A stretch of 64,000 nt of DNA. Source: Pegea sp. RAD2-039 (lineage: Eukaryota > Chordata > Thaliacea > Salpida > Salpidae). Below, piece after piece: positions 1-64,000 of this stretch. The notes beneath the pieces are model-generated. The model was not told the DNA's origin. It searched no databases and worked only from the letters and a program-made list of their open reading frames with translations. The stretch lies in contig JAQGEQ010000365.1 of the NCBI GenBank assembly GCA_034620365.1, forward strand, positions 186,001-250,000. Direction: 5' to 3'. Position 1 is the stretch's first letter. Each line of letters begins with the position of its first letter. A program made the translations under genes and the position numbers.

Positions 1-2430
1 CTTATGTTTTAGTGGCTTTGACAGAAGTCGGAAAATTTAAAGAGGTTTAAAAAGAAATTTGAAATTGAAAATTTGATTTTTAAAATCGATTTCTAGTTTC
101 AACAATTACTTCTGATTCGTCGATATCTTGAAGTAAATCTTGATAGCATCAGATCAAATCCATTTGCTCTTTCTATTGTGACGTATGCTCTTCATACAAG
201 TGAAAGTTCGAGAGCTGATGACGCGTTTGAAGCTCTTGAAGATTTAGCAATTGAATCAAGTTCGGAAATATTTTTGAAATTATTTTTTTATCACTTTTTT
301 TTTAAAATAGAAAATTTAATATTTGTATCTTCGGTTTAAAATAAGATTCAAGAATAATAAATATTTAGAATCGATTTTTAATCAAAGTTTTGAAGATATT
401 TGATAAAAATATAGAAGAAGAAGCAATAATGATGTTTTAAGATTTACACGAAATTTAATAAATACATTTTATAGAAACTTTTTAAGACACAAAAATTTCT
501 ATAAAATTTTTAGAATAATTTTTTTATAAAAACTAATTTCTTCATTTAATAAAATCTTTTAAAAGCTTTTCAAAACTTTTTAAAATATCACAAGTTGTTT
601 ATCTTTAGTAAATTTGAAGGAGGTTCAAGTTAAATCAAACTAACTTTACGTTAATCATAAAAAAAATATCAAAATACGAAGTGATGTTTATCAGATTTGA
701 ATTCTTCAAATTTCTAATTTTTCAGTTAAATATATTTTGTTTTATAGATGATCAAAAATACTGGCATCAAGCAGATGACTTTTCATCTAGTTTAAATGAA
801 AAGTATCAATTTTACTACGAAGAACCACCAAGTAATGATATCGAGATGACAGCTTACGCTTTACTGACGTATGTTAGAAGAAAATCTATCATTTCAGCAG
901 TTCCAATTCTTAAATGGCTTACATCAAAACGTAACGAACTCGGAGGTTATTCTAATACTCAAGTAAGACTTTTTCTAAAAAGTTACAAGTTTTATTATCA
1001 TCTAATAATATGACAAAAATCGTGACAACAATTGTAAGATGCTTCAGTTGAACTTAAACTGATTTTTAGCTGATAAAACTTCTGATATTAAAATTATCAA
1101 TTATTTAAAATCAACTTCAAAAAAAGTAGAAAAAGTTTTCAAAACAAATTCTTTATAGAATACAGTAATAGCAATTCAAGCGTTATCAGAAGTTGCTGCT
1201 TTATTTGGTACTTCAAACCAAGATCTACATGTTACAGTTACAAAGGATTATGTGTCTCAAAACATTCGAATATCTAATCACAACGCAATGGTTTTAAACA
1301 GAATCGATGTAAGATATTTTGAATTTGTGTAACAACTTGAAGTTTGTAAAATATTTATTTTGCTTAGTTACCTGCTACTAATGGTCAAGTTAATATTGAA
1401 GCTTCAGGATTTGGAGTTGCAGTTGTACAAATGTCCATTTGCTACAATATAGTTGAATCTCCATTTTCTGATTCTCCATTTAATTGTGATCTTGAAGTGA
1501 TCTGTAGAAGTTATGATTTTGCAAGGCTGCAGTTTTGTTGCAGGTTTTTTTTAACCTAAATATCGATAATTTAGTAATTATTCATCTCTGTAAAGTTTAA
1601 AAGAATCTGCTGATGATTCAACTGGAATGCTTCTTTACCAAATCAACCTCCCAAGTGGTTTTAAAGTGAATTTAGATGAAGAAATCACAAGAAATCGTGA
1701 AGCAAATCTTGTAGAGTTTAAAAAAGGAAGTGTCAATTATTATTACAATAAGGTATCGATATCACTTACAACGTAATTTATTATCTTTGAGAATAAACCT
1801 GCTTGATACAAATTTTTAATAATTCTTAGCTCTCCCAAGGAAATGAAATCTGTTCAACAACTCAAATGAAAAGGTATCAACAAATAGCTGGAAGCAAGCC
1901 ACCAACCATCACTGTTCAAGATTATTACCAACCAGGTACAACTACTTCTTATATCAAAGTGCTTTTCTCATTTGAAGATTCTCAAATTCGCTTTCGTATT
2001 TAATCAAGAGTAAAAACCCATTTTGTAATCAAATAATATTTTTGAAATTTTGTAAATTTAGTTTATTTACTTTTGTATCTAAAAGTTAAATTAGATAAAA
2101 TCTCATTTCTTAGTTTTAAATTTTGTTGATGTTTCTGTAAATTGCTGAAAGAAACGATCAGTTTTGAATACTGAATGTTAAAATTTGATTTTTTCTGATT
2201 TAATTTTGTTGATTATATCAATATTATATTAATTTAAATTTGCTGTATTATTTAATAGTAATATTTCCTCAGTTTTGTTTTTATGAAGATAATATTTTTG
2301 ATAAATATAAACGAAATAAAATTGAATTTCAGAAAGACGTTTTACCACGAGTTACTCAATTTCGAAACTTGAATCTTCAGAAGCTTGTAAAGTTTGTGGT
2401 TCTGAATGTGCTGGTTGCAAAAGTTTGTAA
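1..2430 (+). CDS. TEP gene A, 3' portion only (alpha-2-macroglobulin/TEP family)
   Basis: This is the C-terminal part of a secreted thioester-containing protein; the 5' part, including any thioester, lies outside the window. Exons read: 1-44, 97-259, 748-962, 1159-1308, 1368-1543, 1596-1752, 1830-1941, then 2333-2430. All match paralogue C exon by exon and in phase. They cover the last part of the thioester (TED) domain, the second half of CUB, and the receptor-binding MG8 domain, including TYVRR and LKWLTSKRNELGGYS. The last exon encodes a Cys motif (CKVCGSECAGC) and stops at 2428-2430. Genes B, C and D splice at this point into TSP1- and LamG-like exons, but no such exons are visible downstream of A. 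An alternative end by intron read-through is at 2001-2003. The family call is secure; the exact 3' end is inferred. Confidence 0.85.
1924..2003 (+). other. alternative terminal tail of gene A (unspliced donor read-through)
   Basis: At the end of the MG8-coding exon the sequence offers a donor (CAG then GTACAA). If this donor is not used, the frame continues for about 22 codons ([20 protein letters not shown], then RI) to a TAA at 2001-2003. The same tail occurs in genes B and C. An AATAAA at 2315-2320, before the spliced last exon, could serve a short transcript. Whether the tail is used needs RNA evidence. Confidence 0.5.
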
Positions 2431-2476
2431 AAAAAAGAAAAAAAAGTTTTTGAAACTTGTTGAAAATTTAACTAAA

Positions 2477-2815
2477 GCAGCAACCATCACTTCGTAACCA
2501 GTAGCAACCATCGCTTTGTAACCAGTAGCAACCATCGCTTCGTAACCAGTAGCAACCATCGCTTCGTAACCAGTAGCAACCATCGCCTGTAACCAGTAGC
2601 AACCATCGCTTCGTAACCAGCAGCAACCATCGCTTCGTAACCAGTAGCAACCATCGCTTCGTAACCAGCAGCAACCATCGCTTCGTAACCAGTAGAAACC
2701 ATCGCTTCGTAACCAGTAGCAACCATCACTTCGTAACCAGCAGCAACCATCGCTTCGTAACCAGCAGCAATCATCGCTTTGTAACCATTAGCAACCATCT
2801 GTTGTTACCTGGCAA
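2477..2815. repeat. minisatellite, 24-bp unit, about 14 copies
   Basis: Tandem 24-bp units (consensus agcaaccatcgcttcgtaac plus cagt) with small variants, degrading at the right edge. The period is a multiple of three, so several minus-strand frames stay open (for example an 8-residue VATGYEAM repeat). A stop just beyond the array, and no splice signal or unique tail, argue against coding. It lies immediately 3' of gene A, where its paralogues carry TSP1 and LamG exons. Confidence 0.9.
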
Positions 2816-3178
2816 CTCTCATGCCCTTATAACCAGCAACAAGCTAACTATATATCTATTTTAGCGTGTGCGTTTCGTTTTGACTTCATAATAAAGTTCT
2901 TATTGCATAATGAAGAAATATATTTTGAAATATAAAAAGATATATTTTCTCAATTCTGAAATTAGATTAAATTGTTTGATAGTTTTTCGTAATTATCTGT
3001 AAACAAGTTTCATGAAATGAAGTTCAAGTAATAAAAGAGAGATTTTCAACAAAAAGTAGTTTAGAGAAGAATAAAAATTCACTTTAAACTGAAAATATCA
3101 TAAATTCACTAAAACTTATTTAAATATTATTCCACCAAAAAATATATTATAAAATTCTTCTTTTTCTTCTTTACATCT

Positions 3179-6100
3179 TTAACAAGATTCTTCTACTTGT
3201 ATCTGAGATTTATCAAGATTTATTTGCCCATCATCTTCTTGCTTTAAAGAGTCAACATCTATGATTTCTTCATCAGCATCTTTGTTTCCATCACTAGTGT
3301 CTTTGATCTTTTCATCATCACCAACTTTGATCTTTTCATCATCAGCATCTTGGATCTTTTCATCATCAACATCTTGGATCTTTTCATCATCAGCATCATG
3401 GATCTTTCCATCATCAGCATCTTGGATCTTTTCATCATCAGCATCTTTAATCTTTTCATCATCACCAACTTTGATCTTTCCATCATCAGCATCTTGGATC
3501 TTTCCATCATCAGTATCTTGGATCTTTCCATCATCAGCATCTTGGATCTTTTCATCATCAGCATCTTTAATCTTTCCATCATCAGCATCTTTAATCTTTT
3601 CATCATCAGCATCTTTAATCTTTTCATCATCAACATCTTGGATCTTTCCATCATCAGTATCTTTAATCTTTTCATCATCAACATCTTTAATCTTTTCATC
3701 ATCAGCATCTTTAATCTTTTCATCATCACCAACTTTGATCTTTTCATCATCAGCATCTTTAATCTTTTCATCATCAACATCTTTAATCTTTTCATCATCA
3801 GCATCTTTAATCTTTTCATCATCAACATCTTTAATCTTTTCATCATCAGTATCTTGGATCTTTTCATCATCAACATCTTGGATCTTTCCATCATCAGTAT
3901 CTTGGATCTTTCCATCATCAGTATCTTGGATCTTTCCATCATCAGTATCTTGGATCTTTTCATCATCAACATCTTGGATCTTTTCATCATCAGCATCTTT
4001 AATCTTTCCATCATCAGCATCTTTAATCTTTCCATCATCACCAACTTTGATCTTTTCATCATCAGCATCTTTAATCTTTTCATCATCAGCATCTTTAATC
4101 TTTTCATCATCAACATCTTGGATCTTTTCATCATCAACATCTTTAATCTTTCCATCATCAACATCTTGGATCTTTCCATCATCAGTATCTTGGATCTTTC
4201 CATCATCAGTATCTTGGATCTTTCCATCATCAGCATCTTTAATCTTTCCATCATCAGCATCTTTAATCTTTCCATCATCACCAACTTTGATCTTTTCATC
4301 ATCAGCATCTTTAATCTTTTCATCATCAACATCTTTAATCTTTTCATCATCAACATCTTGGATCTTTCCATCATCAGTATCTTGGATCTTTCCATCATCA
4401 GTATCTTGGATCTTTCCATCATCAGTATCTTGGATCTTTTCATCATCAGCATCTTTAATCTTTCCATCATTACCAACTTTGATCTTTTCATCATCAGCAT
4501 CTTTAATCTTTTCATCATCAGCATCTTGGATCTTTTCATCATCAACATCTTTAATCTTTTCATCATCAACATCTTGGATCTTTTCATCATCAGCATCTTG
4601 GATCTTTTCATCATCAGCAACTTTAATCTTTTCATCATCCGCATCTTGGATCTTTTCATCATCACCAACTTTGATCTTTTCATCATCAACATCTTGGATC
4701 TTTTCATCATCAACATCTTTAATCTTTTCATCATCAACATCTTGGATCTTTCCATCATCAGTATCTTGGATCTTTCCATCATCAGCATCTTTAATCTTTT
4801 CATCATCAGCATCTTCAATCTTTTCATCATCAACATCTTGGATCTTTTCATCATCAGCATCTTGGATCTTTTCATCATCAACATCTTTAATCTTTTCATC
4901 ATCAACATCTTGGATCTTTTCATCATCACCAACTTTGATCTTTTCATCATCAGCATCTTTAATCTTTTCATCATCACCAACTTTGATCTTTTCATCATCA
5001 ACATCTTTAATCTTTTCATCATCAACATCTTGGATCTTTTCATCATCAACATCTTGGATCTTTCCATCATCAACATCTTTAATCTTTTCATCATCAACAT
5101 CTTGGATCTTTTCATCATCACCAACTTTGATCTTTTCATCATCAGCATCTTTAATCTTTTCATCATCACCAACTTTGATCTTTTCATCATCAACATCTTT
5201 AATCTTTTCATCATCAACATCTTGGATCTTTCCATCATCAGTATCTTGGATCTTTTCATCATCAGCATCTTTAATCTTTTCATCATCACCAACTTTAATC
5301 TTTTCATCATCAACATCTTTAATCTTTTCATCATCAACATCTTGGATCTTTCCATCATCAGTATCTTGGATCTTTCCATCATCAGTATCTTGGATCTTTT
5401 CATCATCAGCATCTTTAATCTTTCCATCATCACCAACTTTGATCTTTTCATCATCAACATCTTCAATCTTTTCATCATCAACATCTTTAATCTTTCCATC
5501 ATCAGCAACTTTGATCTTTTCATCATCAACATCTTTGATCTTTTCATCATCAACATCTTGGATCTTTTCATCATCAACATCTTGGATCTTTTCATCATCA
5601 ACATCTTTAATCTTTTCATCATCAACATCTTGGATCTTTCCATCATCAGTATCTTGGATCTTTCCATCATCAGTATCTTGGATCTTTTCATCATCAGCAT
5701 CTTTAATCTTTCCATCATCACCAACTTTGATCTTTTCATCATCAACATCTTCAATCTTTTCATCATCAGCATCTTTAATCTTTTCATCATCAACATCTTG
5801 GATCTTTCCATCATCAGTATCTTGGATCTTTCCATCATCAGTATCTTGGATCTTTTCATCATCAGCATCTTTAATCTTTCCATCATCAGCATCTTGGATC
5901 TTTTCATCATCAGCATCTTCAATCTTTTCATCATCAACATCTTGGATCTTTCCATCATCAGTATCTTGGATCTTTCCATCATCAGTATCTTGGATCTTTT
6001 CATCATCAACATCTTGGATCTTTTCATCATCAGCATCTTGGATCTTTTCATCATCAACATCTTGGATCTTTCTATCATCAACATCTTTAATCTTTTCATC

Positions 6101-6596
6101 ATCAACATCTTGGATCTTTCCATCATCAGTATCTTGGATCTTTCCATCATCAGTATCTTGGATCTTTCCATCATCAGTATCTTGGATCTTTCCATCATCA
6201 GCATCTTGGATCTTTTCATCATCAGCATCTTTAATCTTTTCATCATCAGCATCTTTAATCTTTCCATCATCACCAACTTTGATCTTTTCATCATCAGCAT
6301 CTTTAATCTTTCCATCATCACCAACTTTGATCTTTTCATCATCAGCATCTTGGATGTTTTCATCATCAACATCTTGGATCTTTCCATCATCAGTATCTTT
6401 AATCTTTCCATCATCAGCATCTTGGATCTTTTCATCATCAGCATCTTTAATCTTTTCATCATCAGCATCTTTAATCTTTCCATCATCACCAACTTTGATC
6501 TTTTCATCATCAGCATCTTTAATCTTTCCATCATCACCAACTTTGATCTTTTCATCATCAGCATCTTGGATGTTTTCATTACTTTTATTAATAAGG
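3179..6596 (-). CDS. giant exon encoding an acidic octapeptide-repeat protein (last exon, hypothetical)
   Basis: I do not recognise this family. On the minus strand one frame runs unbroken from a good splice acceptor (pyrimidine-rich, ending TTTTTCAG, exon beginning at 6596 in phase 2) to a TAA at 3181-3179, about 1139 codons. After a short leader (SLINKSNENI) come about 136 octapeptides of the type DADDEKIK, with variants such as DVDDEKIQ, DTDDGKIQ and VGDDEKIK. It ends in about 39 unique codons that stay acidic (including DADEEIIDVDSLKQEDDGQ) and finish ESC. The repeats contain no Met, so upstream exons must supply the start. A 24-bp period keeps four of six frames open, so openness alone proves nothing; the unique acidic tail and the acceptor single out this frame. 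Function is unknown; a highly charged, extended or helical polymer is a guess. Confidence 0.6.
3300..6573. repeat. large minisatellite, 24-bp unit, about 136 copies
   Basis: Perfectly phased 24-bp units with no visible indels. A few unit types differ at fixed positions: ttttcat or tttccat, followed by cagcatctttaatc, caacatcttggatc, cagtatcttggatc or caccaactttgatc. Longer blocks of ordered unit types recur, suggesting higher-order duplication or conversion. The complete absence of frame-breaking indels over 3.3 kb fits selection on a reading frame, and the minus strand gives the most convincing one. Confidence 0.97.
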
Positions 6597-6599
6597 CTG

Positions 6600-7160
6600 A
6601 AAAATTCAATTAAAAGTTAAAATACATTTTTTAAGTAAATCTGTAATTGAAACTAATTTATTAAATGTTAAATTAAAATACTGAAAAATTATTTTATTAG
6701 AACTAATTGTCTTAAATTATTTTAATAAACCTTAAATGTTATATTAAATTAAAACTAATTTATTAAAATTATTACTCCGATATTTTATTATTAAATTAAA
6801 AGTATATAAAAATAAAAAAATGTTTATCTAAAATGTTTTTAAGACGATTTTTTTTCGATAAACTATTTTTATTTTGTTTATAGAATCTTATTCTTATTTT
6901 GTAGTTGCTTATTTGTTATGTCAAAATTTACAAATTCATAAAAAACAATTAAGATTATTATTAACAGAATAAACAATAATATAGTCAGAAATAATATAAA
7001 GTATAATATCTGTAAACATTTCAAAAAAAAGAAGTAATATAAAGTATAAAAGTATATAGTACTAAAGTATTTGTAAGCATTTCAATATTTAGTTTAAAAA
7101 TTAAAACTTCTTTTTTAAAGTAAAGAAGCTGAGATTAATGATTTGCTTTTTTAGGAAAAG
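6600..7160. other. A+T-rich stretch without recognised genes
   Basis: Between the repeat exon and the island at 7160 I see only A+T-rich sequence with short poly-A and poly-T runs. It would be part of the intron upstream of the minus-strand repeat exon if that gene is real. No exon could be placed with confidence. Confidence 0.6.
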
Positions 7161-7870
7161 TCTATAAGACCCGGGTAGAAGGGCCTCGTTATTCTGGTTC
7201 ACAAAGAGACGCAAAACTCTTAATTCAAGGCTGATATTAATAATTTGAAATAATTTAAAGAGATAGAACCTCGTAGGCAATTCGTCATTCAATATCGTTC
7301 ACCTCTTTGTCGGCCGTATCATTCTTGTTTCGTTGCATACCATGTTGTCGTGGAAAGTGAATTCCTGCTGCAACAACTGCTATTAGGCAGCAACTGGATT
7401 TCCATAATTTCTGTCTTGGCATATACATATATGGTCGTTCTCAGACGAAGCCGAAGCCAAAATACTTCTTCAGTGTATTTGTGCTCAAAGAGTATTTGAG
7501 AAAATATTTCAGCAAATAATGAAAACTACAGTTACCAGTTATTAGTCTATTCTTGTTTAGCGAAGAAATGGGTACAAAGTGTAGCTTCCATCAGAAGAAA
7601 CCTATCTAACAGTCATTGATTCTACCTTGAGCTGAAACTTATATTATTATTGTTGTTGGAGAGCTTTCAAAAGGCATCCAAGGTGTATCGGCTGTCTTAA
7701 AAGCTGAAAAGATACTTGCAAGCGCGATATGAAGTCACTTAACATCAATACTAGCAACTAGGAAGATATCGCAGCAGATTGCTCTTTACTTTGCAAACAG
7801 CTAAAAGAAAGAAAATATTTTTAGCACTTCTTGAACGTTTCGTTCGAAGCATCGAAGGTTTCTTATTATT
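7160..7870. other. island of higher G+C, possibly a decayed coding or transposon-derived sequence
   Basis: This stretch stands out from its surroundings: CpG-containing words, fewer A/T runs, and short open segments on both strands, such as VVGELSKGIQGVSAVLKAEK on the plus strand near 7653-7712. No frame is open throughout and I recognise no family. It may be a relic of an inserted element or part of the minus-strand repeat gene. Confidence 0.4.
7303..7422 (-). CDS. candidate signal-peptide exon on the minus strand
   Basis: The minus strand encodes 40 codons from an ATG at 7422. A basic start (MPRQKLWKSS) is followed by a hydrophobic run (CCLIAVVAAGI) that looks like a secretion signal. It ends at a GT donor in phase 0 (AAAGAG then GTGAAC) just before a stop. 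It lies upstream of the acidic repeat exon on the same strand, so it could be that gene's first exon. However, the phases do not match (0 against 2), so an intermediate exon would be needed. This is speculative. Confidence 0.25.
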
Positions 7871-10800
7871 ATGAACTGTTTAAAAATAAAATTCACTAAT
7901 TAATCTATTTAGAAAAAGTTTATAAGTTTTAAATTTGAGATATTTAAAAACTTTCTTTACTTTGAAAAGTTTATTTTTAATAAATTTGGTTTAGGTGCTT
8001 TCCCCACTCAAATCAAAACATCGATGAAACTGTTGCAGTAACTTTTGATAAAATTTAAAAAAATGAAATTTGTTGAAAATGATTTATTGAATGATCAGCT
8101 GAAGCAAAATTTAAAAAGTAAAGAAAAAGAATTAAAAATAAAAATAAACAAAATGGTAAAAATTAAACTGAAGAATTCGTGAAAAAAATTAAACTTCCGA
8201 AACAGAAGAAATACAGAAGGAAATATTTAAAAGAACAAAATAAATGAGGAACAAAAGAAGATAAAACTAATTGGTATGTTGATGATTTTATCATTTTTAT
8301 CAAGTTTCAATTTTTATACTTTTTAGGTAATTACTTGAATGTTTTAGAATAATTTCATTTAATAAATTCACATAATCGAAAAGAAATTTGTGTTTTCTTG
8401 AAATTAAGAAATATTCTTTGAAATATTTGTTGAATCTTAGCTTAAAGAAAGTAATTGGTATTATATATTAGTAGAATTAGTAAATGAAATTTGAAGTTTG
8501 GTTATTTTAGCTTATTGATTTTCTTAAACAAGATATGTATGATTAGTAGATTGTATGATTGTTTTTTCACTATTTCTTAAATAACTAATTAGTGTGATTA
8601 CAGTAGTTTATTAATTATGTTTATTATTATTATAAGAAAAAAATGAAATATATATTTATTTAGATTTTTAGAAAATAAGTAATTTAATTATAAAGATTTA
8701 TTCTTAAATTATTAATTTTAATTCTTATGCTACCTCTTATTTGTAACTTGGATACAAATTCAATGATTCAGGATAAATAATGTATTATTTTATATAATTT
8801 ATTTTTAGTAATTTTATTTTATATAATTTCGAATTATAAAAATGTTGGTTCCAACTATTAGATAAAAAGTAAACTAATAATTTGTTGATTTTAATATTTG
8901 GGTTTTTATTTAGTTTAAATCATGTTTAAATTAATTAATTTTATGATATTTAAACTTATTAGCTTATTATTGATTAATATGTCATCATATTAAATCATAG
9001 AAATAAACATTTTATACATTTTAATACTGTTTATTTTATCTAAACTTTTATTCAATAATTAATTAATTATAAAATGTTAATTTAATAAGAATTTTAATTA
9101 TTAAATATTCATAAAATAAGCTTTTTTATTTTAACATTTTAAGTGAAAATTTAATTAACTAAATTGATTTAAATTCTTATTGAAGTATTTTTTGGTGATT
9201 ATTTAAAAATTTCAACTCATTTATTAAAAATACTTTTGAGTTTATAAATAGTATGAAGTTAAATAAAATAAATTATTAATATGTTTCTAAAAAGAGATCC
9301 TAATAACAATTATCAGAGAATTAAAATGATTAAAATTTACTTTTTATTTAAAAAGTTCCAATTTATATTTACAGAACTTCGATTTATTTTAAGATTTTAA
9401 TTATTTTTTTCTTATTTGAAGTATCTTCTACTTTTCATGAAAGACTTTTTTGTGAATCAGATAAACTTAAAAAAGTTTTTGAAAAATTCTCTTCTAACCC
9501 AAATACTGTTTATAGCAAATTGTCATAATTTTCTGATATCTTCCTACTATCGACTCATTCAGAAACCTTCAAATAGTTTAACCATCTAACAATTTCAATA
9601 AAACTAAAGTCTAAATTTTAACAAATTTATTTACAAAATTGTTGCTTCAGTGTATTTTTGAGATTTAAAAAAGATTCTTTATTATAATCAGTCATCTTTT
9701 TATTAAATTGTTATTTTGATAATTTCAATTTGAGTTCACCATTTATACAAAATTGATAAAATTATTTCATAAAATCAAATTTAATTCAACAAATTTTTGT
9801 TTTTTTCTAAATAGAAACTTTTTAGGAGTTTTGCTTTAATCTTTGAAATTTAAAACAGCATCTTGATGATTTTAGTTTAACTCTTTTTTATTACTTTTTA
9901 ATATCAAAATTTATTTTTACTTTTATAGATGCAGAAATCATAAAAATATAAATTGGAAAAATTAGTTTTTATGGACAACAGTTGGTTTTAAGGTTGGTGT
10001 CACATCAACTAACATCTATTTTCAACTTGATACTTTTTTCATTTAAATCTTTTAAGCTTTTGTGCTTCTTACATGTTTACTTGATCAAACTAGAAACTAT
10101 TTTGCTTTAAAGTTTGATACTAGCTTGCTTTAACTTGTTTGAAAATCTGTTTAAATCTCTTTGGTTGGAAAAGATTTTAGTTGATAATAAAATTGAATAT
10201 TTTAAAAACTTTATTTATTTCACTTTTTTTAATTTCTTTAAGTTCTGAGTAAATTAATAAAATGTAAAATTAAATCGATTCATATATTTGTTTTAAATAT
10301 TGTTGACCAAATAAATATTATGATTCATTAAAAGTTTAAAATACTTTTTGCAAAATTTGTAAATTTTACATCCGTTAAGTAGCGCTAGAGAGAAATTTCT
10401 GTCAGTAAGTAACTCGTTACCTTTTCAAGATAACTTGAAAATGATTAAATTAAATCAAAAGTTCCGAAAAAGAATCTATTTGTCATCAACAAATTTAACT
10501 TGTTAATAAAAAATTCTTTTAATGAAAGATTTCTGTTCAAACTTTAGATACAACTGATTTTTAACAAGTTTTTATTTAAAAATTCAAAGTATTGTGTTCT
10601 AGTTACCTCTAAAAACAAAATTGTATTTCAATAATCAGCTCATTACAAGTCTATCATAAATGACAAAATAGATTTTAGATTTGCATCAAAACAACATCTT
10701 TGTACAAAGGTAATAAAAGCTTTGACTTTTGGTTTTATTTTCAATCAAGATAACCTCAAAAACTTTTTACCTATAAATTGAACCAATAAAATAAGAATTC

Positions 10801-13622
10801 AGAAAAATTCATTTTGATAACTTATTTGTGCTTCGGCTCACGATTCTCTAATTACTAATTGTTTTGATATTTTAGTTATAAAATAAAGTTTTTAAAAACG
10901 TTGAAAATTTAAATTGTTGAACATAAATTGAAATACATAAAACATTATTCCATTTCAATAAAGTCTCTTATTGATGTTAATTGTTTTGCTTGAATAACAA
11001 AGTCTTGAAATTTCTTTTAATCATCTTTAAAACAATCTGTAATAATTACTTCTTATAGAACAAAACTTTGATTAATTTCATCTTAAAATTATTAAGAAAG
11101 TGTTTTGACTAACCGATATTGCTAAACTAAAAGCTTTGAATATGTAGTAATTGCAACTAACAAATATTAAGAAGTAATTATTTAAAATTATTATAATTAA
11201 GAATAAAGTTAATAAGTTTGATAAAAAATATCTGAAATCATTCTTTATTCTATAAAAATTATTCGATAATTTAAACTTTGGTGTCAAAATTATTCATATA
11301 AATAAACTATTAAAAAACTGAAGGAAAATTTTACAGAATTTAATATAATTTTATTAAAAACTTAAGAAATTATTGTGAAAAATATTCATTAAAATATTAA
11401 AATATTATTCTTGAATTATCTAGAAGTTTATAGAAAAAGAAAAATTCAAATTAATAATATTACAAAAAAAGGATTTTCCAAAAAATAAGCTTCCGTTATA
11501 ACTTGAAACTATTAAAAACAATAGATTGCAATTTCATACAAAATAGAGATGATAACAGAATTAAATTAGAAGATGTCAACATTTTTGTAGAAGCAAAGTT
11601 CCCGGTTTGCCAACATATTTCTTAAAACGAAGCTGGTAAACTAGATTACATAACTGTCGTCATAAGTGACATATTGTCAATTGAGTTGAATGACTTTTAA
11701 TATCGATGTAATTAAGAATAAAGTTGATACCACAACATAATAGTCTGAATATCTAATTACTTACCAACTAAAACCACAAACTTCCTTATTTTAGAATTAT
11801 TAAACATCTGAAAATAGAAAGTTTGGTAAAAGCATAGTTCATTGAAATTAAAGTCATTTAGATAAATAAGTAAAAAACAGGAATTAGAACATTACTAAAT
11901 CTCATTCTTTTGAATTTATTTATATTTTGAGTTTGCTTTAAACAAATGAATAAATTTTCTTTTAACGTTTTTTACAAAACATTCAAAATTGTTGCAAATT
12001 ATTAAGTTGATTTTTTGTGAAATTTTTCAAAGTTGAAAAAAAAGTGAAATTTTTGTCGAGTATTTTTCGTTTCATGAAAATAGAACTGATGATAAACTTG
12101 AAATATCCTGTAGGTGAAAAAGTCCCCAACATTTTCTCTTTCACAAAATAAGAGAATTTCTTTTCTTAAGTTGTCTACAAGTAAAGTTGCTAGAAATTTT
12201 AGTTCACAAAAAAATCAGCGAATAACTTTTGATTGTAAAAGATAATAAAATGTTTTTATTGAAATTTTTAAATAATTATTCTTTTAGATTTACTCTTCAA
12301 AAAGCAATTAGAAAGTTTAAAGTGATTTGTGGTGTTTATAGAGATTAAATAAATGAAGTAATTGTTGCTTGATGAAAATAGAGATCAGTTTACAAAACAA
12401 TAATAAATAAAAGGAATATATTACGCAACTTTTATAATTTCTTAATCAATAAATCCATTTATAAAAAATACAAAAACTTTAACAAAACAACAACTCATTA
12501 AATTCGTTAAATAATTATATAAACTTCCGAAAAAAACAATTTCAATTTGTTTATTTTATAAACTTTCTAAAAGTCCCTAATATTTACTTTTTTAGTTCAT
12601 TAATACCTTTAAAATTACTTAATTAATTGATGAAAAACCAAATTAAATAGATAAAATTAATTCTTTTCAAAACAAGTATTTAGCTAATATATATTGACGA
12701 ATATTAAATTGATCTGTTTACAAACAAACAAGTATTTATTTGTTTCGCTTGAAGAAATTTCATAAGGAATTCTAATTTCAGAGAAAGTCTTAAAACAAAC
12801 AAATTACAAATTAGTTGGTTTCTTGTCTGATTTGATTTTAATTTTCTATTTGTTTTTGAGAAATATTAAGATTCAGATTTATTTTAAAGAAAATCTAACA
12901 AAAAATTTAAATTATTTGTCCAAATTTTGAACAAAGTTTAAATAAAAGTACTAATTATCAGAGTTCTATTAATTTATACAAAAAAATGATATAAATTTAC
13001 TTTTATAATAATTTATAATAAACGCATTGACAATACATAATAATATTGTTAAACTTTTTTCACTAATTATTAAATCAAAACCACAGAAAAAATTAAATTT
13101 ATATATTTAGCAGCAGATAAAAACTATTTTATTTTATAATTGGAAATAATTGTTTTTTTTTGGGTTTAAAAAAATAGTTGATTTGAATTAATTGAATTAA
13201 ATAATTAATAAAATTATTAAATATTTCCAAAATTCATTTTTGGCTTCTAAATAAAATTGAAAATAGAGACTAATTGAAAAATTCTTTTTTTCTCAAAATC
13301 TTTTATTGGTTATAAATTGAAGCATTTAACAAAAAGTTTATAAGTTTGTTGGAACAGCTTTTAAATCTTAAAGAAAACGTCTTAGGAGTTCAAACGCTCG
13401 CGTTTCTCGATATTTGATGTTTTATTTTTCGAAAACCTTTTTCGCATTATCCTAAAAATTTTTATGTTAACTTAGTTAGACCGTGAACTTTATTTATTTT
13501 ATTTAGGATCATCAATTATATTTATATAAAAAATAAATAGCTTTTAAAACATTTATTTTATTGATCATTAAATAATTCTCAAATTTTTATCATATTTTTT
13601 AGATTATTTTCAAATAGTAAAG
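7871..13622. other. long A+T-rich intergenic region, nothing recognised
   Basis: About 5.7 kb of A+T-rich sequence. Open frames are short and have chance-like composition. I see no tRNA, no transposon protein motif and no exon resembling the TEP or astacin-like genes. Promoter elements for TEP gene B must lie at its right end but I cannot single them out. Confidence 0.6.
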
Positions 13623-16600
13623 ATGTGTCTTCCATTTAAGCTGCTTGTATTTGCAGCATTTTGTATCTTTCAGTTCAAGATTACTTCTGCAAAAAAGTAA
13701 GTCACAAATTTATTCCAATTTTTAAATTTGAAATTGAACCAATTTTTTATAAAAATAATTTTCTTTTTCAGTCAATATCTGATATATGTCCCAAAGTTTG
13801 TACACCCAGGGCAACCAATCAATTATGTGGTCCACAATTTGATAGCAACTGAAGACGTTTTAGTCACCGGGATATTAACTTACAAACACGGGACACTGTC
13901 CACCAACTCAATAGTCTTTCAAGGAGGTAAAAATTAACTTTAACGAAATACTTGAAAAATCTAATCAAATACTAAAAGTTGAAAATTCAAAAAGAAAAGT
14001 TTTAATGAAATTATTTACTTCAGGTGAAAACAAAATGTTGTCGACAGAAAAAGTGAGTTAATTGAAGTTGTTTGTAGTTTAAACTTTTAATATTTTCAGC
14101 TTCCATTAACTACTACCAGAAAAAGTGGTTTGAAGTTGAAGATTACTGGTAGAAGTCGTTTTGGAGAAATCCTTTTTACTGATGAGACGTCCAATTTTCG
14201 TGTGAAAAAATACCAATCAATGATTATTCAAACTGATAAATCTGCGTACAAACCTGGACAAATAGGTGACAAATATTTACTAATTATTTAAAAAAGTGAA
14301 TTTGTTGAAATTTGATGTTTTATATTCAGTGAAATTCAGAATAATAAATCTTGATGTCAATTTGAAACCTTTGACTCATAAACTGAATTATGAGATTACT
14401 GACTCCAAATCAAACGTGATTCTGTTGAAGGAGAATCAAGTTCCAACTCTTGGTGTAGTTGGTGATGAACTACAAATTCATGAAGATACACCAGCTGGTG
14501 ATTGGACGATTAAAGCAACCGATCATATAACTGTAAGTTTTGATGTCTAACTAGAATATGAATAAAAATGATTGAATTTACAGAAGTATCGTTATAAAGT
14601 GAAATTTCAAGTGAAAACTGACAAACTACCAAGATTTGAGGTGATGATAAAAGCTCCTAATTACTACTATTTATCATCTGATGGTTTAACTGTTAAGTTG
14701 CAAGCAAAGTAAGTTAGCATGTCATCTTGTAATCATTTATATTAATTAACTCAAATGTAAAGATTCTTATAAAGTGATTTTTTAATCTAAACTGATCTTA
14801 GGTAGATTTAAATTTAGTTTCATTTTGTAATTAAAAAGAAAAACTTCTTGTTTTTATTGATAACAAAATTAAACAAAATCGCTTAAAAATTATTATAATT
14901 GGTGATAAAAAGTTAATTCAAAATATTTTTAAATTCTACGAAAGTTTTAAAGTTAATAATAAATATATAAAAAACGATTTCGAACCCAGCCTTCGATAGC
15001 TCAGTTGGTAGAGCGGTGGATTGTAGCGTTTGTTGAAATCCATAGGTCGCTGGTTCGAATCCAATAATAAAAAGAATTTAAAAAAAAATCTTTTTTTATA
15101 AAGCTATGAAGAAAGAGAAAAGAAAGTTTCTGGAAAAGCTTTGATTGAAGTTGCTCTTTTAGAATCAAGAGATGATTGGAGAATGAATTATTACGATAAA
15201 TATTATAAAGAGGATTTAATAACATCAGTAAAAAAAGAATTTGCGGTGAATCAACTTCAAAACATTTCATCGATTATTTCATTTTTAACAACTAGAATCT
15301 TAACTTGTAATTTGAATAAAATTTCTTTAACTAATTTTTTTTTATTAGAATTTCACTGGAGAAGCTCAGCTGTTTGTAGATTCAGCAAAACTTGGTTCTT
15401 TTAATATTGAAAGTGTTACAAAATGTATTGTTGTCTTTGCTTCTGTTACTGAACTGAATACAACTGTTGAACTAAATACAACAAGAAGAATTGATATAGA
15501 AGATCAACCAATCAAAATCAAGAAATTATTTTCATCTAAGATTGCAAAACCTGGTCTTCAGTATTTTGCTTATGTAAGTAATTCGATAAATGTTTCAAAG
15601 TTGCTTCAACCTTCAATTTTTTTAGTTTAAAATCTCAGAAATTGACGGCAAATTGATTCAAGATTCATTTCGACAAAGAAATCAGCTGTCAATCAAAGCA
15701 ACAATTAAGTGAGTGACACTTGAAATTAGAAAACAAAAAATTTAAATATTTTTAAATAGAAAATTTCCGAATCCAATCAAACCAATCGAACCAATCGAAC
15801 CAATCAGCAAAAAACCACGTGTAGTGGGTCCTCCATCTGCACAATTCACTACGCAACCACCTCCGAAAGGTCCTCATGAAAACGGACCTTCAACGCCTCT
15901 TTACAACATCATTGACGATGGGGGTCTTACGTATGGTGCTGATGGATGGATGCCGGGTGTTAGAAAGCCGACGCAAGTAACAAACGAAGAACCGACAATC
16001 AGGAATTATGAGATCTCACCTGACGGCAGAGTTGCTGTGAACTTGAACTTACCTGAATATAAGTTTTACGAAATTGATTTTCAAGTAAACTTCACTATTT
16101 GAAAGGAAATATTTATCGAAATGTTTTATACTTTAGGCTTATATAGAAGGAACTGATGTGGGAGAGTTGAATTGGTCGGTTTCAACAGCTGAATCAAGAT
16201 CTTATTCATTTATTCAAATTATCTCACCGGAAATAATATTCGAAGGAAAAATAGCAAACTTTACAGTTATATCAAACAAAGTTATTGAAAAACTACAAAT
16301 TTTAGTAAGTCACTTATTATTAAAAAAAAATATTTTGTAAATTATCTTTTGTTGTCAGATTAAATCAAAAGGAAATATTCTATCCAATCAACAAGTCACA
16401 TATGACAGCAACTCAAAATCAGTGAACTTTGAACTTTTGATCACTCGTCAAATGTCACCATCAGCTACTATTTTAGTATCTTATGTGAGACAAGACGGTG
16501 AGATTGTAGCAGATTACATCACAATTACTGTTGGTGTTTCATTAGAAAATAAAGTAAGTTGTTCAACTAACATAAAACAATTCATCCTTTAACTAATTAC

Positions 16601-19600
16601 AACTTGTATTATCTGAATTATTAAACTAATAAGCAACAACCTTTACATTTATATAACATTTATAGAATAGTTAGACGAAGTTAATATTTGAATAGCAATT
16701 TGTCACTGACATTGATGAAGCTAAAGAAGCAGTACTTTTTATAAAAACAAGTTTTCTGTAGATCAAAGTATATCAACTGCTAATCAAACTGTATCATAGG
16801 TTCTGCTGCAAACATCAGCTGATTCAGTTGATGCTGGAAGCAATATTCAAATTTCAGTTCAAACATCTGAAAGAGGAAGTCTTGTAGGATTACAAGCTAT
16901 TGATAAAAGTGTTTTGTTGATGAAAGATGCTAATGAGGTTTCAATAAATGAGGTAAAGGAAAGAAGAAAATATTTTCGAAAATATTTAATGTATTATGGT
17001 GAAAAAACAATTAAAACTACAAATATATTGAGAATTTTACCAAAAGTTTTATACGTTAGTTTGAATTTGAATTTAATTACAGATAACAAGACAAATGTTA
17101 AAATATTCTGGTGGTAGTAAACGTCATATTCATGATTGGTGGCCGAGAACTAACGAAGGGTCGACTGCTACAAGCATCTTTCAATCAAGCTCAATGAATG
17201 TTTTAACAGATGCTTATATCCATGAAAGTAATTTAAATTTCTGATAAAATTTAGTTTTTTAACAACTTCAAAAAAAATTATATCAGTTTTTAGTTTTTAT
17301 TTATTAAAATAAATGCGAAGGAAGGTGTCTGAAGAGAGCATCTCTTTTTAATTTTTAGTTCAAAGGTTTTTGGAAATAAACAATTTTTACTTTTATTAAT
17401 TTTATTTTTTTTATCAAAAAGTAAATCTCTTTTTTAGCTAATTATATATTTAGAAAATTTATAAAATTTAGGATTATATAATAGAACATAAGAAATAAAA
17501 ATATAAGCATATAAAAAGAGCTTTTTGAACTCAATTTTTAATTTTGTAACAGAAAAATTTACACATAGTTATTTAAACGAATATTATGGAGTACCTTATC
17601 TCCCATTTTCATATTTTCCTCGTCATCTTAAGAAGCCTCGTCCTCAAATTTTTATAAGTAATTCTTTGTACGTTGAATTAAAAAAACCAAGAATGGTTTT
17701 TCCTGCAACTTGGCTTTGGAAAGAAACCATTTCAAAGTGAGTTTTTTAGATTAATAACAAAATTTGAATAAAATTGTTTTTAGCAATGAAGGTCTAGCAG
17801 TATTCAATGTTACTGTACCAGATACAATTACATCATGGGTGTTGAATGCTTTCTCAGTATCTGAAAACTATGGTTTAGGTGTTGCTACTTCATCACAGGT
17901 GATTGAATTGAAATAATCAATTTGAAGAAATAGAAATTTTTAAAAAGATTTAAAAGATTGAAAAATGAATGTTAGAAAATTGATTGGTTGATATAAAAGT
18001 AAAACTATTTGAGTTATTCTAAAGATAAATGTATCCACAAAAATACTTCAGAATATTTCATTGAAATAATATCTACTCTTTACTAAACTGAAAGTTTCAA
18101 AGTTTTAAAAGCTTAAAAAGTTAATTATTAGATTGTTTTAAAGAAAAATTATAAAAATAATTGTAAATAAAATATAAAAAATAGTTTTTTTTAAGAAAAA
18201 TTAAGTGATAAGTAACAAAACTTTTTTATAAAGTTTAATAAAAAAATCACAACAGGAAAAGCAGAAAATAAATCTAATCAATAAAAGTTAAAACAATTTT
18301 CAAGAAAAAAGTTGCTTCAAAATACTTACTCAATATTGTAATAAAAATACTATAAATATTTTAAGATTTTCATTAAAAAGTTTTAATTATTTAGAATAAT
18401 TCTTGAAAACTTAGTGAAAATTCTGTAATATTTCTGTTTTCAAAAAAATCATAAATCTTCAGTTTTAAATTCAAATCTCTAAAAACTAACTAACTGACAA
18501 ACTTAAAAAAAAACTAAAAAAAAAACTCAATGATTAAAAATGAAATTACGTTTTGCAGATTACAGTTTCAAGAAACTTTTTTATCAATTTAAATGTTCCA
18601 TTGAAAGTGATACGAGGAGAGATTGTAATAATTCAAGCAATCATCTTCAACTACTTCAAAATGGACTTGATGGTTAGTTCGATTTTATATCAAATAACAT
18701 TTCGTATGAAACAAAAGTTTTATATTTAGGTTGATGTGAGACTACACAATGAAAATGGATTCGAACTAATCATGCCAGTTGATGATGAAGCAGTTGCTGG
18801 TAGAATTCGTCGAATTAAAATTCGTGCAGAAGATCAATATTCAATATCTTTCCCGTTGAAGATGAATCAAATTGGAGAAATTGATATTCAAGTATCTGCA
18901 TCATCAGTAGTTGCAGCTGATTCATTGATTAGAAAGATTTCTGTGAAGGTATCTGATGTCAATATTTTTATGTTTTTTTTGCAACAAATCTTTTGTAAAA
19001 GCCTGAAGGTCTTCAACAATGTTCGTCTCAATCTGTCTTATTCAGACGTGATAGAAGAACAAATGAAGACTCTGTTAAACAGCTCAATGTACAACTACCT
19101 TCTGAATTTGTTCTTGGATCTGAAAGTGTAAAGATGTTTGTTTTTGGTAAGCTTGTAAAATACTTGTTGTTAACAATTCTTCAAATATCACTTTACTATA
19201 TTCCATAAAGATTTTATATTGTTAGATACAAACTACTATATATTAGTAGATTGATTTACTTTATTATCAACTTGTCTAAACATATTTTCTACTTTGTACT
19301 TAGGTTCTTCAAACCAAGATTTAGTTGTTACAGTTACAAAAGATCATGTGTCTCAAAACATTACAATACTTGCTAACAGCCGAATGGGTTCAACCAGAAT
19401 CGATGTAAGATATTTTGAATTTGTGTAACAACTTGAAGTTTGTGAAATATTTATTTTGCTTAGTTACCTGCTACTAATGGTGAAGTTAATATTGAAGCTT
19501 CAGCAGTTCGACCTGGTACTTGGCTTGCTAGTGCAATTATGTACATTTGCTACAATATAGTTGAATCTCCATCTTCTATTTCTTCATTTGATTGTAATCT

Positions 19601-22401
19601 TGAATTTAATGATCAAAGTATTGATTTTGCAAATATGACACTTTGTTGCAGGTTATTTGCAAAAGTTTATTCCTTAATTTGTAAACAGAAAAATATTGAT
19701 GAAAGACAATAAAGTTGTTTTTGAAATTTCTTAAACTTTTTAATGTTTTTTAAGTTTAAAAACACATTACCGTCGGCCAATTGGAATGGTTCTTTACCAA
19801 ATCAACCTTCCAAGTGGTTTCAAAGTGAATTTAGATGAAGAAATCACAAGAAATCGTGAAGCAAATCTTGTAGAGCTTAAACAAGGAAGTGTCAATTATC
19901 ATTATGAGGTAAAAATGATGCTATGTGAATAACTTTCTACTTCAAATACTTCAACAGTTGTTTCGGAGAAGTAAAAACTGTGCAACGACTCAAATGAAAA
20001 GGTATCAACAAGTAGCTAACAACAAACCACTAACTATCAAGGTTCAAGACTCTTATCAATCACCAGGTACAACTACTTCTTATATCAAAGTGCTTTTCTC
20101 ATTTGAAGATTCTCAAATTCGCTTTCGTATTTAATCAAGAGTAAAAACCCATTTTGTATCAAATAATATTTTTGAGATTTTGTAAATTTGTAATTCTTCT
20201 GATAATTTAATCATAAAATCGTTTTTGTTAGTTTGAATATCAAAGTAAACATTTTCATTTAAACGTTATTATTATTCTAATATTATAACTTCTTATGCTT
20301 TTTTAACTTAATGGTTAATGCTTATTGACTTTCTTGTAAGCTTTAGATATAAAGTTCAAACAAGTTCAGTTACTTTAGTAGCTTCTGTAGACTCAGAGAT
20401 GTAACTGTCATTCATAATGAATCATTTTTTTCCTAATATATTTTTACTTTATTGCTTTAGCGAAACAAATTAGTTTATTTTCAATTTGAAATATTTAAAT
20501 TTCTGACTGAAAAAGTTAAAACTTCAAATTTTATTTTTAGATAAATCTTTAATTAAGAGTTATTCAGTTCCTAGTTTTGAAGAGGTAGAAATATGTGAAC
20601 TTTGTGGGTCGAAATGTGCTGGGTGTCCAGGTCTGTACTTCAACAAAATAGCTGATAATTACAAATAATAAGAAAATAGTTTTTAAATATTTTGAAAATT
20701 CCAGAATCTATTTTAAGCGAATGGAAATTACTAAAACCTTGCTTATCTTCATGTGATGAAGATTTTGAAGAACTTTATCGCGATTGTATTGATCCAATAA
20801 AAAATGAAATTATTGACAGCAGTTTTTGTGGTTTTTCTGCTAAACCTTTCAAGAGGGTTTTATGTCAAACGCCTTTATTACCTGAATGCCCAAGTGAGAG
20901 ATTTGAAGTTGAACTATTTCTTAAAACCGATTTTAACTTCAACCTTTTTAATTTCGTGAATTTGTTGTTTCAGTCAAGCACCTAGGAATTTTGGAATTTT
21001 ATGATATGTACGAAGGATATCCAATTACGTTACTCTATCAAAACTGTGGTGTTTTTGCTAACAGTATTTTTAACAAAGGTGGCTTCTCTGAACCCAAAAT
21101 ACCAAGTAACCACCTTTTTGAATTTCAAAACTTTTTATAAAACTCAAAATCTCATAAAATTAAATAAAAGAATATTAATAAACTAGATATCAATTGAGTT
21201 ACTTGCAGATGACTAGATTGTGTTCTTGTTGTAGAAGCTTCAATAATTGAAGTTATTATTTACAAACTTCTATTTTCAAAGGTGTTCGTTTTCAAGGGGC
21301 TTTCTCCTGTCCTTTTACTTTTGAAAATTTTATTTTTTCGAATGGATTCACTATATCTATACTGATGTACATGGAACATCTTCCTCTGCAGACTGATTTA
21401 TTGAGTTATGAATTCAATAAGCTTCATCAATATCAACCATTTTTTAAATTCTTACTGATAAAAAGTCATGACAGGTTTCTATTTTTCTACAATTATATAT
21501 TTCAGCTAAATTTTCATGTTTCTTATAGAAATGGAGATTTCTTAAAATTTGAAGTAATATTTGAGGATACACGATACACTACTCATGTCAGCCAACCTTT
21601 GTAAGTTTCTCAATTTTAACATCAGAATCCCAATCAAATCTCAACTTTTTAAATTTTCAAATAATTTAAGTTTAAATACCAATTAGTAGAAAATCTTTTG
21701 AAATAAACTTGCTTAAATCCATATTTTAAGATATACAACTTCAAACCTTTTGGTTTATTGTATTCAACGGTAGTGATGTTATATGTAGTAAATTGCATTA
21801 ATATATCAAATTGTATGATTGTCTAAACGATTATTTCAAATTCAAATCATTTTTTAGATGGAAATTAGATTTAAGTTATGAAAAATTATTATTTTTTGAA
21901 GGTTACCTTTACACCAATGGACTCATCTGCTGATAACTTGGCACCCTAATAGACATTCAGTTTATATAAACGGGAAAAAGTCTGGAAAGGAATTCGTTGA
22001 AACCTTAAATACAGTTCAAGAGCTTTATCGTTTCAGAGCAAGGTTCAGAGTTGGTGGCCAAAATATAGAGAAAGGTTAGTAGACTTTAAATAAATTGGTG
22101 ATATCAATAAAAACTATTTATGTAACAAATATCTTATTTAATAGATTTATTCAGAGGCAATGCGACCTCTATCGGATTATGGAATCGAAACTTTAACGAC
22201 GATGAAGCTTTACAAACTTATAACTTTTACGAAGAGATACTAATCACTGCTAATAACAATATTGAACCAATTTTAAAACCTTATATGCAAAAGCATCTCT
22301 TTTCTTTTTCACTTAGTAAAGACAATAGCTGTTTTTCTGTACCAGCAACATTAAGTCAACTTCTAAATAGTGATTCATGTTTCAGTAAAATGAATCCTTA
22401 A
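13623..22401 (+). CDS. TEP gene B: secreted TEP lacking the whole thioester domain, with TSP1- and LamG-like C-terminus
   Basis: Thirty exons summing to 1540 codons: 13623-13696, 13772-13926, 14024-14052, 14100-14265, 14330-14532, 14584-14708, 15104-15245, 15349-15573, 15626-15708, 15760-16084, 16137-16304, 16359-16553, 16800-16952, 17083-17227, 17553-17736, 17784-17898, 18559-18672, 18730-18948, 19002-19146, 19304-19404, 19464-19651, 19755-19908, 19958-20066, 20541-20630, 20705-20893, 20974-21105, 21282-21474, 21529-21600, 21902-22074, 22145-22401. A signal peptide begins the protein (MCLPFKLLVFAAFCIF). TEP hallmarks follow: IIQTDKSAYKPGQ near residue 129, [18 protein letters not shown]. Exon 19 (first half of CUB) splices in phase directly into the second half of CUB at GSSNQD, so roughly 320 residues present in C, including CGEQ, are absent. 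The 157-bp intron at the junction holds no remnant exons. A Cys motif, TSP1-like module and LamG-like domain close the protein. Likely a secreted scaffold that cannot bind covalently; role unknown. Confidence 0.88.
14990..15068 (+). pseudogene. tRNA-Tyr-derived sequence inside an intron of gene B
   Basis: The sequence starts like an intron-containing tRNA-Tyr: acceptor arm CCTTCGA, D arm with an intact A box (TAGCTCAGTTGG), anticodon GTA followed by a short intron, then an intact B box (GGTTCGAATCC). Immediately after the B box it switches to AATAATAAAAAG, so the 3' acceptor strand that should read TCGAAGG is missing and no acceptor stem can form. A run of seven T at 15092-15098 could end a Pol III transcript. 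It reads as a 3'-truncated or retroposed copy, not a working tRNA gene. Confidence 0.8.
15760..16084 (+). other. proline-rich insert within gene B macroglobulin region
   Basis: This exon is twice as long as its counterpart in C (325 against 163 nt). It encodes a Pro-rich stretch with tandem KPIEPIEPI-type repeats, then PPSAQFTTQPPP and a Gly/Asp-rich piece, before returning to the shared macroglobulin strand (SPDGRVAVNLNLPEYKFYEI). It looks like an extended flexible loop unique to B. Confidence 0.75.
17293..17350 (-). mobile_element. short LINE 3'-end fragment in intron of gene B
   Basis: About 58 bp match the terminal part of the LINE 3' end seen at 26828, 29661, 32523 and 45919 (ttatttattaaaataaatgc, then gaaggaaggtgtctgaagag). 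Orientation is antisense to the host gene, as for the other copies. Confidence 0.65.
20063..20134 (+). other. alternative terminal tail of gene B
   Basis: The same donor read-through arrangement as in A and C: if the GTACAA donor after SYQSP is skipped, the frame runs [20 protein letters not shown] and RI to a TAA at 20132-20134. This gives a protein without the Cys motif, TSP1 and LamG parts. Nucleotide identity with A and C is essentially complete here although the preceding exon differs more. Confidence 0.5.
20541..22401 (+). other. gene B C-terminal extension: Cys motif, TSP1-like, LamG-like
   Basis: Exon 20541-20630 encodes a Cys motif (CELCGSKCAGC). Exon 20705-20893 encodes a six-Cys TSP1-like module: SEWKLLKPC, CDEDF, YRDC, FCGF, RVLC, then PECP. 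The last five exons encode a LamG/concanavalin A-like fold, recognisable from HQWTHLLITWHPNRHSVYIN, GKKSG and SIGLWNRNFNDDEALQTY. The Cys-motif and TSP1 exons are symmetrical phase 1-1, as expected of shuffled modules. Confidence 0.75.
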
Positions 22402-23872
22402 CTTCCATATTTTTTACAACTCTTTCTATATTAGAGATATTTTTTGATTTTGTTTCTATAAAGATATTAATTTAAGAAATTGTTAACATTTCTTTGAAGC
22501 TATATGTAGAGTTCGTGTCATTTTTAGGCATTTAATAAACTTGTAATCGCAAAAAATAATTTCTTTCAAAAAATAAACGCAGTTTTTAGAAGTTTATTGT
22601 AGACTAAAGTTGAGTTTAGAAGTTTATCAATTTAAGTTTCAAATGAAATAAGGAAGTTTTAATTAAGAAAGTTGTTTTTTGAGCTTTTCTCAACAGACAA
22701 CAGAGAAATCAAAGTTATAAATAAACATCAACTTTTAAAGTTGTGTTAATAATAACTCTAATTATGTATTTTCAAAGTTTTTAATTCATTATAATATCTT
22801 TTTAAAACATATTGATTGTGTTTTATTAAATCGACAATAATTTTGATGAGAATTAAATTTGAAAATATTTTACTTTGACCACATATAAAATTTAGAAGTT
22901 TGTTTATATAAGAATTTCTTTGTCATCATATAAACTTGTCGAACAATTAAGTTTATTTTCAGCTGATTTTTTAGAAAAACACCGAAAACCTAAAAGAAAG
23001 TAGTTTCTTCAAAAATAAACTTAGATTCGTATTTCATTCAATTTAATATTTAAAAGCTCAGAAAATGAATGAAATATTAATTATGTTTCATAGTTGGATT
23101 TCTATAAAAAAATTTTCTCAAACGAATAAGACGTTTTTTACTTTATAAATAAATGCTAAATGATCAAATTTAAATCATTCAAGAACTGCAGTGATTAGAT
23201 TAACTTTGATATTTTATATGATTCACTTTTAATTATATAATCTACTAAACAAAAAGTTGAAAGTTTTTAATTTAATTAAAAGTTGCTACATAATATAACA
23301 AAAAAACAAAAACATTTTTTTAAGTTGTTGTTTCTGTAATTAAATGTAGAGAAGAAATTTGCTTAAAACTTTTCAACGTCGCTTCTCCTTTAGATTGCCT
23401 CTAGCTAAGATTATCAAAACAGTTTTTGTATAAGAACTGGAAAGGAAGAAGAACTGTTTAAGTTTTTTTTTGAAAATGCAGAACTATTTGTTGTTGATAG
23501 TCAACAAGTCAGTCTATAAAAAGCGTTTCATTAAATAGATAATCCAGTTGAAAGTTTAAAGAATTGAAATAAGCTGAATAGAAAGTTAAAGAAAATTAAG
23601 TTTAATTCATAAAACTTTTGAAACTTTTTTAATTAGATTATTTTACTATTTACTCGAAGCTTGAAAAATATCTGAATTTGCGTAATTTCTTGAAATTATA
23701 TTAGATTTTTGAGAAAGTATTTCTAATTCGAAATTATTCTAATTCGTTTTAAAATAACTAAATTTTATTTCGTTTAAATCAAAAACTTTTTAATTACTAA
23801 AAATTCTTACAAACAAAACTAATTTAAAAATTTATTTCCAGGTTTTTGTAGCAAAAGTATTCAAACTTGAAA
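22402..23872. other. intergenic spacer between TEP genes B and C
   Basis: 1.47 kb of A+T-rich sequence. Apart from the poly(A) signal of B I see nothing that resembles a gene. The promoter of C is expected near the right end but no distinct element stands out. Confidence 0.6.
22534..22539 (+). promoter_or_regulatory. poly(A) signal of gene B
   Basis: AATAAA 133 bp after the stop codon of B; nearest canonical signal. Confidence 0.6.
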
Positions 23873-26800
23873 ATGAATCATATTTTCAGTTTACTTGCTT
23901 TTTTAGTTTTAACATTACTACATACAGAACATGCTTTTGCTAGAAAGTAAGTCGTATAACTTTGAGTTAAAATATTTTGTAGTTTATACAACAAACCAAC
24001 ATCTAATCAACTTTCAGTCAGTACTCTGTATATGTACCTAAAGATATTCGACCTGGACAGCCTATTAACTATGTAGTCAACAACTTGAACACAACAGAAA
24101 CACTTGAGATAACAGGAATTCTATTTAGTAAAACACTTAACATTTCAATTGATGTGGCATTTGTGCAACCAGGTAATTTCTATCAAATGTTAGTTCTTGT
24201 TTAAACTTATTTTAATTTTAACAGGTGCTTCTAAAATGATATCAACTGTGAATGTAAGTGGTTGTTGTCATCAGAATGAACATTACTTACAAAATCTCGT
24301 TTAGATACCAATGGATTTTGATAACAGAGATAATAGTTTAAAGTTGGAAGTAACTGGCTTAAACGCAGATACAGGCGAATTTGTCTTTTCAAATAAAACA
24401 TCAGACTTTATCGTTGCTTTTAAAACACAATCCTTATTTATTCAAACTGATAAAGCAATTTACCAACCGGGTCAGACAAGTAAGTTACAACAACATTTAT
24501 ATTTGAAAAATTTTATTTCTTCATTTCTACAGTTAAATTCAGAGCTGTCAATCTGGATTTCAATTTGAAGCCCTTGAGCCATAATCTGAGTTATGAGATA
24601 ATTGATCCGAAATCAAATATTGTTCTTTTGAAGAAGAATCAAGTTCCAACTCTTGGTGTAGTTAGTGATGAACTACAGATTCATGAAGACTCACCAGTTG
24701 GTGGTTGGAGGATTTTAGTTACCGATGATATAAACGTGAGATAAGAAGAATATTTGAAAGTTTTTTAACTCACAATTTTTTCTAATTTGAAAAAAAGGAA
24801 TTTTCAAAAGAAGCTTTTGTCGATATTAAGGTTTATAAGCTTCCAAAGTTTGAGGTGAAAGTAGAAGTACCATCTTATCACTACAGAACACTTGATGGGT
24901 TTACAGTGAAAATTCAAGCAAAGTAACTTAAGTTTGCTACCTACAAAATTTCATTTAGAGATTTATACTTTTGTAGATATACATACGGAAAGCCAGTGCT
25001 TGGACAAGCATTCTTGCTTGTCAAGATTATAAACCGTTGGATGTATGAGGAAGCCATGATGTTAGATGATGAAGGATTTCCTGTTAAATCTTCTATAAAG
25101 ACAGTTGATATGAAGTTTTTGGTAAAGTCTTAAAATATTAAGAATTCGATGAAAAATTATTTATAAATAAGAAGCTATTTTGACTTTCAAATTTAAGGAA
25201 ATTAAAATATTGAAAACTGTAAAGACAAAATTGAAGAAATCCTCTGATAACAATTATTTGATAATCTTTTGTTTATATTAATTATATTAATTATAAATAT
25301 TACTATAATATTTTTTAAAGCTGTCACTTTATAAATTTTTCGATAGTGTATCAGGTTCTATCTTTTCTTGTTTTATGGTATACGAAACAATTCTCTAACC
25401 GAATATTTTGGTGTTACATAATATTATGTTTAATTCATCATTCAACATTTTTCAAGCCTGGTATACCTTTAATATGTTATTAAAAAGGTGCTGCAAAGAT
25501 AAGTGGTTCCACTTTTAAATCGATTCCATAATACTATTATCCTTCTTGTTTATTGTGGGGTATAGAGAGAAGGTTTAACTAAGAATTCGAACAGAATTGA
25601 CGAAATCTATTGAGAACAATTATTTAAAGTCTTTTTTTGACTTCTTTTAACTATGATTAAAATAGATATAAAAATTTAATTAGATCAAAACGTGATAAAA
25701 ATTTCTAAAAGTTTTCGTTTATAACTAAGAATTAACTTAATAAATTACTTTAAATTATTCAATTAACAGTAAATCGTAATAGAAATTATTTAAAGTTGAT
25801 AACTAAGAATGAATTACTTTAAAATTATTTCAAAATATTTAATCAGAATTTCACTGGAGAGGCAGAAATGTTTGTAAGTACCAAAGATCTAGAGGATATG
25901 GGATGGAAAGAGAACAGAAACCTTTTAGTGAAAGTCTATGGAATGGTTCTGGAAGCGTTTACTGATATCAAATTCGATGCTGAAGAAACTATTAACTTAG
26001 AAGAACAAAGTATTAAAATTGCAAGCTTGTATAGTCCTAAAGTTTGTAAACCTGGTTTAATGTATACAGCTTATGTAAGTAACTGTTGCTTTGTGGTTTG
26101 AGTTTGATAACTTATTTATTGTTTTAGTTAAAAGTTTCTGAGATGGATGAAAAGTTGATTCAAGAATCATTTAGAGAAGGAAATAAAGTTTTATTCGAAG
26201 CAGAAACTAAAAGGTAATTGCTGAAAGTTTCATGAAATTTTTAAAGTAATTTCAAAGATGAAAATTTGATTTTTAATTTTTTGATTTTTCAAGAGAGCCT
26301 TTTTATGGTCCATATCCATCTTTAATAAAACCTCCTTTAACAACCACTGAGCCTCAAGATATAATTACTGAAGAGATCTTTGACATTCTACCTGATGGAA
26401 CAGTAATAATAAATTATGAGGTTCCAGACGTGAAGTTTTATCGTGTTCAGTTTACAGTAAGACCCAATTTACAACCATAACTGAAAGTAAACTTAAAATA
26501 AATACTTCTTACTAAACTATCAAAAATATCAACTGATCGAACTTTAATATTAACTTATATCATTTAGGCTTCTATAAATGGATCAAAATCAGTTCCAAAA
26601 CTGTATTGGAGTGCGCGACCAGCAGAATCGCCATCAAATACTTATATTCAAATCATAACTAATGAAACGACATTTGAACCTGAAACAAAAGCGAGATTTA
26701 CTGTTAGATCAAACACTGTTATCAGAAAACTTTTGTTTACTGTAAGTTTAATTTGAAAAAATATTGAAGTTAAATATATAACTCTCAATTTTATCATATT

Positions 26801-29800
26801 TTCAAGATTTAGTTGTTTGAAATACTATTTATTTATTACAATAAATGTGAAGGAGGGTACCTGAAGAGAGCACCTCCCGCTAACACACATTCTCACAACT
26901 AACATCTATTAAGTCAACAATATAGAAAGTAAAAGATGTAACACATGGTATTTCGATATCACCCAAGGCCATATAACATTGAACAATTACATGAAATGCT
27001 AATAATATGAAAAAGAGAAAAATTCACAGTTTATAAATGAGAATGTTGGCAATATTATAACGGTTCAACTACTTCTTGAACAACGCGAGTGACTCCGACA
27101 TGACAATGTCTGAAATTTTACGCATTTAAATAATAGAACACATTTAGTACATCTATGTGTAATCATTAGCTTGAATAAATTTCTATTATTATTAATTCGT
27201 TAAAAATATCTTATAACTTAAAAAAAACTAATAATGGTTTTAATTTTAGATCAAATCAAGAAAGAATATTCTGTCTGATCAACAAATCACATATGACAGC
27301 AACTCAAAATCAGTGAACTTTGAACTTTTGATCACTCGTCAAATGTCACCATCAGCTACTATTTTAGTATCTTATGTGAGACAAGACGGTGAGATTGTAG
27401 CAGATTACATCACAATTACTGTTGGTGTTTCATTAGAAAATAAAGTAAGTTGTTCAACTAACATAAAACAATTCACTTTTTAAATAATCACAACTTGCAT
27501 TATCTGAATTATAATTGTATTAGAAAAATATGATGGATTTAGTGAGACGAATAAACTTTTTTAGATTTTTGGTTAAAATCAATATTTTTGAATTATGAAT
27601 GCCTGGGGTTAGAAGTTTGTCAAAAATCTGCAGTAACCTCTAATTTTTGCAGCAATTAATATCTTAAAATAAATTTTATTTATAGCTTATGAAGTCAGTT
27701 ATATCGCCCAAAGCATGCATTGTGTTTTGGAAACATACTTTTCTGCAATGAAAATAGATTTTATCTAAAATTTTGATAAAAACTAATATTTTTTACTTTT
27801 CATTAAGGTTAATGTTGAAAGCTCTACCAACAACACAGATGCAGGGAGTAATGTAAAACTTTCAGTCCAAACTTCTGAAGCTGGGAGTTATGTTGGATTG
27901 AAAGCCATCGATAAAAGCGTTTTACTTTTGAAATCAGCGAATGAAATATCAATGACCGAAGTAAATGATTTGTTGAAATTTCTTCAATTTATTTGAAACA
28001 TTCAAAAAGTTTCATTTATCTATTTATTAATTTCTTATTTTTTATGATTTTTTTCAATTAATAATAAAGATTAAATAAAGATTCTTGTTTTCAGGTGAAA
28101 GATGATATCAGGCGTTATACAGAACAGTTCAGTTGGATGAATTCTTACAGATGGTTTTGGTGGCCGATGTCTAATGACGGATTGGACGCTGAGGAGATTT
28201 TTTATTTCAGTAATATTGAAGTTTTAACAGATGCCAATCTCTATTCAAGAAGTAACAATTCATTTAATTTATTCAATGTGTAAAAAGTCACTTTTTTAGG
28301 GGTTGAGTTTTCCCCTATAGGACCGTATGGAGGAACATCCATTATTGCAGAGCCAGCTAGCCTGCGAGATCTTAAAACTGGAACAGTAGAAAGCAAACCA
28401 AGAACTTATTTTCCTGAAACTTGGTTATGGGAAGAACAAATTTCAGAGTTGGTATTTTTTCGATTTTGTTATGAAAACTGAAATGTTTTTTTAATAGTGA
28501 TGAAGGTATAGCAAGTTTTAATACCACTGCACCTGATACTATTACTTCTTGGGTTCTAAGTACATTTTCGGTGTCCAAAAATTATGGTTTGGGTATAGCA
28601 GACACATCACAAGTAATTCGAAACTGAGTTTGTTTGTAACATTCAAAAAATCAAACTTATTCAAGCATACATTCGAAACATTTTGAAAAAATTTAACTTT
28701 GGTGTTTTAAAACAAAATATTTTTAGAATCAAAGATAAAATTCAAGTTTTAGAACTCTAAATTAAATATCTTCAAAAAGAAAATTTTGTTGAATCAACTT
28801 TACTATTTTCCTGGTTTTACAGATTACAGTTTTTAGAAACTTTTTTATCAACTTAAATGTTCCATTGAAAGTAACTAGAGGAGAGATCATTATTGTTCAA
28901 GCAATTATCTTCAACTATTTCAAGATGGATTTGGAAGTAATTTCATTTAACAAGCAAAATTTATTTCTAATTTTAGTTTTAGAAAAGAACTTAATTAATC
29001 ATCGTAAAAACTAATTCAAAATATAAAAATGAATTTTAGGTAGTAGTCAAATTGGAAGAAAACTCAAATGGATTCGAACTAATCATGCCAGTTGATGATG
29101 AAGCAGTTGCTGGTAGAATTCGTCGAATTAAAATTCGTGCAGAAGATCAATATTCAATATCTTTCCCATTGAAGATGAATCAAATTGGAGAAATTGATAT
29201 TCAAGTATCTGCATCATCAGTAGTTGCAGCTGATTCATTGATTAGAAAGATTTCTGTGAAGGTATCTGATGTCAATATTTTTATGTTTTTTTTTGCAACA
29301 AATCTTTTGTAAAAGCCTGAAGGTCTTCAACAATGTTCGTCTCAATCTGTCTTAATCAGACGTGATAGTAGAACAAGTAGACTTTCAAACAGCTACTAGT
29401 TTTTACCACAAAAATATTTTTTATTTTTTTAGCCTGAGGGTATTCAACAATGTTTCTCTGAATCAGCTTTGATAAAACGAGATGTTTCAACGAAAGAAGA
29501 TACTGTCACTGAATTTGATGTAAAGATACCTCTTAATATTGTTCCTGGCTCAGCAAACATGAAACTCTATATTTATGGTCAGTAACCTCTTACTGTCTAA
29601 AGTTGATTTGTAATATTTCAAAAATATAAAAAACCAACTCTAACTAAATATCGTCTAGAAATTTATTTTTTATTTAATACAATAAATGCGAAGGAGGGTG
29701 TCTGAAAAGAGCACCTCTCGCTAACACACATTCTCACAAATAACAACTATTAAGTCAAAAATATAGAAAGCAAAAGATGTAATACATGGCATTTCAGTAG

Positions 29801-32800
29801 TCCTCTAAACATATAACAGTTAACAATTACATAGAATGTTAATAATATAGAAACAGAAAAAAAAATCACAGTTTAGAAATTATAGTGTTAGTAATATTAA
29901 TATAGTTCAACTTCTTCTTGAACAACGCGAGTGACTCCGACATGACAATGTCTGATGGCAGCTGGTTCTATCTACTAATTGTGCGGTATGAGAAAAAATT
30001 CAATCTGACCATTGTATTTGTATTTGAAGGAGATATAATGGGAAGTACCAGAAGTAATTTAGGAAGTTTACTTCGAGAACCAACCGGTTGTGGAGAACAA
30101 AATATGATGTCATTTGCTCCTGATGTCTTTGTGACTTTGTATCTTCGAAATGCTGGAATATTAGATGAAGAAACTAAAGAAACTGCTTACAAGCATTTCT
30201 TACAAGGATACCAAAACCAACTGAAGTAAGTTGAAGAAAAACCTTTTTTGAAACAAGTAAATATCAGATAAATTATTAGGTTTATTTCAACTATCTACTT
30301 ATTGTGACAATCTAACAGTTTTCTATTGAATATAAGAACTTAATCAAGTTTTCAGATCATCTTGAAATCTTTGAAAACTTTTTCCAAATTATCTTAATTT
30401 AAAAGAACAATTTTAAAAGTAGTTTGAGTTATTATCAGAGACTCTTTTGTATCTATCTGCATCCAGTTTATTAATTAGTAGTTCATTCATCTCCACTTTA
30501 TCAATATTAATTTGATTTAGTTGAAAAAATGTCAATTTCTTTTGTAGTTATCGCCACCCAGACGGTTCTTACAGTGCTTTTGGTGAACGAGATGAGTCAG
30601 GAAGCTTGTGGTTGACTGCATTTGTTGTTAAATGTTTTAAACAAGCTGGACTAGTTCGTCCAGAGATGCAGGAACAATTGAGTCGTAATATTGAAGATGC
30701 AGTGTCTTTCATATTCTCACAAATAAATAAAGATGGAAGCTTTAAAGAGCCAGGCAGTGTCAATTCACGATCCATTCAAGTGAGTAGAAACATTCATTCA
30801 AAGTTCTTTCCACAAAATAATTTTAAAGGGTGGAGTTGACAGCCCAATAACTATGGCTGCTTATGCTTTAATCTCATTAACTGAGATTGGAATGCCAACA
30901 GGAGGTCGCAAAGATGAAGATAAAAAGGTTTTTTTGTTGACAGAATATTTGATTTACGTTTTTTTCAACTCTTTCTTCTGTAGATGCAAAATATTGCTTC
31001 TGCTCGTTCGTTTCTTGAAGACAATCTTGATAGCATAAAATCATCTCCATTTGCTCTTTCTATTGTGACGTATGCTCTTTATACAAGCGAAAGTTCGAGA
31101 GCTGATGAGGCGTTTGAAGCTCTTGAACAATTAGCTGTTATTTCTGGTATTTTTTTTTAAATTGATTTAAATTATTTTATAAAGTTTTCTAAGAACTTAA
31201 AGTATCTTGAACAGATGAACAAAATGAGAATATATAACAATAATTAGTTAGAATCTTTTATATTTAAACTTCAGTTTAAAATTTATCTCTCTCTCGTAGT
31301 CTTAAAATTATCAAAATTTTGTGAAAAATGTTTCTTGAAACAGTAAACTTCTAGTTCATTTTTTTAATTAAATGATTGCTTGTATATCTTGATAAATAAT
31401 TCTATCTATTACTTGTATCTATGTTATTTGGTTTTTACTTTTTCTTCAAATCATTTGCGCTTACAATTTAGTTGGGTGTGTCTCTCTTACTTTCATTACA
31501 AGATCACTTTTATCTTCTTTGTTCAGTTTTCGTTTCAAGTTTTTATTTAAAATACAAATTTCGAAAAACTCTTTTTAATAATCTTCTTTTGAAATATTTC
31601 TCAACTAATTTAATAGATGGAAATAAATACTGGAACGAGAACGAAGCCTTTTCTTCCAAATATAGTAATGAGTTTCGACCTTCATTTTACAAACCTCCCA
31701 GTAATGATATCGAGATGACTGCTTATGCTCTCTTATCTTATGTGAGAAGAGGAGATCTAATGGCAACTCTTCCAGTACTTAAATGGCTTGCATCAAAACG
31801 AAATGAGTTTGGTGGTTACTCCAGCACTCAAGTATGTTTCAAAGATATAGTTTATTATAAAGTCATTTAAAAAAATTCATAAGTTTCATTCAAAACGGTT
31901 TTGATTGGCTCTAACATTTCTAAATGTTTAAATATTAAATCATTCTTTAGAATACAGTGATTGCTATTCAAGCTATGTCAGAAGTTGCTGCCATGTTTGT
32001 TGGTGAAAGCCAAGATATGGTGGTTACAGCTGAAAAAGATGGTATAGAACAGAGCTTCAAAATAATGAGTTACAATTCGATGGTTCTAAACAGAATCGAT
32101 GTAAGATTTTTTATCTATATTTATTATCTCTGAGTTTCGCTTAATTTAGGAAACAAGTATTTGTTAAAATTTTTATTCTATAAATTACTTTATAGTGATG
32201 TAACGAATATTTTGAAAATTTCAAACTTTTGAAATATTTATTTAGTTCCCTGCTACTGACGGTAAAGTAAAGATAGAAGCTTCAGGAGTTGGAGTTGCAG
32301 TTGCACAAATGTCAACTTGTTACAATGTCGACGAATCACCATTTTCTGATTCTCCTTTTGATTGTAAGATTCAAATAAGTGATGAAAATGTCAACTTTGC
32401 AGCTTTGACGTTTTGTTGCAGGTAATTATAAAACTATTAAATGTTTGAAATAAGTTTTTGAATTTGTTACTTTTTCGTATCAAATTTTTATCTGCAATAG
32501 ACACTGTAAAAGTTGAAAACCATTTTTATTTATTTATTACAATAAATGCAAAGGAGGGTGCCTGAAGAGAGCACCTCTCGCTAACACACATTCTCACAAA
32601 TAACATCTATTTAGTTAGAAATATAAAAAGTAAAAGATGTAACACATGGCATTTCAGTAGTCCTCAAAACATATAGCAGTGAACAATTACGTAGAATCTT
32701 AATAATATAAAAATGAAATTTTCATTGTTTAAAAAGTAACTAATTTAAAAACATTTAAAAAACAGATAACCTCAAACTAATTGTTAACAGTTTATAAATA

Positions 32801-35524
32801 GAAAGAAAATAGATGCTAAGAAAATAGAAGTATTAGAAAGTTGAAAAAATATAAACTCTTAAAAAAATTGGAGAAAATTATTAAGAAAATAAATTAATAA
32901 AATCTTTTGTTTCAGATTAAAGAACTCTTCTGATAACTCCACTGGAATGCTTCTTTACGAAATCAACCTTCCAAACGGGTTCAGTGTCAATCTTGATGAC
33001 GAAATCACAAGAAATCGTGAAGCAAAACTTATAGAGTTTAAAAAAGGAAGTGCCAATTATTATTACGACGAGGTAAATTATTTCTTGATGAATTTATCAT
33101 AACAGAAATTATCTTTGAGAGTAAACCTGCTTGATACAATTTTTAATAATTCTTAGCTATCCCAAGGAAATGAAATCTGTGCAACAACTCAAATGAAAAG
33201 GTATCAACAAATAGCTGGAAGCAAGCCACCAACCATCACTGTTCAAGATTATTACCAACCAGGTACAACTACTTCTTATATCAAAGTGCTTTTCTCATTT
33301 GAAGATTCTCAAATTCGCTTTCGTATTTAATCAAGAGTAAAAACCCATTTTGTATCAAATAATATTTTTGAAATTTTGTAAATTTAGTTTATTTACTTTT
33401 GTATCTAAAAGTTAAATTAGATAAAATCTCATTTCTTAGTTTTAAATTTTGTTGTTGTTTCTGCAAACTGCTGAAAGAAATGATAAGTTTTGAATACTGA
33501 ATGTTTAAGTTTAATTTTTGATTTAATTGTGTTGTTGATTACTGATTATATCAATTTATATTTGCTGTAGGATAAGCTTTCATCTTTTAGTAATATTTCC
33601 TCAGTTTTGTTTTTATGAAGATAATACTTTTGATAAAAATGAATTTCAGAAATTACTTCTCAAAAGCACTTTTGTACTTTTTTATAATTTTGGTTACAAA
33701 AACACAACTTTCAATAACAATAAAATTCTTGATTAAAATTTATTTAAAAACATTTTCACGACTGCCTATGGTTACGCTACATTTATTTGTTCAACAGAAC
33801 GACGTTTCTTGGCCAAATACTCAATTGCAGCTTTGGAACAAACTACAGTTTGCAGCATATGTGGATCAGACTGCGCTGGTTGTCCTGGTAACTATTACAT
33901 CATTCACAACGTTTACTTAAAAATCATAATTTGAATATTTCTTTCAAAACCACATGGTACTTAAAATCCTTTTTTTAACAATCAGCTGCTTATCTCAGCG
34001 AATGGAAGATAAAGATTCCGTGTATGTCTTACTGCTCTAAAAAAGGTGAATTTTCTTATTATGAACGCGACTGCTTCGATCCTGGCATGAAAAAAAATGT
34101 TGCTGTTAGTAAATGTGGTTTGGTAAGAAAACCTTACAAGAAAGTTACTTGTAAGAAAAACATGCTACCATACTGTCCAGGTAATCTCAAAAGTTTTATT
34201 TTTTTATGGAATGATTCATTAAATATGTTTTTAGATTTAATTGAAGGTTTATGGGGTACTGACTACGACTCCAATAAAATATATCGTAATAAAAAAATCG
34301 TAACAGGCTGTACTAGAATGAGAAATATTTATCAACTTTTGATGTATTTTCCGAGGCAAAGTGCTCCAAGTGAACTTGGTTTTAAAGGAATTCCATGTAA
34401 GAAATGTTTTTGGTGAAAAATATGAAAGAATTAAAGTTTTGTAAACAAAACCATTTTAACCTTAAGATAAATAAAATCAATGGCTTTAGTTTGAAGCAGA
34501 TTTCGATTCAACCTAATTGTAGCTTCGATTTCTAGCTTGTTTATTTTATCTAAACAAATACTCAACTTTTCATTATCTTATTTCATTAATTTTTAAACAG
34601 GTGTAACACTTGAATCAAATGATTATTTATCTTGCTCGAGTAAACTCTTCGAACAAGTTGATATTAATCTTGGATTAACAGTCTCTTTGCTTGTTTATGT
34701 AAATAAGTTTCCCACTAACAAAGTTACAACAATATTTAGTTATGGTTCAAAGCTTGTAGGAACACCTACTTTTGAATTGAAAAGTACTTTTTGGTAAGTT
34801 CGACTTCTTTGAAATTTATTTTAGATTTCAATAAAATAATCTGAGATGTTTTAATGTTCAAGTCTTTTACAGGTCATCAAAATACGTCATCTTCAGTGCT
34901 AGTGTTGGATATTACGAATACAGAACAACTAGAATATCAAGCAAGTAAGCAGCTACAAATTTAAATTTCTTTTTTAGTAATTAGCCTTCTTTGTAATATT
35001 TAAAACAATCATTAATTAAAGATTTAATTTATCAGACAACTTCTTAATAAATGGAATCAAATACTTGTAACTTGGAGCTTAAGAGGCCATTCGGTTTATA
35101 TTAATGGTCAAAAACAAGGCATTGATTATTCATACGCGTCTAGACGAATCAATCAAGTACCAAGCGACGGTGAATTTCTCCTTGGCAAGTCTATAAGAAG
35201 CAGATTTTTTGAAGGTAAATTGATTTAATTTGATTCTTTCTTTTCAATTATTTTATTTATTTGATAGAAAATTTGGACGGTTACTTTTCTGGCCTTGCCG
35301 GTTGGAATAGAAAGTTTAGTGGTGATGATGCTTTACAGACTTACAATTTCTTCAAGAAAATGTTGGTGGAAGCTAATGATGATATTGAACCTATTTTGAC
35401 TTCTCGAATGCAAAACTATTTATCTTCTCCACTTAGAGGAAATGGAAAAGCTTCTTGCTTTTCTAAAGAGATGACATTAAGAGAATTGAAGAAACTTCGA
35501 GTTAATTGTTCTCCTTATTACTAG
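23873..35524 (+). CDS. TEP gene C: full-length thioester-containing protein with TSP1- and LamG-like C-terminus
   Basis: Thirty-five exons summing to 1815 codons: 23873-23946, 24018-24172, 24225-24253, 24305-24479, 24533-24735, 24798-24922, 24977-25121, 25847-26074, 26128-26213, 26294-26456, 26568-26741, 27250-27444, 27808-27960, 28095-28251, 28300-28447, 28498-28612, 28823-28936, 29040-29261, 29433-29577, 30030-30225, 30548-30779, 30829-30927, 30984-31146, 31617-31831, 31951-32100, 32246-32421, 32916-33072, 33157-33262, 33798-33887, 33986-34180, 34235-34396, 34601-34793, 34873-34944, 35036-35214, 35268-35524. Signal peptide [18 protein letters not shown] hallmarks [32 protein letters not shown]; thioester [10 protein letters not shown] at residues 956-959; TED motif [20 protein letters not shown]. 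This family opsonises or traps targets covalently after cleavage. The TED residue aligned with the catalytic His of C3 is Ser ([10 protein letters not shown]), as far as a by-eye alignment allows. Three antisense LINE tails sit in its introns. The family is certain; the extension is assigned by motif. Confidence 0.93.
26828..27113 (-). mobile_element. 5'-truncated LINE copy in intron of gene C
   Basis: Non-coding LINE 3' end, antisense to C. It reads on the minus strand from the end of the RT ORF (complement of gacatgacaatgtc at the right) to a 3' end near ATTTATTGTAATAAAT. Shared blocks such as aacaacgcgagtgactccga link it to the copies at 29661, 45919 and 50895. Confidence 0.8.
29316..29399 (+). 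pseudogene. vestigial exon (decoy) copied from gene B inside an intron of gene C
   Basis: Directly upstream of the true CUB exon of C (29433-29577) lies a second, B-like version of the same exon with its own acceptor. It begins [12 protein letters not shown] and runs into an in-frame TAG at 29397-29399. It is the tail of a tract of about 311 bp that matches B at 18752-19062 across exon, intron and exon start. Use of this acceptor would truncate C before the thioester. Confidence 0.75.
29661..30016 (-). mobile_element. 5'-truncated LINE copy in intron of gene C
   Basis: Longest of the intronic tails. On the minus strand it still encodes the RT C-terminus ([13 protein letters not shown], then a TAG in place of Trp, then [20 protein letters not shown]), followed by the 3' UTR and an ATTTATT-type end. 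It ends 13 bp before the thioester exon of C. Confidence 0.85.
30089..30100 (+). other. intact thioester site CGEQ of gene C
   Basis: The codons for Cys-Gly-Glu-Gln sit in the context [19 protein letters not shown]. In this family the Cys thiol and the Gln side chain form the internal thioester. C is the only complete TEP in the window that keeps it. The exon begins 14 bp after an inserted LINE tail that supplies part of the acceptor region. Confidence 0.95.
32523..32712 (-). mobile_element. 5'-truncated LINE copy in intron of gene C
   Basis: 3' UTR portion only: tatttattacaataaatgc, then agagcacctctcgctaacac and acacatggcatttcagtagt. Same family and same antisense orientation as the other copies. 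Confidence 0.8.
33259..33330 (+). other. alternative terminal tail of gene C
   Basis: Donor read-through after DYYQP gives [20 protein letters not shown] and RI, ending at the TAA at 33328-33330. It is identical in protein sequence to the tails of A and B. If used, C would end as a conventional-length TEP without Cys motif, TSP1 and LamG. Confidence 0.5.
33798..35524 (+). other. gene C C-terminal extension: Cys motif, TSP1-like, LamG-like
   Basis: Cys motif exon 33798-33887 ([11 protein letters not shown]). TSP1-like exon 33986-34180 with the order [27 protein letters not shown]. The LamG-like region runs from 34235 to the stop, with [31 protein letters not shown] and [19 protein letters not shown]. 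The exon borders and phases match those of B and D. Confidence 0.77.
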
Positions 35525-35610
35525 TAGATTCATTATAAACATTCAAATATAATCTAATACCGAATATATAAAAAGCATGAAAAGTATTATTAAAGTTTCA
35601 TTTAAGTATT

Positions 35611-35616
35611 AATAAA
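35611..35616 (+). promoter_or_regulatory. poly(A) signal of gene C
   Basis: AATAAA 87 bp downstream of the stop codon of C. Confidence 0.6.
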
Positions 35617-38600
35617 GTATTTCTCACAAATATCAATTAAAAAGTAAATTTATTGGCTGTTTTATTTTGAGTTCAGTTCTTAACTAGTTTTCTAATCTTT
35701 TATAAAATGATTAAATTTAAAAATAAAAGTTTCTAGTTCAGAAGAAATTAACAAATATTCGAGTTTCAGATACGCATAACTAAATCCTAAATAAACAACA
35801 TGTTCCATTTTCAAACTCTTCTTGTAGAAATCAAGAAGAACTCAGCTTTTAAAAACTCATTAGTCAGAAAAACAAAAGTGAAGAAATATTTTCTGACATT
35901 TATTTGGTGAGATGTTTACAAGATACACATGGTATCGGTACAAGGAAACGTTACTACGTTAATAGTAGCGTGACTATTTTTCAAACAAATAACTCCAAGT
36001 AAAACGCTCCAATGATTAACAGAAAATGAAAACGATTTTGGTCTTTTAATGCAGATAAAGTTTGTTTAAACTAAATAAAGTTGTTTTTTAAGATTTGTTG
36101 CTTTCTGGGACAGTTTCAAATTCAAAATACATTTTTTATGACCCTAAAAACAACTTTTTTATTTATTAGTTTTTATGAGTAACCAATATTAAACATTTGA
36201 TATAAATTTGAAAAGAACCTTTTCATAAAAATGTTATTTTACAACAGATTGTTTTCAGTTTATTTTTATGGGATAAAAAAAGACAATAAGTTAACGTAAA
36301 AAATAGTTTTAAATAATACTATGAAAAATAATTATTCAGTTTGAATATTAAAATATTCTTATATATATTATTATGAAATATTAAATAATATTTAAAACAA
36401 TTTAATCAAGTAAAAAAATAAAAATTTGAATACATTTTTGTCAAAATCAAATTTTCTTTTCTCTTTAAAACAGAAGTTCAATTAAAGTATTTATAGTTTG
36501 TATGCAAAGCGCTTTTAAAATTCTGCGTCATTCTGTAGCAGTTTCCTCTCACCAAACAAGACTTACGCTTGAGTAGTTTTATTCACTCAGTTGTTTATCA
36601 ACAGTTAGTTCTCAAGTACTCTCAGATCAAATATAAATGAAGATAAATGCGATCAGATTTTTATATTTTTTTCCATTTTCAAAATTAAAAAATATCTAAC
36701 AAATACGATTAGAATTAAAATCTAAACTTTGATTTCTTCAAATACTTCATTTATTTATTTAAAAAATTTGTAGTTGAACTTTGACGAGTTACTTAAAATC
36801 TAAAAACATCTGGTTACTTATTTACTTCTGCTTCAACGAGAAAAGAAATAATTCATTCAATTATTTCAAAGAAAACATTTAAATATAAGCAAAGTTGTTT
36901 GGTTTTAGAGATTGTATAATTTGAACATTTGAAAAATGATTAATAAATCGAATCAACATTCTACTTTTAATTTGACGAAATCTACCTTCTTTTATTCAAA
37001 AATTGAAAAATCTGTTTAAGTTTGCCAGCGTAGTTTTAAACAACAATTTAGTTAAAGTTATAGTTGTAAGATATCTTACTTGTTTCAACTTTAACATTAA
37101 AAGTTTTGACTTTATTAGATTCACAGCAAATCAATTATAAAACTATACAGTTCACGTTTAGAAAATTATTTGTTTATTTAAAAAAGAATAGTGACCAGAA
37201 CACGTTAGGTGATTTTTGCCCCAAATATTATAAGACATATTTAAATTAAATTTACTGAAGTTGTATTTTTATGTTTGTTTATTTTTCAGAAAGAATAATT
37301 TAGATAATAATAATCTTTAAAAGTAATGTAACTGTCTAATTATACAACTGACTGTGCTTATTATTTCACTAATGTAAATTTAATCCAACATACTAAGCAT
37401 TAAACTGTGTAAAAAGATGATAATGAGAATTTTGTTATCTATAATAAGACTTGAGTTAAAAGTATCTTTAAAATTGAATAATTAAATGAATAATTACTAA
37501 AGTTAAAACACAAAAACGTTCTTAAATATTTAAGTGCTGTATTTTAAATAAACAAAATCGTAGTGATCAGTAAAATATACCTTTTAATGTCTAAGATTGA
37601 AATAAAAAGTAATTATTTTTTCTCAACGTATCTAAAAGGTTTACATCTTAAATTAGATATTGTCAAATATTGAATCAACCAATAGAGTATTCAAACAACT
37701 TACAATTTCCTTAAAATTTAAACAAGATTAAACTTTGTGATATGTTTTAGTGAACCAGATAAAGAAATTGAAAAATGTATCTGTTACAAATTCAGCTTCT
37801 TTTTAAAGACAGAAACGGTATTAAAATTTACAACAATTTATCAAATTGAGTATATTAACGTAGTGTTTGATGATTTAAAAAGTACTGGTCATAAAAGAAC
37901 GATATTTACCTTTATAACTGAATCATATGTTTGTTTCTGGCCTTTGGTTATATTCTTATAAGATTAGATCTGTTTTGAGCACATTTTCAATTACATCTTT
38001 TTATTAACAAAATATGTTAGAAAGTTATCTATAGTTTTATGTAGGTTTATGTTAGATTTAGATTTGGATATTCAGAAAGCTTTCTTGAAATAACTTTTAC
38101 TTTTTCTTATTTGTTTAGTTCTTATTTAAACAATTGCAGCATATATATAATTTTACTTTCTACTTGTACTTAAAGCAAATATTTTTCACATCTTAAAACA
38201 GTTTTAGGTAAAAATTAGTTTAGAGTTGTTTCAATCAGAAAAGTTATAGATGACTCTTCTTATGTCTGTTTAGTTTATGTAATTAGAAATAAAATTGTAA
38301 TTGAAAATATTTTCAAATTTGAAATGATTTTTATTTATTTCTTAATTATTAAAATTCGTAAATCATATTAAACTGTAAGCTTTGTTTGCAGTCAAAAAAA
38401 TTGGATGTTTAACTGAAATTATATTTTGATAAATTAAAACATAATTAGTGAATATGATTAAGAAATTTAAACGTTGAAATTAACAAGCTAACTTCTAAAG
38501 AATTAATTTAAATACATATTGATGTTTCACGTTAGTTTTTAGTAAACGAAGATACTTTCGATTTAATTGATTTTTATCCTATTTATTCAACACGTGGCTT

Positions 38601-38683
38601 CAAGTTACTCAACAGTTAATTAACATGGTTATATATATATGATAGAATTATAAAGAGTTAAGCAGCATGTTGTACAAACACTC

Positions 38684-38765
38684 GGCCACAATACAGCGCA
38701 AAGAACATCATCTCAGGTCTCTTTGCTTACAGAAGCAAACCACAACGCCTAAATTGGCCTTTTTA
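38684..38765 (+). ncRNA. candidate small structured RNA with Pol III-type terminator
   Basis: A G+C-richer stretch in an A+T-rich spacer. The ends GGCCA and TGGCC can pair, and GCAAAGA with TCTTTGC, and TGCTT with AAGCA, can form internal stems. TTTTT follows directly and a TATA-like run (tatatatata) lies about 45 bp upstream. I do not recognise a known RNA family, and the call rests on pairing by eye. Confidence 0.25.
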
Positions 38766-40812
38766 AATCTCTATGCTAACTTATTTGCTAAAACACTGAT
38801 CCGAAAATTAATAATAAAATAAAACTGTTACAAGGAATTATTTTCTTTATAGAAATAATAGTTGATACTCAATCAACAGAAACCTGTTTTGAAAAATTTC
38901 AATCAAAGATTACACTTCCAAAAATATAAACTAGAATGATTAAGAAAACCGTTTGTAGTTGAATAAAAATTAACTAAAAAGTTTTTAATCTATTTTAAGT
39001 TCTTGTTAATTAAATATGTTTTGTAGAAATATAATTCAAGCACTTCATCAGAATTACTTAAAAGTAAATATTAGGTTTGTCTTAAATAAATCTCATTTGT
39101 TTTTTGATTTTAATTTTAGTGAATAATTTTTTGTTATTATCAGAGTCCATTCTATTCTACTTTGCGTCAAAACCTTTAGCTGTTTATATTCAAAAATAAG
39201 TTTACATCAAGGTTATTGCATCATATCGATTTTAATCTTATTTTTAAGATAATATTTTTCATGTAGAAGAAGTTATAGATGTTGGTTTTGATCAAATTCA
39301 GTCATATTTTATTTTCAGTTTCAACTAAAAGATATTTAAGATGAATCAAAGCAATCACAGACTTTAGCATGCTTCCAACAGTTTCTTATGTATGTTTTAA
39401 TTCATAAAATAAGGAATTTTATATCTTATCAGAATATTAATAGACTTTTTTACAGTTTTATAAGATTGTTTAGCAATCAGTAATCAATATTGAGTTTTAA
39501 AAATCTTCTAAATAAAACTATTTTACAAAATATAAAAATGTGTTTCTTCTTTATTTATATCCATAATCAACTAAAGCTAATATTTGATTTAAATATAAAC
39601 AAAATAATATAACTAAATGTAATTAGTTATATTCTATTTACACAGCCAACCAAAATGTTAATAAAACAAAAAGCTTTATTTACGTTTCTGCGGTTTTTGT
39701 CAATATATGTTTGTTCAATATTGTTCAATTTAAAAACTCTTTTTTTTCTTAGAATATTTAATCTTTTATTCGTCAGCGCCATGAGTTGTTAAATTTAAAT
39801 CTAAATTTTATTTGAACAGATGAAAACATTGATACGCCCCATTTATCATAAATTGATAAAAAATTTTCTATTTCAGAACTATCATTTTAATTCATCACAA
39901 ACTTCTTACCGTACTTCTTGTCTTTACATTAATAGTTTTAGCTTTGTAAACAGCTTGCTTACAACAACTAGGGTTTGATGAGACGTTGACTTGCTAGTTA
40001 GTTTTTTAGTTAGCTAGATTTTGTAGTTAGTTAGTTGCATTTTTGTAAACAATAAAAGTATGTGAAAAAGTTAGATTTATGTTTATGAGAAATAATTTAA
40101 TTTGTTTACGGATTTTAAATTGTGTAATTAAGTCTTCCATTATTGATGTTTATGTTTAGAAATTTTGACGATTACTTCAAATTAAGATGTCTATGTCTCA
40201 AAAAAAGGAAATAACTTTTAATAAAATTAATCGATTTTTACATTAAGAAGCACCTTTCGCTTAATAATGTTTATTTTTATGAAAGGATCCACTTCTATTT
40301 TCAAAATATTTAGCAAAATACATACAGCCTAAAAACATGTTTTTGATTGACGTGGTAGACATGGTTTTTTATTTAAGTTCAAATTTTCAGACATTCAATA
40401 ATTACAGACTTTTATTCCATTTAACCAATTAGCAGCTGACTGAGAATTGAGTATTAGACTTAATCAAGAAAATTAAATGGAGGAGAAATTATATTTTGTG
40501 GTTTGCCAGCTTTAGAATTCAGACGTAATTGAATTCTGTAAATAACTAAGAAAAAAATTGATTGAATATAAAGATAAAATAATCATTACATCTTTGTCAA
40601 TTATTTTAACAGAAATCAGACTCAGACTTGTAATAAAACACCATCAAGATAGTCTAGTTTTTACAAGAGCTTTGTTAGAGTTTTATTGTAGCAAGGAACT
40701 TTCATTTCTAGATTTCAGTTTTTTATTATATTTTTATATAAGTATTTAACTAAACTATTTTTTGGTTATTTAGATTTATAATTAATTAATTACTAATTAA
40801 TATCTTGTCAAA

Positions 40813-43800
40813 ATGTCAACTTTACTTTTGCTGCTTTTATTATGTTTCCATGTCAACTGCATCGAGTAAGATTTTTTAAAGTTGAAATTTATGATATTAA
40901 CTCGAATATATTTTCAGATACTCAGCAATCATCCCTAAAACCCTCTTCTCCGATGAGAAAATTCAATTCTCAGTCGGGGTTGTAGGGTATGATGAGCCGA
41001 TCTACTTGGACAGTGAACTCTACTCAAAGACCAGTAGCTTCACTAGAACGAATCACACGATTCTGACTCCAGGTACTTTCTATAAAAGTTCTAAAAGAAA
41101 ATTTCTTTGAATTTTGATGAATTTTTTAACTTAATTGAAAATTTTTTTGCAGAGAGACGTGAACTCATTACCCTCGGAAAGGTGAGTTTAAAAACTTCAT
41201 AATATTTGTAAAAAGAAACTAAATTTAAAGAAAATAATCTAATAAATGTGCCTTGAAAACTCCTTAACTAAAGATGGCAGCAAAAGTTGAAACTATTTTT
41301 CTATTTTAAGGTGCCTTTGGATTATGAACCTGATGAAAATTTGACTTTAAGTTTCAAGGGAGTCGACAAGAAAGGAAATATTTGGTTTCAAAACAAATTC
41401 TCTAATTTCCGATTTAGTCACCCAAAACACAAAGTCATAATTCAACATGATAAAGAGAACTACACTCCAGGAGAAACAGGTTCTTTATAAGACTCTTAGA
41501 GTTTCTAATTTACTTAATAAATCTTAGTGAGCCTTCGCGTGATTAATATCTCTCCGGATATGAAACCTGTCAATCATCTGATTGCGTTGAGGATCTTCAA
41601 CAGTGATTTTCAAACTTTCTATTCGAGGCAACAAATATTTACGACCGATGGTGTATTCAGCGATGAATTTGAACTTCCACAAGATTCAATCGAAGGGAAA
41701 TGGTGGATCCATCTTCATGATGAGCAAACTGTAAATATATTTCACAAAATCTTAAAAATTTAAATTTTCGTTTTGTGTTTTTTAGGGAAAAGAAATATTC
41801 AAATTTTTTAATGTGAAGAATTTTGAATTGAGAAAGACAACAATGAATTTGCATGTGTATCATCCTAAATATGTGACAAGCAGTTCTAAAGGAATTGAAA
41901 TAAATGTAGAAACAATGTATGAAAAATTTGTAAAATATTTCTTAATCTTTTTTCAAAACATAAAAATAAAACTTTTCAATCATTCACAAATTAATTTTTT
42001 ATATTATTATTATATTTATAAGTGTTTATAAACATTTGAAATATTTCTAGCGGTTCTGATGGACTAGAAATAATGGGAAAAGCCAAGATAGAAGTTTATC
42101 AACGATCTGATGATGCTGTAGAATATGAATATGAAGAAACTGTAAGTAACTATATCATCAAAATGAAAAAAAAAGTTTGTATAAAATATATTTAAGAAAT
42201 ATTATTTATAACTAATTGAATAAACGAATAATATAAATGGCTTATTTTTACTTCAAAGTTATTTTGATTTGATTTAAATAAAATTATTTTTAATGATTGT
42301 GTAGCTACAATTTAAATTTACAAATTAATCAACTAACATTTTATTTAATGAAGAGATTTAATATGAGAAAGAATTTTTTCATTCCTATCGAAAGCTTGAG
42401 AAATTTTGGTCTCGGAGAAGATTTCCACAAGACTATTTATTTCCTTGTGAAAGTAACAGATCAAAAAACACTGATTACAAAAGAATATGAAGGCAGTTTT
42501 GAATATACAAAAGATAATATCAGATTGCAAATGTTATCCATGCACAAGTATGTCGTGAACGGTGTTCCTTATACTTCAATGGTGAGTTATCATTTGATAA
42601 GCTAATATTTAGTAGCAAAAATTAATATAAAATAACTCACAAGAAAATGAATATTTTTAATTACTATTTTGTAATATGAATTGATTAGTTTGAAATTTCT
42701 TGTTTATTTACAGCTGAAGATAACTGATTATGAAGGTAATCAGATACCTGACGAGGTTAGAAAGAACTTAAAGGCTCAGTTGAAAGTAAAATACTCGTAA
42801 GTAAAATATTTCAATTTATACAAAAGTCTGCAAAATTTTGAGTAGTGAAAATAAAAACTTTGTAGTTAAGATAAAATCTAGAAATTTGTTGAATAAACTG
42901 CTAGTTATTATCCAATTCTAAATGAAAATTATTTTCAGACAAGTTCATGGTTCAGACGAACGATTTTATGAAGAGACACATACTATTGAGATATCTTCTA
43001 AAGGATTCTTACCTGTTAATATCAACTTTACAAATGTTGTTACCACAAATATAACATTTGAGGTACTTAAAAATCTAATAATATTTGAATAATAATCGAA
43101 TTTATTTTCAGTTGAAAGTTACGATGTTTCAATACAACGTGACAAGAATATCTTGGAAGAGTCAACCTTCAAGAAAGCAAAATAATTACTTGAAGTTGAC
43201 ACTGGATCATGAAAGAACTGGCACAGGACCACGTCTGTACTTCAACGTGGCTACCTACGAACAAACTAACAACGTTGGAATCATAGTAAGATTTTATTTA
43301 ATTCTATCAAATAATAAATAATTTCTATTTACTTTAAGGTGATCAAAGATGGAAAAATCATGAAAACAGAAACGATCATTTCTGATAATTTGAGTTACTC
43401 TTTTGAGTATATCCTAGAAGTTAAATCTGAGATGCAACCAGAATTTGTTTTGATAGCTTCTTATTTTACAAATGGGCAATTGATTTCTGATTACTACGTC
43501 ATAAATGTCAATTTCCGTCTCCCAAAAAAAGTTTGTTGATTTTATTTGTGAAAAAAACACTTCGAGCTGATAGTAATTTATGTTCAGATTCAAATTTCGC
43601 CATCACATTCATCAAGTGAACCTGGAGACTTTGTAAAAATTTATATTCGAACTAATGAACCTTCCAGTTTTGTTGGGTTGAAAACATTTGAAAAATATAC
43701 GTCATCACCCTACAGTAAAAACGACTTCGTCTCAACCAAGGTAATCTCTTTTTGAATTTATGTTTTTCTAGTATTTTACAAGTGAAGAATAAACAATTAA

Positions 43801-46800
43801 TCAAAACGATTGTAGCTAACCAATTGTGGTTTGCAAAAGATATGTTCTTCAACAACGCCATTATTAACCACCAATTGTATCATCCTAAGTCTTGTAGTTG
43901 ATTAAATCCAGACAAAAACCGTTGACTATTGTCATGGATCACTGAATCTTGTTGCCAAGCATCAGATAGAAAACGCGTTGCTTTCCACTTTAATCAAATC
44001 CAATTTGCTAAAAAATTAGAAAACTTAAACAGCTTGTATATACGAGTTTAATCTTGAAATTATTTTTCAAAATAAAAAGCAAACTTTATTTAATTATTTC
44101 AGAGTAATGTCATTGAAGATGGTGCAACAAGTTTTAGTTTTAAATCAGAAAAAATAATACGAAGAACATTCTGTGGCATGTTGAAGGAATTAGACGTTGT
44201 GGTTCTAACTAATGCTGTGATGTGTTTGAATGATGGTAATATGAGTGTTGGAATCTAAATAATCATTTTAAAAATATCATTTATTTACTTTTCTATTAAA
44301 ATAGATTTAAGAGCGAATGAAGAGCAAGAGATAATTACTGATATTCCTGCAGAGGAGGAATTCTCACAAACCTGGCTTTGGATGAATCAATTTTCAGAGT
44401 TTGTTTTAAAAAGTTTTCATTTAAAATTTTAAAACAGAAAAAATGAAATAGTTGGTTGCTGGCTTGAGTAGAACATCCTATTTACCAATGTGCTACTTTA
44501 TAACCTATTTTCTATTTATTAAATTTTCAATTTAACTTTGAATAGAAAATGGCACAAGAAGTATTTTGAAATAGAGCTTTTAGTTGAATAAAATTAAAAT
44601 CAAAATAAGATAGAACTGAAAATATCAGTTTAAAGTCAATGACTTTTATGAAATCTATATTTTCATCACTTACAGCCTATATACTTCCTTAAACTTTTAT
44701 TTCTTATTCCATTTTTTTTCAGCAATACTGGATTGGCCACTTATAGAGCTCAAGTCCCACCAAGAGAAAGTACTTGGGTCTTAAGTGCTTTTGACTTATC
44801 CACTGATACCGGACTGGACATTTCAAATACTGCAGAGGTTGACTTTTTAGTTTCATATTCTGTAAAACAATCAAACTAATTTTCATCAGGTCAAAGTTCA
44901 AAGTAACTTTTATGTTTATCTTGATCTACCATCAGTTGCTGTGAAAGAAGAGATAGTTCTTGTTAAAGCTACTGTAAAGAATGGATATACTTATAACATT
45001 ACAGTAAGTTCTAAATATCTCTCTATTAATCTTTAAATTATTTGACAATTTTTTTTTTAGGTATTTCTTACTTTCAACGCAGATTGTAATTATGAGTTGC
45101 TACGTTTCAATCAAGCAGATTTTGATAATTCAGTAACAATCAATGTGGAAGCTCAAACTACTCAAACTATCGTCTTTCCTGTTCGTTTCGCTTCACTGGG
45201 TACAACACATGTTGTAATAGAAGCTCGAACACGTGTCTATTACAAATCTACAACTGGACAAATTTATATAAAAGTTTGTTTAATTAAATGTATATGAAAG
45301 TGTCTTTTATGCACTTTTAAACTAAACAAATTGTTGCTCATCAAGAAACGGATTTAAATGTTGAAATAGAACTTGTTAAAAGTTTGGCTTTTCAGATTGA
45401 AATCTATAGTTTAATAACTGAATGTTTTACAGCCTAAAGGGATTCGTCACTCCATTTCAAAGCTGGCATTATTTGATGGTAAAAATTTAAAGCCTCGTTT
45501 GAGAATAGAGATTCCTGAAAATATAGTTGAAGGTTCATTTAGTGCAAATCTGTTTATTAGCGGTAAGAAGTTAACAAAAATATTATTTTCTTCTTACAGT
45601 TTTTACCACAGAATTAGGCAACTTCTTGCTTCTAAATTAATTGTAGATATTTATAAATTAAATCTTTTTTGTTTTAGGAGATATAACAAGACATTCAGTG
45701 AAGTTCATATCAAGTTTGTTTATCGAGTCTCATACTGCAATCGAATATTTGCCGCAAAGCTTTGCAAACAACGTGTTTGTGATTAAGTATCTTGAAAATA
45801 AACGATTTGCAACTCCAGAATGGAAGAAGAAGGCATACAGAAAAATTACTGATCAATTTCAACGTGTCATTGGGTTAGATATTTGTTATTAAATAATAGA
45901 ACTAAAAGTAATTTAGTAATTATTTATTTAATATAATAAATGCGAAAGAGGGTGCCTGAACAGAGAACCTCTCGCTAGCATACATTCTCACAAATATCAT
46001 TTATTAAGTTAGAAATATAAAAAGATGTAACACATGACATTTCAGTAGGCCTCAAAGCATATAACAATTACATAAAATGAAAAATTCATAGTTTAGAAAT
46101 GAAAATGTTGGTAATATTATAACGATTTAACTTCTTTTTGAACAACGCGAGTGATTCTGACATGACAATGTCTGATGGCAGCTGGTTCCATGTACTAATT
46201 GTGTGATATGAGAAAAAATTCGCTCTGACTAATGTACCACGTGATTAATATATTTTGTTCCAGGTTCCTGAAGTTTCCTGAACTATCAACAACTGAAAAG
46301 ATTTCTGAGTGTAAAAAAACAATTCGGACAACTGCGTTTATTCTACTCACCTTAAAACAAATGATGACTCTGCAAGATATACAAACGCTTCCTGATTGCA
46401 GTCATCTGAAAACGTTGCTTGTGGATTCTGAAAGTTTTCTTTTAGACTATTTAAATTTGAACACAAATTCATCGGATACTAAAACTAATCCAGAACCCGT
46501 ACAGGTGAGTCTGTGTGTTTGCTACTAAAAGAAGGTTTTGAAACTGTTGGATTTAATTTGATTAGAAATTTAATGAATACAGCAGCAGCCTCAACATACT
46601 AGTCGATTTCATTTCAGTAAAATTTATCTAAAAGTTATTCTCTTATCTTAAAATCATTATAAAGTAATGTTATAAGACATTTCATTTCATATTAACCAGC
46701 TTAAAATGTTGAAAGTATTCTTATTTATCTAAATGCACTGCATATAGTAACAAGGACAACATGTTTATCTAATGAGCTGTTAGAACTTTACAGCTAGAAA

Positions 46801-49800
46801 GCTTTATTAAAAATAAAATCTCACAAAATATTTAAACTATTGGTTTGAAAACTTTTAAATCAAGATCTGTCAAACAAACGTTTCAAATATTTTCATTTTT
46901 TTTTGGTAGGACTTTGAAGATGACGCAATAGAGGAATTTGCATATTTATCAATAGCTCTTTTAGAAGAATCAACAATTGCTGTTTGTAAGGTTCGTTGAA
47001 TCGATTAAAATTTTATCTAAAATTTTTGAACAAAACTTGATTTGACAGTTGAAAAATGTTATGGTGTACTTGGAAAAGCGTTTGTCTTATGCCAAACAAA
47101 AACCGCATTTACTTGCGCTAGTTACATACGCATTACATTTACTGGAGAGTTCAAAGTCTACGGAAGCGTTTTTAGCTTTGAAAGCCTCTGAATGGACTGA
47201 AGGTAAATTTATTTACTTTTAACATCAATTATTTGAAATTTGAATTATTTGTAGGTGAATATTCTCATATATATGTACCTCAAGTTGACCAGCTTCGACC
47301 AGGAGCTTCTGTGTCTATGGTTGCTATAGAAACAAACACCTACGCTCTTCTAACCTTTGCCCTACATCATGACGTCACTAAAGTTTCTCTAATTTCAAAA
47401 TGGTTGCTTTCAGAAGCAGAAAAATTTAAAATTGATAAGGTTTGTGAATGTAAATAAGTTAAGACGAAATAAATTCAATTTTTGATGCTTACAGCTTTCA
47501 TACTATTCTATTTATGCAACAAGTAAGGCTGAGGAAGTAATAGAAACTATCAACCCCGAATTGCTGATTCAAATCACACAAAATCTTCAAACCAATTATT
47601 TGATGGATCTAAATGAAAAAAATATGAATTCTAGAAACCTTGTTGAAGTAGAAATTCATTTTATTATTTAACATTCTAAATAATTTGTTGGTAGGTGGAA
47701 CCAATAGAAGGAATACTTGATATAAAAGCTAATGGAAATGGCGTAGCTGAAGCTGAACTTTTAATATCTTATAACATCGACTCCTACACAAAAACGTCTT
47801 CATCTTTTGAATGTAGTTTATCAATAGATGAAGAAGATGATGATTTTGTGACAGTTTCAGTTTGTTGCGAGTAAGTTTCAGTTGGTATTGTTGTTGATAA
47901 CTGAGAATTTACTAACTAATGAAGTATTATAGCGATGTTTATGTGATTTTGAATATATAACTTTGTTGTTTGATCAGAGACAGCAAAAACTATTCTCTAC
48001 ATTTTATACATATTCTAAATTTTGGTTTTTTATTTTCAGTCAAAACAATTTAGATCAATCTGAAGAATTAATATTTGAGATTTTGCCGCCTTCGGGCTAT
48101 CAAGTAGTTGATGGCGACTACAGCTATTCAAGTTATCAAGAAAGATATTTCGAAGAGATGGTAATAAATAATTTTGATAAAGTTTATTTTCGTATAAAAT
48201 ATAAATTTATAAATATTCATCTTTAAAATATAAATTTATAAATATTCATCTTTAAAATAAATATTTATAGACTAAATTTTTCATATCTAATCAATAATCA
48301 TATTTCTTCGAAAAACAAATTATTAATAACTATTTTCTATTTATATATTTTTTATTTATTCAGTATTACGACAACGAACCTTGCATGGTCTTCAAATTGA
48401 AGTTTATGGTTCTTGTTAAAAGTTATGACAAGTATGGAATAGTTAAAATAAATGATCAATACAATTCAGGTATTTACTGATAAAACTTTCTCCACTATTT
48501 GGCAAACTTTAGATTTAAATTCGAACTTTAACATTCATAGGCGAAAGTTTGGAAATAAAATTCACTTTTAAAAGAGCTGAAGATCTCTACACTTGCTCCA
48601 ATTGTAAAGGAAATTGTATTGGTTGTCCAGGTATTAACACAAAAGTAAACATAAGGCTTTGTTAATATGTTGATGTCTAAACAGTTCAGTTATCATGGGA
48701 GTCTGACAGCCTTTGTTGGAATACTTGCAGCAGAACTACTTTTAAAAAAGAACCAAGATGTTATGATCGTTACAGTAGGAAGAGGATTGATATAAATCGA
48801 TGTAATTATCAACATTCAGTTGTCTCGGACACATGTGACAATCCAGTCCTACCAGTTTGTCCATGTAAGTTCAGTATCTTGTTCAAATTGTATTCAATCA
48901 ACAATTTATTGATTTGATATTCAGCGGGCGGTGGTGAAATAAAGCCATTGGATAAATACCTGCCACATTTGTTGAATGAATCCGAGTTTAAAATTTTCTT
49001 TCGCTCAGTAGGGGGTCAACCAAAATATGTAACTAGCTTCCAATTAAAGAACTGGATTCCAGGTGAGCTTTTTCAACTTGAAAAATAGTTTTTAGAGTTT
49101 ATAAATTTACACTTTATAGGTAATCGGTTGTCAAGAAACCCTAAATTATCATCTGTTTTGGCAACCAATTTGAGCTCATCATTGATTTCTACAACTAATC
49201 AATTTACAATTTCATTTCTGTTGTATTTGGAAGACAAAACTAAACGAACTCTACAAATAGTTTATATTGGAGAACCTCACAAAAAGGCGTTGCTTAACTT
49301 TAGGGTTTTATCGAAGTAACTTGTAGAGATAATAATGATTGCTATCTAATATAACTTCTCCACAGAAATTCCACTAGACTAGCATCTTTGAAAATAAGGC
49401 ACAACAACATCAACTATTTTGTGTCAGGAATCGATACAGAGTTAGTAGAGAACTAACATTTTTAAAACTTTGATTATTTGAAAAGATTATTTGATGATAA
49501 AAGGAATTTTATCTAGTTGATGACGTGAATAACACAATTTTTAAACTAAAAATGACTTAAAATTGAATTTTTTACTTCTAGGAAATGGACAGACCAGTGG
49601 ATTCATCTCACTATTACATGGAATGTTAACAAAGCCCTGGTTTACATGAATGGAGTACAACAGGGAAAAAGTAAAAATCTAACTCCTGGATATACTTCTA
49701 CCTCAGACATATCTACTTTGTCCAAATCTAAGATGATGTTCGGTCAGACTTCTACTCGTCGAGGAGTTTTTGGTGAGTAAACTTCTGAATAATCTTAACA

Positions 49801-50030
49801 GAAATTGTTCTTTTCTTCATTATGATTTTAAAACTCATTTTTTCAATATTTTAGGTTTTAATGGATATATTTCCTCGATATTGACCTGGAATGTTTGTCT
49901 CAATCAGCAACAAGTAGAAGATACTTTTAAAATCTATGAGGACCTTCTTCAAACTTCAAATTCTGGAAAACGAACAATTCTAGAACCTTACCTTCTAAAG
50001 TTACTAATCTCGCCATTAAGGTTCAACTGA
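40813..50030 (+). CDS. TEP gene D: TEP with the thioester motif replaced, TSP1- and LamG-like C-terminus
   Basis: Thirty-five exons summing to 1680 codons: 40813-40865, 40918-41072, 41153-41181, 41311-41479, 41528-41730, 41786-41916, 42051-42141, 42354-42581, 42714-42796, 42939-43062, 43112-43285, 43339-43530, 43588-43740, 44103-44235, 44305-44398, 44723-44837, 44890-45003, 45061-45273, 45433-45562, 45678-45873, 46264-46504, 46910-46990, 47049-47202, 47255-47439, 47495-47647, 47695-47870, 48040-48160, 48364-48469, 48541-48630, 48685-48864, 48925-49062, 49120-49315, 49366-49440, 49582-49772, 49855-50030. Signal peptide MSTLLLLLLLCFHVNC. The exon plan equals that of C, but hallmarks have drifted: IIQHDKENYTPGE for IQTDKxxYxPGQ, FSQTWLWM for FPETWLWE, and AIEY in place of CGEQ. 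The TED-like region is retained in length and open, so D is not a pseudogene. Probably a secreted non-covalent binder or inhibitor; function is inferred. The acceptor at 42354 is weak. Confidence 0.9.
45737..45748 (+). other. degenerate thioester site of gene D (AIEY for CGEQ)
   Basis: Exon 45678-45873 aligns without gaps to the thioester exon of C: both start GDI and both continue to FVxxYL. At the CGEQ position D reads AIEY in the context ESHTAIEYLPQSFANNVF. Both bond-forming residues (Cys and Gln) are lost, so no internal thioester can form. Confidence 0.92.
45919..46245 (-). mobile_element. 5'-truncated LINE copy in intron of gene D
   Basis: Antisense LINE tail between the exons on either side of the degenerate thioester region. 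It carries the RT C-terminal remnant (complement of gtatgagaaaaaattc-like sequence near 46208), the shared 3' UTR and the terminal atttattt end. It is closest to the fragment ending at 50895-51010. Confidence 0.82.
48541..50030 (+). other. gene D C-terminal extension: Cys motif, TSP1-like, LamG-like
   Basis: Exon 48541-48630 encodes CSNCKGNCIGC. Exon 48685-48864 is the clearest TSP1-like module: SWESDSLCWNTC, RC, NRC, TC, LPVCP, six Cys in TSP1 order. Five exons then form a LamG-like domain with DQWIHLTITWNVNKALVYMN, GVQQG and GFNGYISSILTWNVCLNQQQ. It is shared with B and C, so the fusion predates their duplication. Confidence 0.78.
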
Positions 50031-50894
50031 AGAATTTGAAAATTGTTGCCTGTTTCATATTATATTTTATTTAAAGAAGAATTGATTGAGATTTATAGGT
50101 GATGTCACTTTTAATGTTTTTGTTGCTTCATTCGATTAATAAAAAGTTATTCCAATTCTATTTAGGATTTTAATTAAACAACTAGAGCAGTTTATGCTAA
50201 TAAGAGCTTCTTAAAAAGCTGTTTCAGAAGGAATTGATTTACTATTTAAAGCTACTATCAGAAAAGTGTTTGAAATTGTTTAGACTAAGATAAATTCCTT
50301 AAAAAAGGTTAAACTTCAATAAGTTGTACATTTTTCACTCTTTTGAAACAAGATGAACTTTAAAACAAATACCACACGCCTAAAGCTTGAGTTTAAAAAA
50401 GGTTTCCAGGATAAACTTTCTATCAATTTATACAGACTGTGCTTAGAACATAACTTTCATTAAAACAAGTTTGAACAAAAACTGTATTCAATTTGAAAAC
50501 TGATTTGGTTTGTGAGTTGATCATCTCTTGATAAAGGTAAATTTGATAAAGGTTCTTTACCCCGACTTCAGTTCCCAGCTTCCGCAGCAGTTTGAGCTTT
50601 AGCTGTTAATTTATTTTCATGAATTTCATGAAAATTTGAATTTTTAAGATTAAAAGTTTATAACAAATACATCACCCTGTTTATGAAAGATTATATTCAC
50701 ATTCAAGTCTTTCAATTTCGTAATGCAAATTACATTAGAATATTTTATTGTTTGAAACAACAACTTGAATCCAAAGTTTGATTATTAGTAGAAAAAATTA
50801 AGATTTTAGATAATTTACATCTAGATGAAGAATTCATTAAGATCTGATATCATTAAAGCTTCTTATAAAAATACATTTCCTATAAAAGAGTTTA
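50031..50894. other. spacer between TEP gene D and the LINE
   Basis: A+T-rich sequence with the poly(A) signal of D and nothing else that I recognise. Confidence 0.6.
50138..50143 (+). promoter_or_regulatory. poly(A) signal of gene D
   Basis: AATAAA 108 bp after the stop codon of D. Confidence 0.6.
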
Positions 50895-52860
50895 ACGGTT
50901 CAACTTCTGCTAGAACAACGCGAGTGATTCTGACATGACAATGTCTGATGGCAGCTGGTTTCATGTACTAATTGTACTGTATGAGAAAAAATTCAATCTG
51001 ACCAAAGTACTAGGTGATATGGGCTTATTAAGATGTAATGTGTGTCGTCTGAGTTGATATAACTTGAGGGAAGGACTAATAGAAAAGAAATCATCAAACT
51101 GAAGGTCAATTAAATTGTAGATAATTTTGAAAATAAGAATTAAGTCGTATTTAATCCGTCGAATTTCCAAAGTATCTAAATTGAAGAAACTGAGACGATG
51201 TTTATAACTCTCGTATTTGATATTAAGTTTCCTGCATACTAATCTCGTAAATGTGGCCTGAACAGATTTGATTTTGTTGATATCAATAACTTGATATGGC
51301 ATCCATGCACTACCATCTAGGACATCAGATATTAGATGGTGTTCCATCAAATGACTGGTCATATGATTGTGAATGATATGCTCTTGAGTTCTGCAGATAA
51401 CTGAAGTCAGAGAAACTGGACTGTAGTTAAGTGCGGTGTTTCTGGGACCCTTTTTATGAATTGGAGTAATAATAGTTTTCTTCTAAATTTGTGGAACTCT
51501 TCCTCGCTTCAAAGTCATGTTAAAGAAAAGAGATACAGGTAGTGATAAAGAGAAAGTAGTTTTCTTTAAAACCAAAGCTGGGATCTGATCTGGGGTGTTG
51601 GAAACTGATGCTTTTAAAGAAGAAATATCCTTAGATACCATATTGACCGTTATGTCAAGATCTACCATCTCAGAGACATTTGTAAGAATGTCGTAGTAGG
51701 AAAGAGAGGAGTATTGCCATCATCGGTTATAAAAACACTATTAAATTGATTGCTTAGCAACTCAGCTTTATTCTCTGATTGTATTACAGGCTGGTCGCTG
51801 TTATCAAGTAAGGGAGTTATTTGAGATCTCGCTTTAAACTTGCGATTTATGAAACCAAAAAACGTTTTCTTGCAAGGTGAAGATAAAACTGCACTTTCTC
51901 TTCCCAAATAGAAATTAGAAATAGATTTCTTGTAAACTATACAAAGATCTTTGTACAGAGATTTGATGGAAGGGTCTGTTTTAGTTTGTTTGTATATGAG
52001 GTTTTTTAAATGTTATAAATTCCTTAAATATCTGGGCAAATGTGATATTTTGTTGGCTGTATAACAAGGTATGAATTTTTCGTTTGACTCTTTAAAAATG
52101 TTAGTAAACCTTGAGTAAATAGTATTGATGTCTTCGGAAGAGTTAAAAACAGAAATCCAGTCAACATCTGATAAAAACTTATTAATTTTTACGATAAATA
52201 TTCCTTTTGCTTGAAGTTTTAATGTTTTAATGTTTTATATCCATAAAAAAGTTTGAATTCAGTCATGTTGTGATCTCATGTCGGAGCAAAAGGTTCTATT
52301 TGATCAACGTAGATAATATTCTCGGGTTTTGATGTGATATCAAGATTCAAAGTATAACCACTAGCTTGGGTCGGAAAAGTAACCATCTGAGAGAGATTAT
52401 TGGCATTGAGGAAGCTTACAAAGTCATGACTTAGAAAGGGTGAATTAGTATTATCGCTATCCAAGTTAAACGATTTTCCAATAAATGCTAAATTCGGGTT
52501 ATTCCAATTAATTTTACCAAAATTAAAATCCCCCAAAATATATAACTCAGGACACACAACACTCTTCAGAACCTTCAATAAGGCCTTAACAGTAACCTCA
52601 TCATTAGTTTTAGAGGGTGGTAGATAGGTACATATAAAACGAGATAATTTGGACTATGAATAATGAAAATCAAAAGCGATAATCGCAAACCTTGGACAAT
52701 TAATGGGATCGATCTGAATTCTAGAGATCATGGGTGCAAGCGATGTTTTGTAAATTACGCAAACATCGTCACATCTATCATACATTCTGTCAGAACATTT
52801 TAGCATTAAAGATGCGTTCGAATTTTTGTCATAATCTTGTCCTGAAAGGAAACTTTCAAC
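50895..52860 (-). mobile_element. degenerate non-LTR retrotransposon (CR1/Jockey-like LINE), minus strand
   Basis: Read from right to left on the minus strand: an APE-type endonuclease part (PELYILGDFNFGKINW near 52550, preceded by a DVCVIYKTSLAPMISRIQID-like segment), a linker with FFGFINRKFKARSQITPLL and KAELLSNQFNSVFI, then the RT start (TPDQIPALVLKK, FFNMTLKRGRVP, ITPIHKKGPRN, NYSPVSLTSVI), and finally the C-terminus ([34 protein letters not shown]). The central RT part with the catalytic aspartates is deleted between about 51300 and 51320. Frameshifts and stops break it into pieces, so it is dead. Its end is cut at about 50895; the 3' UTR survives only in the intronic copies. CR1 against Jockey cannot be settled by eye. 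Confidence 0.88.
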
Positions 52861-53060
52861 GGTCTTTAAATATATTTATTATCAGATAATAAAATTCTGA
52901 GCTTTTTCAGCTTAGTTCGAGAATCAATCTAAATTTCTCAAAATATTGAACAACTTTATATATACTTATTTTGTAATGACTTTTTTTATCTTTTACATAA
53001 TAAGCTTTAAGATTTTTATAAAATTGATAATATAATCAATAATATATTACTGCAAACATA

Positions 53061-53142
53061 GCTGCGATGGCCGAGTGGTTAAGGCGTTGGACTTGAAATC
53101 CAATGGGGTCTCCCCGCGTAGGTTCAAATCCTGCTTGCAGCG
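53061..53142 (+). tRNA. tRNA-Ser (anticodon UGA)
   Basis: Complete cloverleaf of 82 nt: acceptor GCTGCGA pairs with TTGCAGC (one G-T pair), D arm GGCCGAGTGGTTAAGGC, anticodon loop CTTGAAA with TGA, a long class II variable arm (GGGGTCTCCCC), T arm GTAGGTTCAAATCCTGC, discriminator G. A and B boxes are intact and a T run follows at about 53147. No intron. It looks functional and delivers Ser to UCA (and by wobble UCG) codons. Confidence 0.95.
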
Positions 53143-54419
53143 AATTATTTTTATGTTTTCTACAATTTTTGTATCTTTAGTCTTTGTTACTTCTTTTGTG
53201 TTTTGCTTTATTTTTAACAGCACCTTTTTGCTTTAGTCTTTTTACTTCTTCTACATTTTGTACATTTTGGTACAACAACCTTTGAGCACAACCAGCATGC
53301 CCCTTCTCAGCAAATTAGTTATTATTAGTCTTACGTTTGTTAACCTCAGTTAATAATAAATGCAGCTAAATGAACCCATAAAAAAATTTGAAGAAACATA
53401 TACGTATGTTTGTTTTCTATTTATTATAAATTTTGTTAGTATGTTTACTTTATTACATGCTAAAACTTGAAAGCTAATTTTGCTAAAAATGAATTTTTAT
53501 CAAAATACTATAAAGTTGGAATTTAAGAAGATTTTTATTATTAAGATCTCTAAAACGTTTATTTCCTTGATAATTTCCTTTGGTACTTCTTGCAGAAGTT
53601 TTTATTATAAAAAGTCAAGATTTTTTGTACCTCCAAGAAACAAGTTTAAGGCTGCTGGTGGTAAATGTATCTTCTGTCTCTCAAATATATCTAAAGAAGA
53701 TATCTATTTATTTGATGGTTAAAAATAATTCCATTTATGTGTCGAAGCAAGTTTTATCATTTACATTTATTGAATTCTTCTGATAATTCTGATAAACTAT
53801 AAAAGGATTTTAGATTATGATCAACTTTCTTTAATAAACGTTGTTGAATTAAACTGACTTCAGAAACTTAAAAAAAATTTAATTTATTTTTGTTTTTGAC
53901 AAAACCAATCGTGTTTATGCACAACTGAACTAAAAAGTAGCAAAAAGCATCAAACAGATAAAGAATTGAAAAAAGAATTGTATGAACAAGGAGTTAAATA
54001 AGAGTGAGATAAACTTGTCAATGATTCAGCCCTTTTCGTTCTAACCCCAGCTTAGCTGAAAATAACATTTCTAGCGTCAATGCAATCTTACAAAATTTGG
54101 CAATTATTGCGACATCAGATGACAGAAAATATTGTTCCACTATCTTCACTCCGATCAAAAAAGACTGATTGTTGACTATCTAATAAAATCGTCAACTTAT
54201 ATGATATGTCCATATAAGGACTTACATGGGCATGATATCATCATAAATGATTTACACTAGAAGGTATCTGCTTACTTTATAAAACTGACTTAAAAATTCA
54301 CCAATGTTGATATTAATTTAGAATTTTGTCTACAAAAAACAATTTTGAAATTATTTATTTTTTAACTTGAGATCCAAAGTCAGTTTTGTTGTATTTATAT
54401 CCCCTCTTAAAGTCTTAAA
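53143..54419. other. spacer after tRNA-Ser, little recognised
   Basis: Mostly A+T-rich. An open stretch at 53480-53722 contains a Cys-rich segment (AAGGKCIFCLSNISKED) of unknown origin, with no start or splice context that I trust. The right-hand end may already belong to the LINE relic that follows. Confidence 0.4.
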
Positions 54420-54880
54420 TTAGATCAATCTGATATCTAGAAAGTCGTTAGTATGCAGTGGAATATTCATTTCTACATATAAGGAGATTTTAACTGTTAG
54501 AAGATTGGACCATTCCTTAAATTTGTCAAATGATTTGGTTACATCACTAAATAGTTTCGGAAAATTAATACTTTTTACTGACGATGCCAAACTCTTTAAA
54601 TCTAAATCAGTTGTTTTTGTAATTCACTAATCAATGACTTCAATCAAAACAATTCAAAGTCCAACAAATGTTTTTAAGAAAAATTCATACAGTTCTTAAA
54701 GCTCAACATAAATAACAGCTTAACATTTTAACAAAACTTTTATTTAGGAACAAACTTGCCGAAGCCAGTTCATTAAGGAATTTACCAACAATTATTTTCT
54801 CAAAACTTTTTATCAAAAAGTCAGTGCATTAAGGTATCTTCATCTCCAAAGACTTAAAATGAAACTACACAAATTATTTG
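54420..54880 (+). mobile_element. decayed LINE reverse-transcriptase relic, plus strand
   Basis: Readable pieces keep the order of a LINE RT palm: DISRKSLVCSGIFISTYKE, then an NDLVTSLNSFGK segment, then LILFTDDAKLFKSKS (the YADD box as FTDD) around 54565-54615, then INDFNQNNSKSNKC. Farther on, ALRYLHLQRLKMKLHKLF resembles the RT C-terminal region. The frames are broken. It is a different insertion from the minus-strand LINE. Confidence 0.5.
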
Positions 54881-57800
54881 TTTAGAAAAGGTTCGTACCG
54901 AACTTCATACTTCTCAAATTCTCAAATCTTATAAGACAAGAAATATTGGGAAGTTATTAAAGCCACATACACCAGCCTTAATATAGAGTTCAATGCTTCC
55001 TTATGAAGCCCAAGAAATAAGTTAATTAAAATTGTAATAATAATGGCAATTACGCTATAATGGAGCTTGTCAATTTGTAAAAGGCAACAACCATAATCCA
55101 CAAACGTACGAAGCCACACAGTGTGTAACAGAATGAAGTATAAAATAGTATGGAAAGACCCATTTATGTAAGCAGCAGAACATTCATTTCAAATAAACCA
55201 CAACTTGCTAGATTAACTACTTTGCCTGTATAATGATAAAAATGATATTTTAAAACTAGATTGACTTAATCTCTGTTGTAATTGACAATATTAAAATTGT
55301 AGTTTTATTCAAGTTGTATAGAAATTTAACTTCCTGAAAACTAACAGGAAGTTACTTAATGTAGCTAAAAGTATAAAAATAGCTTTTACATTAAATATCG
55401 ATTGTTATATTTTCAACAAATTATCTTTGCTGTATTTATTAATTTTATAAACTTTTATTTTAAATTAATCAATGTAAGCTTATCTAACTTTATACATTTA
55501 TATACAATTATATCTAAATATTATTTATGCGATCTAAATATTGTTCTATTCATATACAAAGATCTAATTTTAACATAAATTAAATCTATCTATCTTATAC
55601 GAGTTTTTGATTAAAATCAAGATACAGTTTGAAACTTTTTGTATAATTAGTGATTATTGAAACACATTTTAGTAATTTGAAATAATATAAAAGTATTTTT
55701 CCAAACTTTTGTATACAAAAAACTGATTTGCTACAATAGAAGGTTAATCTACAGAATTAGGTAAATAAGAGAAAACACAACCCTAAACAATACAAGATTT
55801 GTTTAAGTTGTACATGAAACTGTTAAACATTTAAAATATTTCAGTAACTTTTCATTAAATCAATTCTTACTGATAAAAGTTTAAAGTTTTAAATCATGTA
55901 AAACTGCACAGATTAAAATTTCAAGATAACATCCAAAGTACACAACAATTTTTCAAAGTTAATTTCACTGTCAGATGATTTTATTAACTTTGAAAAATAC
56001 TTTAAATTGTTTGCATTATTGAATTTGACAACTGATTTGTTAGTTAACTAATATTTTGTCTTTTAGGTTTCCTTTAGATGTTTGAAAAAGCACAAAGATT
56101 GAAACAAATCAGCTGTTTGTATGTTTGTAATGAGAATTAATGGAGATTGTATATCTACTTTGTTACAAATGTTTCTTATTGAAGTTTTATTTAAGTAAAA
56201 TGTTTGCAATAAAGTAAAGTGAAAATTTAAAACTAATCAGCTAGGCGTAGAAGATATAAGCGTGATAAGTGAAGTCTTCAATAAAAGTTGATCATGAGTA
56301 GTTTTAAAATATGGGCGTGACCATTACATGAACGCCTAATGATCACAGCGTGCAAATAATGTGAATAAAACATGATGAATCTGCTTCAAAATAATTTCTA
56401 ACTTTAATTCAAAAATTGATACATTTACAAACAATTCTTTGACAGATTATTCCACTATTTATGTCACGAATACATTTGAATGAAAATCATATTTCATTTA
56501 TATCAAATAATTATGTAGAAAACGATGTAACTTCTTCAGTTAGTATAAAAGTTGTAATTCAACTTTGAAATTGGCGCTCCAGTAATCAATAAAATTGAAT
56601 CCATAAAATTAATAATTTGAAAGTTTTTGAAATTGTTTGCATACTTTGAATATATTTTATTGAGTTGATAAAAACTTTTGAGTTTTTCAACAACATTTTT
56701 TGCGAAATTTTCGTGAAGTTATTTTGATCAAACAGATAATTTTAACAATGAAAGTTCTGCCTATGAAAGAATTAAGTTCAATATAACTTGATAGATAGTC
56801 TGACCCTAAATACAAGTTTTTCTATATTGCTTCATCTTAATCTTTAAAATGATTGATGAGCAAGGCTGGTATGATTTTGATTGGTTACTTGACGGATTAA
56901 TGATTGCAATTAGTAAAACTAAGATTCAAAGTAAGTTATCATAAATTTAGGACTCATGTTGAAAATCATTATAATTTTACAAAACGTTTTTAAAGCGCTC
57001 AAACAAAAAACTAACTTATGTAAGGCTTTGGAAAATTAAGCATTATAGAAAATGATTATCTCAAAATACTTAATCAAAGTGTATTAGTAGTAAGTTAGTT
57101 AAAACAAAGTTTATAAAACTACAATTTGTACTTATTTGGTTACAGAACGTCATAAAGGATCTACTTATGAAATCAACCAATCAGCGTTGAGAAATTTGAT
57201 GACATCATTGTTGTTAGTGATGCAGAAACTTTATGAGAAAGTAACTTAGATAGTCACGGTTGAAAAACTTTCAGTTATAAATTTTTAATCGGATTCTGCT
57301 ACAATAATCGAAAAACAAAAACTTTATTTGTTTTCAGTTTTCGAATCAAATGTATTTTCACATTATCAGTTAATTCCTAAAAATATTGCTCAAAAGTAGT
57401 TTGTTTGTAGTTGAAGGCATCTCATCAAAACTGCAAACTTTAAGCTTTTAGAATTTGGAGATATTAGAAACTGATTTAAAAATTAACTAAAAAACTTTTC
57501 AAATTGTAAAATAGTTATGAAGCATTTAAAATTGTTGCACTAAAACTCCCTAATTCTTATACAAAAGTCAGTTTTACTTTGTAATTTCAAGCGAAACATT
57601 TTGAACAAATCAAATTGGTTAGCCTAACAAGTAAATAAAGGAGATTGTATATTTTTGGAAATGCTATTTTTCACAAATTAACTAAAATTACATTATAGTT
57701 TGAAATCAGTTTTATTAAAAGTAATTGTTGGATTTTAAACATCATATAACTTCTAGTTGATATATATTTAAAAGCTTATTAATTATATGTAGAGTTACAA

Positions 57801-59260
57801 ATCAAACAAATCATTAAACACTTTTGTACTTAAAATCTCAGCAAGGTGTTTTACTTTTGATATACTTTTGTAGCTTTTACATTAATGTTTATGCTTAATG
57901 TTGTATATTTGAAACTAAAATAAACTTTATTCATTTTAAAAATCAATATTTTATAAAGATGTTTTTAATAAAAGTAAATAATTGTTCTGTAAAATAATAA
58001 TTATAATAATGTTCAATTAAACATCCTTAAAATATAAACACAAAAAAGTGTTTTTTAAACATCCTTTTACAGCAATAATAAAGACTATTCTTAATTCCCC
58101 CCTTTTTTTAATCTAAACAGACTGAAAACACATAAATAGCCGCTGTATTTCCATTACAGATCATATGAGTTGTATCTGTCCTAACCTACGCTTCTTGCCA
58201 AATAGATGTAGAAAAAGCTGCTTTGAACTTTGATGGTTTCAATTGAAGTTCAAACAGTTTTTTTCTATTTGCCAAATGAAGATGTTAGGCAGTATTTGCT
58301 TGACTACCAGTCTAGTTATATTAGATTGAAAATGTTAAAGTTTTTTTTTTGTCAGTTTCAAGAAAATTGAAGCTAACCTATCTTGTAATGAAATATAACA
58401 TTTTCGAAAACTACGGTTTTGAAACTTTTCAAGAAAATAAAAGTAACAAAATCTGTAGTCGAATGTTCAAATTAAAAAAACTTTTTAAATTTTCTTTAGG
58501 CAGAATTTTTATTAATTTTATTAGATTGATTTTAATTCATTATTCATGATAACTAACTCTTATCTATAAAATTAAAGTAAATATTTCTCTTTTCGTTTAA
58601 ACTAAATTTAAATTAAAATCAAGAGATCTATGGTTATCTTTTTTGATTTTTAATGATTAAACTCTAAAAAATATAAGAAAAAAACTTCGTAATAATTCTC
58701 AAAATTGCGTAACTTAGCTTACTTAATTCCTTTTTTTCTAATTTGTAATTTTTAGGATATAAACAGAAGGCACTTGTTTCGTTTTCTTTCAGTTTAGGCA
58801 GTCGTGACCAGAGGTAGTAAACATTGAGGTACAAAAGGCTTCTATCTCTGAAACTTTACTAATTTCTTTAATAATTGCTGTACTAAGTAACTTCCTACTA
58901 TTTACTTGTGTATTTATGTATGCTATGATATTTCTTATTTATTAAACACTTTTATATTTATTTATTTTACTATAAACGATTTATTTATTTATAAAAAACA
59001 ATATAGAATGTTTTCTAGTTTATCTAAAGAAAGCTGAAAATAATTACAAATTTATTTATTTATTTGTGAAAATGTTATTTATAAATAAGCAAACAATTCA
59101 ATAGGATAAAAGCTAAGAATTTAACTACAATATACTCAGTTAATGTGAGTATTTAAGACTACAAAATTTACGAATAGTTAGGGTTAGTTGTATTTTTAAG
59201 AAAGTTTGTGTTCTTGACTTTTTTGATGATTCAATAATTACAATTACTTAATGTCGTTTT
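54881..59260. other. long A+T-rich intergenic region
   Basis: About 4.4 kb separating the TEP and LINE part from the astacin-like genes. I see no exon or known RNA gene. Only the hairpin at 58176-58292 stands out. Confidence 0.6.
58176..58292 (+). ncRNA. candidate hairpin RNA (miRNA-precursor-like)
   Basis: Two arms fold back with a 15-nt loop (tgatggtttcaattg). The inner stem pairs TTTGAACTT with AAGTTCAAA. CTG pairs with CAG past a one-base bulge, a run of A with a run of T, then AAATAG with CTATTT after a small asymmetric bulge. Beyond another mismatch, CCTAAC pairs with GTTAGG near the base. In all about 45 paired positions with miRNA-like bulges. A foldback transposable element is the main alternative. 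No known miRNA seed is claimed, and either strand is possible. Confidence 0.4.
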
Positions 59261-59880
59261 ACTTAATTTCACAATTTTTCTTTAAAAACTTTCACAATTC
59301 AGTTTTATTTTTGAAAATTTAAATTCTTAAAAATTGATATTTTTTTCAGCATTTTTAACACTTTGGTTGTAAATTGTAATTATTGAATAGATTTACATTC
59401 AAGATGAAGAGCTTTTCAGGTATTTTTCTATTTTTTAGTTAATATATCTTTTCTAACTAATTTATTTTTAGGAAAATCGATTCTTATTGCTTGCTTTCTT
59501 CTGATATTATCAAGTGAACTTCAATCAAGAGGTAATAATCTTTACTTTACAAAATAAATTTGAACTTTATATTTGATATTTACAGAGATTTCTCGGGAGA
59601 AACCCTCTAACTTTTGGACAGATTTGAAAGAGAACGTTTATGTGATACCCTATACTATCAGCATTCAAATAGAAAAAAGTAATTGATGTTTGATAATTCA
59701 TTGACTTTAGATATTACTTTGTAATAAAATCTCTAACAATTCAATTTGAAACTTTTAGATTCGTCTATGACTTTGGAGAACATCTCAGCTAGTATTGTTG
59801 ATGGATTAAAAGATATGGAAACGTTCACTTGTCTCAAGTTTGATGAACGACAGTTTGAAGAAGATTACATCGAAATATTA
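59261..59880 (+). repeat. tandem duplication, first copy (promoter and exons 1-4 of the astacin-like gene)
   Basis: From about 59261 the sequence matches 63381-64000 at a constant offset of 4120 bp with very few differences, through the upstream region, exons and introns. The match begins about 143 bp before the start codon, which places the duplication breakpoint. The second copy continues beyond the window. Confidence 0.95.
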
Positions 59881-62800
59881 GTTGGTGATTTTGATGAAAT
59901 CGATTGTGGCATTTCTCATGTCGGTAAAATTGGAAAAAAACAATCTGTAAGTTGTGACAACATTTAATGAAATTAAATTTTTTATTTCATCTAAATATGG
60001 TAATTTTTGATTACAGATTCTTATAGACTTTGATTGTGTTGTCAAAAAACAAACCACTTTTAGCAGTGTTATTCAAGAATACATGTTTTATACTCTTGGC
60101 TTTCAACATGAATATTCTCGACCAGATTTCATTGACTTCATCGGTCACAATGATTATAGTAAGAAAAGTTGTATAAAATAATTAGTAAATAAAAACTAAA
60201 TCTAATTGTTAGTTATAAAATGTAATTTATTCTTTTATTTTCAGATGTGTTATCTGAATATTTTAACACCAACTCATTAATATCTAAATTTGATATCAAT
60301 TCAATTACACAAAATGCAAATATGTTGGACTTGAATCTAAAGAACTATCTGACTAATGTAAGTTAATTTGATATTTGCTGTAATCTGTAAAACTTCATAT
60401 ATAAGTTTAAAATAATGATAAAAACTCTGTAAGTTTAATAATAATTACAAGATTTACAATAAGTAAAGAGAAAAGATGTTTTTAGGAGAAAATATATTTT
60501 ATTATGATTATTCTAAATACTATTTTTTTAGTCGCCTTCACGCTTGAGTAACTTGGACATTCAATTAATAAATGAAGCTTACAAATGTCCAGATAAACTT
60601 CAAGGTATAAATTTAATGATTAGAATTAGAAATTGTAGATGATTTGAAAATACAAATAATATTTATCATTTATATTTCTATTTATTAGGAAACGGATGTT
60701 ATCATTCTTCACTACCAACAGTCCTTGGAAATGGAAGATTAGATTCAAACAGATCTGTATATGAACAAATGGAGGTTGTGAGAGTGATTTGTGATCCTGG
60801 ATATCATTCTTCACCAAATGGATATAGTTATTGCGAAAATGGAAAATTTTCACCATCAACTTTTACTTGTGTACCAAGTAAGGGAAATCCCCGTGAATGT
60901 TTCAGTTTTTTAAATTGTTTTTCATTTTAGCTACTTGTGTGGATACATTAGATGATTGTACTAATTGGGAACCATTTTGTGAAACTCATGGACCAATAAG
61001 TTGTCCTCTAACTTGTGGTTTATGTCGTAAGTTTGTTGAATAAATCATAAAATTATCTAAAATGAAATTTTCGATAAATTCTAAATGTTTCATCTTTTGA
61101 ATGATATTTAATCAAATTATTTTTAATGTAAATAAACATGAAATATATAAATAAAATATTTATCAGTAATAGAAAGACTTGCATGACAAGTTCTTATATG
61201 TTTGGTTTTTCACAGATTATTTCCAATATCAAATTTTTATAATAATTTTCTTAAACATTTAACTTTAGAAATAATATTGTTAAATCAGTTTAATATTTAT
61301 TGCTACTATTAATAGCTTTTGTTTTTGCATTTTAATAACATTTCATCAGATTTCTATTAAACTTTTTTATCTTCAAATTTGTAGCAATTTTATAATTTAC
61401 AAAATTAAATCTTACAGCAAGCTGCTTCAAAAAGCCAGTGGTTCAAGGAGGCGCCAGTGTCAACTATTTGGATCATTTAGCAGAAAATAGGAGTTATTAT
61501 CTGACGTGTGTAGCTGGTCAAAAACCTGCTAGTCCAACAATTTCTACTTGTGTAAATGGAACACTGACAAATCCATTATTTCAGTGTGCTAAAGGTATTT
61601 TTCTAATTCTACAAAACACTTGTAAAATGTTGTACTTTTAGAAATTCGTCATCTGTGTAACGTTTCACCTGATAAACAACCGTTGACAACCAACATTAGC
61701 AACGAACTTCGAACAGAAATTGAAAAATCGTGTAGCAACAACTTTTGTAAGTTTTGAATTAACATCAATATTTTTCAATATATCAACAAAATGAAATATA
61801 TGTTTAGTAGAAAAAAGATAATTAATTAATAGATTAATAGAAATAAACTTTCATTCATACAAGAAAACTGAATTTATATTTTAAAGATGATTAATTGATA
61901 AATTATCGTTTTAGGTTTGCTTTCAAAGTTGAATTACACAAACGGTCAAATCTTTCCTGAGAATGAAATCTTAGAAGCTGGTGATATAGCTCAACTTATC
62001 TGTGATGATGGTTTTGAATCAAGATCTATTCCTCACATTAAATGTGATTTTAATGTTTATACGATGAAATACGAATTGAATCATGCAAAACTTGAGTGTA
62101 TTAAATGTAAGTATAAAAGTGAAATTCTATTTTCAAATAAGATCTTGTGATGAAAATTAACTTGTTTGTTTTGTAGCTGTGTGTGAAGATATCAATACAA
62201 CTTGCATTGATCTTGCATCTAAAGGATTTTGTGATAGAAGTGAAAGAATCGGTTTTATGAGAAGAAACTGTAAAAAAAGTTGTGGATTTTGTGGTTAGTT
62301 AATTTATGCAGTTTGTTGAATTATTTAAAAATTATTTAAATCAAAAGGTTCATGCAAGTCACCACCTTACTTTGATCGATCTGTCAGTAAAATTACTCCA
62401 ATGAAAAACGAATTTGCAAAAGATGATGAGGTTCATGTGGAATGTTTCAATGGATACCAACCAACAAATATCACTTCGTCTGTTTGTATTGATGGAAATT
62501 TCTTTCCTAATCAACTGTTGTGTAAACCAGGTAAGATTTGTACTTCAAATTAATTATTAAAATCTAAAAACTCAATCAACAGCTGCTTCAAGCTGTACAG
62601 TAGACTCACTACCAAAAGTCAATAGAGGTTTTCCAGAACCTCTATTATATTCTTATCCTGATGGATTTGCAGTTGAAGCAAGATGTCAAATAGCAACACG
62701 ACGTGGTGATGTTTGGCGTTCAACTTGTCGAAATGGAACTTTTGATATCAAGGAACTAACTTGTATTGAAGGTTTGTTATTATTTTCTTATCAAAGTTCA

Positions 62801-63236
62801 AATCTAACCAACTTTTATTCTATAGAGAAATGTATTGATTTGAATCCATGTCATCATTTGATTAAATCTTGCTCACGAACATCAGTTCAAAGAGACTCTT
62901 TCGTGAGCTGTGGCATTTGCAGTATGTTTTTCTACATATTATTTGAAAATAAACTAATTTTCATCTTCTATAGATACAACTGAGTGTTACAGAAGCTATT
63001 TTGATAATTATCTTGAAGTGAATCACCGGACTATTATCTCTCCTGACCAACAAACTTATTCAAATGGTCAACAAGTTCAACTTGTCAATGAAAAAGAACA
63101 TTTAACAGCAGTTTGTTTGAATGGAAGATTTGATATTCAAGATGAACTCTGTAAAGATTACATAGATGCTTTCCCCATTCCACAATATCAAGCGAGTTTC
63201 TCGCAATTATTCGATGATTTTTATGAAAATAATTAA
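59404..63236 (+). CDS. secreted astacin-like pseudo-protease with alternating Sushi and ShKT modules (gene E)
   Basis: Seventeen exons, 763 codons: 59404-59419, 59472-59531, 59586-59678, 59759-59946, 60017-60158, 60245-60357, 60532-60604, 60689-60877, 60931-61026, 61418-61594, 61642-61746, 61915-62106, 62177-62293, 62348-62530, 62583-62771, 62826-62921, 62974-63236. Signal peptide: KSILIACFLLILSSELQS. Residues about 30-225 follow the astacin fold (NVYVIPYTI, DGLKDMETFTCLKF, CGISHVGKIG, LGFQHEYSRPDFIDF, SNLDIQLINEAYKC). The zinc site HExxHxxGxxHE reads QEYMFYTLGFQHE, so two of three His are gone. The Met-turn SVMHY region is also unrecognisable (FDINSITQN). After it come Sushi, ShKT (60931), Sushi, Sushi, ShKT (62177; RRNCKKSCGFC), Sushi, Sushi, ShKT-like, Sushi and an acidic end. 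All module exons are phase 1-1 or nearly so. Probably a secreted binding protein, not an enzyme. Confidence 0.9.
60074..60112 (+). other. inactivated astacin zinc-binding site
   Basis: Residues 139-151 read Q-E-Y-M-F-Y-T-L-G-F-Q-H-E where active astacins have HExxHxxGxxHE. The first His is Gln and the second is Phe; the Glu, Gly and third His remain, followed by the family's SRPD. Without two ligands zinc binding and peptidase activity are not expected. Confidence 0.92.
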
Positions 63237-63242
63237 AATAAA
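63237..63242 (+). promoter_or_regulatory. poly(A) signal of gene E
   Basis: AATAAA abuts the stop codon, with a second overlapping AATAAA at 63242-63247. The distance to the stop is unusually short. Confidence 0.5.
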
Positions 63243-63380
63243 ATAAATTTTGAAAGTTGAATTGATTGTCAATATTACTTAGCAGTTTTGAAGTTTGAGG
63301 TTTTTGAGATTTATTTATTATCAAGCAAATAATAGTCGAGTTTATTTTGAGGTTTGATTAGAGTCATGTGATTAGAGTCT

Positions 63381-64000
63381 TATTTAATTTCAAATTTCTC
63401 TTTAAAAACTTTCACAATTCAGATTTACTTTTGAATATTTAAATTCTTAAAAAATGATTTTTTTTTCAGCATTTTTAACACTTTGGTTATAAATTATAAT
63501 TATTGAATAAATTTACATTCAAGATGAAGAGCTTTTCAGGTATCTTTCTATTTTTTAGTTAATATATCTTTTCTAACTAATATATTTTTAGGAAAATCGA
63601 TTCTTATTGCTTGCTTTCTTCTGATATTATCAAGTGAACTTCAATCAAGAGGTAATAATCTTTACTTTACAAAATAAATTTGAACTTTATATTTGATATT
63701 TACAGAGATTTCTCGGGAGAAGCCCTCCAACTTTTGGACAGATTTGAAGGAGAACGTTTATGTGATACCCTATACTATCAGCATTCAAATAGAAAAAAGT
63801 AATTGATGTTTGATAATTCATTGACTTTAGATATTACTTTGTAATAAAATCTCTAACAATTCAATTTGAAACTTTTAGATTCGTCTATGACTTTGGAGAA
63901 CATCTCAGCTAGTATTGTTGATGGATTAAAAGATATGGAAACGTTCACCTGTCTCAAATTTGATGAACGACAGTTTGAAGAAGATTACATCGAAATATTA
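63381..64000 (+). repeat. tandem duplication, second copy
   Basis: Counterpart of 59261-59880 at +4120 bp, nearly identical in exons, introns and upstream DNA. The duplication is therefore recent or kept alike by conversion. Confidence 0.95.
63524..64000 (+). CDS. second astacin-like gene, 5' part (gene F, cut by the window end)
   Basis: Exons 63524-63539, 63592-63651, 63706-63798 and 63879 onward match gene E in length, phase and almost every base: same signal peptide and same astacin start (ISREKPSNFWTDLKENVYV). The first four exons are intact and open. The active-site exon lies outside the window, so whether this copy is also catalytically dead cannot be seen. Confidence 0.9.

Follow-up and report, generated by a model that had tools for sequence, protein, structure and literature searches.

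A salp gene of the thioester-containing protein family without a thioester domain, and the deletion that probably removed it

The thioester domain (TED) defines the action of thioester-containing proteins (TEPs), and in the chain it sits inside the CUB domain. In cobra venom factor (CVF) and in C3c, the TED is lost by processing of the protein and not at the level of the gene. CVF and C3c represent a C3b-like scaffold without thioester domain that is active in solution, according to the accessible part of the published account (PMC4638095). Dead thioester sites are described in the available extracts on Drosophila TEP6 (PMC5489563) and tsetse TEP2 (PMC5969219), and snail MCRs and two C3s without a thioester site in those of a further paper (PMC7016707). 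For Biomphalaria C3-3, the available portion of the source gives a thioester region that was not found, a truncated domain interval and an incomplete sequence (PMC9363628). No TED-less insect-type TEP gene was found among the papers listed by searches of openly licensed literature. An exact natural excision of the TED asks whether the remaining TEP folds and works, and it raises the question of a CVF-like scaffold that an invertebrate makes from a gene and not by proteolysis.

The DNA studied here (the window) is a stretch of 64,000 nucleotides from Pegea sp. RAD2-039 (C278:186001-250000), in an assembly of 105.7 Mb and 387 contigs; it has a GC content of 27% and zero N. It holds a cluster of TEP genes, with gene A lying across the left edge, followed by B, C and D (Table 1). 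Upstream of this cluster lies A', which is related to A in inverted orientation and has 4.6 kb in common with it at 98.5% identity, in an inverted repeat (C278:156095-160694 and 183176-187770) that contains parts of both genes. A second inverted pair (4.1 kb, 97.8%) lies beside this repeat, and a tandem duplication of 4.25 kb at 98% runs from window 59256-63502 onward, across the right window edge (C278 245256-249502 and 249377-253623). The 3' end of gene A and the sequence that follows it contain 24-bp minisatellites (window 2479-2799, 13 copies, and 3265-6579, 138 copies), with open reading frames longer than 1,100 codons in four frames of the array; the Cys-rich/LamG end of gene A may have been lost at this site.

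The 16 TEP genes and gene fragments of the genome were modelled with our own gene finder, which includes an intron-length cost; a first self-trained version chained neighbouring genes into one and was dropped. The program requires GT/AG introns and forbids in-frame stops, so that the openness of the models is partly built in. Two predicted exons of A' that broke homology, one of which looked like a mobile element by eye, were taken out by hand. Gene C has 35 exons, and the TED of its protein is recognised by Pfam (PF07678, E 1.8e-81).

Table 1. Features of genes A, B and C in the window
Feature	Position in window	Strand	Remarks
Gene A (part), TED exons of the closest sister gene	1..1308	+	Yardstick for the deletion in B
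Gene B	13623..22401	+	30 exons, 1532 codons + stop; spliced gene model, Pfam, exon phases
Exon 18 of B, MG7 region	18730..18948	+	Apparently homogenised with A and A'; per-exon dS 0.084; tract 18753-19291
Exon 19 of B, first CUB half	19002..19146	+	Ends in phase 1, after base 1 of the Gly-981 codon
Fused intron of B, 157 bp	19147..19303	+	About 149 bp of putative ancestral pre-TED intron, deletion join (CTTT, filler), probable new AG acceptor 19302-19303
Exon 20 of B, start of second CUB half	19304..19404	+	3' 101 bp of the presumed former 150-bp last TED/CUB exon; 82% identical to A' exon 156706-156557
Exon 21 of B, rest of CUB	19464..19651	+	GxG...Q stretch changed, 4-residue insertion
Exons 22-23 of B, MG8 receptor-binding	19755..20066	+	PF07677 E 1.2e-10
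Exons 24-30 of B, Cys-rich stretch and LamG-like	20541..22401	+	PF13385 E 5.6e-8
Gene C (part): exon 19, five TED exons with GCGEQ, TED/CUB exon 31951-32100	29433..32100	+	Intact counterpart of B

The protein predicted from gene B matches six Pfam families at E 0.001 (A2M, A2M_BRD, MG2, A2M_recep, Laminin_G_3 and MG3), with no TED among them; MG2, MG3, A2M_BRD, A2M and A2M_recep are all above the Pfam cut-offs. The domains follow one another in the order MG2, MG3, bait region, A2M, (CUB), receptor-binding MG8 and LamG-like, the last of which is also present in C and D. Pfam at E 0.001 detected neither an anaphylatoxin nor a C345C domain in B, and NCBIfam detected nothing in its first 403 residues. 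The N-terminus of the model is hydrophobic, as judged by eye. In a tree of 15 models, from which the TED columns and the C21 model were left out, B groups with A and A' at 99/100. Judged on its sequence, B is a TEP by descent only, without the defining TED and GCGEQ motif.

Some features of the gene and its surroundings were recorded in passing. B is Pro-rich at the place where an A' exon (C278:163509-164055) has a long Ser-Gly-Pro repeat. A tRNA-like stretch with a possible intron was noticed by eye within intron 6 of B (window 14990-15065); ARAGORN run over the window called none there, its sole tRNA being a tRNA-Ser at 53061-53142. The 900 bp upstream of B have just short matches to A and A', and none to C.

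In an alignment of the 16 TEP models, both CUB halves of B are present and in frame, with 0 residues between them, versus 230-321 in the other 15 (the lowest length, 230 residues, is that of C21, a partial model). The stretch lost from B is 310 residues relative to A and A', and 318 relative to C; the preliminary description had estimated about 320. Similarly, the match of B to CD109 (8s3o) ends at B residue 981, which is the junction residue, and restarts at B 1056 / CD109 1304, a difference of 307 residues. We scanned 5,335 six-frame peptides, from both strands of the whole window and from C278:150001-186000, with TED profiles. With A, A', C and D left out, a profile of six further paralogues recovered the TED exons of these four genes, and its best match in gene B was noise (E 7.4 at 20986-21183); a fuller profile gave a best E of 7.4 in gene B as well, at 15102-15401. 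Short true TED exons scored weakly in these scans (the 99-bp exon of C had E 0.001 with the first profile), so that a very short remnant could be missed. These scans likewise found no TED relocated within gene B.

All 30 exons of B have the end phases of their counterparts in C, and exon 19 ends in phase 1 in B, C and A', the phase in which C enters its TED, as had been noticed at the outset. The gene model also confirmed the positions initially given for exon 19, exon 20 and the intron between them (Table 1). It contains no internal stop; the initial statement that the rest of the gene is open and in phase is upheld, with 1532 codons and a stop in place of the 1540 codons then counted. As assembled, gene B almost certainly lacks the TED.

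GCGEQ is also missing from D and from the models on C1 and C6, where the place of the TED holds 302, 321 and 267 residues, respectively. Gene D (window 40813-50030) still has a Pfam TED match (E 7.3e-15). The TEP-like models at C1:5238001-5248000 and C6:2046001-2056000 share the lack of GCGEQ, and that on C6 is very divergent and has one internal stop. In b1, one of five TEP copies on C249, the TED-CUB joining exon (C249:563881-564030) hits a stop in the expected frame and was skipped in the model.

Comparison of B with its sisters locates the breakpoints. At about 98% identity, B 19147-19295 corresponds to the beginning of the pre-TED intron in A and A', and from 19300 B aligns inside the A exon 187159-187308, with 82% identity over 359 columns, into exon 21 and beyond. 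The segment 184956-187202 of A (2,247 bp), which contains five complete TED exons and part of a sixth, is without counterpart in B. CTTT is found at both ends of the deletion in A, a 4-bp microhomology, and B has a few extra filler bases. The coding loss relative to A is 930 bases, or 310 codons, and is in frame; Gly-981 is kept because exon 19 gives base 1 of its codon and exon 20 the other two. Where A has TTTGGT, B has TTAGGT, which provides the AG of the acceptor. Counted from the weakest, this acceptor is 17th of 29 in B, and the exon-19 donor, common to A and A', is 4th of 29. The AG at the join is likely to be a new splice acceptor.

On this comparison, the TED loss of B is best ascribed to a single deletion. 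We propose that an A-like TEP gene was the ancestor of B and that its TED would have been lost by one deletion, presumably through end joining, that ran from a left break in the pre-TED intron to a right one within the last TED exon. In the gene model, exon 19 would then be spliced in frame to the second CUB half via the AG at the join. The CUB reading frame is joined across the junction, in agreement, as far as the frame goes, with the continuous CUB predicted in the preliminary description. Its view that the intron holds no TED remnant stands for TED coding sequence, which was not detected there, with the correction that the first ~149 bp are the sisters' own intron (~98% identity); it needs qualification for the gene, in which exon 20 itself corresponds to the 3' portion of the final exon shared by TED and CUB. 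What the present alignment adds to the first observation is the putative breakpoints, the microhomology and the probable new acceptor, and the breakpoints together with the acceptor show how one deletion could excise a TED.

The deletion junction coincides with the end of a tract of 539 bp over exons 18-19 that is 98.7% identical to A. Exons 5, 6, 12, 13, 14, 17 and 19 of B have at most three codon changes each compared with A'. Exon 16 shows 11 nonsynonymous differences and a single synonymous one, and the remaining exons have diverged widely. In exon 12 (window 16359-16553), A, A', B and C show 0-10 differences in 65 codons, with neighbouring exons far apart, a pattern that we interpret as patchwork gene conversion across the cluster. 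The coincidence at the junction is compatible with a deletion that came first and a later conversion that halted at the end of homology; it also fits an alternative reading, that the deletion removed the end of the conversion tract. The strong change in exons 20-21 leans towards the older date for the deletion.

Exons 20-21 have a dN/dS of 1.37 between B and A' (47 N and 10 S differences), compared with 0.47 for exons 22-23, 0.46 for exons 24-30 and 0.60 for all exons except 18-19. When the changes in exons 20-23 were polarised with C, B had 45 N/9 S and A' had 30/16 (neutral ratio 3.3; Fisher p 0.06 after removal of 20 ambiguous sites). For exons 1-17, 20-23 and 24-30 combined (exons 18-19 left out, 327 ambiguous sites dropped), the counts were 279 N/89 S in B and 208/102 in A' (Fisher p 0.013). 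The N:S ratio of B was 3.3 versus a neutral 3.06 in exons 1-17, and 5.0 versus 3.3 in exons 20-23; in exons 24-30 (114 N/44 S) it was 2.6, below the neutral 3.34. Amino-acid evolution is thus faster in B, by relaxed or positive selection. Intron 20 of B (window 19405-19463) is 98.3% identical to A and A', and its flanking exons are 82% and 85% identical; positive selection as the cause of this contrast was set aside, as short conversion tracts would also explain it. In private changes at conserved columns, the second CUB half of B does not stand out (4/19, versus 0/19-9/28 in six other genes), and neither does its MG8 (9/29, versus 1/22-10/30 in the others).

Several measures bear on the intactness of B. 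Among exons 21-30, length differences from A' occur in seven, each of them a multiple of 3. Net exon lengths were preferred over base-level gaps, since the alignment is noisy and has paired gaps; with this noise, the gaps that are multiples of 3 were 15 of 42 in exons and 16 of 71 in introns. Under simulated neutral change, exons 20-29 stayed stop-free in a fraction of 0.00025 of 4,000 trials at 150 changes; exons 20-23 did so in 0.13 at 40 changes and 0.06 at 60, a weak argument. These simulations span all the time since the B-A' split and not the time since the deletion. The exon-by-exon match of B with C is the part of the evidence for intactness that is independent of the gene finder.

Two explanations deny that B is a fixed TED-less gene. 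The TED exons could have been dropped by the assembler between near-identical copies, and the left flank, 98% identical to A and A', is a setting prone to such failure. CTTT alone is common to the two sides, next to filler bases unique to B, which is too short a stretch for a join by overlap; moreover, the left copy differs from A and A', and the sequence on the right occurs in B alone (82%). In the assembly, the 699-bp junction region is matched over its full length just by itself; A and A' match each half in isolation (98% on the left, 81-82% on the right), and C matches some portions. Among the genome TED matches listed, which lie in other TEP loci, none is an orphan TED of B. We regard an assembly error as very improbable. 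A TED-less allele, with a TED retained by this gene in other individuals, is somewhat less remote and still unlikely. Mosquito TEP1 is very polymorphic, as the accessible part of one report has it (PMC2576239), and one assembly cannot discriminate between an allele and a fixed state. The assembly contains no second, TED-bearing copy; in addition, exon 20 is just 82% identical to A', and in the conserved CUB stretch GxG...Q, altered in B by change and by the insertion of four residues, GxG is found in 14 of the 15 other models and Q in 13 of 15. This divergence fits, indirectly, a longer TED-less life.

The third explanation takes the structure as it is and makes B a decaying paralogue, in which the deletion ended function; the open frame would then reflect either a recent loss or the repair of parts of the gene by conversion from A and A'. 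It agrees with amino-acid change that is near-neutral or faster to the right of the junction, with the excess of N changes over A' (p 0.013), with the altered CUB motif and with the near identity of several exons to A'. Against it are the 1532 open codons with exon-end phases that match C throughout (open frames are favoured by the gene finder), the correct phase and ordinary score of the acceptor at the join, and exons 24-30 below the neutral ratio. We consider decay a substantial possibility, somewhat less likely than not. Whether B combines the TED-less structure with a working product, a non-covalent scaffold, is in our judgement evenly poised. We suggest more tentatively, from sequence alone, that B might be expressed as a permanently open, non-covalent complement-like scaffold, targeted by its LamG-like domain, that regulates or competes with the neighbouring TED-bearing TEPs. 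The predicted product of B would be a secreted MG-ring scaffold (the signal peptide was judged by eye) with a continuous CUB, MG8, a Cys-rich stretch and a LamG-like domain. Having no thioester and no TED-MG8 lock, it should be incapable of covalent binding, and it would remain in an open C3c/CVF-like state and act via non-covalent contacts. It could compete in solution for the proteases or partners used by the neighbouring TED-bearing TEPs, or act as a cofactor to them, and the LamG-like domain would perhaps bring it to targets.

The best match of B among solved chains is CD109 (8s3o, E 1.1e-85), which keeps its TED, whereas B does not. Insect TEPs such as Anopheles TEP1 (2pn5 and 4d94 are among the sequence matches) have the order MG ring, bait region, A2M, CUB and MG8 in common with B; compared with them, B is without TED and thioester and has in addition a Cys-rich and LamG-like C-terminus. 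In TEPs with a dead thioester, as far as the available extracts describe them, covalent binding is likewise not expected; these proteins are without the site, whereas B is without the whole domain. No clean excision is described in the available portion of the account of Biomphalaria C3-3, and B shows one. With CVF and C3c, B shares a C3b-like scaffold without TED; it has no C345C domain at Pfam E 0.001 and is therefore not a member of that class, and its TED loss, in contrast to theirs, is in the gene.
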